A stretch of DNA of 64,000 nucleotides, taken from Akkermansia muciniphila. Lineage in GTDB: Bacteria > Verrucomicrobiota > Verrucomicrobiia > Limisphaerales > BJHT01. The DNA lies in assembly GCA_945861535.1 (NCBI GenBank), contig CAMAUZ010000040.1, positions 1 through 64,000 of the forward strand. The letters run 5' to 3'. The position numbers were made by a program, and so were the translations under genes. The notes under the pieces are model-generated. The model made no database searches. It was not told the DNA's origin and was given only the letters and a program-made list of their open reading frames with translations. This document shows, one piece after another, positions 1 through 64,000 of this stretch; the stretch's first letter is position 1, and each line of letters starts with the position of its first letter.

Positions 1-1
1 A

Positions 2-1606
2 TATCGCTACTACTACCATCCCGACGTCCTTTTCAATCGCACCACCCGCCCGACCAAGGAGTCAGCGGTCGAATTCCTTTACAACCGGCTCAAGGCGCAA
101 CCGGGCAAGATCACGATCGTCGCCGCCGGGCCGCTCACCAACATTGCCCGCCTCATCGCCGACAAGCCCGACAGCAAGGCGTGGATCAAACGCATCGTCG
201 TGGTGGGCGGCTCCATCCAGGAGCCTGCGCCCGAGGCCAACCTCCGCGCCGACATCGACGCCGCGCGCACCGTCTTCGCCTCCGGCGTGCCGCTTGTCGT
301 TGTGCCGCGCGAAGTCACCGCCAAACTCCTGCTCGACGACGATGGCCTGCGCCGAGTCTTTGCGCCTGTGACCACGCTCTCCCTGCAACTCGAGACGCTG
401 CACCAACTCGGCGACGAGAAGCATCCCGGCCTCGCCGCTGTGCTCGCGGTCGCCCTGTGCCTGGATGATCGCTTCGCGTCGTTCGAGGATCTCGCGATCG
501 AGATCGACAAGGAAGGCGTCACCCGCGTCACCAAGGGGAAGCCGAACGCCCGGGTCGCGACGTCCGTCCGCGCTGGCGACTTCCTCAAGTGGTATGTGGA
601 CCGCATGGCCTCGTGTGTCTCGCCCGCGAAGCAGCCGTCGAAGCTGATCGCGGCCGGCGGTTTTCCCAATCGCGTGCACGTCGCGGAGGATTATGAAAAC
701 GACCTCGAACGCTTCTGGTGGATGAGCGGCAAGAACGAGACCAAGAACACTCCGCCGGGCAGCCGTCGCGTGTGCCGAGGGACGCTGACCCACGACTACG
801 ACGATCTGCTGGGCAACCCGAAGGCCATGCACACCGCCGTCATCTTCAACCCCGTCCCCGGTCCGCCCATGGGCAAGAACCCACGCTTAAGTTTCCGCTA
901 CTTCCTCAAGGGGACGGATCGGCTGTGCGTGCAAATCTACAGCCTCTCGAACGGCTATCATCGGCAGCTTTACCTGACCGGACTGCCGCAGGGGCGCTGG
1001 GAATCGGGAACGGTGGACATGACGGCGACGCGTCGTCCGGACGGCACCGGCGGCCCGCTGTCGGAACACGAGCGCATCGATGACATCCAGTTCTACGCCG
1101 AGCCGACGGCCGAGCTGCTCATCGACGATGTGCTCTTGTTCGATGCGGCCGCACCGGGCGAGAAACGGCCGTTCCCAAAACACATCCACTTCACCGCGAC
1201 GTTCGACACCGGCGTGGCCGGCAAACACTGGTTGGGCAACTTCGACTTGCTGCCGGACAAGGGCTACTTCTGGCGGGCGGCCAAGTCGGTGGACAACGCC
1301 GAGCGAGGCTTCCCTTGGATTCGCCTGCAACTGCGCGGCGAACGCGCCATGGGTGACGCGACTCAGCTCACCTTCCGCTATCGCCTGACCGGTGCGAACT
1401 CGTTGCGAGCCGTGCTCGTCAATCGCACGGCCCAGACCGAGCACGTCGTCGATGTGCAGGATCTCAAGCATGACACGTGGGGCGAGGCGACGGTCGATTT
1501 CAAGGGGCCGAAGCTGGGCGACCGTGTTGACGAGTTACACTGGCTATTGCCGCGCGGCGCGGAACTCTTGCTCGACGACGTGACGTTGTATGTGCCGGGA
1601 CGTTGA
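2..1606 (+). CDS. Nucleoside hydrolase-like protein with C-terminal beta-sandwich, 5' end missing
   Basis: The reading frame is already open at the window edge, so the start codon and the N-terminal metal-binding Asp cluster of the inosine/uridine nucleoside hydrolase family lie outside. What is seen is the family segment AAGPLTNIARL followed by KRIVVVGGS, which matches the core of these ribohydrolases (cleavage of the N-glycosidic bond of nucleosides). After about residue 220 the family domain ends. Two further stretches of roughly 120 residues each, with FRYFLKG/FRYRLTG and LLIDDVLLF/LLLDDVTLY motifs, look like a duplicated carbohydrate-binding-like beta-sandwich. Such fusions are common in secreted PVC catabolic proteins. 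The substrate is unknown. The hydrolase call is good; the C-terminal role is inference. Confidence 0.75.
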   Translation, partial: YRYYYHPDVLFNRTTRPTKESAVEFLYNRLKAQPGKITIVAAGPLTNIARLIADKPDSKAWIKRIVVVGGSIQEPAPEANLRADIDAARTVFASGVPLVVVPREVTAKLLLDDDGLRRVFAPVTTLSLQLETLHQLGDEKHPGLAAVLAVALCLDDRFASFEDLAIEIDKEGVTRVTKGKPNARVATSVRAGDFLKWYVDRMASCVSPAKQPSKLIAAGGFPNRVHVAEDYENDLERFWWMSGKNETKNTPPGSRRVCRGTLTHDYDDLLGNPKAMHTAVIFNPVPGPPMGKNPRLSFRYFLKGTDRLCVQIYSLSNGYHRQLYLTGLPQGRWESGTVDMTATRRPDGTGGPLSEHERIDDIQFYAEPTAELLIDDVLLFDAAAPGEKRPFPKHIHFTATFDTGVAGKHWLGNFDLLPDKGYFWRAAKSVDNAERGFPWIRLQLRGERAMGDATQLTFRYRLTGANSLRAVLVNRTAQTEHVVDVQDLKHDTWGEATVDFKGPKLGDRVDELHWLLPRGAELLLDDVTLYVPGR

Positions 1607-1680
1607 AACGGCGGCATCACACAGGAAGACAACTAAGCACCTTTTGAAGAATGTACCACGACTCACCCCGCTACACCCTA

Positions 1681-1780
1681 GCAGCCTGTTGAAATACTCG
1701 CTTCCAGCTAATAACTCGTGTGAAATCCCCAATGAAAATAGGGGGCGGGACTTCAAAAGATGAGTATTTCAACTGGCTGC
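1681..1780. repeat. 100-bp MITE-like element with 19-bp inverted ends
   Basis: The left end (GCAGCCTGTTGAAATACTC, 1681-1699) and the right end (1762-1780) are inverted repeats with a single mismatch, enclosing about 60 bp with no ORF. The ends resemble terminal inverted repeats of IS1182/IS5-like transposons (a CTGTTGAAA core), so this is probably a non-autonomous miniature element. It sits immediately upstream of the sialidase-like gene and even supplies an in-frame ATG at its right end. No clear target-site duplication is visible. Confidence 0.55.
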
Positions 1781-1792
1781 CAGGACTTGACC

Positions 1793-3091
1793 ATGAACCA
1801 ACCCCGACTTTGCAGTGCGCCGGCTCAACTTTTAGCGCTATGGCTTTTCGTGCTGGGAACGAGCGAGCTTGTTGTCGGCGCGGACGCACCGGCCAACGAC
1901 CTGACGCGTGTTCGATTAGGCAACGTCTCGGTCACCATGTCGCCGCCGGTGGTCGTTTCGCTCTCGGCGCCGGGCGAGCGGCGGTGGGGACAGCATCAGT
2001 TTCCGGCTTTGTCGCGACTCCCGGATGGGCGGTTGTGGCTGACGTACAACGCCTCGGCGGATCGGGACGACGAGTACGGCCGTCCCGGTCCGGTCTTCGT
2101 CTCGTCGGATCAAGGCCGCTCGTGGACGAAGGCCCAACCCGACGATTCGCGGTTGGCGATCTCGCATTCCGTGGTGTCGCCGGTTGGCAAGGGCGAATTC
2201 CTTTGCGTGCCCATGTCACCGGGGCTATCGATCAACCGCGAAAAACTGCAGCTTCCGGAGCCGGCCACCAAGTTCAACGTCTACGGCGAGGTATTGCTGT
2301 ATCGGTTGGGCGACTGTCCGCCGCGAGTCGGTGAATTCGTCGGTCGAATTCCGGCGTTGCGATGGCGATCGGAACAGCAAGCCTGGCAGCGTGAAGAAAT
2401 CGAATGGGACACGACTGACGCGCTCGTGCGAACTCGCAAAAGCGACTACGTCTTCTCGCGGCCGTACCTCGACAACGCCTTGGTGCGGATCGGCGAGCGG
2501 CTCTTCTACGCGAGCTATCACCTCGGCTATCGGCTGCCCGATGGTTCCTGGCCGAAGAATTACGCCGCATGGTGCATGGTCTCCGACGACAACGGCCGAA
2601 AATGGCAGCGGCTCGGACTGATCGCCCACGACCCCACGGGCAACGCCATGATGGGCGAGCCGAGTCTCGTGGCCACGGAAAACGGCGACTTGGCGTGCTT
2701 GATCCGCACCACCGACCACCGCCAACGCCCGTTACTCGCGACCTATTCCCGCGACGGTGGACGAACGTGGGAGCCGACTCGCGAGCTGTTCAAGTTCGGC
2801 GTCATGCCACAGACACTGCGATTGAAGAACGGAGTTGTCGTGGCTTCGTTTGGCCGCCCGGGTGTTCAACTGGCCGTAGCTCAGGACACTGCGGCGCGAA
2901 TCTGGTCGCCGATGCTGCCGCTCGTCGCGGGCGATCATTCCTGCGGCTACACCCGCCTGCTGCCGCTGGATGAACGAAGCTTTCTGATCGTGTACTCGAA
3001 CTTCCAATGGCCCGACAACGGGGAGCAGCGAAAGTCGATTCTGGTGCGGCGAATCGCAGCGGAAAGGGTGTCAGGAACCGTTTCCGAGTAG
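1793..3091 (+). CDS. Secreted sialidase-like (BNR/Asp-box) protein
   Basis: The protein has 432 residues from the ATG at 1793. The frame is open from 1760, but residues before MNQPRL would precede the signal peptide and come from the MITE-like element. An N-terminal hydrophobic segment (LLALWLFVLGTSELVVGA) is a signal peptide. Three Asp-box motifs of the S-x-D-x-G-x-x-W type are visible: SSDQGRSW, SDDNGRKW and SRDGGRTW. They are spaced along a six-bladed-propeller-sized protein, as in exo-alpha-sialidase-like BNR families. PVC bacteria carry many paralogues acting on sulfated or acetylated glycans. The catalytic Arg triad cannot be assigned by eye, so true sialidase activity is not claimed. 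The neighbours (nucleoside hydrolase, LamG protein) fit a scavenging cluster. Confidence 0.72.
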   Translation: MNQPRLCSAPAQLLALWLFVLGTSELVVGADAPANDLTRVRLGNVSVTMSPPVVVSLSAPGERRWGQHQFPALSRLPDGRLWLTYNASADRDDEYGRPGPVFVSSDQGRSWTKAQPDDSRLAISHSVVSPVGKGEFLCVPMSPGLSINREKLQLPEPATKFNVYGEVLLYRLGDCPPRVGEFVGRIPALRWRSEQQAWQREEIEWDTTDALVRTRKSDYVFSRPYLDNALVRIGERLFYASYHLGYRLPDGSWPKNYAAWCMVSDDNGRKWQRLGLIAHDPTGNAMMGEPSLVATENGDLACLIRTTDHRQRPLLATYSRDGGRTWEPTRELFKFGVMPQTLRLKNGVVVASFGRPGVQLAVAQDTAARIWSPMLPLVAGDHSCGYTRLLPLDERSFLIVYSNFQWPDNGEQRKSILVRRIAAERVSGTVSE

Positions 3092-3573
3092 ATCGTCGCT
3101 CCGGGAGTAAAATGGTTCCGGACACGAATGGCACGGTTCCTTATGTTCCAATGATTTACGTCAGTCTGCCGGAATGGCACAAATTCCGGGTGCCGTGAAT
3201 TGCGGGAGTTTGAAAGTGCGTGAGCCGCCTTCATCTTTGTCGATTGCCGTAACTCCTTTGATATCATGATGCAGTGCCATTCGTTCCTGACCCCTTTTCC
3301 GTTCCTGGCGCGACTTGAACGACGGAATTCTGGCGAATTCCGCTACGTAGATGCCAAATGCGCAACTTCAAAGCTGGCGCGTCGGGCTAGTGGAGGAGAG
3401 TATTTTCCGGGAGTTGCCTTAATACGACGGCATCACACAGAAAGACGAACAGGCACCATGAGGTTCTGCGCTCCGAAGCAATCAAAAGGTAACGTTAGGA
3501 TTGAGAGATGGTGTCCGCGTAAGCGGGCCGCAAACGAAAAACCCGCTCTTTTTCACACCCTACAGGAAGCACC
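3092..3573. other. Intergenic gap with short palindromes and a repeated leader motif
   Basis: I see no credible gene. Around 3322-3345 there is an interrupted palindrome GGAATTC-TGGC-GAATTCC. Around 3428-3460 a segment (CGGCATCACACAG, then AAGAC, then GCACC) repeats almost exactly the sequence at 1614-1641 that precedes the previous gene. The gap is visibly more AT-rich than its flanks. Short ORFs in it lack coding character. Confidence 0.5.
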
Positions 3574-4470
3574 ATGACAAACCGAATCTTCTCCCGCTGC
3601 CGCTGTCTCTTGGCCCTCGGAACCGTGGGGCTAATGCTCGGCACCTGCAGTGCCGACGAAAGCGAGATACGCAAAGCCGTCACGTTTTATGCGAGCTTCG
3701 ACGAGAGCCTGAAAGCCGACGTCGGCGTCGGACAACGCACGCCCGACACTCGCTTCAACCACCCAACCGAGAAGGGGCAGTTCGTCTTCGAGAAAGGCGT
3801 CGACCAGAAGGTCTTCACCATCGCGAAGACGAAGGGCATCGCGGCCGGCGCGCTTGAGGCGGTGGACGTGCTGGCGAAGAACGGCCGCATCTTCTACCCG
3901 GCGAAGGAGAACATCGCGTTCAAGAAGGACGGCTGGAGTGGCTCGGTCTCGATGTGGTGCAAGACCGACTCCGACAAACTCATCAAGGCGAAGTTTTGTG
4001 ACCCGGTCCAGATCACGCAGAAGGGCGCGAACAACGGCGGACTGTGGTTCGACTTCAACGACGCCAGGCCGCGCGACCTGCGGCATGGCGCCTTCCCGAT
4101 GATTCCCGAAGGACAGAAGGGCATCGGCGAGAACGACCCCAATGCGCCGATGGTTCGCGTGCCCGGCATCGGCTGGAAATCCGCCGATTGGCACCATGTC
4201 GCGCTCACGTTCAAGAATCTCGATACCGGCAAGCCCGACGCCGTGACGGCGCTTTACATCGACGGCAAACTCATCGGCGAAGTGAGAGACCGGGCCATCG
4301 CGATGGGCTGGGACATCGAGAAGGCCGGCATCTATGTCTCGATCAATTACATCGGTCTGCTCGACGAGTTCGCATTGTTCGACAGGTCACTCACGGTCGA
4401 GGAAGTGGCGCTGCTTCACAAAAAGCCCGATCTGCTGTCGCCGCTCAAGAAAATGGCCGCACCCAAGTAG
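3574..4470 (+). CDS. Secreted LamG/concanavalin-like domain protein
   Basis: The protein has 298 residues. The N-terminus MTNRIFSRCRCLLALGTVGLMLGTCSA is a signal peptide. The remainder is one LamG-like jelly-roll: VTFYASFDESLKAD opens the fold, GSVSMWCKTD and DWHHVALTFKNL are the typical central strands, LYIDGKLIGEV follows, and IGLLDEFALFDRSLTVEEV closes it. LamG domains bind glycans or proteins and in PVC bacteria are often attached to cytochrome or hydrolase modules; here the domain stands alone. It probably acts outside the cytoplasmic membrane. The ligand is unknown. It lies in the same orientation as the preceding sialidase-like gene, about 480 bp downstream, so joint transcription is not certain. 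Confidence 0.78.
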   Translation: MTNRIFSRCRCLLALGTVGLMLGTCSADESEIRKAVTFYASFDESLKADVGVGQRTPDTRFNHPTEKGQFVFEKGVDQKVFTIAKTKGIAAGALEAVDVLAKNGRIFYPAKENIAFKKDGWSGSVSMWCKTDSDKLIKAKFCDPVQITQKGANNGGLWFDFNDARPRDLRHGAFPMIPEGQKGIGENDPNAPMVRVPGIGWKSADWHHVALTFKNLDTGKPDAVTALYIDGKLIGEVRDRAIAMGWDIEKAGIYVSINYIGLLDEFALFDRSLTVEEVALLHKKPDLLSPLKKMAAPK

Positions 4471-4552
4471 CCACCCGCCGCAAAGGCCCCCACGCTTTGG
4501 TCTTCAGCAGGGCAGGAAAAGGGGAAGCAACCGGGTGGTCGCCGGCGAATGA

Positions 4553-4807
4553 AAGCTGCCGATCACGGATGAAACCCGCGCCGTCGTGGCGATCCTGTAT
4601 CCGACCGCCGAGGAAGCCGGCCTCACCTGCGCCATCGTGACCGCCGCGGCGAAGGTGCGCGACCTGAACTGCAAATACTTGGCCGAAGGCAAAGGCGCGG
4701 CCGTCACCGCCCACTTCGGCCCCGACGGCTTCACTCTCTGCGATCCGAACCGCGCGGGCGAAGGCGCGAACAAGGTGTTTCAGAAGATTTACGAGAAGGC
4801 GATTTGA
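4553..4807 (+). pseudogene. C-terminal fragment of an unrecognised gene
   Basis: An open frame of about 84 codons follows an in-frame stop at 4550 and has no ATG; the first usable start is GTG at 4586. The product (KLPITDETRAVVAILYP, then AAAKVRDLNCKYLAEGKG, then FGPDGFTLCDP) has good protein-like composition and codon use, so it looks like the tail of a longer gene whose 5' part has been lost. I do not recognise the family. It could also be a small intact protein starting at GTG, but no ribosome-binding site is visible. Confidence 0.4.
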
Positions 4808-4978
4808 ATGCGGTTCCGGTGCGAGTATCCATTGACAAGCACTGACCCCGTACTCGCTGACCTGTCACCGCGCCTGCCAAGCCGCCGTCGCACCCGTCGG
4901 CTAATCGTTCCCGCAAACTTCACCGGCCTCGCCCCCCCCCCAATGGAGCTGCCGGTTGGACACTGACCGCCAGCACGC

Positions 4979-5398
4979 TCAATCCGTGATGACCACCTGC
5001 ATTCGGTTGCGATCCAGGGCGAAGCGCTTTCCCGGCGGCGGTTTGGGCATGGCCTTGAGGTATTTCGCTTTGACCAACGCATCGAAATCCGCCGGCAGCT
5101 TCTGCTTGTCCATCTGGTAAAGGTGAATCGCCCCGGTCAACTCCTGGTGGATCGGCAGGCGAAGGGATGAATTATTCGGCGCGGTGGGAAGTTGGTCGGG
5201 AGCCGGCTGCTGTGGGCTGACAGTGGGCGTCGCGGCGACGGGTTGCTTGGTGGTTGCCGACGGTTGGGATTCCTCGGCTTTGGGGGCCTCGGCAGCCAGT
5301 TCGGACTGCGGGGTAACTGGCTGGCGGCGACAACCTTGCACCACTACCAGCGCGAACAAAATCAACCCCAACCCGCCTCGGGTAAACATGCTGTTCAT
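4979..5398 (-). CDS. Small lipoprotein with proline-rich linker
   Basis: The protein has 139 residues. The N-terminus has a lipoprotein signal with lipobox VVQGC (Cys23), so the mature protein should be lipid-anchored. It is followed by a Pro/Ala/Gln-rich linker to about residue 75. The C-terminal domain (TGAIHLYQMDKQKLPADFDALVKAKYLKAMPKPPPGKRFALD) is of a type that recurs in Verrucomicrobiota next to pseudopilin genes and resembles the end of pseudopilin-like proteins (residue selection by eye only). It is transcribed in the same direction as the pseudopilin gene just upstream (gap about 22 bp), so the two probably form an operon. Function unknown. Confidence 0.68.
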   Translation of the reverse strand: MNSMFTRGGLGLILFALVVVQGCRRQPVTPQSELAAEAPKAEESQPSATTKQPVAATPTVSPQQPAPDQLPTAPNNSSLRLPIHQELTGAIHLYQMDKQKLPADFDALVKAKYLKAMPKPPPGKRFALDRNRMQVVITD

Positions 5399-5420
5399 CG
5401 TCGGTTAGCCCCTGCGGAGG

Positions 5421-6237
5421 CTAGAAGGAAGCGGTGTAGGGAGCGGTCCAGGCAGCCGCCACGGTGTCGGTGTCTTGCCCGGCGGCGTTCAGCAAGCCAA
5501 AGTCACCGCTGGTGAGCTTGGTGTGGTGCCGCCATTCGACGTGTCCATCCATGAAAATGAGGTTGCCGCCACCCTCGTGGTTCGACGAATACCATTCCCA
5601 ATACGGATAGGCTGCCCCCGGGTAGAAGTTCGGATCCCGAGTCAGATGCCAGTTCGTATAAATGCGAGGATTTGCGACGCTAACAACGGAAGGACGGAGC
5701 CACGCGACCTGCGTGCGCGCGGAACTCTCCTGGAGGGCGATGATGCGGCTGGGATTGGGCACACTGCTGGTGCGACGTGTCAAATTGAGCGCGCTCATCA
5801 CCACTGCATTGCCCATGTAAATGGTGTCGTTGTTGGCATCGGCCGCGTTTACCGGATCCTGATATTCCAACCGCGAAGCGATGCAGGTGAAGGCCTTACC
5901 ATTGGTGCCGAGGGTGGGTTGGAGCACTCCCAGGATATTGGGCGTCGTTGTCGTCGCAAAGAAGTTAACCTGGCTGGCACCCTGAGGGGGCATCCGCTCG
6001 TCCTGATCGGATGCATACATCATGACGGCAAGCGCCACCTGCTTCTGATTGGAGAGACAGTGCGTCCGCTTGGCCTTTGCTTTCGCCTTGCTCAAAGCGG
6101 GCAGGAGCATCGCCGCGAGAATCCCAATGATGGCAATGACGACGAGGAGTTCGATCAGGGTAAAGCCGCCAGTCGCTGGCGCAGAAGCCGGTCGCTGGCG
6201 CAGAAGCCGGTCGCTGGCGCAAGGGCATTAGTTTCAT
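5421..6237 (-). pseudogene. Type II secretion-like pseudopilin (prepilin N-terminal methylation motif), frameshifted near its start
   Basis: Downstream of a normal ATG (6237) lies a prepilin signal [20 protein letters not shown] followed by [24 protein letters not shown] and a C-terminal domain ending in [14 protein letters not shown], the hallmark of the abundant PVC pseudopilin family. The ATG and the prepilin motif are in different frames. Between them a 19-bp unit (GTCGCTGGCGCAGAAGCCG on the + strand) occurs twice in tandem plus a 12-bp partial copy (6172-6221). Removing one 19-bp unit gives [25 protein letters not shown] without interruption. With the present sequence no ATG, GTG or TTG is in frame before the signal (only CTG). 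Either the gene is off, or phase-variable, or this is an assembly error. Confidence 0.78.
6172..6221. repeat. 19-bp tandem duplication (2 copies plus 12 bp)
   Basis: Units are at 6172-6190 and 6191-6209, with a partial unit at 6210-6221. The copies are identical. Because 19 is not a multiple of three, copy number sets the reading frame of the pseudopilin gene on the minus strand. Two units in total (including the partial one) restore the frame; three break it. Confidence 0.9.
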
Positions 6238-6365
6238 GGCCGCTGGAAGAAATATGCTGGCCTCCGTCATCTGGCAAGGGCGGATATTACGAACCGACGA
6301 AAGGAGAGGTGAGGCGCTTGCCCCGCCACGGTCCTCCGCCTAGCCTCCGAGCAGCTAAAGTCACC

Positions 6366-7838
6366 ATGAAACACACGCAAAAAGCCATCACGCGACGCGC
6401 GTTTGTCGCCGGTTCGTCAGCCGCCGTGGCCGGGGTTCTCATCGACACTCGCGCCAGCGAAGCCGCGCAAGCCGCGGGGCCGTTTCAGGCGATGGGCACG
6501 CGCGCGGGTGAGGTGACCGACACAACGGCCATCGTCTGGGCCCGGCTCACGGCTGCGCCGACGCGCAACCACAGCGGCGTGGTCATTCCCAAGCGCGCGA
6601 AGGACGAGGCGAAGCGGGGCAAGTCGGAATCGAAGGTGAATGTGCCGGTGGAGCAACTCGAAGGGGCGTGTCCCGGTGCGCGAGGGCGTGTGCAGTTGCG
6701 CTACGGCACCCGCGAGGATTTGAGCGATGCGAAGGTGACGGAGATTGCGGTGGCGGCGGCGGAGAATGACTTCACCTGCCACTTCAAGCTGGGCGGACTG
6801 CAGCCCGGGACGGTGTATCATTACGCGAGCGAGCTCCCCGGTGCCGCGAAGGAGACGGCGTTTCGCGGGAGGTTCGAAACGGCACCGGCGCCCGCTGCGC
6901 CGGGCAACCTCCGCTTCTGCGTGATGACCTGCCAGGGCTACCCCGACCGCGGCCATCCCGACGGGCACCCCATTTATCCCGCGATGGGCGAGTTCAAACC
7001 GCAGTTCACCTGCCTCACCGGCGATCTCGTTTACTACGACAACGATGAACCGGTCGCGGTGACGGAGCGGCTCGCGCGCTATCATTGGGAACGAATGTTC
7101 AGCCTGCCGCGATTGATTGAGTTCAATCGGAACCACTCGACCTACTGGCTGAAGGACGATCACGACACTCTCAGCAACGACTCAGGGCCAGGCGCGACGA
7201 TGGGTGAGTTCACCTTTGCGCAGGGACAGAAAATTTTTCAGCAACAGGCGCCGATGAACCACGACGGCCCGAGCTACCGCACCGTCCGCTGGGGCCGCGA
7301 CCTGCAAGTGTGGTTCACCGACGGCCGCGATTTTCGCTCGAAGAACAAATCACCCGACGGCCCGGAAAAAACTATCTGGGGTGCGGAGCAGAAGGCGTGG
7401 TTCAAGCGCACCGTGAAGGAGAGCAACGCGAGGTGGAAAGTGCTCGTCTCGCCCACGCCGCTGGTCGGTCCCGACCGGAAAAACAAGCGGGACAACCACG
7501 CCAACGAAGGCTTCACCCACGAGGGCGACGAACTCCGCGCGTGGCTGAAGGCCCACGTGCCGGACAATTTCTTCGTCATCTGCGGCGACCGCCACTGGCA
7601 ATACCACTCGGTGCATCCCGCGACGGGCGTCCACGAATTCAGCGCCGGCCCGGCGAGCGATGAGCACGCGAGCGGCTCGCCCGGCCACGACCCGAAGATT
7701 CACCAATTCCACCGCGTCCGCGGCGGCTTCCTCGCCGTCACCCTGCGGCGCGAGGGCGCGCAGAGCCGCATCCTCTTCGAGCACCGCGATGTGATGGGGA
7801 AGGTGGTTTACTCGTGGAATGCAGCGCGTCCGATCTGA
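6366..7838 (+). CDS. PhoD-like alkaline phosphatase/metallophosphatase, Tat-exported
   Basis: The frame is open from 5475, but that part is antisense to the pseudopilin gene; the start at 6366 gives 490 residues beginning with a twin-arginine signal (AITRRAFVAGSSAAVAG). An N-terminal PhoD-type fibronectin-like domain (GEVTDTTAIVWARL to YHYASELPG) precedes the calcineurin-like phosphoesterase domain. Metal-site candidates are CVMTCQGYPD, TGDLVYYDND, WLKDDHDTLSNDS, CGDRHW and the final HEFSAGP. The family (alkaline phosphatase D) is a Ca/Fe-dependent phosphodiesterase/phosphomonoesterase working outside the cytoplasmic membrane. Length is normal. The gene runs away from the pseudopilin gene and is alone in its transcription unit. 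Confidence 0.85.
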   Translation: MKHTQKAITRRAFVAGSSAAVAGVLIDTRASEAAQAAGPFQAMGTRAGEVTDTTAIVWARLTAAPTRNHSGVVIPKRAKDEAKRGKSESKVNVPVEQLEGACPGARGRVQLRYGTREDLSDAKVTEIAVAAAENDFTCHFKLGGLQPGTVYHYASELPGAAKETAFRGRFETAPAPAAPGNLRFCVMTCQGYPDRGHPDGHPIYPAMGEFKPQFTCLTGDLVYYDNDEPVAVTERLARYHWERMFSLPRLIEFNRNHSTYWLKDDHDTLSNDSGPGATMGEFTFAQGQKIFQQQAPMNHDGPSYRTVRWGRDLQVWFTDGRDFRSKNKSPDGPEKTIWGAEQKAWFKRTVKESNARWKVLVSPTPLVGPDRKNKRDNHANEGFTHEGDELRAWLKAHVPDNFFVICGDRHWQYHSVHPATGVHEFSAGPASDEHASGSPGHDPKIHQFHRVRGGFLAVTLRREGAQSRILFEHRDVMGKVVYSWNAARPI

Positions 7839-7913
7839 AGTCGCCACGCCTTTGAGCAAGGCCAGCGTGGTAACTCTCCGGAACGGTCCATTCGATTGGC
7901 GAGCTTGCCATGA

Positions 7914-8042
7914 AAAAAGAAAACCGGCGGGAAGATGATCCCCGCCGGTTTCCGTTTTAGAAACGCTTTTGAACCGGTGTCCACGCATGGCGCGGAGAAA
8001 GAACGGTTTGCGCCTCTAACTTTGTCTTGATTCCAATTTAGA
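7914..8042 (-). ncRNA. Candidate tracrRNA of the type II CRISPR locus
   Basis: Reading the minus strand, positions 8038-8020 (AATTGGAATCAAGACAAAG) are complementary to nucleotides 2-20 of the CRISPR repeat read as GCTTTGCCTTGATTCC..., with only one mismatch (at 8025). Going 3' of this anti-repeat there is a GC hairpin (GGCGC...GCGCC, about 8012-7990) and then an 11-bp stem (7951-7921) followed by TCTTTTTT on the minus strand, a strong intrinsic terminator. Anti-repeat, stem-loops and terminator in about 130 nt, divergent from and just upstream of cas9, is the standard tracrRNA arrangement. It also fixes the array transcription direction as minus. The exact 5' end and promoter are not visible; they would lie inside the cas9 5' region. 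Confidence 0.85.
7919..7958 (-). terminator. Intrinsic terminator (tracrRNA end)
   Basis: Arms AAACCGGCGGG (7921-7931) and CCCGCCGGTTT (7941-7951) form an 11-bp stem with a 9-nt loop. On the minus strand the stem is followed by TCTTTTTT (7920-7913), the stronger U tract. On the plus strand it is followed by CCGTTTT, so weak bidirectional use is possible for anything read through from the left. Confidence 0.8.
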
Positions 8043-8067
8043 CGTCCGGAAACTGCCCGTTCATTCC

Positions 8068-11000
8068 ATGAACGACAAGGAACAAATCTCCGGCAGCTCC
8101 AACATTTACGACCTCATGGTCAAAAACTTGATGTCACCAAAAGTAGAAGGCGGCAGCGGGCTTTCAGCAGAAGAAGCAACAAAAATTGCCGTACGCGCTT
8201 TGCAGAAATTGAAGGGAGAATCAGCCGACATCGAACTAGCCTTCGATGTCGGGCACAGCTCCCTCGGCTGGGCCGTGCTGCAAACCACCCCAAACTCTCA
8301 AGCCTCAACCCTCAACTTGCTCGGTTGCGGTGTCGTGACCTTCGGAGCCGACGATTGCCTCGCCAGCAAACGCCGGTTGTTCCGGCGACAGCGTCGGCAT
8401 GCACGGGCCACGCGCCAACGCATTGAGCGTCTGGAGAAACTGCTCGCCCACCTCGGGGTCATGGGCGCGGAGCAATTGAAGTCAAAGCACACTCAGGCCG
8501 GCGGCCACTCCGCACCGTGGCTGCTCGCCGCGCGGGTCCTCGCCAGTAAAGGCGATGCGAAACATCTGCTGACCTGGCCGGAACTGTGGGACGTGCTCCG
8601 CTGGTATGCCCACAACCGCGGCTATGATGGCAACAAACGCTGGAGCGCCGCCGAAGCCGACAGCGAGGCCGCCAAGGAAGATTCTGAAAAGGAGCAAAAC
8701 GCGCGGAGCCTGATGGAGAAGTTTGCCACGACCACCATGGCAGAAACCTTTTGTCAGCATCTCAATCTCGATCCGCTCGGTGCCAAGCAAGCCTCGGCCA
8801 TACGCTTCAAAGGACTCAATGCTGCCTTTCCACGCGAGGGCGTCGAGGCCGAGGTGCGCCGCGTCCTGCAAGCTCACTTCGGCAAGCTGCCCAAGGTGGA
8901 CAGCCAGTTCGAGCAAGCCCTGTTTGACAACTGGCAGGCCATCCCCTGCCCTGACATCAAACTCCCCAAGCGTTTCCAAGGCGGCTTGCTCTTCGGCCAG
9001 CTCGTGCCGCGCTTCGACAACCGCATCATTTCCAAATGCCCCGTCACCGGGCAGAAAGTTCCCTCCCGCAACTGCCCCGAGTTCTTTCGTTTCCGTTGGG
9101 CGATGCAGCTTGCGAACATCCGCGTCGGCAAAATGGGCGACCGTGATCTGCGACCCTTGACGGCAGAGGAGCGCACGAAGCTCGACATCCTCATGCGCGC
9201 CCAAGGCTCGCTCACTCCGGGTGAACTCAAGAAGGCCGTCCGCGATCTCACCGGTTCCGCGCGGGACAATCTCGATACGATGCTTATGCACCCGGACGCC
9301 AAGGACGCCTTGCTGCTGGACCCCGCGCAAAAGCTTGTCACCTCCGACAAGCTCAAGACGCTCTGGCCCCTGCTGCCAGCTCGCATCCAGAAGCGCGCCC
9401 GTGGCCAATGGCGGCGCAGCAAGATGCTCACCTTGGAAAAGCTCCGCGCTCAAGCCGTGCAACTCGGCGAGTCGGTGGATGCCTTCGACGCCGAGGTGCA
9501 ACGCCTGCTCGACTCGGGCAATACCAAGAAAACTCGCAAGCAAGGCCAGCTCACCCGCGAGTCCCTGCTCAAGGAGCCGTTGAAGATTGAGCGCCTCTCC
9601 GGGCGCGCCGCGTTTGCCCGGCACCTGCTCCAACAAGCCCACGTCGAAGTCATGGCGGGCAAGCATCCCAAGGAGGAAGGCGGCTGCCTCTTCGTCACCG
9701 AGCAAATGCGCGCCAAGCAATTGCTGCGCAGCCTCGACGACCAGACCAACAACCACCTTGTCCGCCATCGCCTGCTGATTCTCCAGCGACTCCTCCGCGA
9801 CCTAGTGGCGGACCCCGCCTTCGCCAACGGGGACAAGGCTCGCGTCGCGCAAGTCACCATCGAGGTCAACCGCGACCTGCGCGAGATGTCAGGCAAGACG
9901 GCCAAGGCCATCGCCCAAGACCTCGGCCTGCGCCTGAGCAATCACAAGCACGTCTCCGCCAAGCTCGAAGAAGCCTTCGAGGGCAAAGACGTAACCATGA
10001 CCGCCGGCCTCATTCGCAAGGCCCGCATTGCCGACGACCTCGGGTGGACCTGTCCCTACACCGGCCAACCCTACGACGCCTTCGATCTCATCACGCGCAA
10101 GGTGGACAAGGACCACGTCATTCCGCGCTCGCAGCGTCCCGCCGACGGACTGGATTCCCTCGTCATCACCTTCTCGGAAGTCAACCGGATGAAAGGCCAG
10201 CGCACGGCCTATCAGTTCATCCAGGAGTTCGAGGGGAAGCCCGTCGAGGGATTGGCGAACCTCTCGCTCGTCACGCTCACGCGGTTCAAACAAAGCGTGG
10301 AAGCCTTGGAGTCATGGAAAGGCCACGACGATGACAAGCGCCGCAAGAAGAAGCGCAAGGAACTCCTGCTCCTCCCCAGCTATGAGGACAAAGGCTTCAC
10401 CCCGCGCGACCTCACCGTCACCTCGCAGCTTGTCCGCCTCGGCGCGCAGGTGATTCAGGGATTCTTCACGTCCGGTAGTGAAGCGCTGCTGCACGTCCCT
10501 ACCACGCCGCCGATTACGCTCCCCCGCATCATCTCCCTCCCTGGCGCGGTCACGGGCGCGGTGCGCAAAGGCTGGCGCGTCCTCGGTTGCCTCGCCCAAG
10601 CCGCCCCGCAGATTCTCGATGAACACGGCGACCCCAAAACCAAGACCGACATCCGCAGCCTCACCCATCTGCACCATGCCCTCGACGCCTGCGTGCTCGC
10701 GCTCGCCGCGCATTCCTTCCCGAACAATGGCGCGCTGTGGGAGGCGATGGTGGTCCGCTCGCCCAACGCGCAGCAGAAGCAGCTCCTCCACGCCACCGGC
10801 TTCTACGAGTTCGACCGGGAGGACAAGCCGCACTTCAAGGAGCTGTCCCCCGAACTCAAGAACCAGATTGCCGCCCGCCTCGCCGAGAAGCGCGTGGTGC
10901 AGCACATCCCGGCGGACATGAGCGGCATGAAGGCCGAGGAGAACACCCGCGGCGTGGTGAAGGTAGAAAAAGGCCGCGTCTATCTCCGCCAGCGAACGCG

Positions 11001-11514
11001 CGACGCCAAGACCGGCAAACTCTCCGTGAAGGAAACCGATGAAGTCGTGGGCAAAGTCGTTGGCCTCGAGCCGCATGACAGCCCCGGCAAGCTGACACCG
11101 ATGAAGGGCGTGCGCGTCATCGCGGACAACTTCGGCGTCGCGATCCTCGACCACGCCCCGAACCCGGAGGACAAGTTCGTCATCATCCCGTGGCACAAGG
11201 TCTGGCACCGGATTGCGGAGTTGAAGGAGAAGAATGAGGGGAAGCCCGTGCGTGTGCTGCGCAACGGCCAGCTCATCCGAGTCAGCCAAGGTACGTACAA
11301 AGGTATTTGGACCGTTTTCTCGGTTAAGAACAATTCTGGGGGAGTTGCCGTGGATGTGGGCTTTACCGACGTTGTCAGGCTTCAAAACAAGACCGAAGGG
11401 CATAAAATAAATGCCTCTTTTGCAACCATAGTAAAAGGAGGACTCGAAATCCTCAAATCCTCCCTCTGTGGCGTGGCCCAAACCAGCTCCGCCCCGATCG
11501 CCAACGTCGGGTAG
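8068..11514 (+). CDS. cas9: Cas9, type II-C-like RNA-guided DNA endonuclease
   Basis: The protein has 1148 residues. RuvC-I is ELAFDVGHSSLGWAV (Asp60), followed by an arginine-rich bridge helix (SKRRLFRRQRRHARATRQR, about 84-105). RuvC-II is VTIEVNRD (Glu599). The HNH domain has CPYTG at 662-666 and DKDHVIPRS with Asp682-His683, then SEVNRMKG. RuvC-III is HLHHALDAC (His870, Asp873). All catalytic residues of both nuclease sites are present, so an active dual-cutting enzyme is expected. The C-terminal ~280 residues should hold the PAM-interacting part. The RuvC Asp normally sits near residue 10; here about 50 extra residues precede it (Ser/Glu/Ala-rich, partly helical). ATG at 8068 has no evident Shine-Dalgarno. 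Alternatives are ATG 8116 and TTG 8209, and only the latter removes the extension. The last ~80 codons are less GC-rich than the rest. Confidence 0.95.
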   Translation: MNDKEQISGSSNIYDLMVKNLMSPKVEGGSGLSAEEATKIAVRALQKLKGESADIELAFDVGHSSLGWAVLQTTPNSQASTLNLLGCGVVTFGADDCLASKRRLFRRQRRHARATRQRIERLEKLLAHLGVMGAEQLKSKHTQAGGHSAPWLLAARVLASKGDAKHLLTWPELWDVLRWYAHNRGYDGNKRWSAAEADSEAAKEDSEKEQNARSLMEKFATTTMAETFCQHLNLDPLGAKQASAIRFKGLNAAFPREGVEAEVRRVLQAHFGKLPKVDSQFEQALFDNWQAIPCPDIKLPKRFQGGLLFGQLVPRFDNRIISKCPVTGQKVPSRNCPEFFRFRWAMQLANIRVGKMGDRDLRPLTAEERTKLDILMRAQGSLTPGELKKAVRDLTGSARDNLDTMLMHPDAKDALLLDPAQKLVTSDKLKTLWPLLPARIQKRARGQWRRSKMLTLEKLRAQAVQLGESVDAFDAEVQRLLDSGNTKKTRKQGQLTRESLLKEPLKIERLSGRAAFARHLLQQAHVEVMAGKHPKEEGGCLFVTEQMRAKQLLRSLDDQTNNHLVRHRLLILQRLLRDLVADPAFANGDKARVAQVTIEVNRDLREMSGKTAKAIAQDLGLRLSNHKHVSAKLEEAFEGKDVTMTAGLIRKARIADDLGWTCPYTGQPYDAFDLITRKVDKDHVIPRSQRPADGLDSLVITFSEVNRMKGQRTAYQFIQEFEGKPVEGLANLSLVTLTRFKQSVEALESWKGHDDDKRRKKKRKELLLLPSYEDKGFTPRDLTVTSQLVRLGAQVIQGFFTSGSEALLHVPTTPPITLPRIISLPGAVTGAVRKGWRVLGCLAQAAPQILDEHGDPKTKTDIRSLTHLHHALDACVLALAAHSFPNNGALWEAMVVRSPNAQQKQLLHATGFYEFDREDKPHFKELSPELKNQIAARLAEKRVVQHIPADMSGMKAEENTRGVVKVEKGRVYLRQRTRDAKTGKLSVKETDEVVGKVVGLEPHDSPGKLTPMKGVRVIADNFGVAILDHAPNPEDKFVIIPWHKVWHRIAELKEKNEGKPVRVLRNGQLIRVSQGTYKGIWTVFSVKNNSGGVAVDVGFTDVVRLQNKTEGHKINASFATIVKGGLEILKSSLCGVAQTSSAPIANVG

Positions 11515-11644
11515 GGCGCGTCTGTCCCCAGCGCGCCGCCGAAAACCCGTAGCCTCCGGGTAGCCGACGGCGGGGTGAGGACACCCCGCCCTACCAGCTA
11601 TGTCCCGTGGGCTGGAACGCCGTTCTTCACTCACGCCAAGTTCG

Positions 11645-11850
11645 TCTGCTCACAACCTTTGTGTGCCACCGGATCCTGTTTCTGTGCCACCGATGACATT
11701 TTGTGTCTCACCCGACGAACTTTTTGTCTCACCGGAAGGTTTTTGTGTCACACCAGAGACTTCCCGGTGCCCTATGAAGACTTCTTCCTCGTCTCCGATG
11801 ACTTTGTGGGCGTCACCCAAGCCTTTTTCCCCGTCATCCAGCGTCGGGAA
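11645..11850. repeat. Degenerate 21-bp tandem repeats (about 9 units)
   Basis: Successive units share the pattern TTTGTGTCTCACCSGA with period about 21 bp (a few units 19-22). For example TTTTGTGTCTCACCCGACGA is followed by CTTTTTGTCTCACCGGAAG and then TTTTTGTGTCACACCAGAGA. Frames through them give heptads such as FCVSPDE or FLCHTRD; on the minus strand they read as VTPTKSSE-like heptads. No frame is clearly a gene. This looks like the decayed remnant of a heptad-repeat coding region or a minisatellite. Confidence 0.6.
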
Positions 11851-12207
11851 CGGGCACCAGGTCTTCGGAATTGCGGCCGCCGCCCTGGAAGATGCAGGCG
11901 AAGACTTCGGAGTCTGGCAACGGAGTGCTGGTCTCGGCCCCGGCGAGTTCCCGGTCGCCTCTGGCGGAGAGATTTAACGCGCGGGTGCAAAAACGCGGCA
12001 ATGCTGACGTGCCATCGCCAAAGCCGAACCGGTTCTGGAACGTCGAACATTGCTCGTACGCCTTCGCGGGTTGGCGTTGACTTCCATCTGCCCGTTCATA
12101 GCCGGCCCACACCGGGTTGGAGATTGGCGCTCCGCAGGAGTGGGTCGCGGGATTTTACGAGGTGCGATTGAAAGTGGGTGAGCGGGTGGCGGTGCTGTCG
12201 GGAATTT

Positions 12208-12298
12208 TGGAGTGCGGTGGCAAGTCGGACGCGACACCGCTTTCGCACGGGCGGGGTGTCCGAAAGCGGTGTCGCGTCCGACTTGCCACCGCACTCCA
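12208..12298. repeat. Long perfect palindrome (38-bp arms, 15-nt loop)
   Basis: The left arm 12208-12245 starts TGGAGTGCGGTGGCAAG; the right arm 12261-12298 ends CTTGCCACCGCACTCCA. The arms are perfectly complementary. Such TTTGGAGT-starting palindromes are a REP-like family; variants occur at 16608-16657 and around 61371-61422 in this window. Confidence 0.85.
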
Positions 12299-12584
12299 TA
12301 GAGCCGCGGCGGCGATTCGCTGCCAGCCGTCGCGCCTCGCACCCGCTTTTAGTCACACCCGATGGTACGAGCCAGGCAAAAATCCCATTGCTTACGCCCC
12401 TCATTTTTATTACTACTTCTCCCGCAGCCCCGTAAACCATCCATTCATCGGTTCCTTCGCGCACTTAACCCGCTGGTGAAACGCCAGCACTGCAACGGCG
12501 AGGGGCCGGTTTGACGGGTCGCCCTGAGTGGGGCGGGCCGGGTGGGGTGTCCGCCGGCTGCACCACAGAAAGGAAGCAAAACCT

Positions 12585-13517
12585 ATGAGCGAATACTGGG
12601 AAGACATCTATCACCGGGGCCAGCAGACCATCGGCGTGTGGACCACGTTCGCCCCGGCTTTGACGGTCGGCGAGGTGACGCTGGCCAGCCATACCACGGA
12701 CACCGCGGCGTTGCAGACCAAGGCCAACGAGCGCGACGTGCAGCAGGACACGGTGGACGTGGCCCGCGACGCGCGCGACACAAACCTCCGCCTGATGGAG
12801 CAACTGTGTGTCCGTTTCCCGCGCAAACTGGAGGGCGACCTCGCCCCGGCGGACCCCCTGCACGCGGAGATCGCGGACCTGCGGAACATCAACCCGGATA
12901 CGCCGGACACCGTGGCCGCGCGCACGCGGCGGACCATCAGCCTGTGGAACCGGGTCAACACCCAGCGCGCGGCGGCCGTGCCGCCGCTGCCCGCCTTCAA
13001 CGTGGGCGGCACGCTGGTGGCCGCGCTGGACACCGCGTTGACAAGCCAGAACACGTTGCTGCAAAACATCGAGAACGAGCGCGGGAAGCTGACGCAAAAG
13101 CGGGAGTTGCTCCGCGCGCTGGCCGGGAAGGTGGACCGGAACAACAAGCGCTGGTATGCCGCGTGGGAAGGCGAATTTGCCGATGGTTCGGCGGAACAGG
13201 CGGCGCTCGCGCAAATCGACACGGGGGGCCAGACGCCGCCGCCGTCCGCGTTGGAAATCAACACGGCGGTCGTCAACCCACCCACCCAGGTGGTGCTCTC
13301 GTACGTCCCCGGCGGGGGCGACCACGCCACGTCGTTCAAGCTGGTGTGGAAGATCGAGACGGTGGACGCGGACTTCACGCACGAGGCCGTACTGAACCTC
13401 GCCGGACAGACCGTGACGGTGGCGGGAGCCGCCGGGAAGACGGTGAGCTTCAAGGCCCGCGCGACCAACAGCACCGGCAGCACGGACAGCGCGGTGACAC
13501 AGGTGGTGATGCCATAA
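12585..13517 (+). CDS. Coiled-coil plus fibronectin-III-like protein inside the CRISPR locus
   Basis: The protein has 310 residues from ATG 12585, chosen because AGGAAG lies about 8 bp upstream and the earlier in-frame codons look like repeat DNA. No signal peptide. Residues 1-215 are mostly helical with heptad-like patches (TKANERDVQQDTVDVARDARDTN, then LLQNIENERGKLTQKRELLRAL) and include FPRKLEGDLAPADPLHAEI. Residues about 225-310 form an FnIII-like beta-sandwich (VVLSYVPGGG, FKLVWKIETVD, VSFKARATNSTGSTDSAVTQVVMP). It lies between cas9 and cas1 in the same direction, 96 bp before cas1. I do not recognise it as a Cas family. Proteins of this architecture occur elsewhere in Verrucomicrobiota without CRISPR, so it may simply be a passenger. 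Confidence 0.7.
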   Translation: MSEYWEDIYHRGQQTIGVWTTFAPALTVGEVTLASHTTDTAALQTKANERDVQQDTVDVARDARDTNLRLMEQLCVRFPRKLEGDLAPADPLHAEIADLRNINPDTPDTVAARTRRTISLWNRVNTQRAAAVPPLPAFNVGGTLVAALDTALTSQNTLLQNIENERGKLTQKRELLRALAGKVDRNNKRWYAAWEGEFADGSAEQAALAQIDTGGQTPPPSALEINTAVVNPPTQVVLSYVPGGGDHATSFKLVWKIETVDADFTHEAVLNLAGQTVTVAGAAGKTVSFKARATNSTGSTDSAVTQVVMP

Positions 13518-13613
13518 TCGGAACGAGAGTTCAGGGGGAAGGGTTCAGGCGTTCAGGCGAACGCCGACCTTCCTCCTGAACACTGAAACCTAAACCCTTG
13601 GACCTGCGACGCC

Positions 13614-14687
13614 GTGTCCTACCACATTGTCAGCATTGATGCGGCGAACTGCTCCTTGAGCTGTCGCGATGGGCAGCTCACCTGCAAGTCGGCAGAGGGT
13701 GAGAAGAAGCTGCCGATGGAGGACGTGGCGAGCATCATCATCACGAGCTGGTCCGCGCAGATTCACAGCGAGCTGTTCTTGCAGGCGGCGAAGCACGGGG
13801 TGGCGCTCATCATCTGCGAATCGTTCAAACCCGTGTCGCTGGTCCTGCCGGCCAACCGTTCGACGGATACGCTGCTGTCCCGCGCCCTGCTGACCCTGCC
13901 CGAAAAGACCATCACCCGCCTCTGGCAGCGGACCATTGATGCCAAATGCGCCAATCAACTCGCCCTGGCCGAACAACTGGCCCCGGATGACTCGCGGCTA
14001 GCCGCCTTCCGCGCCACGGCGCAGGGCCGGAAGCCACACAAGGAAGCCATCTGCGCGAAGGCCTTCTGGCAAATCTTCGGCACGGTCACCGCCGCCTCTG
14101 GTAGGGATGCGTTGCCGCACGTCCCCAACCTCTCCCCGTCAGCCAGCGATACGATGCGAGCGCCGGACCACGTCGGCGGGGTACCATCGCCTGCCCCAAT
14201 GCCGCCGGAAGGTGGACCCGCGGCGCAACGCGGCCCGACCGGGGATAACTTTACCCGAACCCGCGAGGGGGGCGGATTGAACGATTTGCTCAACTATGGT
14301 TACGCCGTGCTCCTTTCCACCGTCCTCCAGAAGCTTTTCGGCGTCGGCCTCGACCCGACGTGGGGCATCTCACACGCCCCCCGCGAACGCGCCACGCCGC
14401 TGGCCTACGATCTCATGGAGCCGTTTCGCCCGTGCGTGGACTGGCGCGTGTGCCAATGGGTCAAGCAACACCCGGAGCCGAAGGACTGGACCGTGACAAA
14501 GGAGTATCGGCGCTGGGTCACGGGGTTTCCGTTGGAACGCGTGGAATATATGAACTTCACCCTCGATATTCAGGGCGTGATCGAGGGCGTGGTGCGCGGC
14601 TTCCGGCGCGCCGTCCTGGAACACAACGGCAAGTTTTACAAACCTTGGCGGCGGGACGGGGATTGGGAGGTCGAAGATAGCGGATAG
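13614..14687 (+). CDS. cas1: Cas1 integrase with an in-frame insertion
   Basis: The protein has 357 residues from GTG 13614; type II Cas1 is usually about 300. Cas1 inserts new spacers with Cas2. The N-terminal beta domain (MSYHIVSIDAANCSLSCRDGQL, MEDVASIIITSW) is followed by the helical integrase domain. Metal ligands fit Glu144 (HKEAICAKAFW), His254 (WGISHAPRERATPLAYD) and Asp266/Glu269. Residues about 162-208 are a Pro/Gly/Ala-rich block (nt 14097-14237) without counterpart in the family: the normal sequence would run from the FW helix directly to GDNFTRTREGGGLNDLLNYGY. The block includes a palindrome-like GGGATGCG...CGCACGTCCC, suggesting that a REP-like repeat was captured in frame. Catalytic residues are intact, so activity may survive if the block loops out. 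Confidence 0.93.
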   Translation: MSYHIVSIDAANCSLSCRDGQLTCKSAEGEKKLPMEDVASIIITSWSAQIHSELFLQAAKHGVALIICESFKPVSLVLPANRSTDTLLSRALLTLPEKTITRLWQRTIDAKCANQLALAEQLAPDDSRLAAFRATAQGRKPHKEAICAKAFWQIFGTVTAASGRDALPHVPNLSPSASDTMRAPDHVGGVPSPAPMPPEGGPAAQRGPTGDNFTRTREGGGLNDLLNYGYAVLLSTVLQKLFGVGLDPTWGISHAPRERATPLAYDLMEPFRPCVDWRVCQWVKQHPEPKDWTVTKEYRRWVTGFPLERVEYMNFTLDIQGVIEGVVRGFRRAVLEHNGKFYKPWRRDGDWEVEDSG

Positions 14688-14762
14688 AGCATAGGGGATG
14701 GGGTTGCAGGAAGGGAGGCATCGCATTCGCCAGCCACCATTCCCCATCCGCTGCTACCGCAC

Positions 14763-15098
14763 ATGGACACGGAGAAATTCAAAATGGGTTGGCTGCTCGT
14801 CGCGTTCGATCTGCCGGTAAAATCCAAGAAACAGCGCAAGGCCGCCACCGACTTTCGCCAGTTCCTCTTGGATGACGGCTTCCAAATGATCCAGTTCAGC
14901 GTCTATGCCCGCGCCTGCGTCACCTTCGCCCGCCAGGAAACGCATCTCGATCATGTGAAGAAAAATCTTCCCCCGGAAGGGAGCGTCCGCGCCATTTTTG
15001 TGACCCGCGCCCAATGGGAACGCTCCTTCGTGATCCATGGCTCACCCGCCGAAGAGGAGGAAGCGGAGGATTTACCCGAGCAAATCCAGCTCTGGTAA
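14763..15098 (+). CDS. cas2: Cas2
   Basis: The protein has 111 residues from ATG 14763 (ATG 14784 is an alternative that starts MGWLLVAFDLPV, the usual family N-terminus). The beta-strand WLLVAFDLPV carries the conserved Asp16. The ferredoxin-like fold continues with RQFLLDDGFQMIQFSVYARAC and VRAIFVTRAQWERSFVIHG, and the acidic tail EEEEAEDLPEQIQLW is typical of type II Cas2. It works with Cas1 as the structural core of the integration complex. It lies 75 bp downstream of cas1, in the same operon, and 52 bp before the first CRISPR repeat. Confidence 0.93.
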   Translation: MDTEKFKMGWLLVAFDLPVKSKKQRKAATDFRQFLLDDGFQMIQFSVYARACVTFARQETHLDHVKKNLPPEGSVRAIFVTRAQWERSFVIHGSPAEEEEAEDLPEQIQLW

Positions 15099-15119
15099 AT
15101 ACCTCCATTATTGCCCCAA

Positions 15120-15162
15120 GGGGCGCAGAGTCAGGCACTTCTGGCCAGTGACTCTGCTCCCC
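15120..15162. repeat. Stem joining the array flank to the first repeat
   Basis: GGGGCGCAGAGTCA (15120-15133) can pair with TGACTCTGCTCCCC (15149-15162; its last 12 bases belong to the first repeat), 13 of 14 positions. In the minus-strand pre-crRNA this would fold the last repeat onto the 3' flank and could end or protect the transcript. Confidence 0.6.
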
Positions 15163-16571
15163 CCGTAATTGGAATCAAGGCAAAGCGTAACGATGCAAGC
15201 ACTATTTTCAGATTTGACTCTGCTCCCCCCGTAATTGGAATCAAGGCAAAGCGTCGTCGGGCGCATTGTCCGCCGGCCGCGTACTCTGCTCCCCCCGTAA
15301 TTGGAATCAAGGCAAAGCTGCTGGCTGGTGCGGTCCTCCCATTCCTCCACTCTGCTCCCCCCGTAATTGGAATCAAGGCAAAGCAAGCCTTCCATGTCAG
15401 CGCGTAGATGGTCGACTCTGCTCCCCCCGTAATTGGAATCAAGGCAAAGCTGGGGCTTGCTCAACACCACCCTGAAAAGCACTCTGCTCCCCCCGTAATT
15501 GGAATCAAGGCAAAGCGCCAGCCGGATGTTTGCCAAGCGTTGACCAACTCTGCTCCCCCCGTAATTGGAATCAAGGCAAAGCGAGGGCGACATCACCCTG
15601 AAACGCTCGCGCACTCTGCTCCCCCCGTAATTGGAATCAAGGCAAAGCGACGCCATCGCCTACCTCCGCGACGTGGCGACTCTGCTCCCCCCGTAATTGG
15701 AATCAAGGCAAAGCACTACCAACGATTGAGAGAATACAGGTTCAACTCTGCTCCCCCCGTAATTGGAATCAAGGCAAAGCGTGGCGATGTGGCGCGAGGT
15801 GCTGCGGGTGACTCTGCTCCCCCCGTAATTGGAATCAAGGCAAAGCAACTGCCTCAAAGACTTCGCCACCGCGCTCACTCTGCTCCCCCCGTAATTGGAA
15901 TCAAGGCAAAGCGTCGTCGGGCGCATTGTCCGCCGGCCGCGTACTCTGCTCCCCCCGTAAGTGGAATCAAGGCAAAGCATCGCTATCGCCCGCGACAAAT
16001 TCGGACCCACTCTGCTCCCCCCGTAATTGGAATCAAGGCAAAGCCACTGGCCTTTCACCTTCCGGCACGCCTAACTCTGCTCCCCCCGTAATTGGAATCA
16101 AGGCAAAGCTGAGAGCACCAGTCTGTCTTTACGCAGCGAACTCTGCTCCCCCCGTAATTGGAATCAAGGCAAAGCCCTCTTCTCAAGTTCAAGGGAATCG
16201 GGCGAACTCTGCTCCCCCCGTAATTGGAATCAAGGCAAAGCACGACCATCGTCGCCCACGACGCCGCCGCCACTCTGCTCCCCCCGTAATTGGAATCAAG
16301 GCAAAGCCCACTCAACGAAGGACGTGGACGCCTATCTACTCTGCTCCCCCCGTAATTGGAATCAAGGCAAAGCTGAGAGCACCAGTCTGTCTTTACGCAG
16401 CGAACTCTGCTCCCCCCGTAATTGGAATCAAGGCAAAGCATGGTGAGAACGAATGCATTGGGCGAGGCGACTCTGCTCCCCCCGTAATTGGAATCAAGGC
16501 AAAGCGGCATCGTTACGCAGGCGGCGGCAACGGCGACTCTGCTCCCCCCGTAATTGGAATCAAGGCAAAGC
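15151..16571 (-). CRISPR. Type II CRISPR array: 22 repeats of 36 bp, 21 spacers
   Basis: Repeats start at 15151 and recur every 66 bp to 16536, with one 65-bp step after the repeat at 16009. Twenty spacers are 30 bp and one (16045-16073) is 29 bp. In the crRNA orientation inferred from the tracrRNA (minus strand) the repeat begins GCTTTGCCTTGATTCC and ends GGGGGGAGCAGAGT. All repeats are identical except the one at 15943, which has T to G at 15961 on the plus strand. Two spacers occur twice: 15253-15282 equals 15913-15942, and 16110-16139 equals 16374-16403. The array lies immediately 3' of cas2. If transcribed on the minus strand, its leader would be on the right (after 16571). Confidence 0.98.
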
Positions 16572-16601
16572 GCATCAGAACGCGCCCTGTTCATTGAACG
16601 T

Positions 16602-16661
16602 CTTCGCTTGCCGCATTTGGAGTCAAGGCTAGGCCGCCTTGACTCCAAATGCGGCAACCGG
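16602..16661. repeat. Degenerate terminal repeat that is one arm of a 22-bp perfect hairpin
   Basis: Exactly about 30 bp after the last repeat, 16602-16633 aligns with the CRISPR repeat (CGCATTTGGAGTCAAGGCTAGGC against CGTAATTGGAATCAAGGCAAAGC over the best 23 bp, 18 identities). The same segment is the left arm of a perfect inverted repeat: 16608-16629 pairs with 16636-16657 around loop TAGGCC, followed by a second small stem and GGTTTTT. It may be a leader-end degenerate repeat, or a REP-like palindrome (TTTGGAGT core) that happens to resemble the repeat. Confidence 0.65.
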
Positions 16662-16942
16662 GTTTTTCGCCGGATTCAGGTAAATCCGTACATCTCTCTC
16701 CATCCTTTGCCCCGCCAAGGCCACCTCAAGATTTGAAAATACCCGACGGTTCAATGAGCGGCTCAACTCCTACAAGAGGCGGCGGGAAGGAGGACGACTG
16801 CGCGGCACCACGGGCGCAATTAAAGGTCGCAGAATCCGCGCGTTGAGCATCACACTGTTCCATCCTGCGACCGGGCGCGGCGCGAGCAGCAGACGCCCAC
16901 CGTTCAACTTATAATCCGAGACAACCGCGACGCCTCCAAGCC
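16662..16942. other. Possible CRISPR leader region, otherwise no gene seen
   Basis: If the array is transcribed on the minus strand, its promoter and leader should lie here. The segment 16680-16760 is somewhat richer in A/T than its surroundings, but I cannot point to clear -35/-10 boxes. No ORF with coding character is present. Confidence 0.35.
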
Positions 16943-17716
16943 ATGACCTTCAATACCCTTACCCGCCGTCACTTTCTCCGCACCACGGGAACCGCTCTGG
17001 CACTGCCGCTGTTGGAGTTTCCCACCCACGCCGCGGGCATCCCGCAGACGCTGGCGGAACTCTGGGCCGATTTCGATCCGCGCAGGGAACCGCTCGAAAT
17101 CGAAATCCTCAAGGCGTGGGAACAGGAGGGCGTGGTTTGCCGGCTGATCCGCTATCAGGTCGGCGTTTTCAAAGGCGCGCCGGCGCGGGTCGCCGCGTTC
17201 TATGCGTTTCCGAAGGGCGGGACAAAACTCCCGGCCCTCGTCGAGCTGCACGGCGGCGGGCAGTCGGCTTCGCTCAACAGCGTGGTGACTTATGCCAAGC
17301 GCAGGTATGCGGGCATTTCGCTCAACTGGGGCGGGAACAAACTGAACTTCGGCGGCGCGCCGGTGACTTACGATGGGCCGCAGACTGACTGGGGAAAACT
17401 CGACGCCACGCATCCGCCGCAGCGCAACAAGGCGAACCATTTCGCCGGCTCGCTCGCGCCGGACGAATACACGCTCGACGCGGTGGAATCGCCGCGGAAC
17501 AGCAACTGGTTTCTGGTGCTGATGGCCGCCCGCCGCGCCATCACCTTTCTCGAACAGCAGCCGGAAGTGGACGCGACGCGCATCGGTGCGCACGGGCATT
17601 CCATGGGTGGCAAGCTCACGACCAATCTCGCGGGGATCGACCCACGGATCAAAGCCGCCGTGCCAGTGGAGAAGTTTAGCCACAGCACCGGGAATCTGCC
17701 GGAGTTGCTCGGTTGA
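16943..17716 (+). pseudogene. Tat-exported alpha/beta-hydrolase (acetyl-xylan-esterase-like), 3'-truncated
   Basis: An N-terminal twin-arginine signal (LTRRHFLRTTGTALALPLL) precedes an alpha/beta-hydrolase core: PALVELHGGGQS (oxyanion-hole strand), GISLNWGGN, and the nucleophile elbow GAHGHSMGGKL (Ser in GHSMG). PVC relatives of this dienelactone-hydrolase/acetyl-xylan-esterase group continue for well over 100 residues to the catalytic Asp and His. Here homologous-looking sequence stops at GIDPRIKAAVP, and after 15 unrelated residues (VEKFSHSTGNLPELL) the frame ends at 17716. Without Asp/His it should be inactive. The lost 3' end is replaced by repeat-rich DNA (17717-18545). Confidence 0.72.
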
Positions 17717-18599
17717 GCCGTAGCTGTGCAGTGGAGTCCGATGAGAGATCCACTGCGCCCCCGAGGAACACAGAGCGGCGAAGCCGCAGCCCCGAAACGA
17801 CGTGGGCACCCGTGGAAATCAGGAGCTTCCGGTGCGGCCGACCTGCCGCGGCTGGTGCTCCGCCCGCACAGCCGCGCTCCCGGAGAAATCCTCGCGGCGC
17901 GCGAGAATTCCGGAGCGCGGCATTTTTGCCGCTTCAGCGTGAGGCGACGGCACGATTGCGGGTGCGAATGCGGTGCGGTGAGCGGACGCTGAAACGGCGT
18001 AAACGCCGCGAGCGGCGCGCCACGGTGAAATCCGTTCCAATGCCAAGTTTCACCCTGCGCCGTGTACCCGCATGCCTCCCCCCCGCCCGTTCACATGGCA
18101 GCACACCAGAAAATCCCCACCGTCAGCAACCCCGCTCGGCTCCACCGTCGCCACGGTTTTTTTCATCCTTCGCCCGTCGTCCCTCGCCTCGTAGCCGCCG
18201 AGGTGACGAGGCGGGCCCCACGGACGGTCTCGGGAATCCGCCTCCTCACGTCAGCAGCTACACCCGGCTCCCAGCGTTCCACCTTGCTGCGCCCGAGGAC
18301 GGGCGCACTCCGGCCCGTCTCCGCCGCGCGCGTCCGCCCCGGAGAGCGGCCGTCCCCGGCCGCAGCGACGTCCGCACGCACGGGAGGTTTGGGATCGGCC
18401 AGCGTCTCCCTGCGCTCCACCTTTCTGCGCCCGAGGACGGGCGCACTCCGGGACGCGGCGCGGGCTTTTCCCAAGCCAAAACCGAATCTGCTTCACCGAA
18501 AAACAGCGCGAAACACAGGGCTTTTTCTCGCTGTCGTGATTTAGCTTGCCAGCATGGCATGGGCACACCGACGTTGGCCCCGTGCCCCTGACGCTTCGA
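17717..18599. other. Repeat-rich gap after the truncated esterase
   Basis: Very GC-rich and palindromic; frames are open only because stops are rare. A 40-bp direct repeat occurs at 18274-18313 and 18412-18451 (CTGCGCCCGAGGACGGGCGC core, containing its own hairpin CGCCCGAGGACGGGCG). 18191-18260 holds halves of the CGCCGACGTGAGGAGGCGGA-type palindrome seen complete at 48284-48353. No gene is supported. Confidence 0.6.
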
Positions 18600-21500
18600 A
18601 TGCTCCTCCCTCTCGCGGCTTTCCTGTGTCTGATCCTAAGCGGGACGGGGCATGCAGCCGTCACGGTGTCGCTCAACACGCTCGACGGCATTCCCACGAC
18701 CTCCGACGTGATCGCCTCCGACTCCGCCCGCGATCATCTCACGATATCGATCACCCTCAACACGCAGTCGGACGCCGGTCCCGGCTTCGACAGCGCCACG
18801 TTGCGCGCGCGGTTCAACCTGATCGATCAAAACGACGTCCCGCGCCTCTTGAACAAATCCACCGGCGGCACCGACACGTTTGAAGAAGTCACGACCGGCG
18901 TTTCCTTCCCCATCGTCACCATCCTCCCGCCCAGCAGTTCGTGGAGTGGCACCAAAACTTTTTCCACCACGCTGAAGCCCGCCGCGCGCCTGCTTCCCGG
19001 CGATGTCTTCCGCCTCCGAGTGACGGTCGAGCGCCAGTCCGGCGGCGGGTGGACGCCGCTCGGGACCTTCACCCAGTCCGGCGGCGGCACCGTCTGGCAC
19101 TTCCCGAGCACGAACAGCGCGGACATTTCGCCCAACGTGAACGTGCGCCTCACCACCGCGGCGTTGAACAGCCAGCACATCATCCGCAGCGCGGCCGGGC
19201 AGGGTTTTTTCCGCTGCGTGATCGGCGGCAAGGCACGGCGGTACGATGCCTATCTCGCCGCCGCTCCCGCCAGCACGAGCGTCACCATCCCGCTGCGCTG
19301 GACCCTGCGCGATCTCTCCGCCAACCAAGATGTCCCGCTCGTCACGACCACCGGCGTGGCCGCCGCCACGCTGGCGGGCTTCGCCGAAGCCACGCCCCGC
19401 ACGCCGGTCGAGACCCTGTTCACGGCAAATATCGACGTCGTTCCGCAGAACTGGGCGGTCATCGACCCGCTGCGCGCCTACGAACTGCGCGTCGAAGCCG
19501 GCCATCCGGGCGAGGCGCTCTTCACCCTCGACAGCACGCGCAGCACCGCGCCGGCGAACTGGCTCGCGCTCACCAGCACGCTGCGGTTCGCCAATTTCGT
19601 CACCACCTTCGACCAGCTCACCGGCGATCCGCTCACCACGCTCGGCCCGACGACGGATCCCGCCGCCCACGCGGCCGGCACGTTGAACCTTCCCGCCGGC
19701 CACGGCCTGCTGCCGGGGCACGCCAGCCACACCTTCAGCGGCGCGTTGCCGGTGAAAATCTTGCTCAACGGGGACGCGCAATTCACCGGCCCGACTCCGG
19801 TGCCTGTGACCGGCCCCGCCAGCGACACCGCGGTGGTCAACGGCATTCCGGTCAAACGCTCTGGCCTCACGCTCGGCACGCTCGGCGCGAGCGCGGGCAC
19901 GTTTGAAGTGCAGTTCCCGCTTGGGATGAGCTACACCGCGCAGGCCGGCACGCGGCGGCTCAAATCCAAGTGGCTGGCCAGCGGCGGCGGGCTGCCGTTG
20001 AACGCGGACCTCGTGGTGCAGCCATGGGTGCTCACGAGTTCACCGCTGTACGTGGCCCTCGAACGGCTGCCGCTGGTGTTTCAGGTGCCGTCGATCACGG
20101 TGAATTTTCAAACCGGCAAATTCACCTTCGCGCCCAGCCTCTGCCTCTACGAAACCTTCTTCGAACTGGGCACGCTCGAGGCCTACGCTCTCGGCGATCC
20201 CAACGCCGTGCCGCCCGTGCCGCCGCTGATCGACTGGCCGGCGGACAAGCTGCTGCACGCGGGCAACGATCAGGTCTTCCGCCTCGCCCGCACCGTGAGC
20301 GGCGATCCCTTCACCGTCGGCACCGGCGCGGACGGCGCGGCCACGATTGATTACCTGCGGCTCACGTTTCAGCAGGGCGCCTATTTCACGCACTTCCCGC
20401 GCGGGCTGGCGGTGGCCGCCTTCGCGCCGGACGTCGGGGCCGCGCAGTTTGTCATCCAAAATGACACGGTCAGCGCCGCCAGCACGCTGACCGGCGCGGA
20501 CGTGAGCAGCCTGACCTGGAATCCCAACCACCCGCCCGAGCCGGATAAAATCGCGTGCAGTTCAAACGTCCCCGTCAGCCAGCTGAGCCGCTCACTGACG
20601 CCAGCGGGCAACGTGCTGAACTTCCGCCCCGACGGCTCGCTGGCCGCGACGGTGAATTTCACCGGCGGCGGAATTGCCTGGGGCGTGGCGAAGAATTCGC
20701 CGCTGACGTACACCCACGCGCTGGCCGGCTTCACCAACGGCACCCTGCTGCTGCCGTCCCATTTTCTCCCCTGGCGGAATCCCGCCGCTCCCGGCCAGCC
20801 CGATCCCGCGCAGACCGGCCTCGCCGCCTCCAACCGCACCGCCGCCGTTCATCTCGCCGGTCGCAGCGCGTCCGGCGCGCTGACTTGGGAGCCGCCACAG
20901 ACCGCCGCCTACCAGGCCGGCGCGCTGGATTACGCCGGCGTGAACCTGCGCGCGACCGGCGCGGGTGGCCCGTTCGTCGGCGTCTCCGTGCTGGGCGGCG
21001 TCGCGACGCCCGCCTATCCGCTGCGCGCGGAAGCGAAGTTCTACGTGCGGCCCGGCGGCGTCTCCGGCGTGATCCAGTCCGATCAGGATTTCAGCCTGAC
21101 GGTGTACGGCATGGCGATGAATTTGCAGGGCGTGAAACTCGCGTTCCTCGGCAACGCCGTCCGCGATTCGCTCCTCAACGGTGGCCTCAGCGTCGGCGGT
21201 CCCGAGCTGACCAAAGCAGCGGGCTTCACCCTCACCTTCACCGGTCTGCGGCTGTTCGGCGATGGCTCGCTCGACCGCGGCGTGCTCGCGCCCAATCAGG
21301 GCGCGAAGCTCCTGCGCCACTGGAAAACGAGCGTCACGCCGCTCAGCATGGAGTTCAAACAACCCAACCCCTGCGACGCCAGCATCGGCTTTCTGGCGCT
21401 CGGCGTGGAAGCCGTGCTGCCGGCGCTCGCCACCGACGAAATACTGCGCGGCGTCCTCGGTTTTCGCGGCGGTGACGGGTCGCTCCTCGCCCGCGGTGAC

Positions 21501-23963
21501 GCCGACAACAACTACGCCGTCACCGGCCTGGATTCCCGGCTGCGCGTCCCCGGCAACCTCAAGGTGCGCGGCCCGGGAACCTCCCAGTTTTCCCTCACCC
21601 CCGTCACCGGCGCGTATCTGAGCAAATGGCCGGGCGGCAGTGCCAACACCGGTTTTGCGAGCGTGGCCGGTGCGCTGGACGTGCCGTTCTTCGAGAACCT
21701 CACCGTGCAGCTTCACGCCGACCCACCCGTGGGCGGCGTAGGCGCGCCCGCTGTCTATCTGATGCAACCGCCCGACGCCCTCGGGCCGTTCACGCTCGCC
21801 GGCTTTGATCCCCGCAACGAAGGCACGCCCGGTGTGGCCGTGCCCTTCTACCGCCTCGGCAGCGCCTATTTTCCGCACGCCCGCAAAAACTGGCTCGGCC
21901 TGCTCGACTTCGATTTCCCGCTCGAGTGGAACTCTTCGCTGCGGCAGTTGCAGATGCGCGCCGGCACTGAGGTCTCGCAGAATCTCGTCGTCGCGCAGGT
22001 CAAGAGCCGCGTGCGCTCGCTCACGCCGACCACTGCCGATCTGAAATTCAAAGCCACCCTCGGCCCCGACCTGCCCAGCGTCAGCGCCACCGATCTCCTC
22101 GGCGGTGCGCTCGACGGCCTCGGTGCCAGCGCCGTGCTCGACGCCATCACTTCCGCGGTTCCCGGCTTCACCACGGCGATCAGCCAGCTACAGCAATTCG
22201 AGGAAGCCCTCGCCGACACACCCGAAAAGCTGGTGCGCCAGCCCGTGATTTCCGCCATCGCCTTCGTGCGTTCGCAATCGCCCAACGCCACCGCCAAGCA
22301 GTTCCAAGACACGCTGGTCGCGCGGCTCGTCGCGGAATTCAGCGGCGTTTCTGCGACCACGCCCGCAGCCGTCCCCACCCGCTGGAAGGAATCGGTCTTT
22401 GCCAAAATCAACCAAGCCGACGCCGTTGCGGTGACGCTCCGCGGCTACGTGGTCGATTTGAACACGGTGCTGGTGATCGCCAACGCCGCCGCCAGCCAAC
22501 TGGGTGGCGGCACTTCCTCCGCCGTCCCGCCCGAGGTGAAGGAGATGCTCAACAAAAGCTACGGCCTCCTCAGCGTCGTTCACGACGGCATCGGCCAGCT
22601 CAAGACCGGCATCAACGCCCTCGACCTCGGCCTCGATGCCCCCGCGTGGACCGCCATTCTCGACCAGGCCCTGCCGATGCTGCCCGCCCTGCCGTTGGCG
22701 GAGCAAACCGACGCCCAGCTCGCGGACACGATCCTGTTGCACTTCCTCGGCGACGCGAAGGCCGGCCTGCTCGGCGAGGCCATGCGCGTGCATCTCGCCG
22801 AGACGCGCGACCAGCTCCGCGCCGGCCTTGACGAGGCGCTCGGCGGCATCAACGAAATGCAGCAGGGGACGGCGGGCGATGGCATCCCGCCCGTCGGGCC
22901 GCCCGGCCTCCCCGCCCTGAGCGACCTCCAGTTTGGCAAGATCGACGGCCACGCGCGCATCAACGGCGACTCCCTGCACGAGCTGCGGCTGGACGCGGAC
23001 ATCTCCATCAAGACGGGGACCGATTTCAACCTCCACGGCTACGTGCTCTTCCGCGATCTCACCAGCGACACGCCCGCCAGCGCCTGCCGCGTCGCCGCGG
23101 GCGTCGCCGCGGAACTCACCCTCGGGGCCAGCACGATGATCCCGCTCGGCACGCCGGTGCCGCCCGATACCGTGGTGAAGCCCTCCAAGATTGAAATCGA
23201 GGCCAAGTTCGCCTTCTCCGACACCGGCGAACTCAACGGGCTGGCCGGCCGCCTTGGCTTGTCCAATCCCGATGGCGCGCTCTTCGGCATCATCAAGGTA
23301 CAGCAGGCCGAGCTGGGTTTCGGCTTCGGCGGCGGCGACGCGTATCTCTACGGCAAAGGCGCTGGCAAAACCGATCTCTACGATCTCGAGGCCGCGCTCT
23401 TTTTCGGCCGCACCTGCGACCCTTACACCGTGATGCTGCGGGTGGACGCGCAGGCCGCCGAGTTGCTCAACGACGCGCGCTTCGACACCGTCCTGCGGCC
23501 CACTCCGCCCGACGGAAGCCCGGCGCCGCTGCCCGTCTATGGCTTCTACGGCTTCGGCTACGGCGCGATCAGCGTCAACGCACTCCTCGGCATTCCGCCC
23601 TCCTGCATGTTGAACCTCAAGGCCGGCGCGGGCTTGGGCGCGTTCTATTTCTTCCGCAAAAACAATCTCCCCGGCCCGAAATACCACACCATCCTCGGCC
23701 TGCGGAACGACCTCGGAGTGAGCGGCGAACTCCTCTGCGTGGCGGACATCAGCGCCCGCCTGAGCCTCATCGGGGCCGCGGTCAGCAGCGGCGAATCCGC
23801 GCTCAACCTGCCCGCGCAACTGGCCAACGCCACCGGCATTTCCGGCAACGGGGTGGCCAATGTCGAAGTGACCATCGGCCTCTCGCCCTTCGAGGTCACC
23901 CTGAGCAAATCGCTGAACATGACGTTTGGCTACAAACCCCTGAAGTTCGACCTCGACTTCTGA
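18600..23963 (+). CDS. Very large secreted protein, family not recognised
   Basis: The protein has 1787 residues from ATG 18600; the frame extends to a TTG at 18546, but ATG 18600 gives a clean signal peptide (MLLPLAAFLCLILSGTGHAA). The sequence is rich in Gly, Ala, Thr and Asn and in predicted beta-strands, without transmembrane helices after the signal. A helical stretch at about residues 1150-1450 (repeated LADTPEKLV, LAEQTDAQLADTILLHFLG, LAETRDQLRAGLDEALGGINEMQQG) interrupts it. The C-terminal ~330 residues again look like antiparallel beta (FGFGGGDAYLYGKGAG, YGFYGFGYGAISVNALLG) and end FGYKPLKFDLDF with a terminal aromatic, as in outer-membrane barrels. It is the first of three large secreted proteins in the same direction, so probably a surface or extracellular assembly. 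Function unknown. Confidence 0.7.
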   Translation: MLLPLAAFLCLILSGTGHAAVTVSLNTLDGIPTTSDVIASDSARDHLTISITLNTQSDAGPGFDSATLRARFNLIDQNDVPRLLNKSTGGTDTFEEVTTGVSFPIVTILPPSSSWSGTKTFSTTLKPAARLLPGDVFRLRVTVERQSGGGWTPLGTFTQSGGGTVWHFPSTNSADISPNVNVRLTTAALNSQHIIRSAAGQGFFRCVIGGKARRYDAYLAAAPASTSVTIPLRWTLRDLSANQDVPLVTTTGVAAATLAGFAEATPRTPVETLFTANIDVVPQNWAVIDPLRAYELRVEAGHPGEALFTLDSTRSTAPANWLALTSTLRFANFVTTFDQLTGDPLTTLGPTTDPAAHAAGTLNLPAGHGLLPGHASHTFSGALPVKILLNGDAQFTGPTPVPVTGPASDTAVVNGIPVKRSGLTLGTLGASAGTFEVQFPLGMSYTAQAGTRRLKSKWLASGGGLPLNADLVVQPWVLTSSPLYVALERLPLVFQVPSITVNFQTGKFTFAPSLCLYETFFELGTLEAYALGDPNAVPPVPPLIDWPADKLLHAGNDQVFRLARTVSGDPFTVGTGADGAATIDYLRLTFQQGAYFTHFPRGLAVAAFAPDVGAAQFVIQNDTVSAASTLTGADVSSLTWNPNHPPEPDKIACSSNVPVSQLSRSLTPAGNVLNFRPDGSLAATVNFTGGGIAWGVAKNSPLTYTHALAGFTNGTLLLPSHFLPWRNPAAPGQPDPAQTGLAASNRTAAVHLAGRSASGALTWEPPQTAAYQAGALDYAGVNLRATGAGGPFVGVSVLGGVATPAYPLRAEAKFYVRPGGVSGVIQSDQDFSLTVYGMAMNLQGVKLAFLGNAVRDSLLNGGLSVGGPELTKAAGFTLTFTGLRLFGDGSLDRGVLAPNQGAKLLRHWKTSVTPLSMEFKQPNPCDASIGFLALGVEAVLPALATDEILRGVLGFRGGDGSLLARGDADNNYAVTGLDSRLRVPGNLKVRGPGTSQFSLTPVTGAYLSKWPGGSANTGFASVAGALDVPFFENLTVQLHADPPVGGVGAPAVYLMQPPDALGPFTLAGFDPRNEGTPGVAVPFYRLGSAYFPHARKNWLGLLDFDFPLEWNSSLRQLQMRAGTEVSQNLVVAQVKSRVRSLTPTTADLKFKATLGPDLPSVSATDLLGGALDGLGASAVLDAITSAVPGFTTAISQLQQFEEALADTPEKLVRQPVISAIAFVRSQSPNATAKQFQDTLVARLVAEFSGVSATTPAAVPTRWKESVFAKINQADAVAVTLRGYVVDLNTVLVIANAAASQLGGGTSSAVPPEVKEMLNKSYGLLSVVHDGIGQLKTGINALDLGLDAPAWTAILDQALPMLPALPLAEQTDAQLADTILLHFLGDAKAGLLGEAMRVHLAETRDQLRAGLDEALGGINEMQQGTAGDGIPPVGPPGLPALSDLQFGKIDGHARINGDSLHELRLDADISIKTGTDFNLHGYVLFRDLTSDTPASACRVAAGVAAELTLGASTMIPLGTPVPPDTVVKPSKIEIEAKFAFSDTGELNGLAGRLGLSNPDGALFGIIKVQQAELGFGFGGGDAYLYGKGAGKTDLYDLEAALFFGRTCDPYTVMLRVDAQAAELLNDARFDTVLRPTPPDGSPAPLPVYGFYGFGYGAISVNALLGIPPSCMLNLKAGAGLGAFYFFRKNNLPGPKYHTILGLRNDLGVSGELLCVADISARLSLIGAAVSSGESALNLPAQLANATGISGNGVANVEVTIGLSPFEVTLSKSLNMTFGYKPLKFDLDF

Positions 23964-24235
23964 GCGCCACTCCGCCGAACCCGCCTCACCCGCAAACGCC
24001 ATGAAAACCGCACTCCAACAAGGGAATTGGAAAACCACGGATGGACACCGATGAACACGGATTCTGAAAGCGCCGTTGCCGCCGACGTGAGGAGAACCCG
24101 AGCGCCGCAACGGCGCAGCATGGGGCCAGCGTACCCGGAACACGGTGGGGGGACGTTGGCAGCAAGCGGAGCGGGGCCGAGGGAGGCGCAGGAGCGGGGC
24201 AGCGGAATTTTGGGCAAAGGAATGGAGGCAAAGGA
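23964..24235. repeat. Intergenic REP-like sequences
   Basis: 24027-24065 carries the ATGGACACCGATGAACACGG motif that recurs widely in intergenic DNA of PVC genomes (recalled, not searched). 24083-24110 is half of a GCCGACGTGAGGAG palindrome. 24205-24292 is an inverted repeat built on CAAAGGAATGGAGGCAAAGG and its complement, whose right half overlaps the open frame of the next gene. Confidence 0.55.
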
Positions 24236-27200
24236 ATGAAGACAAAAAGTTTCCCCGTCCCCATTCCTTTGCCTCCATTCCTTTGCCAAATCCGTTTCGG
24301 CGAATGGGGTTCAAATTCGGGTTGGCTGCCGTGCCTTCTTCGGGCCGTTGTCGCCGTTGGCGGGCGGACTTCCTCGCGAGACGCGCACGTTTCAACCAGC
24401 GCCAATTGCGGTCCCCGTTTGCGTCCCTTCGCCTCCCTCCTGCTCCTCAGCCTCGTGCTCCTGTTGGCCGGCGGTCGCGTTCACGCCGCGCCCGCGAAAC
24501 CGAACCTCGAGGCCGCCGTGATCACCGCCGGCACGAGCATCGTCGGCACCGACGGCCGCAACTGGGCCTACGTCGTGTGGCAATCCCCCGGCGCGGCCAC
24601 GCTCCAAGGCAAGGCCTTCGCCGTGTATTTGCAAACCGCGCCCGCCGGCACCTTCACCCGCCAGGCCATCGTCAGCCCCACCGCCGACGTTCCCGCCCTC
24701 GCACTGCTTGCCGCGCGCGCCGCCACTCTCCGTGCCGACAACGCCGAACTGGATCGCAACCTGCGCGACCTCCTCCGCCGCAAATCCTGGGCCGGCTCCA
24801 CGAATACCAACGGCCTCGCCGCCAATCTCTCCACCTTCGACTCCAAACCCCTGCCGGTAAAAATGTCCGCCGTCCTCGGCCGCGCCCTGCAAAGCGCCGA
24901 CGCCCTCAGCGCCGTGCAACTCCTCGCGCCCCAACATCCCGCCCTCCGCATGGCCCTGGGCCGCGCGTGGGCCGGGATACTGCCACCCGGAGCGGGGCCG
25001 ATGGTCCTCGAAATCCGTGAATGGGTGAGCGGCGCGGCGGGGGGCGTTCTGGGCCGCGTCACGCTCGTCCCCGGCCAGGCGATCACGCTCGTGTCGCCCG
25101 GCCGCATCGTGCAGGTGCCGGATTTGAAACCCTCCGGCGATCTCACCATCAAGCTGCGCTGGGCCGCGCCCGATGCGCTGCGCCGCCTGCAGCAGCATGT
25201 GCTCGGCTTCCGCGTTTATCGCGTGCGGCTGGAAGATGCCGGCGGTCTCGCCCTCAACGCCAGCGCGGCCCAGCTCACCGCCTGGATCAATTCCCATCCC
25301 ACCGTGGTGCAGCCCGTCAACGACGCCCCGGTGCCCATCGCCAAATTGTTCGCGGACGCCGCCGTGGACAATTTCTCCTTCGACACCGGCGACCGTCGCA
25401 CGTTCTTCGTCGCCGACGATGCCCACCGCCTTGCGCCGCTCACCGAGGCGGCGAACAGCCCGCGCGCGCCCGGCTTCAACGCGGGACAACGCTGTCGTTA
25501 TTGGGTCGCCGCCGTCGATCTGCTCGGCCGCGTCGGCCCGCCCTCGCCGCTGTGCGAGGGCATTGCTGAACGCACCATTCCCCCGGATGTCCCCGGCAAT
25601 CTGACCGTGACGGAGCGGCCCGTTGGCCCGAATGGCGAGCGCCAGCTCGTGCTGCGTTGGAAGACCAATGCCCTGCCCGCCGGCGTCGCGAACCGCACCA
25701 CCAGCCGTTATGCCATCTACCGCGGGCCGGTGCCGGACGGCATGCCCGCGTCGCTCGCCACGCTGGAAGATCCGGCGCAATTCAAAACGCTCGCGCCCAT
25801 CGCCTTCATCACCGAGGGGCTGGCCGGCGCCGATGGCCATCTGCGCTTCACCGACAACGGGCTGGCGCCCACCGCCGGCAACACGGACCGCAGCGTGTGG
25901 TACGCCATCACCGCCCTGCACGACACCCAGTTGGACTGGTTCGCCGCCGCGCCCGGCGTGCCCGCCAATCCCCACGAACTCGTCCAAAGCGCCCCCAGCC
26001 CGCCAGCGTTCGGCATTTTCCGCGACCGCACCGGCCCCGCCGCGCCGACCGGCGGCGTGTATGTCAACTGCGACAAGCTCGTGACCCAGGCCGTGCTGCC
26101 TGTGACCACCGCGCCGCGCGTGTCCGCCGTCGCCGATGCCAGCCGCGCGCATATCCGCGCCCTCTGCACCCGGCGCAATCGCAGCGTCGTGGCCGCCCGC
26201 TTCACCTTCAGCGATCTGCGGGACCCGCCGCCCGCCGGCCTCATCTGGGACACGCAGTGGATCGCCTTTCCGGCCGACGGCGACGAACTCACCTACGAAA
26301 TCTCGTTGCTCAACGCCCAGTCCGACTGGGTCGCCGTCACCTGCGTGACCCTCGACGCGCACGGCTGCCAATCGACGTTGGGCTACGCCGACCGCCAACG
26401 CCCCGCGCTCAATGCCGCTCTGTGGCATGAGTTTCGGTTCGTGACCGGGCGCTTTGCCGCGACGGCGTTTGCCAGCGACTCGACGGCACCCGTGGCGAAC
26501 CTGGCCACGGTCGTGCCGTTCACGAGCACGACGACGATCGGCCCCGGCGTGAAGCGCGGCGTCTTTGCCGCCGCCGAAAATCTCAACGGCCAGACCGTGG
26601 TCCTGCAGCTCCGCCTGCTCACGGCGACCAACTGGAGCACCTTTGCCACCGCGCAGGTGGTGAACCACGCCGTCGTGTTCCCCTTCATCGTGCCCGAGGG
26701 CTTGTTCCAATACCGCGCCGCCAAACTGCCCGTGGGCGGCGATTGCCAGTGCGCGCACGACGCCCGGCCCGTGGACGCGCTGGAAATCCAACCCGTCACC
26801 GTCTTCCTCAACCTCCCCGCGACCACCAAGGAATGGCGCATCTTCCGCGCTGCCGACGGCGGACCGCTGGCCTTGGTGAAAAGCGGGGTCGTGGATCTCA
26901 CGCAGGGCGCGGTGGACAGCGTGATCGCGCAGGACAAGGCCATGCCGCCGAATGGCGCGCGGCTGCGTTACTTCGGCCAGTGCTTCGATCAGAACCACAA
27001 TCCCAGCCCGTTGAAATTTCTCGCCGAAGTGCAGCTCCTGCCCGCGCCCGCCACGCCGGTGCTCAATCCGCCGGAGTTCATCGTCGCGGGCGGCCAGGAC
27101 CAGGTGAAACTGAAATGGTTCTGCCCCACGCCGGGCGTGCAGCGCTTCCGCGTCATGCTGCTGGCGCTGGGCGCGGGTGCGACCGCGAACAAGGCCGCGC

Positions 27201-28174
27201 CGCTCCTGCCCGCGGGCACGACCAACGTGTCCTACGGCTCCATCAACGGCGGCGCGCTGCTCAACCTGGCCTACACCCTCGCGGGCGAGTCGGAGAAAAA
27301 ATACGCCGCCGTGTTTTACGCTTTCGATCTCCCGCCCCTCACCGGCGCCGGCCTGCCGTTGCACGAGGCGGTATTCCAAATCGCCCGCGATCAAACCTAT
27401 CTCGCGTTTGTCTCCGCCATCAGCTTCGGCGAATTGATCGTCACCGACAGCAAGGCCCAGCAGTTCAGTTGGAAAACTCCCCCCGCGCCCGCCGTCGGCG
27501 AGCCGCTCGTCCCGTGGCCGGCGCGGCCCCTGCCGCCCGTGGTGGCCAACCCGCTTGGCAGCGCCTTTCTGATGACCGACGTCACGTTCCCCACCAGCAC
27601 CACCACCGCGCCCGGGTTCAATCTTTTCCGCAGCGCCATCTCGAGCTGGAGCGCCGCCAACTTGTACCCCGTCGGCATTCGCATCGGCGTGCTGCCGTCC
27701 GTGCCGGAAAACAACCGCCGCGCCGAAGATGTCACCGGCCTCGATCCGCCCATCACCTACGACCGGGTCACGGGACCGCTGGCCAGTCCGCCGCCCAACT
27801 TGGTCACCGATCCCACGACCCATGTTTTCCCCGGCCTGCTGCCCAGCGTGTTGTTTCGCCAGACGCTGCTGCCGGATGGCCGCGCGGGCGCACTCGTGCA
27901 GGTCACGCCCCTGCGCGAAGGCATCGCTTGGAAACGGGAAGTGACCACCTCGTTGCCGACCGGACTGATCACGTATGTTTCCCTCCTCCGCGACCCCTTC
28001 ATCAAGGCCCTCACCTACGATGCCGGCGGCACCTCGCTGTGCTGGCTCAACCTCGTGGACACCCACAGCGTCGCGGCCGGCGCGACCTATCACTACTACC
28101 TCGCCAGCTACGGCCGCGACGGCGAGATCAACCTCGTCTGGGACTGCGGCACCGTGACCATTCCGGCAGACTGA
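24236..28174 (+). CDS. Large secreted protein with FnIII-like modules
   Basis: The frame has 1312 residues from ATG 24236. The first ~60 codons come from a repeated palindrome and are doubtful. A TTG at 24419 would give MRPFASLLLLSLVLLLAGGRVHAA, a convincing signal peptide, so the mature protein is probably about 1230 residues. The body contains several FnIII-like sandwiches: VPDLKPSGDLTIKLRW...FRVYRVRLEDAGG, then VPGNLTVTERPVGPNGERQLVLRWKTNALP...SRYAIYRGPVPDG, then KEWRIFRAADGGPL and QDQVKLKWFCPTPGVQRFRVMLL. Each is followed by loops resembling interpreted 'DRTGPAAPTGG' linkers. It is the second of three co-directional secreted genes; the third starts 20 bp after it, so they are very likely co-transcribed. 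Binding or structural role inferred; ligand unknown. Confidence 0.72.
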   Translation: MKTKSFPVPIPLPPFLCQIRFGEWGSNSGWLPCLLRAVVAVGGRTSSRDAHVSTSANCGPRLRPFASLLLLSLVLLLAGGRVHAAPAKPNLEAAVITAGTSIVGTDGRNWAYVVWQSPGAATLQGKAFAVYLQTAPAGTFTRQAIVSPTADVPALALLAARAATLRADNAELDRNLRDLLRRKSWAGSTNTNGLAANLSTFDSKPLPVKMSAVLGRALQSADALSAVQLLAPQHPALRMALGRAWAGILPPGAGPMVLEIREWVSGAAGGVLGRVTLVPGQAITLVSPGRIVQVPDLKPSGDLTIKLRWAAPDALRRLQQHVLGFRVYRVRLEDAGGLALNASAAQLTAWINSHPTVVQPVNDAPVPIAKLFADAAVDNFSFDTGDRRTFFVADDAHRLAPLTEAANSPRAPGFNAGQRCRYWVAAVDLLGRVGPPSPLCEGIAERTIPPDVPGNLTVTERPVGPNGERQLVLRWKTNALPAGVANRTTSRYAIYRGPVPDGMPASLATLEDPAQFKTLAPIAFITEGLAGADGHLRFTDNGLAPTAGNTDRSVWYAITALHDTQLDWFAAAPGVPANPHELVQSAPSPPAFGIFRDRTGPAAPTGGVYVNCDKLVTQAVLPVTTAPRVSAVADASRAHIRALCTRRNRSVVAARFTFSDLRDPPPAGLIWDTQWIAFPADGDELTYEISLLNAQSDWVAVTCVTLDAHGCQSTLGYADRQRPALNAALWHEFRFVTGRFAATAFASDSTAPVANLATVVPFTSTTTIGPGVKRGVFAAAENLNGQTVVLQLRLLTATNWSTFATAQVVNHAVVFPFIVPEGLFQYRAAKLPVGGDCQCAHDARPVDALEIQPVTVFLNLPATTKEWRIFRAADGGPLALVKSGVVDLTQGAVDSVIAQDKAMPPNGARLRYFGQCFDQNHNPSPLKFLAEVQLLPAPATPVLNPPEFIVAGGQDQVKLKWFCPTPGVQRFRVMLLALGAGATANKAAPLLPAGTTNVSYGSINGGALLNLAYTLAGESEKKYAAVFYAFDLPPLTGAGLPLHEAVFQIARDQTYLAFVSAISFGELIVTDSKAQQFSWKTPPAPAVGEPLVPWPARPLPPVVANPLGSAFLMTDVTFPTSTTTAPGFNLFRSAISSWSAANLYPVGIRIGVLPSVPENNRRAEDVTGLDPPITYDRVTGPLASPPPNLVTDPTTHVFPGLLPSVLFRQTLLPDGRAGALVQVTPLREGIAWKREVTTSLPTGLITYVSLLRDPFIKALTYDAGGTSLCWLNLVDTHSVAAGATYHYYLASYGRDGEINLVWDCGTVTIPAD

Positions 28175-28194
28175 ACCCCCGCGAATCCACCGCC

Positions 28195-30357
28195 ATGAAA
28201 ACGCTCTTCCGCCTCGCTCTCGCCCTCGCGCTGCTCCTCGGCCTCGTTGCTCCCGGCCGTGCCCAACGGCTCCCGTCGAAGTCGCCACCCACCGTCATCA
28301 CCGCCACCTGGCTCGCCTTCACCCTCGACGTCAACGCCGACACCATCGCCGACCTCGTGCTCGTGGACCGCGCGACCGGCACCTTCCGCATCGGCACCGT
28401 CAATGCGCAGTCCGAGTTTGTCTGGAGCGAAGCCGCCGACACCGGCCTCACGCAGATCGAAACCGGCGCAGCCGGCCATTTTCTCTCCGCCTCGACCTGG
28501 TCCCTCGTGCTGTCCTCGAAAGCCTTCAACCGCGCCCAGCCCGTGCCCCTCGACGGCAGCAGCCTGCCGCCCGCCGTGGATCTCCCCAGTCCGGAACCAC
28601 AAACCGTCTGCGGCCTCGATCCCGCGAATGGCGGCCTCACGCGCCTGATCACCGGCTACCGCACCCCGCCGGGAGCGCGCCCGCAACTCACCGGCACGCA
28701 GCTCGAGCCTGGTCCCGAAACCCTGTGGGCCATCGAACCGGGAACCAACCCCCGCGACGCCACTCCGCTCTACGGCCATCCCTTCATCACCCCCACTTTC
28801 GGCATTCTCACCGACGACGCCTCCGGCCCCGGCTCGCGCTTCCAAGTTTTCGAGAACCCCACGCACCCGGCCAACCTCGTCGGTGAAATCACCGGCCTGC
28901 CGGCGAACACCAAATTCACCGCCGGTTCCTTCCGCTACGACACCGGCCCGATCAGCGTCAACTACCGCTCCACCACCATGCTCTTCTGGCAGCCCTCCGC
29001 GCCCGGGTTGCGCACCGCGCGCGTCACCGATGTCGATTGGGTCAACAACGTCGCCCTGCCCGGCATCACCGTGGTCAGCGGTCCCGCCTTCACAATGCCG
29101 CGCCCCATCCGGCAGGTCTGCGTGCTCGAGGAACTCGTCACCCGCCTCCTCATCGTCTGGAGCGACGCCCCCGCCGACGCGAGCCTCTACGACTTCTCCG
29201 GCACCAACGCCCCCGTGCTGCTCGAGGCGGTGAATCTCAACGGCCTCGACCTCGAAGCCGTCCTGCCCTCCGCCAACGGCAGCACGGTTTTCCTCGGTAC
29301 CCGCAACGGCCTGCCCGCCTACGACCGCATGAGTTGGAACGGCACCCACTACGTTCGCACCGCCACCGGCACCATCCCGCTCGCGCCCAAAACCCCGCTC
29401 TACTCCAATCTCCTCGCCTTCCGCGGCGAACCCTTCGTCGCCACCGACGCCACCGAACTGCAACGTCGGCGGGTGAAAGACTGGACCCTCTCCGCCGCGC
29501 TCAACGCCGGCAACGCCAGCGTCACCGCCCTCAGCGACAGCGGCACCACCACCGGCCTCCGCAACAGCAGCGTGAACAACCTCGCCGTGCCGCCCAACAC
29601 CACGCACACGCTCCCGAGCCAGTTGGATGCCGCCAGTTCCATTGTCCTCCTCGCCAACACCAGCACCAGCGTCGCCTCGCTGCCCCGCGTCCGCTTCACT
29701 CCGTCCCCCGGAACCTATTCCGGCGCGCCACTGGAAGTTTTCCTGAAATCCGTCAACGCCGCCGCCGGAGTCCTCTACTACTCGATCAATGGCGGTGCCT
29801 GGCAGGCGCATTACACTTACGAGAGATCCGCCGCCCCGCCGCTGAAAATCACCCTCACCACTTCCAGCACCGTCCGCGCCTACGCCTTCAATTATTACTA
29901 CGGCAACGACCACCCCGGCCAGGGACCGATCACCAGCGCGGCCTATGCCCTCGGCACCCTGCCGCCCGTGCAGCCGCAGCCCCTCATCGACCGCAATGCC
30001 AACGGCCTGGCCGATGCGTGGGAAAACCTCACCGGCCTCACCAATCCCGCCGCCGATTCCGACGCCGACGGCTTCCTCAATTTCCAGGAACACAACGCCG
30101 GCACCGACCCGCTTAACCCCGCCAACCGGCCCCCTGCCAGCGCCCCGCAACCCAATCTCGCCCATGTCACTCCCACCGCTGGCAACCCCCTCACCCTCCG
30201 CTGGGACAACCTCGACACCGCCGTCATCCTCGAAGCCTCCGACGACCTCTACCTCTGGACCCCCGTCCATCAAGGCATCCAACAACTCGCCACAGAAAAC
30301 ACCTTCCCGCTGCCCACCAGCGCCTTCCCCCGCGCTTTCTACCGCCTCCGCCGTTGA
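28195..30357 (+). CDS. Secreted protein with chitobiase-C-like and Ca-binding C-terminal motifs
   Basis: The protein has 720 residues from ATG 28195, which opens a signal peptide (MKTLFRLALALALLLGLVAPGRA); the frame upstream of it is antisense or overlapping noise. The N-terminal half contains ADTIADLVLVDRATGTFRIG, reminiscent of FG-GAP/VCBS propeller blades. Around residues 500-590 a CHB_HEX_C-like domain (PGTYSGAPLEVFLKS...LYYSINGGAWQAHYTY) is visible. The C-terminus has a thrombospondin-3-like Ca-binding motif (DRNANGLADAWENLTGL...DSDADGFLNFQE) followed by a short beta-domain ending FYRLRR, a common tail in Verrucomicrobiota exoproteins. It is the third gene of the large secreted trio, 20 bp behind the previous gene. 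Confidence 0.75.
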   Translation: MKTLFRLALALALLLGLVAPGRAQRLPSKSPPTVITATWLAFTLDVNADTIADLVLVDRATGTFRIGTVNAQSEFVWSEAADTGLTQIETGAAGHFLSASTWSLVLSSKAFNRAQPVPLDGSSLPPAVDLPSPEPQTVCGLDPANGGLTRLITGYRTPPGARPQLTGTQLEPGPETLWAIEPGTNPRDATPLYGHPFITPTFGILTDDASGPGSRFQVFENPTHPANLVGEITGLPANTKFTAGSFRYDTGPISVNYRSTTMLFWQPSAPGLRTARVTDVDWVNNVALPGITVVSGPAFTMPRPIRQVCVLEELVTRLLIVWSDAPADASLYDFSGTNAPVLLEAVNLNGLDLEAVLPSANGSTVFLGTRNGLPAYDRMSWNGTHYVRTATGTIPLAPKTPLYSNLLAFRGEPFVATDATELQRRRVKDWTLSAALNAGNASVTALSDSGTTTGLRNSSVNNLAVPPNTTHTLPSQLDAASSIVLLANTSTSVASLPRVRFTPSPGTYSGAPLEVFLKSVNAAAGVLYYSINGGAWQAHYTYERSAAPPLKITLTTSSTVRAYAFNYYYGNDHPGQGPITSAAYALGTLPPVQPQPLIDRNANGLADAWENLTGLTNPAADSDADGFLNFQEHNAGTDPLNPANRPPASAPQPNLAHVTPTAGNPLTLRWDNLDTAVILEASDDLYLWTPVHQGIQQLATENTFPLPTSAFPRAFYRLRR

Positions 30358-30642
30358 ATCGCCACGCACCTGCGCACGGAGCGCGGCCGGCCCGCCCGCA
30401 AGTCCACCCGGCAGGGCCGGCCTGCCGTCCGGCCCTGACCTGTCCCTGCCCCGGAGCGCCGAACTCCAGTTCGGCACGCCCCGCCAGCCCACCCGCACCG
30501 ACGCGCCGATTGGGAAATCGGCGCTCCCCCGGACGCCCGCCCGCGAGTCCCCGGCGATGCCCCGCGAAAAACGCGCCGACCAAATCAGAGATTGAGCCAA
30601 CCGGTCAGGTGACTAAGCTGCATGCATCACAAAGACCACCCC

Positions 30643-31656
30643 ATGAAAACCCCCACCCTCCTCCTGCTCCTCAGCCTCGCCTCATTCCTCCCATCGCCCG
30701 CCGCCGCCCAAAACCCACCCGCCCCCGACTGGGTGCGTGAAACCGAGAAGGCCCCGTGGCAGGCCCGTGATTCGCAGGCTGAATGGGTCTTCCGCGACCA
30801 GCTCTGGATCGGCGGCGGCTGGTTCCAATCCTTCGCCGCGCCGCCGCGCGACGTCTGGTCCTCGCCCGACGGACGCACCTGGAAACTCGTCGCCACCAAC
30901 GCCCCGTGGATCCACAGCGACCTCTGCATGAACCTCGCCTTCCAAGACAAAATGTGGATCATGGGCGGCTGGTACAACGGCCGTCTCCCCGGCCATTCCG
31001 CCAGCGCCCAAGTCTGGAATTCGACCGACGGCGCGAACTGGCAGCAAGTCACCACCAACGCCGGCTGGTCCCCGCGCATCACCGCCGGCATCGTCGAATT
31101 TCGCGGACGCATGTGGATTCTCGGCGGCACCGAGAACTACTACTTCGGCGACGAGAAGAGTTTGAAGAACGACGTCTGGTCCTCCGCCGACGGCAAAGCG
31201 TGGAAACTCGAAACCCCCGCCGCCGAATGGTCCCCGCGCGCCTACCACCAGGCCGTCGTGCTCAACGAAAAAATCTACGTCTTCGGCGGCGGCAACTACG
31301 TCCCCGCCTACCACGCCACCAACGACGTCTGGTCCTCCAGCGACGGCGTGAAATGGACCCGCGAAACCGCCGCCGCACCCTGGTCCGCGCGCCTCTGGTT
31401 TTCCGCCGCCGTCTATCGCGACCGGATATGGCTCCTCGGCGGCTGGTCCAACAAGCCTTCGAAAAACTGGGACGACGTCTGGCACTCGCAAGACGGCAAA
31501 ACCTGGCAGCGCCTCGAAACCCAAACCAAATGGAAAGAGCGCCACGAACACTCGGTCTTCGTCCACCGCGACAAACTCTGGATCGCCGGCGGCATGTCCC
31601 CGCCCCTCAACAACGAAGTCTGGTCCCTCCACCTTCCGCCCGACTGGAAACCCTGA
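30643..31656 (+). CDS. Secreted Kelch-like beta-propeller protein
   Basis: The protein has 337 residues from ATG 30643 (MKTPTLLLLLSLASFLPSPAAA is the signal peptide; the in-frame ATG at 30622 adds only MHHKDHP). Six Kelch-type blades can be counted from the repeating pattern 'DxLWIxGGW...DVWSSxDGxxWxLxT': DQLWIGGGW, DKMWIMGGW, GRMWILGGT, EKIYVFGGG, DRIWLLGGW and DKLWIAGGM, with the matching VWSSPDGRTW, VWNSTDGANW, VWSSADGKAW, VWSSSDGVKW and VWHSQDGKTW. The fold usually mediates protein or glycan binding outside the cell. No catalytic residues are evident. Its nearest partner could be the large secreted trio upstream (285 bp away). Confidence 0.82.
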   Translation: MKTPTLLLLLSLASFLPSPAAAQNPPAPDWVRETEKAPWQARDSQAEWVFRDQLWIGGGWFQSFAAPPRDVWSSPDGRTWKLVATNAPWIHSDLCMNLAFQDKMWIMGGWYNGRLPGHSASAQVWNSTDGANWQQVTTNAGWSPRITAGIVEFRGRMWILGGTENYYFGDEKSLKNDVWSSADGKAWKLETPAAEWSPRAYHQAVVLNEKIYVFGGGNYVPAYHATNDVWSSSDGVKWTRETAAAPWSARLWFSAAVYRDRIWLLGGWSNKPSKNWDDVWHSQDGKTWQRLETQTKWKERHEHSVFVHRDKLWIAGGMSPPLNNEVWSLHLPPDWKP

Positions 31657-32007
31657 GCGCCGCCGCCAATCGCCTCCGGAGAGATAGCCGCAAAGAACGC
31701 AAAGAAGCGTAAAAAGGGAACAGGGCATTACCGGATTCAAACCGCCGTCATCTCCCCGCCAGCACAAGCTCCATCCCGAACACCTCCGACCGCCCACGCC
31801 TTGGCGAACGGGAAAAGGCGATCTGGAAACTTGCCCGCCCCGACCAGTTCCACGCTTCTGCGGCGTGAAGGCTACGCTCCGCCTGCCCAGTCGCGACCTC
31901 TCACCAACCCCGGATCCCCAATAGCCTTCCCCCTCCCGCATTGCGTTGACGAAAGTTGCAACCATCGTACCTTCGCGCGCGTCTTGAAAACGGATTAAGT
32001 TCCCTGC
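31657..32007. other. Intergenic gap with common intergenic motifs
   Basis: Contains GCCGCAAAGAACGCAAAGAA near 31687, a sequence type that recurs in intergenic DNA of many PVC genomes (recalled knowledge), and a short AT-richer stretch before the next gene. I see no gene and no clear promoter. Confidence 0.4.
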
Positions 32008-34642
32008 GTGAAGTTCAATTGCTCCAGTTGCGGTCAGCGGCTTCAAGCCGAAGACGAAGCGGTGGGGATGCAAATCCCCTGCCCCACCTGCGGAGCGTAC
32101 CTGACCATCCCCGACGAGGCCGCCATCGCCGCGGTCTCCGAGGGCGAGCCGACTTCACGCGTGCCCCTGCCCCCGGCTCCGATCCGCTACGACCCCTTCG
32201 CCGCGCCTCCGCCCCCGCCCCCGGCCTGGCGAGCGCCCGCCCGCCAACGGCCGTCGCCAGTGCTCGTCGCCAGTGCTCGTCGCCAGCGCCAGCGTCGCCG
32301 CCGTGGCGGCGCTGTTGATTGTCGGATTCGGTTTCAAAAACCGTTTGTCCGCCGACGCCGCGCGCAAGGCCAAGACCGCCGAACGCACCGGTGGCGCGGC
32401 CGCCTTCGAGACGCAGGTCAAACCCATCCTCGCCCGCTATTGCTACGATTGTCACGGCGACGCGAAACAAAAGGGCGACCTGACGCTCCAGGTTTTCAAG
32501 GACGCCGCGTCCGTCAGCAAAGATCGCAAGACGTGGGAAAAAGTGATGGCGAACCTCCGCAGCCGCGAGATGCCGCCAACCGGCAAACCCCAGCCCACAC
32601 CGGCTGAACGCGACTTCCTCACCGCCTGGATCGAGGGCGAAATCTACGACACCGACTGCGCCAATCCCGACCCCGGCCGCGTCACCATCCGCCGCCTCAA
32701 CCGCGCCGAATACAACCACACCATCCGCGACCTCGTCGGCGTGAAGTTCCAGCCCGCCGATGATTTCCCCGCCGACGATTCCGGCTACGGCTTCGACAAC
32801 ATCGGCGACGTCCTCTCGCTCTCGCCCATCCTGTTCGAGAAATACGCCGCCGCCGCCGACAAGATTTTGCGCGCCGCCTTCGCCCCCGCCACCACCAACC
32901 GCGGCCCGTCCAAACGCATCGCCGCCGCCAAGCTCCCCTCGACCGCCACCGGCGGGCCCTACGGCGACTCCGGCCGCGCGCTCAACACCGAGGGCGAGAT
33001 CAGCACGCCGGCGAAATTTCCCACCGCGGGCGAATACACCCTGCGCGCCAAAGCCTTCGGCCAGCAGGCCGGCACCGAGCCGGCGCGCATGGAATTCCGC
33101 CTCGATGGCAAGGTCGTCAAAACCTTCGACGTGACCGCCGTCGAGCGCGCGCCGGAGATTTATCACGTCAGGCTCAAGCTCCCCGCCGGCGACAAAACCT
33201 TCGCCGCCGCCTTCATCAACAACTACAAAGACCCCAAGGAACCCAACCCCGAGCGGCGCGACCGCAATCTCATCATCGAGTACCTCGAGGTCGCCGGCCC
33301 CGCCCCCGATCCGCCCCAAGCTCCGCAGCGCTCCGAGGCCTACCAGCGCATCATGTTCCGCCAGCCCACGCCCGAAACCAAAACGGCCGCGGCCCGCGAA
33401 ATCATCGGCACCTTCGCCCTGCGCGCCTACCGCCGCCCCATAACCGCCGAAGAACTCGACCGCCTGATGACCTTGTTCGCGCTCGCTGACCGCGGTCAGG
33501 AATCCTTCGATCAATCCATCCAGCTCGCGTTGCAGGCCGTGCTCGTCTCGCCGCACTTCCTCTTCCGCGGGGAAATCCAGCCCGAGCCGAACAACCCCAC
33601 GGCCATTCATCCCGTCAATGAATTCGCCCTCGCCTCGCGCCTCTCCTATTTCCTCTGGAGCAGCCTGCCCGACGACGAACTCTTGGCGCTCGCCGGCAAG
33701 GGTCAGTTGCGCGCGCAGCTCGACGCGCAGGTCAAACGCATGTTGCTCGACCCCAAGTCCGCCGCGCTCGTCGAGAACTTCGCCGGCCAATGGCTGCAAC
33801 TGCGCAACCTCAAACTCCTCGCGCCCGACGCGAAACTTTTCCCCACCTTCGACGACACCCTGCGCCACGCGATGGTGCGCGAGACCACCCTCTTCGTGGA
33901 AACCATCCTCCGCGAAAACCGCAGCGTCCTCGATTTCATCGACGGCGATTTCACCTTCCTCAACCAGCGCCTCGCCAAACACTACGGCTTCCCCGGCGTC
34001 ACCGGCGACGAGTTCGTCCGCGTCTCGCTCAAAGGCACGCCCCGCGGCGGCCTCCTCACCCACGGCAGCATCCTCACCCTCACCTCGAATCCCACCCGCA
34101 CCTCGCCGGTCAAACGCGGCAAATGGGTGCTCGAAAACCTCCTCGGCACGCCGCCGCCGCCGCCCCCGCCGGACGTGCCCGAACTCGCCGATCAGAAGCA
34201 GCTCACCGGCACGCTCCGCCAAAAAATGGAGCAGCACCGCGACAACCCCGTGTGCTCCTCCTGCCACGCCCGCATGGACCCCATCGGCTTCGGCTTCGAG
34301 AATTTCGACGGCGTCGGCGCGTGGCGCGACAAGGACGGCGGCGCCGCGATTGATCCCACTGGCGAACTCGTCTCCGGCGAAAAATTCGCCTCCCCCGCCG
34401 AGCTGCGCGCGATCCTGATAAAACAAAAACGCGAAGACTTCATCCGCTGCCTCGCCGAGAAACTCCTCACCTACGCCCTCGGCCGCGGCCTTGAACACTA
34501 CGACAAATGCGCCCTTGAGCAGATCACCAAGGGCGTCGAGCAAGGCGACTTCCGCTTCGCCGCGCTCGTGACCGAGATCGTCAAAAGCACCCCCTTCCAA
34601 AAGCGCCGCGGCGAAAACCACACCAAGACCGCTTCCCAATGA
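32008..34642 (+). pseudogene. DUF1587/DUF1592/DUF1588-type cytochrome c protein with N-terminal zinc ribbon, frameshifted
   Basis: Frame 1 starts at GTG 32008 and encodes a zinc ribbon MKFNCSSCGQRLQAE...MQIPCPTCGAYL (two CxxC pairs) and a Pro-rich linker. The next frame (open from GTG 32273, 789 codons) encodes a membrane helix (VAAVAALLIVGFGF), a cytochrome c motif YCYDCHG, and in order the DUF1587 (RRLNRAEYNHTIRDLVGV), DUF1595, DUF1592 (NEFALASRLSYFLWSSLPDDEL), DUF1588 (RTSPVKRGKWVLENLLG) and DUF1585 segments. The switch between frames occurs inside a 13-bp tandem duplication (GTCGCCAGTGCTC, 32256-32281). Deleting one copy reads straight through as RPSPVLVASASVAAVAALLIVGFG. Planctomycete-type cytochromes like this are thought to work at the cell surface. 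The usual DUF1552 partner is absent. A shorter membrane cytochrome from GTG 32273 could still be made. Confidence 0.8.
32256..32281. repeat. 13-bp tandem duplication inside the cytochrome gene
   Basis: GTCGCCAGTGCTC occurs twice without a gap and is followed by a third, diverged copy (GTCGCCAGCGCCA). The extra 13 bp shift the frame by one and separate the zinc-ribbon part from the cytochrome part. Confidence 0.88.
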
Positions 34643-34941
34643 CGCGCTGCAAAGATTTTCATGGACCGCCAATTCAGCCCGCCGTCACACCTCCCATTCC
34701 CCTGCCCCAAATTCCCCTGCCAAATTCGGCCGCCCCCTGCGTCCGCACGCCCCGCAACCCGACGGCGGCTGTACTATCCGTCACCTCCTCCCCGCTCGAC
34801 CGCCTGCGCCCCGCCGCGCTCCGCTTTAGTTGCGCCCTCGCCGCGCTGTGTTCATCCTTTCCCGGTGGTCCACCAACAACGGTCCCACTGCATGACCCCG
34901 GTTTAGTACAACCTGAAAACAACTCAGCAATCCAACACCCC
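34643..34941. other. Intergenic gap
   Basis: Contains CATTCCCCTGCCCCAAATTC-type repeats (34690-34725), a GC-rich middle with no coding character, and an AT-richer last 40 bp that may carry the promoter of the next gene. The frame of the next gene is open through this stretch, but its composition is non-coding. Confidence 0.4.
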
Positions 34942-35475
34942 ATGAAAAAACTCCTCCTCACCCTGCTCGCCCTCGCCACCCTGCACCCCGGCACCGCGCC
35001 CGCCGCCGACGCCGCGAAATTCAAAGTCAGCGAATTCACCTTCACCAAACCCGCGAAGTGGGAAACGCAGGAACCCGCCTCCTCCATGCGCGCCGCGCAG
35101 CTCAAGGTGCCCGACGCGAAATTCCCCGAGGGCGCCGAGGTCGTCTTTTTCTACTTCGGCGCAGGCGGCGCCGGTGGCACGCAGGCCAACGTGAACCGCT
35201 GGTTCGGCCAGTTCGCCGAGCCGCGCGAAGAGCTCAAGGCCAAGACCGAGGAAACCACCATCGGCAAAACCAAAGTCACCTACGTCCAAGCCCAGGGCAC
35301 CTACAAAAGCGGACCTCCCGGCGGCGCGGCCAAACTCCTGAAAGACTACGCCCTCCTCGGCGCCGTCGTGGAAGGCGAAGCCGGCTCCGTCTTCGTCAAA
35401 CTCACCGGCCCCATCCCCGTCACCCAGGCCGCCGCCGCCGACTTCAAAAAACTCGTCGAAAGCGGGTTGAAATAA
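34942..35475 (+). CDS. Small secreted protein of unknown function
   Basis: The protein has 177 residues from ATG 34942, selected because MKKLLLTLLALATLHPGTAPAADA is a textbook signal peptide; the open frame continues upstream to 34639 but reads repeat DNA. The mature part begins KFKVSEFTFTKPAKWETQEPASSMRAAQLKVPDAKFPEGAEVVFFYFG, followed by GGTQANVNRWFGQFAEP and a C-terminal amphipathic helix (AAAADFKKLVESGLK). The pattern resembles small periplasmic proteins of PVC bacteria that have a lipoyl-less, PsbP-like alpha/beta fold, but this similarity is by eye only. No partner genes indicate a role. Confidence 0.7.
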   Translation: MKKLLLTLLALATLHPGTAPAADAAKFKVSEFTFTKPAKWETQEPASSMRAAQLKVPDAKFPEGAEVVFFYFGAGGAGGTQANVNRWFGQFAEPREELKAKTEETTIGKTKVTYVQAQGTYKSGPPGGAAKLLKDYALLGAVVEGEAGSVFVKLTGPIPVTQAAAADFKKLVESGLK

Positions 35476-35634
35476 GCCCCGCCCCCGAGCCGGCAGAAAA
35501 ATAGGGGCAGAAAAAGAGAACCGAAATTCCGGGTCCCCTTTTGTCTGCCGGCTCCCCCGTCCCCATCTTTCTGCCGCCAATTTTTTTGCCGGCCTTCCCG
35601 TCCCCCTATTTTTCTGCCATCGCCCCCCTTCCCC
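35476..35634. repeat. Inverted GGCAGAAAAA/TTTTTCTGCC repeats
   Basis: Alternating GGCAGAAAAAT-like motifs (35500-35520) and their complements (35545-35620, TTTCTGCCG and TTTTTGCCGG) can form a long imperfect hairpin. It could act as a terminator between the two flanking secreted-protein genes, but it belongs to a family of intergenic repeats and has no single clear stem with a T tract. Confidence 0.5.
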
Positions 35635-36309
35635 ATGAAACTCCTGCTATTTCTGCTCACCACCCTCGTCGCCCACGCCGCTGAACCCGCCGCCTTCATC
35701 ACCGCCCTTGCAGCCAAACGCCCGCAAACCCTCGTCACCTACGGCACCAGCCTCACCGCCGGCGGCGCGTGGGTGAAGCAACTGCAACAGGCCCTCGACG
35801 CCCAGTTCCCGAAACTCGCCACCGTCCTCAACAGCGGCCAGGGCGCGATGTGGTCCGACTGGGGCGTCAAAAACCTCGACGCCCGCGTCCTCGCCAAAAA
35901 GCCCGACGCCGTCCTCATCGAATTCTCCATCAACGACGCCTACCTCCCCTACGCCATGCCCCCCGCCGTCTCCCGCCAGAACCTCGAAACCATGATCACC
36001 CGCATCCGCGCCGCGCTGCCGCAGTGCGAAATCATCCTCATGGTCATGAATCCCCCCATCGGCGTGCATCTCGAACGCCGCCCCAAAATCACCGACTACG
36101 AGCAAGTCTATCGCGACGTCGCCAAGGAACACTCCCTCCGCCTCATCGACCACGCGCCCGCCTGGCAGGCCGTCCTGAAAAAAAGCGAAGCCGAATACCT
36201 GAAACTCGTCCCCGACGGCATCCACCCCAACGCCGCCGGTTGCGCCGAAATCATCACCCCCACCCTCCTTCAGCACCTCGGCCTGAAGCCCGCGGCCCGC
36301 GCCTTGTAA
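35635..36309 (+). CDS. SGNH/GDSL-type hydrolase, secreted
   Basis: The protein has 224 residues with a short signal peptide (MKLLLFLLTTLVAHA). Family blocks are complete: block I TYGTSLTAGG with nucleophile Ser39, block II/III LNSGQGAMWSDWG with the Gly oxyanion contributor, block III IEFSINDA with Asn100, and block V PDGIHPNAAG containing the Asp-x-x-His pair. Such proteins are esterases or acetylesterases acting on acylated glycans or lipids, so it fits the polysaccharide-scavenging theme of nearby genes. It lies 160 bp downstream of the small secreted protein. Substrate not predictable. Confidence 0.85.
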   Translation: MKLLLFLLTTLVAHAAEPAAFITALAAKRPQTLVTYGTSLTAGGAWVKQLQQALDAQFPKLATVLNSGQGAMWSDWGVKNLDARVLAKKPDAVLIEFSINDAYLPYAMPPAVSRQNLETMITRIRAALPQCEIILMVMNPPIGVHLERRPKITDYEQVYRDVAKEHSLRLIDHAPAWQAVLKKSEAEYLKLVPDGIHPNAAGCAEIITPTLLQHLGLKPAARAL

Positions 36310-36690
36310 GAGTCGAGGTAACGAGACTCTAACCTCCCGCCGCGAGCGGCCCGCCCAAACCTCCCCACGGCGCGTTCTGCAACCGAACTCCGGTTCCACA
36401 CGTCTTGCCCAGTGACCCCGCGCGCGGCATTCACGCCGCTTCACCGAGTCACACACCAGGCGTGTGCGACCACGATGCGAAATCCCCGGAGCGCGCCAGT
36501 GTCGCAGACCAACCGCAGCAAGCCCGGCCCAGGCGTCCGCTTCCATTCAGCCTCCCCGAGGAGGGTGGGAGACCACCGATAATGGCGGTGCGCGAAAACG
36601 ACCGCTTCATCGCCAGCCCCGGGGCGAGCGCCAACCGAAACACTGAGCCGCCGCGTCACCGGCGGCACTCGACGCCGGCTGACAACTCCT
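36310..36690. other. Intergenic gap between convergent genes
   Basis: 36308-36335 contains GAGTC-GAGGTAAC-GAGACTC, a short hairpin. The rest is GC-rich without coding character. No strong terminator with a T tract is visible. Confidence 0.4.
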
Positions 36691-37695
36691 TCATCTCCCC
36701 AGAAACCGATCCCGCCCCGCCACGAGCGCGGCCATTTTGCGGTCGGCCACGGTGCGGGGGAGCATCCAGAAACCGCAGTCGGGGTGGACCCATTTCACGC
36801 GTTCAGCCCCGAGGATTTTCACGGCGTGCTCGATGCGCTGGGCGACGGTGTCGGTGGTTTCGACTTCGTTGTCCTTGATGTCGATGACGCCGATGCCGAG
36901 GGCGATTTCAGGGCGCATCTCCTGGAAGGCGTCGAGCTCGTCGTAGCCGCGGCGGGCGAATTCGAGGACGTAGTGATCGACCTCGAGGGCGTTGAGAAAG
37001 GGGATGAGGCTGCGCCAGTAGCCGCGCTGGATGCTTTGCCCGCCGTAGTTGCCGAAGCAGAGGTGGACGGCCTTTTGCCCGCGCACGGCGCTGAGGACGC
37101 GGTTGATCGGCTCGTGCGCCCACGCAGCGTCCTCGGGATGGCCGGGGAGATTGGCTTCGTCGATCTGGATCACGGGCGCGTCGATCTCGGCGACCTGCAG
37201 GCGGAGGGCTTCGGCGAGGGCGTGGGTGAGGTCGCGCAGGCTGCGGTAGTGGGTGTTGAGGAGCGTCTTGGCCAGCATGTAGGGCGAGGTGACGGTGAAT
37301 TTCAACGGCCGGGTGGTCAGCCCTTTCACAAAATTCCACGCGCCGGTCAGGTCGAGCGTGCCTTCGGAAATCGGCCCGCGCACGGCCCCCGCAGGCTGCG
37401 TGCGAAAGCCCATCCCCGGCTGGCGGCGAAAGGCGACGACATCCTCGCGCGTGAGGCGGGCGTCGATGCCGGACAACGGGCGGATGAAATACTCGATCAT
37501 CCCGTTGGTCTCGGGATGGCTGACGTTGAAGCGCGACAATTCGCCGTCAGCGATGACATCAATGCCGGCCAGTTCCTGCGTCTTGAGTACGACCAGGATG
37601 GCGTCGCGCAAGTTCGGCGTGGACGGAAACGCGGCGAGCCACGCGGGGAGCGGGTAGCTGCCGACGACGGTGGTTTGGATGGCGGGAGTGGGCAT
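36691..37695 (-). CDS. Cobalamin-independent methionine synthase (MetE C-terminal domain)-like protein
   Basis: The protein has 334 residues from ATG 37695 (the frame is open to 38070, but upstream codons are repeat DNA). The TIM-barrel begins TTVVGSYPLPAWL, as in MetE C-terminal domains and archaeal short MetE. Zinc ligands fit VHLCFGNYGG (His, Cys) and VHPDCGF (Cys), with the acidic strand VLEFARRGYDELD between them. IDEANLPGH corresponds to the substrate loop. The N-terminal MetE half that binds folate is absent, so it likely transfers methyl groups from another donor, or degrades or uses a different thiol. Stand-alone versions are frequent in environmental bacteria. It is alone on the minus strand here; no methionine genes are adjacent. 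Confidence 0.78.
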   Translation of the reverse strand: MPTPAIQTTVVGSYPLPAWLAAFPSTPNLRDAILVVLKTQELAGIDVIADGELSRFNVSHPETNGMIEYFIRPLSGIDARLTREDVVAFRRQPGMGFRTQPAGAVRGPISEGTLDLTGAWNFVKGLTTRPLKFTVTSPYMLAKTLLNTHYRSLRDLTHALAEALRLQVAEIDAPVIQIDEANLPGHPEDAAWAHEPINRVLSAVRGQKAVHLCFGNYGGQSIQRGYWRSLIPFLNALEVDHYVLEFARRGYDELDAFQEMRPEIALGIGVIDIKDNEVETTDTVAQRIEHAVKILGAERVKWVHPDCGFWMLPRTVADRKMAALVAGRDRFLGR

Positions 37696-38436
37696 GAGGT
37701 GTCGGCGAATGGTGATGCGCGCGGAGTGTCGGGGGCGGCGGGCGGGGATGTCAAAACGGAAAGCGGTGGGCGGACGAATCCCGTGCCTCCCGAGGCTTTT
37801 GGCGCGGGCGGAGGTTGGCGAAAAGCCCAAAGAATAAAGCTCAAAGCTCAAGGGAACGACCAAGGGCCAAGAACCGAGCGCGGCGTGGGTTCCCAGACAC
37901 TTGTCCCGAAACCCGCTCCGCTGGTCAAACCACTTGCCCCATCGCCTTGGAGGTTGAGACTTGAACCCTCCTGAGTGACAGGCACCCGGACCTGTTCGCC
38001 GAGGGGGCAACGCATGATCCCGAAATCTCACGGGGCTTCGGGTTCGATCCCCCTCCCCTCTCATTAGCACCCGGCTTCAGCCGGGTGTGGGTGGGCGGGC
38101 ATCTGGCAAACCGTTTTAACGGTTTTTCCCCGAGCGCGCGGGAAACCGCTGCAGCGGGCGTGGGCCGTTCGCTCCCTAACACCCGGCTGAAGCCGGGTGC
38201 TAATGAGAGGGCGGCATTGGCACCCGCGGAACCGGAGCCAGCAGTGCGCACGCGTCAGTTATTCTCCCGCCGTCAAAGGTCCGCCGTTCCGCCTGTTCTT
38301 GTGCTTCCCTTGAGCTTTGAGCTTTTCCCTTTGAGCTTTTCCCCCAATCCGCCGACATCCTATGGATGACTAGAGTTCCATCCCCGTCGGGCGTGCGCCT
38401 TGCAATCGCGGGCCGAAACCAATACTCACTCCGCCC
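37696..38436. other. 741-bp gap with palindromes and repeat remnants
   Basis: 37820-37860 and 38300-38345 hold inverted copies of an AAAGCTCAAAGCTCAAGG-type repeat. 37930-38055 has a folded-looking stretch including GGTTCGATCCCCC, superficially like a tRNA T-arm. 38060-38088 and 38179-38207 are perfect 29-bp inverted arms (separate entry). No gene is supported; the last 60 bp should contain the promoter of the response regulator. Confidence 0.5.
38060..38207. repeat. REP-like element with 29-bp perfect inverted arms
   Basis: The left arm 38060-38088 contains ACCCGGCTTCAGCCGGGT, itself a hairpin; the right arm 38179-38207 is its exact reverse complement. The 90-bp interior contains further small stems (AAACCG TTTT CGGTTT type and CCGCTGCAGCGG). 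The composite looks like a paired-REP unit of the kind mobilised by RAYT transposases; no such transposase gene is in the window. Confidence 0.75.
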
Positions 38437-38859
38437 ATGAAACTTCACGCCCTCGTCATTGATGATGAAGCGATCATCTGCCGCGCCCTCAAGACATTCC
38501 TCGCGAAACGGGGCTTCGCTGTGACCTCCGCGAATTCGTCCGCCGAAGTTCACCGCCAGCATTCCGGCCAGGCTTTCGATCTCGTCATTCTCGACGCCGA
38601 CCTCGGCGGCGAATACGGGCTGGGGTTGTTGCCGACGCTGCTGGCGGTCAATCCCCGTCTGCCGGTGATCGTGTACTCGGGCGTGGGCGCCGAGTCGGAA
38701 CTGGCGCGACTGGCGCGCGACAAGGGCGCCTTCGCGTTGGTCAGCAAGGTGGATTCGCTTGAAGTGCTGTGGGCGGAGATTCAGCGCGCGCTTCCGGCGA
38801 TCAAGTCCGGCCCCGCGGTCGCCGTCTCCAAGGCCGCCCGCACGGCGGCGCTCCGCTAG
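38437..38859 (+). CDS. Single-domain response regulator
   Basis: The protein has 140 residues forming one receiver domain. Asp9/Asp10 (LVIDDEA) bind Mg, Asp53 (VILDADLGG) is the phosphorylation site, Ser81 (VIVYSGVG) replaces the conserved Thr/Ser, and Lys104 (ALVSKVDS) completes the switch. About 20 residues follow with no output domain, so it should act by protein contact or as a phosphate sink. Its stop lies 18 bp before the histidine kinase gene, so the pair forms one operon and most likely one phosphorelay. Confidence 0.9.
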   Translation: MKLHALVIDDEAIICRALKTFLAKRGFAVTSANSSAEVHRQHSGQAFDLVILDADLGGEYGLGLLPTLLAVNPRLPVIVYSGVGAESELARLARDKGAFALVSKVDSLEVLWAEIQRALPAIKSGPAVAVSKAARTAALR

Positions 38860-38877
38860 CACGGCAGCTTTCCCGCG

Positions 38878-40065
38878 ATGAGCCTCACCCGTGTCCCGCC
38901 GCTGCCCGGCGATCCAGAATTGCGCGCCCGCGAACTGCGCCTGCAGGCGATGAAGGCGCTGACCTCGAAGCTCGCGCATGATTTCAACAACTTCCTCACG
39001 CCCATTCTCGGCTACGCAACGCTGATCCAAGAGGCGGGCGGCGCGGGGAGTCCGGCCGCGCAATATTCCGGTGCCATCGAGCGCTCGGGGCGCAAGACCG
39101 AGGCGCTTCTGGACTCGATCATGACGGCGGTCCGCCCCGAGCGCCGTTTCGCGCCGAAAGAGATCGACCTGGGTCGGTTGTTCGCGGAGTTGCTCGACCA
39201 GTGGCAGGCGCAACTGCCGCCGATGATCCCCATCACCGTGTCGCGCGACCTCGCGCCGTGCGTGCTCTACGCCGAACCGGCGCAGTGGCAGACGGCCTTC
39301 CAGGCGCTCCTCGCCAACGCCCGCCTGGCGATGCCGAGCGGCGGCACGCTCACGGTGCGGCTGGCGCAGGAGACGCCGCCAGAGGCAGTCGCCGCGCAGT
39401 TGGGCCTCGCGCCAGGAACGGCCTTCGTCCTCACCGTCGCCGATGACGGCGGCGGCATGACGCCGGAAGTCGCCGCCCGCGCGCTCGATCCACTTTTCAG
39501 CACCGGCCCGCGCGGCACGGCGCTGGGGCTCGGTCTCACCGCCGTTCACAGCACGGCGCGGATGCACGGCGGCCAGGTCGTGATCGCCAGCCAGCCGGAT
39601 GCCGGCACGACCGTGACCGTGTGGTTCAACGGCCTCCCGCAGCGCGAGGCGGCTGAAAAAAACGACGCCGCGCAATCGCACGATCCGGCGCAATCCGCGC
39701 CCGCCCGGCGCAATCGCGTACTGCTCGTTGGCTGCGAGGAAGTGCTGCAAGAAAGTCTGCGGAGCCGGTTGCAAGCGGCCGAATACATCGTTCACCAGGT
39801 GCCCGACGCCACGCAGGCTGCGAAGCTCGTGGCCCGGCACGCGCCGAGCCTCGCCTTGGCGGTGCTGGAGGAGCAACTGCCCGGCATCACCGGCCTTGAT
39901 TTCGTTGCGCGCCTTCGCGAAAGCCAGCCGAACCTGCCCATCATTCTGCTCACGCTCGGCGCGGAACCCGGTGCCACCGCGCACCCATCCGGCCCGTTCG
40001 CGGCAATAAAAAAGCCCTTCCGATGGAAGGGCTTTGCCGAAACCGTCCAGCGCCTGCTGGCGTAA
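38878..40065 (+). CDS. Soluble hybrid histidine kinase with degenerate receiver
   Basis: The protein has 395 residues and no transmembrane segment. The dimerisation/phosphoacceptor helix carries KLAHDFNNFLTPILGYA (His34), as in the HDFNN group of hybrid kinases. The ATPase domain has the N box (ALLANARLAM), G1 (VADDGGGMTP), F/G2 (FSTGPRGTALGLGLTAVHS) and a final VTVWF. The C-terminal receiver (RRNRVLLVGCEEVLQESL...LALAVLEEQLPGITGLDF...IKKPF) has Glu where the phosphorylated Asp should be (VLEEQLPG) and a non-acidic GCEE at the Mg site, so it is probably not phosphorylated. It may lock the kinase or bind its partner. The coding end runs over a terminator hairpin that serves the minus strand. 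Confidence 0.88.
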   Translation: MSLTRVPPLPGDPELRARELRLQAMKALTSKLAHDFNNFLTPILGYATLIQEAGGAGSPAAQYSGAIERSGRKTEALLDSIMTAVRPERRFAPKEIDLGRLFAELLDQWQAQLPPMIPITVSRDLAPCVLYAEPAQWQTAFQALLANARLAMPSGGTLTVRLAQETPPEAVAAQLGLAPGTAFVLTVADDGGGMTPEVAARALDPLFSTGPRGTALGLGLTAVHSTARMHGGQVVIASQPDAGTTVTVWFNGLPQREAAEKNDAAQSHDPAQSAPARRNRVLLVGCEEVLQESLRSRLQAAEYIVHQVPDATQAAKLVARHAPSLALAVLEEQLPGITGLDFVARLRESQPNLPIILLTLGAEPGATAHPSGPFAAIKKPFRWKGFAETVQRLLA

Positions 40066-40579
40066 GAGCGCGGTCGGCACCGCCCCGATGTAGCGCAGGT
40101 TTCCAAACCTGCTGTATCGCGAGTTTCCAAACCCGCGAGCTGTCCGGTCGGCAGAACGCGTTCGTAATCTTCACACGCCGCCGATTTGGAAATCGGCGAC
40201 ACAGCAGGCTTGGATGCCTGCGCTACGCCGCCGCCGCGCGACCGTCCGGTCCGTTCGCGGCAATAAAAAAGCCCTTCCGGTGGAAGGGCTTTGCCGAAAC
40301 TGTCCAGCGCCTGCTGGCGTGAGAATGCGGTCGGCACCGCCCCGATGTAGCGCAGGTTTCCAAACCTGCTGTATCGCGGGTTTCCAAACCCGCGAACCGC
40401 CCGGTCGGCAGAACGCGCTCGCACTCGCCGCACGCCGCCGATTTGGAAATCGGCGACACAGCAGGCTTGGAAGCCTGCGCTACGCCGCCGCCGCGCGTCC
40501 ACCCGGGCCGTTCGCGGCAATAAAAAAGCCCTTCCGATGGAAGGGCTTTGAAGAAACTGTCCAGCGCCTGCTGGCGTGA
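39990..40579. repeat. 257-bp tandem repeat spanning the kinase 3' end (2 full copies plus partial)
   Basis: The string GGCAATAAAAAAGCCC begins a unit near 40002, 40259 and 40516: exact period 257. Each unit carries (a) the last ~22 codons of the kinase gene in open frame (IKKPFRWKGF...QRLLA), (b) the terminator hairpin, and (c) a REP-like block with GTAGCGCAGGTTTCCAAACC and its complement. The third copy stops after the coding tail. Units differ by a few substitutions (for example FAETVQ against FEETVQ). Confidence 0.92.
40517..40550 (-). terminator. Intrinsic terminator of rpoD
   Basis: Stem AAAGCCCTTCC (40525-40535) / GGAAGGGCTTT (40539-40549), loop GAT. On the minus strand it is followed by TTTTTTATT, 34 bp after the rpoD stop. 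Identical or near-identical hairpins recur at 40267-40292 and 40010-40036 in the 257-bp repeats, the last one inside the kinase coding sequence. Confidence 0.85.
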
Positions 40580-40583
40580 GCGA

Positions 40584-42500
<1,917 letters not shown>

Positions 42501-42744
42501 ACGATTTCGACAGGGAAGCCCCCGAAGCCACACGAAAGAGGCGAGAATATTGGTTTTGCGCCGCAGCCCGTCAAGGGATACCTCGGCGAATCTTTACGCA
42601 CCAACGACCGCCGCTTCCGCCGCCAGCCTGAGGGGCGAATCCCGACGCGCCGAACCCGTTGCGAATTCGGATGGCGGCCGCTGCGCGCTGCGGCGGCCGC
42701 GATTTTCCCTCCGTCGAATCGCCGCGCGCCAGCCGTGCGCGCGG

Positions 42745-43622
<878 letters not shown>

Positions 43623-43633
43623 TTTGGGTTGAA

Positions 43634-46345
<2,712 letters not shown>

Positions 46346-48148
46346 TCACTTCCGCACAAACTCCTCATGCAGCCGCGCATACGCGCCACCGCGGGCGAGC
46401 AACTCATCGTGCGTCCCCTGCTCGATGATCTCGCCGTGGCTCAGCACCAGAATGCGATGCGCATGCCGGACGGTGGACAGTCGGTGCGCCACGACGAAGC
46501 AGGTGCGCCGCTCGAAGAGTTTCTCGAGCGCGTGCTGGATGATGCGCTCGGTCTGCGGGTCCACCGCGCTCGTCGCCTCGTCGAGGATGAGCAGGCGCGG
46601 GCGCGCGACCATCGCGCGGGTGAAGCACACGAGCTGGCGTTCGCCGGCGCTGAGATTGCCGCCGCGCTCGGAGATTTTCGTGTCGTAGCCTTTCTCCAAT
46701 CGCTCAATCAGTTCGTGCGTGCCGAGCGTACGCGCGGCCTCGCGCACCTCGTCGTCGGTCGCGTCGGCGCGGCCGAATTTCAGATTTTCCATCAGCGTGC
46801 CGGTGAAGAGGAAATTGTCCTGCGTCACGATGCCCACCTGCCGGTGCAGCGAATCAAGCGTCGCCGCCTGCAGGTCCGCGCCATCGAACGTCACCCGTCC
46901 GCGCTGCGGTTCGTAGAAGCGCATGAGCAGGCTCACGATGCTCGATTTGCCCGAGCCGGTCGCACCCACGAGCGCGACAGTTTCGCCGGGGCGGGCCTCG
47001 AAATGGATGTGCTTGAGGACCCACGCATCCGGCGGCGTGCTGTCGTAGCGAAACCACACGTCCTCGAAAATGATGTGCCCGCGGATGGGCGGCAGCGCCT
47101 CGGCCCCGGCGCGGTCGCACACCTGCGGCTGGGTGTCGAGCAGTTGGAAGATGCGTTCCGCGCTGGCGGCGGTGGACAGCAGCGCATTGTAGAGATCGCC
47201 CATGGACTGGATGGGACCGAAGAACATGCCGAGGTAAAGCACGAAGGCCGCGAGTTCGCCGACGGTGATCTCGCGCTGCAACACGAGCGAACCGCCGTAG
47301 CCAAGGATGATCACCGTGCCCAGCCCGGACATCAGCGCGACGAACGGCATGTAGGTGTGAAAAATTTTCGCCGCCACCAGGAAGCGCTGGCCGTAGCCCT
47401 CGTGGATTTCCCGGAAGCGCCCAAGGTTCGCCTGCTCGCGTGCGAACGCCTGCACGACGCGGACGCCCGTGATGTTCTCAGCGATGGCCGCGGTGAGCAG
47501 CGATCCCTGCTCGCGCATCCGGCGGTAGGCGACCATGCCGCGCTTTTGGAACAGCATCGTGGCCCACGCCAGCGGTGGCAGCACGAGGCTGACGGCCAGG
47601 CACAGCCGCCAGTCGTATTGCAGCATGAGCGCGACCACGCCCACGAGCGTGAGTGCGCTGGCGAGCAACGAGTTCACGCCCCACGTCAGGATGCGGTCGA
47701 GCGAATCAATGTCGTTGCCCGCGCGGTTGAGGATGCGGCCCTGGTGCGTCTTGTCGAAGTAGCTGAGGGAAAGCTGCTGGATGTGCTCGAAGACACCGAG
47801 CCGCAAATCGTTCATCGCCCCCTGCCCCACCGCGATGGCGCTCTTGACCTGGATGACCGTGAGCAGCCAGCCGACCACCAGATTCGCCAGGTAAACCGCG
47901 CTGATAATGAGGATGCCGCGCGCCGCCGTTTCGGCGCTGGCGATGTGCGTGAGATGCCGGTCGATGCCGAGCTGGATGAATTTCGGCCCGAGCAACTGCG
48001 AGATGGTCGCGAGCACCGTGAAGACGAGGTTCACGATGAACAGCCGCCGATACGGCCGCACGTAGCTCATCAAGCGCCGGAAGGTCCCGGCCTTCATCCG
48101 CGTTTGCGCGAACTGCTCCTCGATCAGGATGTCGTCTTTGCTGGGCAT
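46346..48148 (-). CDS. ABC exporter, fused permease-ATPase (MsbA/LmrA type)
   Basis: The protein has 600 residues. The N-terminal membrane domain (type I exporter fold) begins RLMSYVRPYRRLFIVNLVFTVLATISQLL and has six predicted helices up to about residue 325, including VGWLLTVIQVKSAIAVGQG and the coupling-helix region FRRTHQGRILNR-like DKTHQGRILNRAGNDID. The ATPase domain has Walker A VGATGSGKSS, Q-loop VTQDNFLFTGT, signature NLSAGERQL, Walker B LLILDEATSAVD and H-loop VAHRLST, all intact. It functions as a homodimer or with another half transporter to export lipids, peptides or drugs; the substrate cannot be predicted. It is transcribed away from hppA's 3' end with a REP hairpin between them. 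Confidence 0.9.
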   Translation of the reverse strand: MPSKDDILIEEQFAQTRMKAGTFRRLMSYVRPYRRLFIVNLVFTVLATISQLLGPKFIQLGIDRHLTHIASAETAARGILIISAVYLANLVVGWLLTVIQVKSAIAVGQGAMNDLRLGVFEHIQQLSLSYFDKTHQGRILNRAGNDIDSLDRILTWGVNSLLASALTLVGVVALMLQYDWRLCLAVSLVLPPLAWATMLFQKRGMVAYRRMREQGSLLTAAIAENITGVRVVQAFAREQANLGRFREIHEGYGQRFLVAAKIFHTYMPFVALMSGLGTVIILGYGGSLVLQREITVGELAAFVLYLGMFFGPIQSMGDLYNALLSTAASAERIFQLLDTQPQVCDRAGAEALPPIRGHIIFEDVWFRYDSTPPDAWVLKHIHFEARPGETVALVGATGSGKSSIVSLLMRFYEPQRGRVTFDGADLQAATLDSLHRQVGIVTQDNFLFTGTLMENLKFGRADATDDEVREAARTLGTHELIERLEKGYDTKISERGGNLSAGERQLVCFTRAMVARPRLLILDEATSAVDPQTERIIQHALEKLFERRTCFVVAHRLSTVRHAHRILVLSHGEIIEQGTHDELLARGGAYARLHEEFVRK

Positions 48149-48402
48149 GGTGCAGCGGCGAAGTGCGGGTGAAGAGCGCGCCAGAAGCGCGCCGGAGCGC
48201 CGAGCATTGCTCGGCCTGACCGAGTGCGGGCCGTTCGAGCCGAGCGATGCTCGGCGCTCCGGCGCATTGGGGGCGAAAGCCTTGTAGCCGCCGACGTGAG
48301 GAGGCGGACGGCCCCGCCCAGCGCCCGATCCGCCTCCTCACGTCGGCGGCTACGACGGAGGCTCATGACGATTATCCACCCGCCTGCGCTCCTGAGCGGC
48401 CC
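48149..48402. repeat. REP-like palindrome region upstream of the ABC exporter
   Basis: Perfect 25-bp arms at 48284-48308 and 48329-48353 (outer sequence GTAGCCGCCGACGTGAGGAG) with a 20-nt loop. A second palindromic motif (GCGCCGGAGCGCCGAGCATTG, 48188-48209, and its complement GCGATGCTCGGCGCTCCGGCGC, 48243-48264) lies next to it. The region separates hppA's 3' end from the start of the ABC exporter. Confidence 0.75.
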
Positions 48403-50889
48403 TCACTTCCGCGCCGAATCCTCGGGGATGCGCATGCCGTAGAAGGACCGGTACACAAAGATCAGCGCGACGATAAAGAAGAACACGCCGATGCCGGTCT
48501 TGGTCCCCTTGTCCTTCATCTCGACGGCGATCTCGACGGCCAGCAAACCGAAGAGCGTGGTGAACTTGATCACCGGATTGAGCGAGACGGACGACGTGTC
48601 CTTGAACGGATCGCCCACGGTGTCGCCCACGACGGTCGCGGCGTGCAGCGGGGTGTTTTTCATCTTGAGATCGACCTCGACGATCTTCTTGGCGTTGTCC
48701 CACGCGCCGCCCGCATTGGCCATGAAGATGGCTTGGAAGAGCCCGAAGAACGCCATGCCGATGAGGTAGCCGATGAAGAAGAACGGATCGAAAAACGCCA
48801 GTGCGAGCGAGAAGCAGAAGATCACGATGAAGATGTTGATCATGCCCTTCTGCGCGTATTGCGTGCAGATTTTCACGACCTCCTTCGAGGCCTCAATGGT
48901 GGCCGTCGCGGCGTCGAGCTTCATGTTGTCCTTGATGTACACCACCGCGCGGTAAGCGCCCGTGACGACCGCCTGCGTGCTCGCCCCCGTGAACCAATAG
49001 ATCACCGCGCCACCCATGAGCAACCCCATGAGCGCCTCAGGATGCACGAGCGAGAGGCGCTCGAGCACGTTGAACTTCGCGTCGATCGCCTGGTAGTGCG
49101 CCTGCAACATCATGATGATGCCGAACACCATCGTGGTCGCGCCGACCACCGCCGTGCCGATGAGCACGGGCTTGGCCGTGGCTTTGAAGGTGTTGCCCGC
49201 GCCGTCGCCTTTTTCGAGCTGATGCTTGGCCCCCGCGAAATCGGGCTTGAAGCCGAAGTCCTTCTCGATCTCGGCGGAGATGCCCTTTTTCCCCTCGATC
49301 TGCGACAACTCGTAAACGGACTGCGCGTTGTCCGTCACCGGGCCGAACGAATCGACCGCGATGGTCACCGGCCCCATCCCGAGGAAGCCGAACGCCACCA
49401 GACCGAACGCGAAGATCGGCGCAGCGAAACGGAACTGCTCGGGCATCATCGCCTGCACCGCGGGCTGCCCTGAGAAGTAGTAAGCGCCGAACATCAGCAG
49501 CAGAATGCACAGGCCGGTCCAGAACGCGGAGAAGTTGCCCGCGACGAGACCGGACAGAATGTTGAGCGACGCGCCACCCTGGCGGGAGGACGTGACGACT
49601 TCCTTCACATGCCGACATTCGGTCGAGGTGAAGATTTTCGTGAACTCCGGGATCAGCGCGCCGGCGATGGTGCCAATCGAGATGATCGTCGAGAGCACCC
49701 ACCACAGACCGGGCTGGCCGGGGAGCTTGGCCAGCAGCACATAACTCGCGGCGTAGGTGACGAGGATGGAGACGATGGAGGTGATCCAGACCAGGTTCGT
49801 CAGCGGATGCTCGAGGTTGAAGTCCTTCGATTTGCCCCAGACGGCGTGCGCGACGGCGTCGTTGATCCAGTAGCTCACCAGCGAGGTGATCACCATCAGG
49901 ATGCGCATCGCGAAGAGCCACACAATGAGCGTGGCGCAGAGCGGCGCGGTGGCGGCGAGCGCCAGCGCGAGGAACGCGATGAGCGCAACGCCCGTGACGC
50001 CGTAGGTTTCGAAGCCGTCGGCCGTCGGCCCGACCGAGTCGCCGGCGTTGTCGCCGGTGCAGTCGGCGATGACGCCGGGATTGCGGGGATCATCTTCGGG
50101 GAGGTTGAAAACGATCTTCATGAGGTCGGCGCCGATGTCGGCGATCTTCGTGAAAATACCGCCGCAGATGCGCAACGCCGAGGCGCCGAGCGATTCGCCA
50201 ATCGCGAAGCCGATGAAGCACGGACCGGCCAGTTCCTTCGGCAGAAACGTGAGGATGCAGATCATGAAGAACAGTTCGGTCGCGACGAGCAGCAGACCGA
50301 CGCTCATGCCGGACTTCAGCGGAATCAGCAGCGTGGCGAGCGGGTTCCCTTGCAGCGCGGAGAAGGCCGCGCGGCTGTTGGCGACCGTGTTGATGCGGAT
50401 GCCGAACCACGCGACGCCGTAGCTGCCGAGAATGCCGAGCACCGACGCGAGCAGGATCACGATCACGTTGCCCGCCGAATTGTGCGACAGCACGCCGAAG
50501 TAGTAGGTCATGCAGATGGCGATCAGCACCCACAGCGCGGCGAGGAATTTGCCCTGCTGAAACAGGTAGGTCTTGCACGTCTCCCAGATGATTTGCGACA
50601 CCGCCGCCATCGAAGCATGCACCGGCAGATTCTTGGTCTGCACGTACTGCATCCAGCCGTACCCGACGCCCAGCGCACACACGACGAGGCCGAAGTACAT
50701 CAGCGCGATGCCCGTCACCCGCGAGCCAAACAGATCAAACGCCACGGAACCGAGGTCCGGGATTTTGATGTCCGCCTCGCCCGCGAAGAGGGGGCTGGCG
50801 GCAAAGGTGGCAACAAGAAACAGGAGCAACGCAGGGACTTTGATTTTTGTTTGGCGCATAAACCTTAGAACTTCTTCCATGAACGACAA
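48403..50889 (-). CDS. hppA: Membrane-bound proton-translocating pyrophosphatase
   Basis: The protein has 828 residues and about 16 membrane helices; ATG 50859 (MRQTKIKVPALLLFLV) is an alternative start. It hydrolyses cytoplasmic pyrophosphate and pumps H+ (or Na+) out. Active-site loops: ADIGADLMKIVFNLPEDDPRNPGVIADCTGDNAGDSVG (binding of Mg-PPi), DNAQSVYELSQ, and VVGDTVGDPFKDTSSVSLNPVIK. At the potassium-selectivity site the sequence is GNTFKATAKP, with Lys rather than Ala, which marks the K+-independent subfamily. The usual GNTT is GNTF, and the loop reads DCTGDN rather than DNVGDN. An extra N-terminal hydrophobic segment resembles a signal peptide. A sigma-70-like promoter lies just upstream. 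Confidence 0.94.
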   Translation of the reverse strand: MSFMEEVLRFMRQTKIKVPALLLFLVATFAASPLFAGEADIKIPDLGSVAFDLFGSRVTGIALMYFGLVVCALGVGYGWMQYVQTKNLPVHASMAAVSQIIWETCKTYLFQQGKFLAALWVLIAICMTYYFGVLSHNSAGNVIVILLASVLGILGSYGVAWFGIRINTVANSRAAFSALQGNPLATLLIPLKSGMSVGLLLVATELFFMICILTFLPKELAGPCFIGFAIGESLGASALRICGGIFTKIADIGADLMKIVFNLPEDDPRNPGVIADCTGDNAGDSVGPTADGFETYGVTGVALIAFLALALAATAPLCATLIVWLFAMRILMVITSLVSYWINDAVAHAVWGKSKDFNLEHPLTNLVWITSIVSILVTYAASYVLLAKLPGQPGLWWVLSTIISIGTIAGALIPEFTKIFTSTECRHVKEVVTSSRQGGASLNILSGLVAGNFSAFWTGLCILLLMFGAYYFSGQPAVQAMMPEQFRFAAPIFAFGLVAFGFLGMGPVTIAVDSFGPVTDNAQSVYELSQIEGKKGISAEIEKDFGFKPDFAGAKHQLEKGDGAGNTFKATAKPVLIGTAVVGATTMVFGIIMMLQAHYQAIDAKFNVLERLSLVHPEALMGLLMGGAVIYWFTGASTQAVVTGAYRAVVYIKDNMKLDAATATIEASKEVVKICTQYAQKGMINIFIVIFCFSLALAFFDPFFFIGYLIGMAFFGLFQAIFMANAGGAWDNAKKIVEVDLKMKNTPLHAATVVGDTVGDPFKDTSSVSLNPVIKFTTLFGLLAVEIAVEMKDKGTKTGIGVFFFIVALIFVYRSFYGMRIPEDSARK

Positions 50890-50933
50890 AACGAGGCCCC
50901 AGCCGGGCTTTTCTCGGTCGGTGACGCTGTGGC

Positions 50934-50960
50934 TCTATATTTCTAACATCCTTGAGTCAA
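50934..50960 (-). promoter_or_regulatory. Candidate sigma-70 promoter for hppA
   Basis: On the minus strand TTGACT (50960-50955) and TATAGA (50939-50934) are separated by 15 bp in the only AT-rich stretch before hppA, about 45-70 bp ahead of its start. The spacing is a little short, so the assignment is tentative. Confidence 0.5.
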
Positions 50961-51325
50961 GCCGTTTCAAAAAAGTGCGCCGGCGTGCGTTTTTTTTTGC
51001 GGGGCGTCGCCACCGATCGGCACGGAGCGTGCGCGCGACGTCCACGCCGCTTCACCACCCGAACGTCGCACCCCATTCGCACCCGCCCGGACCGCCCTAC
51101 GCTGCAGCGGATTAAATGCCAAGCTCCCTCCGCGCTTGCGCGCCCCCCCCCCCCCCGCGCATTGTCCTTCACCAACCACTTCGCGATGCACCGCTGCGGG
51201 TTTGCGACACGGTTCCCCGCTTGCGCACCCCCGCCGTTTCGAGTACGAACACCGGTGTGGATTCACCCGCCTCACCCCCCTGCGCGCCGTGTCCCCGCCG
51301 CGCATGATTGCCTAGCTCGCGACTC
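50961..51325. other. Gap between hppA and the SIR2/TIR locus, with a C14 run
   Basis: No gene is seen. A homopolymer of fourteen C residues lies at 51143-51156, between CGCG flanks, inside otherwise GC-rich low-information sequence. The gap separates divergent genes and must contain the promoter for the SIR2-stub/TIR operon, but no clear boxes are visible. Confidence 0.5.
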
Positions 51326-51523
51326 ATGGCCGACCACCTGCCACTGATTTTCCGCGCCATCCGGGAAGGCAAGTGCCTGCCGTTTCTGGGCGCGGGCGCA
51401 TCGGCGGGCTATCAGCACAACGGGACTGCGGTTCCGGGAATCCCGCTCGGCGGGCAGTTCACCAAGCTCTTCAATCAGCGGTGCGGCCTCACCAACGGCA
51501 GCACCGCCAACGCCACGCCGTGA
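51326..51523 (+). pseudogene. SIR2-like N-terminal stub
   Basis: ATG 51326 opens 65 residues beginning MADHLPLIFRAIREGKCLPFLGAGASAGYQ. The FLGAGAS Gly-rich loop after a short helix is the NAD-binding start of SIR2-like domains used as NADase effectors in defence proteins. The rest of the ~250-residue domain is absent; the frame ends in TGA at 51523, overlapping the GTG start of the TIR-STAND gene (GTGA). It is either the remnant of an older effector domain replaced by TIR, or a short translated leader coupling into the next gene. Confidence 0.62.
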
Positions 51524-54500
51524 GCACGAAGATCAAAATCTTCCTCTCGCATAACAGCGCGGATAAACCCGCGGTCGAATCGTTGGCCTTACGGCTGGGC
51601 CAGGAGGCCGACATCGATCCGTGGCTCGACAAGTGGAATCTTATCCCGGGCCAGCCGTGGCAGGAGGAACTCGAAGAGGCGATCAAGGGTTGCACCGGTT
51701 GCGTGATCTTCATCGGCCGGGGCGATCCACAGAGTGGCGTCATCGGCCCGTGGCAGAACGCCGAGATGCGCGCGCTCATCAGCCGTCAGGTCTCGGAACG
51801 GGGCAGCAAGTTCGCGGTCATTCCGGTGCTGCTGCCGGGTGCGGAACGCGGTCAGCGCAGCAGCCTGCCCACCTTCCTCGTGGCCAACACCTGGGTCGAA
51901 TTCCGCCACAATCTCGACGACCCTGACGCCTTCCAGCGCCTCCTCGCCGGCATTCGCGGCAAGCCCATCGGCCCGCCCACCGACAACCGTGCCGCCCTCG
52001 CCACCTGCCCCTACCGCGGCCTGAAATACTTCGACATCGGCGACGCCCACCTCTTCTTCGGACGCGAGGCCGTCACCGAATGGCTGGTGGACGACGTCCG
52101 CAAGCCCCTCCGCGCCGGCAGCGAAGCCCCGCGCTTTGTCGCCATCCTCGGCGCGTCCGGCAGCGGCAAGTCCAGTCTCGCCCGCGCCGGCCTTTATGCA
52201 GCGCTCAAGCAAGGCGCGATCGAAGGCAGCGACAACTGGCTCTTCGTCCCGCCGCTGCGACCGGGAGCGAACCCGCTCGAAAGCCTGGAAATCGAATTTC
52301 TCAAAGCCGCCGCCGGCAGCCCGCACCTCGCTTCCGTTGCCACCCACCTGAAGGAATTGGCCACCAACCCTGCCGCCCTCCATCGCGCCGCCAGGCAGCT
52401 TGTCCCCGATTCCTCACCGCCCCGGCGCGTGTTCCTGTTCGTGGATCAGTTCGAGGAAATCTTCACGGAATGCGACAAGGCCGGGCTGCGCGGCCCGTTC
52501 CTCGCGGCGCTCCTCTATGCTGCTCGCGAACGCGGCGGACCGGTCATCGTCGTCCTCGCCATGCGCGCGGACTTCTACCCGCAGGTCGCCGCGTTCGAGG
52601 AACTGGCCCGCGTCATGGATCAGCACCAGTTCCTCGTCGGCCCCATGAGCGAGGCCGAACTCCGTCAGGCCATCGAAGTCCCCGCCTACCGGGCGGGAGC
52701 GGACTTCGACCCCGGCCTTGTGGACAAGCTCATCGCGGATGTCCTCGGGCAACCCGGTGCTCTCCCGCTGCTCCAGCATGCGCTGGCGGCGCTCTGGCGG
52801 GAACGCGTCAACGGTCGGCAGCTTACCCACGACGCCTACCGAACGATGGGCGGGCTTTCTGGTGCTCTCGAAAAACACGCCAACAAAATCTTTGACGACC
52901 TCACTCCCGAGCAACAGAAGCTCTGCGAACATCTCTTCCTCCGCCAGGTCCACCCCGGCGAAGGCGCGGAGGACACCAAACGCCGCGTGCCGCTCGCGGA
53001 GTTGACCTCGTCCGGCAACCCGGTGGTTGTCGCGAAACTCATCGCCACGCTCTCCCACGAAGACAACCGCCTCATCGTCACCGAGGGCGGGGATGGGCAA
53101 AAAAGCGACGCCCCGGCGGCCTCCGATGCGAAACACAATCTCCACTCCGCGTCTCCGGCCTTTGTCGAAGTCGCGCACGAAGCCCTGATTCGCTCCTGGT
53201 CCCGCCTGCGAAAATGGATTGATGCCGACCGCTCCGGCCTCCGCACCCACCGCCGCCTCACCGAGGCGGCGAAGGAGTGGGAAGACAAACGCCGACATCC
53301 CGAGTTTCTCTATTCCAGCGGACGCCTCGCCATCGCCCGCGAATGGGCCGCGAAACACCGGGACCAACTGGCTAAAATCGAGGACGAATTTCTCGTCGCG
53401 AGCCAGAAAGAAGAGGACCGGGTGGCGCGCGCTAGCAAGTCCATCAAGGTGTTTCTCACGGCCGTGGTCATCGCCCTGCTAGCCGGTGGATTCGGCGTAA
53501 TCTCATCCTGGGTTTGGATTCAGTACCACACCTACACGGCCGAACTTGGCGGCACGGACCGGCCGGACGAACTGGTCATCACCCGCCAGTTGAAGCACGT
53601 CGCCCCGTTAAAGATCTCCACCGGCTTCACCCGCGACCTGCTGCTGGCTGGTGGGGTGACGAATTTTGACTTCAACGTTCCTCATGCGATTTCTGATTGG
53701 GGAACGATCGAGAATCACCTCCACCCGCTCGCCAAAATCCGCCTCCTGTTCGCCACCCGCCTCGACGCCATCGCCGCCGCGGTCGCCTCGGGCAAAGATG
53801 AAGAACTGGCCAGAGTCGTCACCACGGTCAGCCAAGACGCCGTCGCGGATCCCGACATTTCCCTTTTCGCCGCCGCCGATACGAAGGCGTTCGACTACGT
53901 CTTCACCCTGCTCCGCATTGGTGATCCCGCCGCGAAACGCGCCGCCGCGTCGGCGCTGGGCCGGCTAGGGGAGAAGCTGGCGGGCGAGCGGGCGGGAGCG
54001 GTCACGGACGCGCTGCTGGCGGCGCTCAAGGATAACGAGGCGGAGGTAAATATCGCCGCCGCGGAGGCGCTGGGGCAGCTCGGGGAGAAGTTGCCGGGCG
54101 AGCGCCTGGGAGCGGTCACGGACGCGCTGCTGGCGACGCTCAAGGCCAACGAGGCGGCCGTCAAACGCGCCGCCGCGTCGGCGCTTGTCCGGCTGGGGGA
54201 GAAGTTGGCTGGCGAACGTGCGGGAGCGGTCACGGACGCGCTGCTGGGGGCGCTCAAGGACAACGAGGCGGCCGTCAAAGACGCCGCCGCATATGTGCTG
54301 GGCGGGCTGGGGGAGAAGCTGGCGGGGAAGCGTGTGGGAGCGGTCACGGACGCGCTGCTGGGGGCGCTCAAGGACAACGAGGCGTTCGTCAGAAGCGCCG
54401 CCGCGTCGGCGCTGGTCCGGCTGGGGGAGAAGCTGGCGGACGAGCGTGTGGGAGCGGTCACGGACGCGCTGCGGGGGGCGCTCAAGGACAACGAGGCGTT

Positions 54501-56127
54501 CGTCAGAAGCGCCGCCGCATCGGCGCTGGTCCGGCTGGGGGAGAAGCTGGCGGGGGAGCGTGTGGGAGCGGTCACGGATGCGCTGCTGGGGGCGCTCAAG
54601 GACAACGAGGCGGACGTCAAACGCGCCGCCGCTTCGGCGCTGGTCCGGCTGGGGGAGAAGCTGGCGGGCGAGCGGGTGGAAGCGCTCAGGGACGCGCTGC
54701 TGGCGGCGCTCAAGGACAACCAGGCGGCCGTCAAAAGCGCCGCCGCGTATGCGCTGGGCGGGCTGGGGGAGAAGCTGGCGGGCGAGCGGGTGGGAGCGTT
54801 CACGGACGCGCTGCTGGGGGCGCTCAAGGACAACGATGCGGACGTCAAACGCGCCGCCGCGTCGGCGCTGGGGGGGCTGGGGGAGAAGCTGGCGGGCGAG
54901 CAGGTGGGAGCTGTCACTGACGCGCTGCTGGGGGCGCTCAAGGGCAACGAGGCGGACGTCAAAAGCGCCGCCGCGTATGCGCTGGGCGGGCTGGGGGAGA
55001 AGCTGGCGGGCAAGCGTGTAGGAGCGGTCACGGAGGCGCTGGTGGCGGCGCTCAAGGACAACGATTGGAAGGTCAAAAGCGCCGCCGCGTCTGCGCTGGT
55101 TAGGCTCGGGGCGAAGCTGCCGGGGGAGCGGGTGGGCGCGGTAACGGACGCGCTGGTGGCGGCGCTCAAGGACAACGATTCGGCCGTCAAACGCACCGCG
55201 GCGGAGGCGATGAGCCGGCTCGGGGAGAAGCTGCCGGGCGAGCGGGTGGGAGCGCTCACGGACGCGCTGCTGGCGGCGCTCAAGGACAACGATTCGGCCG
55301 TCAAACGCGCCGCGGCGGCGGCGCTGGGCGGGCTTGGGGAGAAGCTGCCGGGGGAGCGGGTGGGAGCGGTCACGGACGCGCTGCTGGTGGCGATCAAGGA
55401 CAACCATTCGGCCGTCAAAAGCGCCGCCGCTTCGGCGCTGGTCCGGCTCGGGGAGAAGCTGCCGGGCGAGCGGGTGGGAGCGGTCACGGACGCGCTGCTG
55501 GTGGCGATCAACGACAACGCTTCGGACGTCAACAGCGCCGCCGCTTCGGCGCTGGGCGGGCTGGGGGAGAAGCTGGCGGGCGAGCAGGTGGGAGCGTTCA
55601 CGGACGCGCTGCTGGTGGCGATCAAGGACAACAATGCGGCCGTCAAACGCGCTGCCGCGTCGGCGCTGGGAGCCTTCGCCAAACGGATGGAGTCAGCGAA
55701 ACGAAGGGAGTGCGTTCAAGCGCTGGTACATGCCGCACGGCAGCAGATGAAGGAAGGTCGGCTCTCCATTTTGAAAGAGGCCGTTCCGGTAGCCTGCCTT
55801 GCCAGCCTCCGTAAATTAACCGTGGTTGACTCTGTGCCAGACACCCGCCTGCTCCTCCAGCACCTCGAACACCTCGACAGCCGAGCACGCCTGTTCGCGA
55901 TCTTCACCCTGCCCCGCCGGAAACTCGAACCGGCCGATCTGGGCCAAATCCGCCGCCTGCGGGACGATCTGCAACATCGCCCCTGGGTGCGCGTGGCCGC
56001 GCTCGAAACCCTCGTGGAAATCGCCCGCGAAGCCGAAGCCGTGGCCCGTGACAAGGAAGAGGCGGCGAAAGCGGCTGAGAAAGAAAAGCAGGAGAAGGCC
56101 GGTGCTCTACCCGCGTTCCCGCGCTGA
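51520..56127 (+). CDS. TIR-STAND ATPase-TM-HEAT repeat protein, probable immune/signalling receptor
   Basis: The protein has 1535 residues from GTG 51520, chosen because it starts right at the TIR domain and overlaps the upstream stop. TIR (about 4-150): KIKIFLSHNSADKPAVE, DPWLDKWNLIPGQPWQEELEEAI (candidate catalytic Glu) and CVIFIGRGD. nSTAND-type ATPase (about 165-540): CPYRGLKYF and FFGREA, Walker A GASGSGKSS (Lys217), Walker B VFLFVDQFEE, sensor MRADFY, then winged-helix-like LPLLQHALAALW. One membrane helix near 640-668 (FLTAVVIALLAGGFGVISSWVW). Then 15 HEAT-like repeats of 38 residues (about 826-1390), 'GAVTDALLGALKDNEAAVKR...ALVRLGEKL', and a charged coiled-coil tail. TIR-STAND proteins act in bacteria by NAD depletion on sensing a trigger. 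A TM between ATPase and repeats would place the sensor outside the cytoplasm if N-in. Confidence 0.88.
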   Translation: MSTKIKIFLSHNSADKPAVESLALRLGQEADIDPWLDKWNLIPGQPWQEELEEAIKGCTGCVIFIGRGDPQSGVIGPWQNAEMRALISRQVSERGSKFAVIPVLLPGAERGQRSSLPTFLVANTWVEFRHNLDDPDAFQRLLAGIRGKPIGPPTDNRAALATCPYRGLKYFDIGDAHLFFGREAVTEWLVDDVRKPLRAGSEAPRFVAILGASGSGKSSLARAGLYAALKQGAIEGSDNWLFVPPLRPGANPLESLEIEFLKAAAGSPHLASVATHLKELATNPAALHRAARQLVPDSSPPRRVFLFVDQFEEIFTECDKAGLRGPFLAALLYAARERGGPVIVVLAMRADFYPQVAAFEELARVMDQHQFLVGPMSEAELRQAIEVPAYRAGADFDPGLVDKLIADVLGQPGALPLLQHALAALWRERVNGRQLTHDAYRTMGGLSGALEKHANKIFDDLTPEQQKLCEHLFLRQVHPGEGAEDTKRRVPLAELTSSGNPVVVAKLIATLSHEDNRLIVTEGGDGQKSDAPAASDAKHNLHSASPAFVEVAHEALIRSWSRLRKWIDADRSGLRTHRRLTEAAKEWEDKRRHPEFLYSSGRLAIAREWAAKHRDQLAKIEDEFLVASQKEEDRVARASKSIKVFLTAVVIALLAGGFGVISSWVWIQYHTYTAELGGTDRPDELVITRQLKHVAPLKISTGFTRDLLLAGGVTNFDFNVPHAISDWGTIENHLHPLAKIRLLFATRLDAIAAAVASGKDEELARVVTTVSQDAVADPDISLFAAADTKAFDYVFTLLRIGDPAAKRAAASALGRLGEKLAGERAGAVTDALLAALKDNEAEVNIAAAEALGQLGEKLPGERLGAVTDALLATLKANEAAVKRAAASALVRLGEKLAGERAGAVTDALLGALKDNEAAVKDAAAYVLGGLGEKLAGKRVGAVTDALLGALKDNEAFVRSAAASALVRLGEKLADERVGAVTDALRGALKDNEAFVRSAAASALVRLGEKLAGERVGAVTDALLGALKDNEADVKRAAASALVRLGEKLAGERVEALRDALLAALKDNQAAVKSAAAYALGGLGEKLAGERVGAFTDALLGALKDNDADVKRAAASALGGLGEKLAGEQVGAVTDALLGALKGNEADVKSAAAYALGGLGEKLAGKRVGAVTEALVAALKDNDWKVKSAAASALVRLGAKLPGERVGAVTDALVAALKDNDSAVKRTAAEAMSRLGEKLPGERVGALTDALLAALKDNDSAVKRAAAAALGGLGEKLPGERVGAVTDALLVAIKDNHSAVKSAAASALVRLGEKLPGERVGAVTDALLVAINDNASDVNSAAASALGGLGEKLAGEQVGAFTDALLVAIKDNNAAVKRAAASALGAFAKRMESAKRRECVQALVHAARQQMKEGRLSILKEAVPVACLASLRKLTVVDSVPDTRLLLQHLEHLDSRARLFAIFTLPRRKLEPADLGQIRRLRDDLQHRPWVRVAALETLVEIAREAEAVARDKEEAAKAAEKEKQEKAGALPAFPR
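53995..55690. repeat. 15 tandem 114-bp repeats encoding HEAT units
   Basis: The string GTCACGGACGCGCTG recurs at 54001, 54115, 54229 and onward every 114 bp (38 codons). Units are nearly identical in DNA sequence, indicating recent amplification or homogenisation. Changes concentrate at codons 13, 19-21 and 23-24 and 31-32 of the unit (for example DNEAEV, DNEAFV, DNDWKV, DNDSAV, DNHSAV, DNASDV). Long antisense frames over the array are by-products of its GC-rich codons. Confidence 0.95.
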
Positions 56128-56394
56128 TTCCCGGCCGGGGAGCGCACCCGCCCCCGGGTGCCGTTTTCCGCGCCCTCGCGGAAAGCCGGCGTGGCACGAG
56201 AGCGCGCGGAGTTCCTGCGACGTGTGTGCGCGCCCCGACGCTGGCTGCGAGGGCGCAGCCAGCGACACGCGAGGGCGCGTGTGCTCCCCCAATTCGGCGA
56301 TCTCGGCCCCGCATTTCACCCGCCCAATCACCCTCTCCCTCGCCCCCCGGTGCAATAACGAATTCACCACCGGACCCCACAGTCTGGTAGCGCG

Positions 56395-59300
56395 ATGCGA
56401 TTTTTGAGTTTCCTCCTGACCGTGGCGGTTTTCGTCTCCGCGCCCGTGGTGCGCGGGGCCAATCCGGCCCCGGATTTCAACCGCGAGGTCCGCCCCATTC
56501 TTTCCGACAAGTGCATGCACTGCCACGGCCCCGACGAGGCCGCGCGCAAGGGCAAGCTCCGCCTCGATACCGCCGACAGCGTCGCGAAAATCATCAAGCC
56601 CGGCCACGCGCTGGAGAGTGAATTCTACAAGCGCCTCCTCACGACCGATCCGGATCTCCAGATGCCGCCGCCCGAGTCGCCGATTACCAAGCAACTCACG
56701 CCGCGGGAAATCGCCACGCTCCGCGAGTGGCTGCAAGCCGGCGCGCCGTATTCCTCCCACTGGGCCTTCGAGGCGCCGCTTCAGGCGCCGCTGCCCGCCA
56801 TCGCCGACCCCGCATGGAACAAAAATCCTGTCGATCGTTTTATCCACGCCCGCTTGCTCAAGGAGGGCCTCCAGCCCGCGCCCGCCGCCGACCGCGCCAC
56901 CCTGATCCGGCGTGTCACGCTCGATCTCACCGGAACGCTCCCAACGCTCGCCGAGGTCGATGCCTTCCTTCACGACGCCAGCGCCGACGCTTATGAAAAG
57001 CTCGTCGATCGGCTCCTGACCTCGCCGCATTACGGCGAACGCATGGCGCTCGCTTGGATGGACCTCGCGCGCTACGGCGATTCCAGCGTGTATCACGCCG
57101 ACGGTCCGCGCGACATGTGGGGTTGGCGCGACTGGGTCATCCGCGCTTACAACCGCAACCTCCCGTTCGATCAATTCACGATGGATCAAATTGCTGGCGA
57201 CCTCGTCCCCGACGCCACGCTTGATCAGAAGATCGCGTCGGGCTTCAACCGCAATCACGCCACCACCGACGAGGGCGGCGTCTTCCCCGAGGAGGCCCGC
57301 GTCGATTACGTCGTGGACCGCGTAAAGACCACCTCCTCGACCTGGCTCGGTCTCAGCCTCGAATGCGCCCAGTGCCACGATCACAAATACGATCCCATCA
57401 CGCAGAAGGAGTACTATCAGTTCTACGCCTACTTCAATAACACCAAGGACACCGGCATGCAGACGCGCCAGGGCAACGCCGAACCCAAGCTCGAAATCCC
57501 CGATCCCGAGGCCGACAACAAGCGCCAGGCCGCCCGCGTCGCCAGCGACGAGGCGCTCGCCAGATTCACCGAACTCCGCGCGCAGACCGCCGCCAGCCAG
57601 CCCTTCCGCGACTGGCTCGCGCAGCAATCGCCCGTGCTCGTTTCCGAGGACATCGAACTCACCACGCCCGCCGTGCCCGCGCACTTTTTCCCGCTCAGCA
57701 TGGATGCCCGCCGCACCGCGACCAGCAGTCTCGACGGCCTCACCGGCCTCTTCGCCGAGGGCCGCTTCGAGCGCAGCGCCCGCCACAGCACGTCCGGCGT
57801 GAATCTGAATGGCGCCACCGTCGCCGTCTTCCCGCGCGGTCCGGAGCTCGAGCGCACGCAGGCCTTCTCCTTCGCCGGCTGGTTCAAGGTCACGACCAAC
57901 AGCCCGACCGCGCCGGTGTTCGCGCGCCTGAATCACGCGCAGAATTTTCAAGGTTGGGACTTCGGCCTCGACAACCGCCGCCCCGGCATCCACCTCATCC
58001 ATCGCTGGCCGGAGAGCGGGTTGAAAGTGTGCGCGAAGGAGGAACTCAAGCCGAAGGACTGGCACCACGTCGTCGTGACCTACAACGGCTCCTCGAAGGC
58101 CGCGGGCGTGAGAATTTACGTCAACGGCCAGTTGCAGGAGAACGTCGTCGAACGCGACACGCTTGGCGGTTCCATCGCCAACGCCACGCCCTTCCGCATC
58201 GGCGGCCGCTCCGACGCGATCAGGTTCAAGGGCGAGATTGATGAACTCGCGATCTACCGCCGCGCGCTCACGCCCGGCGAAGTCCGCGCCGCCGCCCATC
58301 CGCTGCCCGGCACGCTGCTCGTTCCCGAAAAGGAACTCAGCCCCGCGCAGCGCGATTTTCTCGCCGCGCACTATCTTCATCAGGGAGACAATACCAACGC
58401 GCCCGCGCTCCTCGCCGAGCATGTGAAACTCCTCGCCGCCGAACGCAAACTCGAGACCCTCACCAGCAGCACCATGGTCATGGAAGACCTGCCCGAGGCC
58501 CAGATGCGCACGACCTTTGTGCTCAAGCGCGGCCAGTACGATCAGCCGCTCCAAGACGCCGTGATCAAGCCCGGCATCCCCGCCGCGCTGCGTCCGCTGC
58601 CTGCGGACGCCCCCGCCAACCGCCTCGGCCTCGCGCGCTGGCTCGTGCAGCCCGACCATTCCCTCACGTCGCGCGTCGCCGTCAATCGCCTCTGGCAAAT
58701 CTGCTTCGGCGAGGGACTCGTCCGCACCACCGAAGACTTCGGCACGCAGGGCGACCTCCCCACGCACCAAGCCATGCTCGACTGGCTCGCCGTGGATTTC
58801 GTGAAAACCGGCTGGGACGTGAAACGCGCCCTCAAGCAGCTCGTCACCAGCGCGACCTATCGCCAGTCCTCGCGCGTCACGCCGCTCCTGCGCGAACGCG
58901 ACCCGGAGAATTTCCTCCTCGCCCACGGCCCGCGCTTCCGGCTTCAGGGCGAATTCATCCGCGACAACGCCCTCTTCGTCGCCGGCCTGCTCGCCGACAA
59001 AATCGGCGGCCCCGGCGTGCGCCCCTATCAGCCGCTCGGCCTCTGGGAAGAAGTCGCCAAGGACGCCGGCCTCTCGAAATTCGTGCAGGACCGCGGCGAA
59101 AAACTCTACCGGCGCTCGATGTATATTTATTGGAAACGCTCCGCCCCGCATCCCGGCATGGTCATCTTTGACGCGCCCACCCGCGAGAAATGCACCGGCC
59201 GCCGCCCGCGCACCAACACGCCGCTGCAGGCGCTCGTCACGCTCAACGACCCGCAATTCGTCGAGGCCTCGCGCGCCTTCGCCCAGCGCATTCTCAAGGA

Positions 59301-59565
59301 AGGCGGCAGCCAGCCCGCCATCCGCATCGCCTTCGCCATCCAGACAGCCCTCAGCCGTCCCGCCACCGCCAGGGAAACCGACCTCCTCACCCAGCTCGCC
59401 TCCGCCCAACTCACCCGCTTCGCCGCCGATCCCACGAAAGCCGAAGCCCTCCTGAAAATCGGTGACAGCCCCCGCGACTCCACGCTCCCCGCCCCCGAGC
59501 ACGCCGCATGGACAGTGGTCGCGAGCACGGTGCTTAATCTCGACGAGTTCCTGGTCCGGAACTGA
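56395..59565 (+). CDS. Planctomycete-type cytochrome c protein: PSCyt1-DUF1549-LamG-DUF1553
   Basis: The protein has 1056 residues from ATG 56395 with a signal peptide (MRFLSFLLTVAVFVSAPVVRG). N-terminal cytochrome c-like domain with heme motif CMHCHG (about residue 40) and distal QMPPPES. DUF1549 (NPVDRFIHARLLKEGLQPAP...LARYGDSSVYHADGPRDMWGWRDWVI) ends with a second CxxCH, CAQCHDHKYDPIT. A LamG insert (RTQAFSFAGWFKVT...DWHHVVVTYNG...IYVNGQLQENVV...DELAIYRRALTPGE) separates it from DUF1553 (RLGLARWLVQPDHSLTSRVAVNRLWQICFGEGLV...TNTPLQALVTLNDPQFVEASR). These large surface or periplasmic proteins are a PVC hallmark and almost always precede a DUF1501 gene, as here (185 bp). Their role is thought to be in carbohydrate turnover but is not established. 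Confidence 0.93.
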   Translation: MRFLSFLLTVAVFVSAPVVRGANPAPDFNREVRPILSDKCMHCHGPDEAARKGKLRLDTADSVAKIIKPGHALESEFYKRLLTTDPDLQMPPPESPITKQLTPREIATLREWLQAGAPYSSHWAFEAPLQAPLPAIADPAWNKNPVDRFIHARLLKEGLQPAPAADRATLIRRVTLDLTGTLPTLAEVDAFLHDASADAYEKLVDRLLTSPHYGERMALAWMDLARYGDSSVYHADGPRDMWGWRDWVIRAYNRNLPFDQFTMDQIAGDLVPDATLDQKIASGFNRNHATTDEGGVFPEEARVDYVVDRVKTTSSTWLGLSLECAQCHDHKYDPITQKEYYQFYAYFNNTKDTGMQTRQGNAEPKLEIPDPEADNKRQAARVASDEALARFTELRAQTAASQPFRDWLAQQSPVLVSEDIELTTPAVPAHFFPLSMDARRTATSSLDGLTGLFAEGRFERSARHSTSGVNLNGATVAVFPRGPELERTQAFSFAGWFKVTTNSPTAPVFARLNHAQNFQGWDFGLDNRRPGIHLIHRWPESGLKVCAKEELKPKDWHHVVVTYNGSSKAAGVRIYVNGQLQENVVERDTLGGSIANATPFRIGGRSDAIRFKGEIDELAIYRRALTPGEVRAAAHPLPGTLLVPEKELSPAQRDFLAAHYLHQGDNTNAPALLAEHVKLLAAERKLETLTSSTMVMEDLPEAQMRTTFVLKRGQYDQPLQDAVIKPGIPAALRPLPADAPANRLGLARWLVQPDHSLTSRVAVNRLWQICFGEGLVRTTEDFGTQGDLPTHQAMLDWLAVDFVKTGWDVKRALKQLVTSATYRQSSRVTPLLRERDPENFLLAHGPRFRLQGEFIRDNALFVAGLLADKIGGPGVRPYQPLGLWEEVAKDAGLSKFVQDRGEKLYRRSMYIYWKRSAPHPGMVIFDAPTREKCTGRRPRTNTPLQALVTLNDPQFVEASRAFAQRILKEGGSQPAIRIAFAIQTALSRPATARETDLLTQLASAQLTRFAADPTKAEALLKIGDSPRDSTLPAPEHAAWTVVASTVLNLDEFLVRN

Positions 59566-59749
59566 AAAAGCAGTTAGTGCTTAGTAATTAGTAACTGGCC
59601 GTGACCCACAACTCCTTACCCACTAACCGATCCCTGCTCGATAACTCATCGTTCGCAATGTCTCCGTACCTATCCTCTAGTCACTAAACACTACCCGCAT
59701 TCCCCATCTATCCTCTCTCTTCTCTTTTCTCTACTCTATCTTCCCTCCC

Positions 59750-61162
<1,413 letters not shown>

Positions 61163-61505
61163 GGGTGACTCTTGGGCGCAGCTCAGTTTCTTGCACCCCC
61201 TCTGGTTCCCAGCCCCAGCCCAGCGGGCGAAAGACAATAGCCCAGCACTTCAGTGCTGGGTCCGCGGTGGTGGCGCACCAAGTCCCGGCAGGGACGCCAG
61301 AAACGTCGCGCCGACGCCGCTGTCGTCCTTGCCTGCCCCCGTTTGGAGTCCCGCCTTTAGGCGGATCGGCGGGTTCAAGCAATCGGGCCGCATAAATGCG
61401 GAACTCCAAACCCAGGACCAGCGTTCCGCAGGGGCAGTGTCAAGCTGCGCCCCTTTTGGCGAGAAATTGCGTTGGAAAACCCCGCCGCCCGAGTAGCGTT
61501 TCGCC
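61163..61505. repeat. REP-like palindromes
   Basis: CCCAGCACTTCAGTGCTGGG (61241-61260) is a perfect hairpin also found, slightly changed, at 62709-62728 and 62833-62852. GTTTGGAGTCCCGCC (about 61340) and GGAACTCCAAAC (about 61397-61408) bound a TTTGGAGT-type palindrome with internal GCCGCATAAATGCGG. No gene. Confidence 0.65.
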
Positions 61506-61733
61506 ATGAGCACCGCCGCTGAAATCGAGACCGCATTAAAGGGACTCCCGCTCCAGGATGCCCACGCGGTTGCCCAATGGTTGCAGACCTATCTGGGCCA
61601 GCAAATCGTCACTGACACGCCGCCGCCGGCACCTGTCCGCCTGCCTGACTACGCGGCTCGCAGGCGAAGCATCTTCGGGGACAAGGTGCTGCCCAACATG
61701 GTGCTGCTGGGACGCGAACAAGAACGCTGGTGA
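61506..61733 (+). CDS. Small antitoxin-like protein paired with a broken PIN toxin
   Basis: The protein has 75 residues. The N-terminal helix pair (STAAEIETALKGLPLQDAHAVAQWLQTYL) and the basic/aromatic tail (LPDYAARRRSIFGDKVLPNMVLLGREQERW) fit short antitoxins, where the tail wraps the PIN toxin. The stop overlaps the GTG start of the following PIN gene (GTGA), the usual type II toxin-antitoxin layout. Because the toxin is disrupted, this is probably a leftover antitoxin; the ORF itself is intact. Confidence 0.65.
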   Translation: MSTAAEIETALKGLPLQDAHAVAQWLQTYLGQQIVTDTPPPAPVRLPDYAARRRSIFGDKVLPNMVLLGREQERW

Positions 61734-62168
61734 GCATCTACACCGATACCAGTGTCCTGTTCTCGCTGTATGGGACCGACGCGAATTCCCCCCCAAGCCG
61801 ATGCTTAGCGGGAGGCAAATCCCACTCCCCTTGATATCACGGGCTTGCAGCGAGTCGAACTTCGGAACGCGCTCGCGCTCGCCGTGTTTCAGCAACGACT
61901 GACTCCGTCCGAAGCGCACGCGGCCTGGCAGGAGGTTCAGCGTGATCTGGCGACGGGGTTGCTGATATCAAGGCCGGAGCCATGGACGGAAGTGGTCGGT
62001 AGGGCGGAGACTTTGGTTCGGGATTACAGCGAAACTGTCGGCAGTCGAAGCTTGGATATTCTGCATGTGGCGACCACTTTAGTTTGGGGTACAACCACAT
62101 TTTGCACCTTCGACATCCGGCAAACCAAACTGGCTCGACTCGCGGGACTCCAAGTCCAACCGCTGTGA
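61730..62168 (+). pseudogene. VapC-like PIN toxin, disrupted by a frameshift and a stop
   Basis: GTG 61730 starts MSIYTDTSVLFSLYGTDANS, with the first acidic residue of the PIN site (YTDTS). After a run of seven C (61789-61795) the frame ends in TGA. Assuming six C, reading passes to the frame that later encodes GLQRVELRNALALAVFQQRLTP...VGSRSLDILHVATTLVWG...TFCTFDIRQTKLARLAGL (the second half of a PIN domain, with VELRN, DILH and TFD), but one in-frame TAG remains at the position where TGG is expected (QADA-stop-REANP). So at least two lesions are present. It cannot make a full-length toxin. Confidence 0.75.
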
Positions 62169-62189
62169 AGACTCTCGACTAACTCCGCC

Positions 62190-62351
62190 ATGCGACTCCG
62201 TCGCCTCCTACCCCTGCTAATCCTCACCGCCAGCACCAGCGGCTGCCTCACTCCCCTGAGCTTCGAGCAGAACTCCGATTGGCGATGGCGCCAAACCGTG
62301 CCGGGGCATCACCCAATCAACTCCGAAGACCCCGACCGCCGCGACCGGTGA
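62190..62351 (+). CDS. Tiny lipoprotein (53 residues)
   Basis: ATG 62190 opens MRLRRLLPLLILTASTSGC, a compact lipoprotein signal (basic start, hydrophobic core, lipobox TSGC with Cys19), then 34 residues LTPLSFEQNSDWRWRQTVPGHHPINSEDPDRRDR ending at TGA 62351. Small entericidin-like or surface lipoproteins have this form. It lies between the broken toxin and the DUF433 gene. No homology recognised; the support is the signal alone. Confidence 0.5.
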   Translation: MRLRRLLPLLILTASTSGCLTPLSFEQNSDWRWRQTVPGHHPINSEDPDRRDR

Positions 62352-62389
62352 CAGTCGCAGCGCATCGCGCCACCCGGTAGCCTGCCGCC

Positions 62390-62650
62390 ATGACAACCGC
62401 CACCGCCTATCGCTATCTCGTGACTACTCCCGGTATCCGTGGGGGACATCCGCGCATCGAGGACACGCGCATCGGAGTGCATGACGTGATTGGTTTGCTC
62501 CAACACGGCGAAACGGTGGACTCAGTCACCCGCTCCTTTCCCGGTGTCACCCGCGCGCAAGTCTATGGGTGCCTGGCCTATTACGAAGACCACACGGCGG
62601 AGATAGACTTGCTGATTGCCCGCCAGATGGTTGCCGCGTCCGTATCTTAG
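62390..62650 (+). CDS. DUF433 (antitoxin-like) protein
   Basis: The protein has 86 residues. The core TPGIRGGHPRIEDTRIGVHDVIGLLQHGETVDSVTRSFPGVTRAQVYGCLAYYEDHTAEID is the DUF433 motif (GG.P.I.GTRI..., winged helix-turn-helix). DUF433 proteins usually sit upstream of a DUF5615 PIN-like nuclease and serve as its antitoxin. Here the tail LIARQMVAASVS is followed directly by REP-like DNA and no toxin gene, so it is an orphan or a remnant of a lost pair. Confidence 0.8.
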   Translation: MTTATAYRYLVTTPGIRGGHPRIEDTRIGVHDVIGLLQHGETVDSVTRSFPGVTRAQVYGCLAYYEDHTAEIDLLIARQMVAASVS

Positions 62651-63142
62651 TTGCTTGCCACAATGTGAGTGTGACTCGCCGCAGTTCCGCAGGGACGACC
62701 GAGAATAGCCCAGCACTTGAGTGCTGGGTCTGCGTCGGGGCCGATGCCAAGTCCCGTCAGGGACGAAAGAAATCGTGCGCCGTCCCCGCCTCTGTCGTCC
62801 CTGACGGGACTTTCTGGTTCACCGGTCGCCAACCCAGCACTGAAGTGCTGGGCTATTTTCGGTCGTCCCTGCGGGACTCTCGGAGCGCGGGCGTCCCCTC
62901 CGCTCACGGCGTACGGAGGTCGGAAATGGTGGGCGAGACCGGGAGTTTCGGTTCCTCATGCAGTGCCCATTTCTGCACGCCGCGCAAAGCGCGCCCCGTC
63001 GTGGTTTGGTCGCGCTGAGCGGGCGGGAGGCCCGAGTCCCGACTGCATCGGAAACCGCCAAGGAACCTCGCCCGCGAGACGGAGCGGGTCATTTTCCGAG
63101 GTTCTTGTCCTTTGATGTCCGTCGTGGTTTCAACGGCATTTT
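62651..63142. repeat. REP-like composite, no gene
   Basis: 62690-62730 and 62830-62880 form an inverted pair (ACGACCGAGAATAGCCCAGC against GCTGGGCTATTTTCGGTCGT, with the AGTGCTGGG hairpins inside). A second inner pair is GTCCCGTCAGGGACGA/TCGTCCCTGACGGGAC. 62950-63110 is GC-rich sequence with CGCGCCCCGTCGTGGTTTGG-like motifs and no coding character. Confidence 0.65.
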
Positions 63143-63562
63143 CTAAGTTGCCGGCTTGGGCGGTAGCACCTTCTGGTTCACCAAGGTTGTGGGTATCCCG
63201 GCCATGTGTGAATCGCGGTGGACGAGAATTGCGCCGTGCTGTCTGGCGCTGGCGGCGATCAACGCATCCACCAGTGGCAGTCGTGGGCGGGTGGCCGAGC
63301 GCAGCTCCATGGCGGCCTCGGCGGTCTCTCGGGTGAAGGGCACCGTGGTGGTGAGCGTTTCCGTGTAGAGCTTGAAAGCACGCTCCGCTTCCGTGGTGTC
63401 AGCGACCAACTCGGTCAAACGTCCGCGCAACTCCACCACCGTGATCAGGGAGATGCCGGTCTCTTCCGGCCCGCGGGCCAGAATCACGTTCACGTCCCCG
63501 GCACCCGGTTCACGCAGGTAGTGCGCCAGCAGGGCGGAGGTGTCGAGAACGTGGGTGATCAC
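63143..63562 (-). CDS. vapC: VapC-like PIN-domain toxin
   Basis: The protein has 139 residues. PIN nuclease residues are in place: Asp7 (VLDTSALLAHYL), Glu in SLITVVELRGRL and Asp in RLPLVDALIAASARQHGAILVHRDSHM. Such toxins cleave tRNA or rRNA when free. Its start overlaps the stop of the preceding antitoxin gene by 4 bp (63559-63562), the standard translational coupling. The pair appears intact, unlike the one at 61.5-62.2 kb. The C-terminal TTLVNQKVLPPKPAT lacks a further Asp, as in many VapC proteins. Confidence 0.85.
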   Translation of the reverse strand: MITHVLDTSALLAHYLREPGAGDVNVILARGPEETGISLITVVELRGRLTELVADTTEAERAFKLYTETLTTTVPFTRETAEAAMELRSATRPRLPLVDALIAASARQHGAILVHRDSHMAGIPTTLVNQKVLPPKPAT

Positions 63563-63819
63563 AGGCTGACCTGGCGTTCCGCGTCTTCACGCTCCCGCGC
63601 GAGTTCGGCCTGCGGGTCAGCGCCGGGCCGCAAGTGCTGCCGGCCCGCCCCCAGCAAGCTCGCGGCCAGCGCGGCGTAGTCGGGAAGCAGCTTCACCGTG
63701 AAGGTGTCGGGCTGCGCGGTTTCCTGCCAATCCAGACGGCTGCCCGGCTTGATGCCGTGCCCGGACGCCAAGGTCGCAGGGATCGTCACCACGTTCTTGT
63801 CCATGACCTCACTAATCAT
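63559..63819 (-). CDS. AbrB/SpoVT-like antitoxin
   Basis: The protein has 86 residues. The swapped-hairpin DNA-binding fold is recognisable in SEVMDKNVVTIPATLASGHGIKPGSRLDW (V-T-I-P ... G-I-K-P-G pattern). The charged helical tail (PQAELAREREDAERQ) would bind the PIN toxin encoded just downstream (4-bp overlap). AbrB-type antitoxins also repress their own operon, so the promoter and operator should lie just right of 63819. The start ATG 63819 is immediately followed by an alternative ATG at 63804. Confidence 0.8.
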   Translation of the reverse strand: MISEVMDKNVVTIPATLASGHGIKPGSRLDWQETAQPDTFTVKLLPDYAALAASLLGAGRQHLRPGADPQAELAREREDAERQVSL

Positions 63820-64000
63820 GGGCGAGTTGTAGGTGACAGAATCTGGCCGGTCAATTCACGACTGTGCTTGATTTGAACTCGTGAAGGTCGGCCGGCTGAT
63901 TGAACGGCATTTATGTGACACGAATCATGCGTAGGCGGCGCCGCCGCCAGCGCGGACTTCGTTGCTAAACACGAACCGTTCCGCCTATGGCCGCCAGTCG
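63820..64000. other. Right edge, promoter region of the toxin-antitoxin pair
   Basis: AT-richer than the surroundings (63840-63880), consistent with the promoter/operator of the AbrB-VapC operon. No further gene can be recognised before the window ends. Confidence 0.35.

Follow-up and report, generated by a model that had tools for sequence, protein, structure and literature searches.

A 64,000-nucleotide stretch of DNA from Akkermansia muciniphila (contig CAMAUZ010000040.1, positions 1 to 64,000; hereafter the window) carries a CRISPR–Cas locus in the order cas9, an ORF without a family match, cas1, cas2 and array. Which RNA would partner with the transcripts of this array, and from which strand would those transcripts be read? 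An initial annotation placed a tracrRNA gene on the minus strand, divergent from cas9, and proposed that crRNAs are read towards cas2. We examined this locus alongside its relatives, and the features discussed below are collected in Table 1.

Table 1 Features of the CRISPR–Cas locus and its putative tracrRNA gene.
Feature	Position in window	Strand	Basis or remarks
Putative tracrRNA gene, ~124 nt	7913..8036	minus	covariance-model match and terminator
Intrinsic terminator	7913..7953	minus	stem 7953–7919 and TTTTTT
Outer helix, 3′ arm GCGTT	7962..7966	minus	covariation, 30 sequences
Apical GC hairpin TCCGCGC-CAT-GCGTGGA	7980..7996	minus	predicted fold
Outer helix, 5′ arm GGCGC	8010..8014	minus	covariation, 30 sequences
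Conserved 16-nt anti-repeat GGAATCAAGACAAAGU	8019..8034	minus	unique-match search and covariation
Region where the tracrRNA promoter must lie	8035..8070	minus	family −10/−35 positions; window copy weak, TAAATT at −6
cas9, 1,148 aa	8068..11514	plus	TIGR01865, 190 bits; HNH and RuvC_III
cas1, type II, with inserted segment	13614..14687	plus	TIGR03639, 137 bits
cas2	14763..15098	plus	TIGR01573
CRISPR array, 22 full 36-nt repeats, spacers ~30 nt	15151..16572	minus (crRNA sense)	repeat GCTTTGCCTTGATTCCAATTACGGGGGGAGCAGAGT
Extra (oldest, degenerate) repeat	16601..16635	minus	
22-bp hairpin of extra repeat and upstream sequence	16608..16657	minus	

A minimal set of cas genes

Among the ORFs scanned, the locus has cas9, cas1 and cas2 without csn2 or cas4, and the only extra ORF lies at 12528–13517. 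The Cas9 protein scores above the cut-off of TIGR01865 and below that of the Cas9d model (134 versus 375). Many of its structurally solved relatives, N. meningitidis Cas9 for example, are II-C proteins of about 1,080 residues. The cas9 start codon is backed by relatives that have the same spacing and begin MKDKQK or MKAKEK, versus MNDKEQ in the window.

Several peculiarities of the window locus were noted in passing. The N-terminus of its Cas9 (8068–8223) is about 40 residues longer than in relatives. Within its cas1, an in-frame insertion of about 49 amino acids (approximately 14088–14235) is missing from relatives and contains a sequence with seven copies in the genome at up to three mismatches. 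The 329-residue product of the extra ORF has no Pfam or NCBIfam match, and cas9 and cas1 are close together in most relatives. Elsewhere in the window, three matches to the Acido-Lenti-1 RNA (Rfam RF01687) fall within 1.7 kb on both strands (61217–62878).

A conserved RNA gene divergent from cas9

The minus strand at 8038–8020 holds an anti-repeat, AATTGGAATCAAGACAAAG, of which 18 of 19 nucleotides pair with the repeat, as the initial annotation had reported. It matches the repeat as written on the plus strand (crRNA-antisense) at all but one base. With up to three mismatches allowed, it is present only at this site and in the array repeats (one or two mismatches), where chance would predict no occurrence. 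The repeat motif TTGGARTCAAGG is likewise confined in the rest of the genome to the array, the terminal hairpin of the array and two isolated sites.

Fold prediction, covariation and a terminator scan reveal both a structured 3′ body and an intrinsic terminator on the same gene. The GC hairpin described earlier proves to be the apical part (7996–7980) of a nested stem-loop, closed by an outer helix whose arms covary among relatives (types include AACGC/GCGTT, AAGGC/GCCTT, AACCC/GGGTT and AATGC/GCATT). RNAalifold recovers only this outer helix from the full alignment because length changes leave the inner stems misaligned. The terminator also described in that annotation has a stem of 15 pairs, nine of them G-C, followed by TTTTTT; it is the sole terminator-like site within 7800–8300, although it is not significant by itself since shuffled sequences average 0.6 such sites. 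This T-run sets the 3′ end of the gene, and we infer the 5′ end.

Seven named records (six verrucomicrobial, one binned as Desulfocapsa) also contain the Cas9 of the window, as do 31 of 384 class genomes. In every locus for which the region is covered, an anti-repeat lies just upstream of cas9 on the opposite strand. A covariance model of 77 positions (R1), built from 30 of the RNAs in these loci, matches the window at 8035–7959 with 75 bits and finds 37 of the 384 class genomes, including all 31 that bear this Cas9. Because most of these 31 genomes trained the model, the fair test is a search of the phylum, and this out-of-sample search matched eight genomes of other classes. In all eight, cas9 homology starts on the opposite strand, no more than about 130 nt away, so that linkage of the RNA to cas9 holds for 31 of 31 class genomes with this Cas9 and for 8 of 8 outside the class. 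These matches bear out the tracrRNA identity that was first proposed. No Rfam tracrRNA model matches the locus at or above the gathering threshold, and the Rfam matches it does receive are at chance level and to terminator-like families only; by score, the RNA is thus not placed in an Rfam family.

The anti-repeat might instead be a stray, decayed CRISPR repeat that happens to sit near an unrelated terminator, given that only one base distinguishes it from the array repeat and that orphan copies without cas9 occur (L078–L083). A stray repeat would not account for a conserved downstream body of about 60 nt that 31 class genomes and eight others share, with covarying stems and always beside cas9, and the single differing base is constant across the phylum. 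We consider this origin extremely improbable. The orphan copies come from six class genomes in which no intact cas9 lies nearby, some of them retaining just a short piece of the gene. Those of L080 and L081 seem to have an intact RNA and terminator but neither cas9 nor array, and the L080 genome has one isolated repeat-like 15-mer.

The locus is very probably a type II-C tracrRNA gene, the product of which would pair with minus-strand transcripts of the array. The features that point to this reading are present in the DNA itself: covarying pairing with the repeat, a terminator, a divergent position and conservation with this Cas9. From these features we infer transcription, RNase III processing and loading onto Cas9. 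The predicted transcript would start near 8036 on the minus strand with the 16-nt anti-repeat, continue into the nested stem-loop, which probably docks on Cas9, and end at the terminator (7953–7913). Its anti-repeat would pair with the 5′ half of the repeat (GCUUUG-C-CUUGAUUCC with GGAAUCAAG-A-CAAAGU) in array transcripts made from the minus strand towards cas2, after which cleavage of the duplex by RNase III would leave a dual RNA for Cas9 to use.

A constant mismatch within a coevolving duplex

Repeat positions 1–6 and 8–16 are paired in at least 27 of the 28 loci that have both parts. Compensatory double changes occur at positions 2 (C-G/U-A), 13 (U-A/A-U) and 16 (C-G/A-U). Of 476 repeat:anti-repeat cells, true partners pair in 426, more than in any of 5,000 reshuffles (highest value 415). 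For the outer helix of the body the count is 148 of 150 cells, with shuffles reaching 141 at most. Both statistics overstate independence because the shuffles ignore phylogeny.

Position 7 is the exception to this pairing. Here, repeat C7 stands opposite an A of the anti-repeat (8025 in the window), and the same C-A mismatch is found in 28 of 28 loci and in six new ones (L091–L095 and L097), giving 34 of 34. It divides a lower stem of 6 bp from an upper stem of 9 bp. Indeed, L095 (GCTTTGCCATAGTTC/GAACTATGACAAAG) and L097 (GCTTTGCCACAGTTC/GAACTGTGACAAAG) have much of the upper stem swapped on both sides and keep the mismatch. Since the C-A persists while neighbouring pairs coevolve, it appears best explained as kept by selection, and by analogy with the bulge of other Cas9 guides it may serve as a recognition feature. 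The tracrRNA:crRNA duplex of Campylobacter jejuni is uninterrupted, whereas the duplex predicted here is broken by this constant mismatch.

Beyond repeat position 16, pairing is not conserved among relatives. The additional AATT match in the window (8038–8035) thus lies outside the conserved anti-repeat and may instead form part of a −10 element, with TAAATT in place of the usual −10, an arrangement seen in the window and in L017.

A putative family promoter next to the anti-repeat

Across 34 loci, a −10-like hexamer at −12 to −7 and a −35-like hexamer at −35 to −30 relative to the anti-repeat, separated by 17 nt, each score above all of 1,000 shuffles. These elements resemble a good sigma-70-like promoter that ends at the anti-repeat, and their position and spacing put the 5′ end of the RNA there. 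In the window, the sequences at the two places (ATGGAA and GACGTC) do not fit, and no consensus promoter was found in this copy.

The initial annotation held that the promoter must overlap the 5′ coding region of cas9. This holds only for the short-gap loci (approximately 14 of 34), in which the −35 hexamer reaches the cas9 start or its first codons; with cas9 starting 18–28 nt away, the hexamer falls inside those codons, and elsewhere it does not. With the ATG of the window lying 33 nt away from the anti-repeat, a −35 element there would touch the start codon, but this copy has no consensus promoter. As a general statement, the earlier claim was overstated. A candidate cas9 promoter within the tracrRNA gene was set aside: the −10-like signal on the plus strand falls on bases that are conserved in the tracrRNA and is uninterpretable.

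Interlocking promoters could also mean that the RNA is mainly a regulator of cas9, acting as a natural single guide or as an antisense to the cas9 leader. The distance of 33 nt to the cas9 ATG is suggestive of such a role, and a cas9 transcript begun inside the tracrRNA gene would include a perfect complement to the anti-repeat and match it better than the real repeat does. The long single-guide form requires a second repeat-like copy upstream on the minus strand; none is present there, and this form was rejected. The family promoter, moreover, places the start at the anti-repeat. We regard a chiefly regulatory RNA as very improbable, and a tracrRNA for the array is the reading retained below.

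Array transcripts are predicted to run towards cas2

From the anti-repeat it follows that crRNAs would be read from the minus strand, towards cas2. A second indication comes from the last six bases of the repeat, which in crRNA sense are −10-like (A in 28 of 28, A in 26 of 28 and T in 26 of 28 at positions 2, 4 and 6), with a family mean of 3.98 bits, whereas the opposite strand reaches 0.18 at its best site. Repeats in C. jejuni each contain a −10 box in their 3′ part that drives single crRNAs (PMC3656092); a −10-like box ends the repeats here too, and its version in the window, CAGAGT, is weak. Furthermore, the degenerate extra repeat is located at the cas2-distal end of the array, and published II-C arrays acquire new spacers on their cas2 side, are read towards cas2 and have their oldest, often mutated extra repeat opposite (PMC6008519, PMC12080349). 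Conserved pairing, repeat ends, the degenerate repeat and published architecture together support the minus-strand orientation put forward at the outset, which remains a prediction from sequence.

Transcription from the plus strand, away from cas2, would leave the minus-strand element without a function as the working tracrRNA. By II-A-like logic, the cas2-distal position of the degenerate terminal repeat would mark the 3′ end of such a transcript, and the hairpin followed by CCGGGTTTTT (plus strand, 16608–16667) could terminate it. This orientation, however, needs an anti-repeat that pairs with the other half of the repeat, and none was found. It also runs against the II-C pattern cited above and against the −10-like repeat ends, which occur in minus sense only. 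In L066 and L068, all that is left of the extra repeat is its −10 half, about 30 nt before the repeat of the oldest spacer and adjoining that spacer; the tracrRNA-binding half is gone. Plus-strand transcription is thus very improbable, and we keep to the minus-strand orientation.

Protospacers for a PAM-based orientation yielded no convincing match in phages or plasmids (weak matches of 27–32 nt only), and six spacers searched against viral contigs gave none. Two spacers each occur twice in the array (in crRNA order, 4 = 8 and 11 = 21), which suggests internal duplication. The array of L097 is inverted after cas2, so position alone cannot give orientation, and those of L012 and L073 lie upstream of cas9.

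A hairpin that would sequester the extra repeat

The extra repeat GCCTAGCCTTGACTCCAAATGCGGCAAGCGAAGAC (crRNA sense) forms a perfect 22-bp stem with the sequence adjacent to it upstream, with a predicted fold of −43.3 kcal/mol. This stem takes in repeat positions 6–16, which are needed for tracrRNA binding, and the anti-repeat is predicted to pair with the extra repeat at −14.5 kcal/mol, compared with −23.9 kcal/mol for a normal repeat. Feussner et al. reported finding no II-C system in which upstream sequence forms a hairpin with the extra repeat (PMC12080349). Among relatives, a small counterpart (GGTCGCAAAATGCGACC) occurs in L054, whose extra repeat is mutated, and in L012 a long hairpin forms within the guide part. 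With one strong case and one weak case, we treat the hairpin as a lead. A dispersed repeat as the origin of this hairpin at 16.6 kb was ruled out, since both arms are found nowhere else.

A combined proposal is that this II-C array silences its extra repeat by the 22-bp hairpin, as II-A and VI-B arrays do, and that the C-A mismatch, selected phylum-wide, marks a boundary between lower and upper stem that is read by this Cas9 lineage. We offer the two together as a tentative idea that is somewhat doubtful at present.

Relation to known systems

The layout resembles that of the II-C system of Riemerella anatipestifer RA-CH-2, in which a tracrRNA upstream of cas9 is followed by cas9, cas1, cas2 and the array; the repeat and tracrRNA sequences differ, and repeats are 47 bp there rather than 36 nt (PMC6008519). 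The minimal type II (II-C) system of C. jejuni likewise has three cas genes and a tracrRNA:crRNA duplex, which in that organism is RNase III-dependent (PMC3656092). Work on extraneous crRNAs in II-C systems describes a mutated extra repeat at the oldest end and hairpins upstream of the array, to which the guide hairpin of L012 corresponds; in contrast, the hairpin in the window contains the extra repeat itself (22 bp, positions 6–16), which is the II-A/VI-B arrangement (PMC12080349).

The tracrRNA is ordinary in kind. The locus nevertheless raises the questions of why one mismatch stays while its neighbours co-change, and whether extraneous crRNA in a II-C array can be countered by a leader-type hairpin. 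For a Verrucomicrobia-wide Cas9 lineage without an Rfam tracrRNA match, the analysis provides a usable definition of the dual RNA, comprising the repeat strand, anti-repeat, scaffold and terminator.

Follow-up and report, generated by a model that had tools for sequence, protein, structure and literature searches.

At the cas-distal end of the CRISPR array in the window (the whole stretch of 64,000 nt that was analysed, from a Verrucomicrobia genome), we found a hairpin that, judged from its sequence, would pair the decayed oldest repeat of the array, at the 5' end of the array transcript, with its own perfect inverted copy, and we tentatively propose, with somewhat less than even confidence, that it blocks the formation of RNA from that repeat. 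A CRISPR array always contains a spare repeat, whose RNA, an extraneous crRNA (ecrRNA), could clog Cas9. The locus contains the following features.

8068..11514, plus strand, cas9 (TIGR01865, HNH_4, RuvC_III)
12528-13517, ORF of 329 aa between cas9 and cas1
13614..14687, plus strand, cas1 (type II, cas1_NMENI)
14763..15098, plus strand, cas2
7912..8038, minus strand, tracrRNA gene, with the anti-repeat at 8038-8019 and a strong terminator hairpin at about 7953-7919, then a T-run
15151..16571, minus strand, CRISPR array, 22 repeats of 36 nt with spacers of 29-30 nt
16536-16571, R1, the first (oldest) intact repeat of the array

The cas1 and cas2 genes were assigned by profile matches, and the 329-aa ORF had no family match in Pfam, NCBIfam or PADLOC. 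Because neither csn2 nor cas4 was present among the locus ORFs tested, alongside cas9, cas1, cas2 and a tracrRNA, we regard the locus as type II and II-C-like, with II-C as the most fitting subtype even though none of the models names it; the NCBIfam Cas9d model scored under its cut-off at the Cas9 of the window, and no relatives of Cas1 were found in the viral contigs searched. The tracrRNA anti-repeat (minus strand) was complementary to nucleotides 1-20 of the repeat as read on the minus strand (GCTTTGCCTTGATTCCAATT...), which indicated that this strand is the one transcribed into crRNAs and that the tracrRNA lies upstream of cas9. Thus, the hairpin is located at the 5' end of the pre-crRNA, a placement that the original prediction had offered conditionally and that the anti-repeat now fixes. 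Within the array, two spacers were present twice (15253-15282 is identical to 15913-15942, and 16110-16139 to 16374-16403), which points to duplication within the array or to repeated uptake of the same spacers. Elsewhere in the window, the array finder also flagged direct repeats in a coding-looking region (53994-55625). Among the 41 distinct repeats of the repeat family, TTGA[TA]T-like bases occupied positions 9-14, and A32, A34 and T36 were found in 41/41, 37/41 and 38/41, respectively, the TTGA[TA]T-like and A.A.T elements being 16 nt apart in nearly all of them. These shared bases are consistent with the -35 and -10 elements expected for a putative promoter inside each repeat; the -10 of the window's own repeat (CAGAGT) is poor.

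The polarity of the array was read from the end repeats of related loci. An end repeat with at least one mismatch occurred at 8/33 array ends on the cas-distal (hairpin) side, as against 1/42 on the cas2 side (L185), in a list whose rule trims end matches by spacing, from which the first repeat of L131 (1 mismatch) is absent, and in which a 10-mismatch match beside N bases in L084 was treated as spurious; internal repeats with at least one mismatch amounted to 23/711 in the related arrays. Degenerate end repeats thus gather cas-distally, which indicated that the hairpin side is the oldest end of the array and not the end at which spacers are acquired. As far as these counts from sequence allow, the array appears to gain new spacers at the cas2 side and to retain its oldest repeat where the pre-crRNA begins, in line with the passages of PMC6008519 and PMC12080349 in which II-C arrays are described as growing at the cas2 side. 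The array polarity led us to reject the hairpin as a leader for Cas1-Cas2, and the suggestion that it guides these proteins places it on the wrong side of the array. In related arrays (e.g., L097, L101 and L192; 15120-15164 in the window), the 3' part of the repeat was followed on the cas2 side by its own inverted copy adjoining the newest repeat. Such an inverted copy of at least 9 nt was present in 12/41 arrays (L185 being left out) compared with 0.6% when repeats and flanks were swapped, and it could be the terminator of the array or a Cas1-Cas2 site.

Beyond R1, a spacer-length segment and a degenerate repeat, of which most is one arm of the hairpin, complete the array on its oldest side.

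16572..16601, minus strand, S0, a 30-nt spacer-length segment between R0 and the first intact repeat
16602..16634, minus strand, R0, the degenerate oldest ('extra') repeat, 33 nt, with its 5' end at 16634 in the crRNA sense
16608..16629, array-side arm of the hairpin, 22 nt, within R0
16630..16635, hairpin loop TAGGCC, 6 nt
16636..16657, outer (anti-repeat) arm, a perfect inverted copy of the 22 nt of R0, where a guide would lie, immediately 5' of R0
16591-16599/16749-16757 (span 16591..16757), outer inverted pair of 9 bp enclosing the hairpin

An inverted-repeat scan and a direct count bore out both the 22-bp perfect palindrome and the likeness of its arm to the repeat that had first been noticed, the 23-nt block from the repeat's CGTAATTGG being identical to the repeat at 18/23 positions. 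A 24-nt block of R0 matched the window's own repeat at 19/24 and the repeat of L188 at 21/24 positions. The expected distance of one spacer held in part: the ungapped register of R0 begins at 16599 and leaves a gap of 27 nt instead of 30, and the gap between R0 and the array becomes exactly 30 nt when a 3-base deletion in the repeat is allowed. The gapped score of R0 was 10.5 against its own repeat and 16.5 against the best repeat of a relative, values that 0/3000 random genomic 33-mers reached (maximum 9.0), in a test that is not blind because the 33-nt length of R0 was chosen from the 30-nt spacing. Ungapped similarity at a spacing of 20-45 nt was equalled in 4/20,000 dinucleotide shuffles of the 180-nt flank and in 1/20,000 genomic 180-mers. 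In the passages of PMC12080349 that define a degenerate extra repeat, it lies 20-45 nt past the last repeat, is more than 70% similar and has an empirical E below 0.01; R0 lies 27-30 nt away and matches 19/24 positions in the block at 4/20,000 shuffles, as scored with our own ungapped score instead of blastn and over the 24-nt block instead of the full 36 nt. Half-repeat remnants one spacer farther out were also observed in L096 and L098 (3/26 arrays at 0/200 shuffles). Taken together, the repeat ancestry and the position of the array-side arm can be counted as shown on sequence grounds, and we conclude that this arm is the decayed oldest repeat. Of the 'degenerate leader-side repeat' in the original prediction, the degenerate repeat is thereby retained, and its leader-side placement is contradicted by the end-repeat counts given above. 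R0 keeps the 5' part that pairs with the tracrRNA in a weakened form (duplex of -18.5 vs -26.6 kcal/mol for the consensus repeat), and it has lost the -10-like 3' end common to the other repeats. The exact 22-nt core of S0 had no match in viral contigs. A candidate pairing of the S0 guide with R1 (a 10-bp helix with G-U pairs) was not taken as special, because its energy of -18.1 is unremarkable beside those of the remaining 21 spacer-repeat pairs, which run from -10.6 to -24.7.

The two arms, 16608-16629 and 16636-16657, were 100% complementary over 22 nt, and an extended stem of 25 nt at 96% could be drawn from 16605 to 16660. The hairpin RNA folded at -43.3 kcal/mol, and Rfam returned for it only a sub-threshold match (mir-551). 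The outer 9-bp pair also folds, with 3 bp more past a bulge, and is weak evidence. The outer arm begins one base 5' of R0, which is where the guide of an ecrRNA would sit. With its 22-bp helix, a stem that 0/200 shuffles produced, the hairpin has the form of an ecrRNA-suppressing hairpin (a helix of at least 12 bp, no more than 180 nt upstream, above chance). Since R0 has already diverged from the repeat and the arms are identical, the inverted copy probably postdates the decay, or else the identity has been kept by selection or correction.

The history of the site was examined in relatives with and without the CRISPR-Cas system, and the following block was delimited.

7845..16825, inserted CRISPR-Cas block of about 9 kb, with GTCGC at both edges (7840-7844 and 16826-16830)

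In G037, a genome of the same genus without a Cas9 match, the left flank (6471-7843) and the right flank (16835-17664) are about 5 bp apart, and G160 likewise has both flanks together, its own Cas9 being elsewhere (empty sites G037:C118 and G160:C93, loci L196 and L197). The adjacency of the flanks in both genomes suggests that the 9 kb was inserted and that the hairpin is part of the insert and not of the chromosomal flank; it occurs only with the CRISPR insert. The comparison of sites with and without CRISPR that had been proposed at the outset thus showed that the hairpin came with the insert. The GTCGC pair resembles a target duplication of 5 bp, and the Cas9 fragment of G160, 88% identical and located elsewhere in that genome, suggests that the system is mobile.

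We surveyed the oldest array ends of relatives for comparable structures, leaving out arrays with less than 100 nt of cas-distal flank, so that 26 and later 33 arrays were kept, and a 6-mismatch match 876 nt upstream in L193 was dropped as outside the array. A stem score of at least 12 at the array end was obtained in 5/33 arrays (the window, L064, L066, L096 and L188). In L064, perfect 24-nt arms (7736-7834) end 1 nt before the first repeat; in L066, perfect 25-nt arms (14857-14941) end 0 nt before it; and in L073, a perfect 26-nt inverted pair (6295-6378) lies 122 nt from the oldest end of the array. The hairpins of L064 and L066 are single-copy in their own genomes, and their inner arm (24 and 25 nt, respectively) takes up exactly the 25-nt guide position of an ecrRNA, the fold leaving no base of this guide unpaired. 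The cas9 loci of the relatives (624,055 bp) contained four perfect inverted repeats with arms of at least 22 nt and loops of up to 60 nt, and three of the four are those at the oldest array ends of L064, L066 and L073; random pieces of the same three genomes, taken as a control, yielded one such repeat in 163,143 bp. Among the 33 arrays, a repeat-like hairpin arm was found in the window array only, and no exact anti-repeat longer than 9 nt was found within 180 nt upstream of any first repeat.

These observations can be arranged into a possible course of events. R0, as the oldest repeat, would have begun to decay, and an inverted duplication of R0, the most likely origin of the palindrome, would have followed. 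A transcript entering the array from upstream would then fold the 22-bp stem (about -43 kcal/mol), in which R0 would be unable to pair with the tracrRNA and the guide-like segment ahead of it would be locked. With R0 locked, no ecrRNA would be formed from the spare end repeat, and Cas9 and tracrRNA would not be wasted. The sense of the crRNAs, the ancestry of R0, the gathering of degenerate repeats on the hairpin side, the weaker pairing of R0 with the tracrRNA and the oldest-end hairpins of relatives all point towards such a trap, as does the published suppression of ecrRNAs in II-C by upstream hairpins and mutated extra repeats (passages of PMC12080349).

According to the parts of PMC12080349 that concern this suppression (Feussner et al. 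2025), II-C arrays avoid extra-repeat RNA by a mutated repeat, an upstream terminator or a hairpin that traps the guide, and in the survey reported there about a quarter of the systems are unexplained as to how ecrRNAs are avoided. The window locus resembles these systems in the position of its hairpin upstream of the oldest repeat and in its mutated extra repeat, its helix is far above the 12-bp threshold used there, and L064 and L066 fit the class in which a hairpin traps the ecrRNA guide. Unlike the cases described in those passages, the window combines a mutated extra repeat with an upstream segment whose perfect pairing partner is that decayed repeat, a kind of hairpin that earlier work, as related there, had not found in II-C. 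Pairing between the extra repeat and a segment directly upstream of it, which would block the tracrRNA, is known from the II-A leader-extra-repeat hairpin (Liao et al. 2022, as described in parts of PMC12080349 and PMC13187072), which is located at the newest, leader end, whereas that of the window is at the oldest end and its repeat is degenerate. The Cas13 (type VI) leader-repeat hairpin, in the account excerpted from PMC13187072, is similar in that upstream RNA and the first repeat form a hairpin that blocks the ecrRNA; that system differs from the window locus in being RNA-targeting, in lacking a tracrRNA and in having its first repeat at the acquisition end. By analogy with these systems, our best reading is that the hairpin would be a variant of those that silence ecrRNAs, trapping the extra repeat itself, in a form that had reportedly not been found in II-C.

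Several results count against this trap. R0 lacks a recognisable -10, and to the right of the array, where the neighbour (16943-17716) is on the plus strand, no gene is directed towards it, so little transcript may reach the hairpin. No long hairpin was found in L131 (G160) and L132 (G024), the two nearest relatives by Cas9 whose array end could be read; the repeat-like arm is confined to the window array; and the genome is rich in palindromes. That R1 might be trapped by an upstream anti-repeat was rejected, the longest complementary stretch being 7 nt, and this too speaks against the trap. The main rival, which we hold to be a real possibility though a doubtful one, is that the structure is a neutral fossil, in which R0 decayed and an inverted duplication, through a template switch or quasi-palindrome correction, gave an accidental palindrome without function. 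R0 seems dead as a promoter and weak for the tracrRNA, so that little would be left to silence, its hairpin was not found in the relatives searched, and the 464 kb of the window's own genome that were sampled contained 45 long inverted repeats (arm of at least 18 nt, loop of up to 60 nt, no more than 1 mismatch), with 18 perfect ones of arm at least 22 nt in the same loop range. However, the palindromes of this genome mostly belong to dispersed families, only 5/45 having arms of which no 14-mer recurs in the 464 kb sampled, and within this sample the hairpin is the sole perfect inverted repeat with an arm of at least 20 nt and a loop of no more than 10 nt; the independent oldest-end hairpins of L064, L066 and L073 also argue against an accident. 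The dispersed families have identical arms and variable loops and occur about once per 10 kb (e.g., 12208-12298, 48284-48353 and 24210-24290), and one of them is GTAG-tagged like known REPs.

The presence of these REP-like families, one with such a tag, would leave room for a REP, MITE or other dispersed palindrome that landed beside the array by chance, and the hairpin is, like the GTAG/CGTC-tagged REPs treated in passages of PMC3733652, a short intergenic palindrome. It differs from them in being single-copy, in its 22-bp stem (the REP stems given there are 5-13 bp) and in its repeat-derived arm. Many identical copies away from CRISPR loci would have marked a REP, and the genome search yielded one occurrence of the hairpin with its 186-bp surroundings in 7.9 Mb; the arm in both directions (with up to 2 mismatches) was found in no other genome among 293 of the order, and no copy was found in viral contigs, plasmids or phages. 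The REP origin raised by the original prediction is therefore very improbable. A plus-strand intrinsic terminator, which would keep cas-operon read-through, antisense to the array, from reaching the esterase-like gene at 16943, fits the extended stem to 16660 followed by GGTTTTTCGCC on the plus strand, and T-rich sequence is also present on the cas-sense side of the L064 and L066 hairpins. We nevertheless consider it unlikely, since the hairpin was not listed by the terminator scan, the T-run begins several bases past the perfect stem, a terminator would need far fewer than 22 bp, there is no T-run beside the L073 stem, and the likeness of the arm to the repeat would be left unexplained. A Rho-independent terminator acting towards the array was rejected, as no U-tract follows in the crRNA sense (the stem is followed by GCGAAGACGTTC) and none was listed by the terminator scan. 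The proposal of a second tracrRNA or anti-repeat small RNA could appeal to the complementarity of one arm to 17/22 repeat positions by direct count. A complete tracrRNA with its terminator already exists at 8038-7912; the anti-repeat arm is sequestered within the perfect stem instead of forming a free anti-repeat with a nexus and a terminator; and the promoter scan listed no promoter-like site near the hairpin. We accordingly give this proposal almost no weight.

Returning to the trap for the extra repeat, it is conceivable, although we put it forward with considerable reserve, that the window holds an extra-repeat trap of the II-A style in a II-C system and that it represents, together with L064 and L066, a repeated and independent origin of perfect palindromes that would seal the oldest end of II-C arrays against the formation of an ecrRNA. 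The repeat/anti-repeat hairpin and the guide-length hairpins of the relatives provide clear test objects for the avoidance of ecrRNAs in II-C and for the origin of palindromes.
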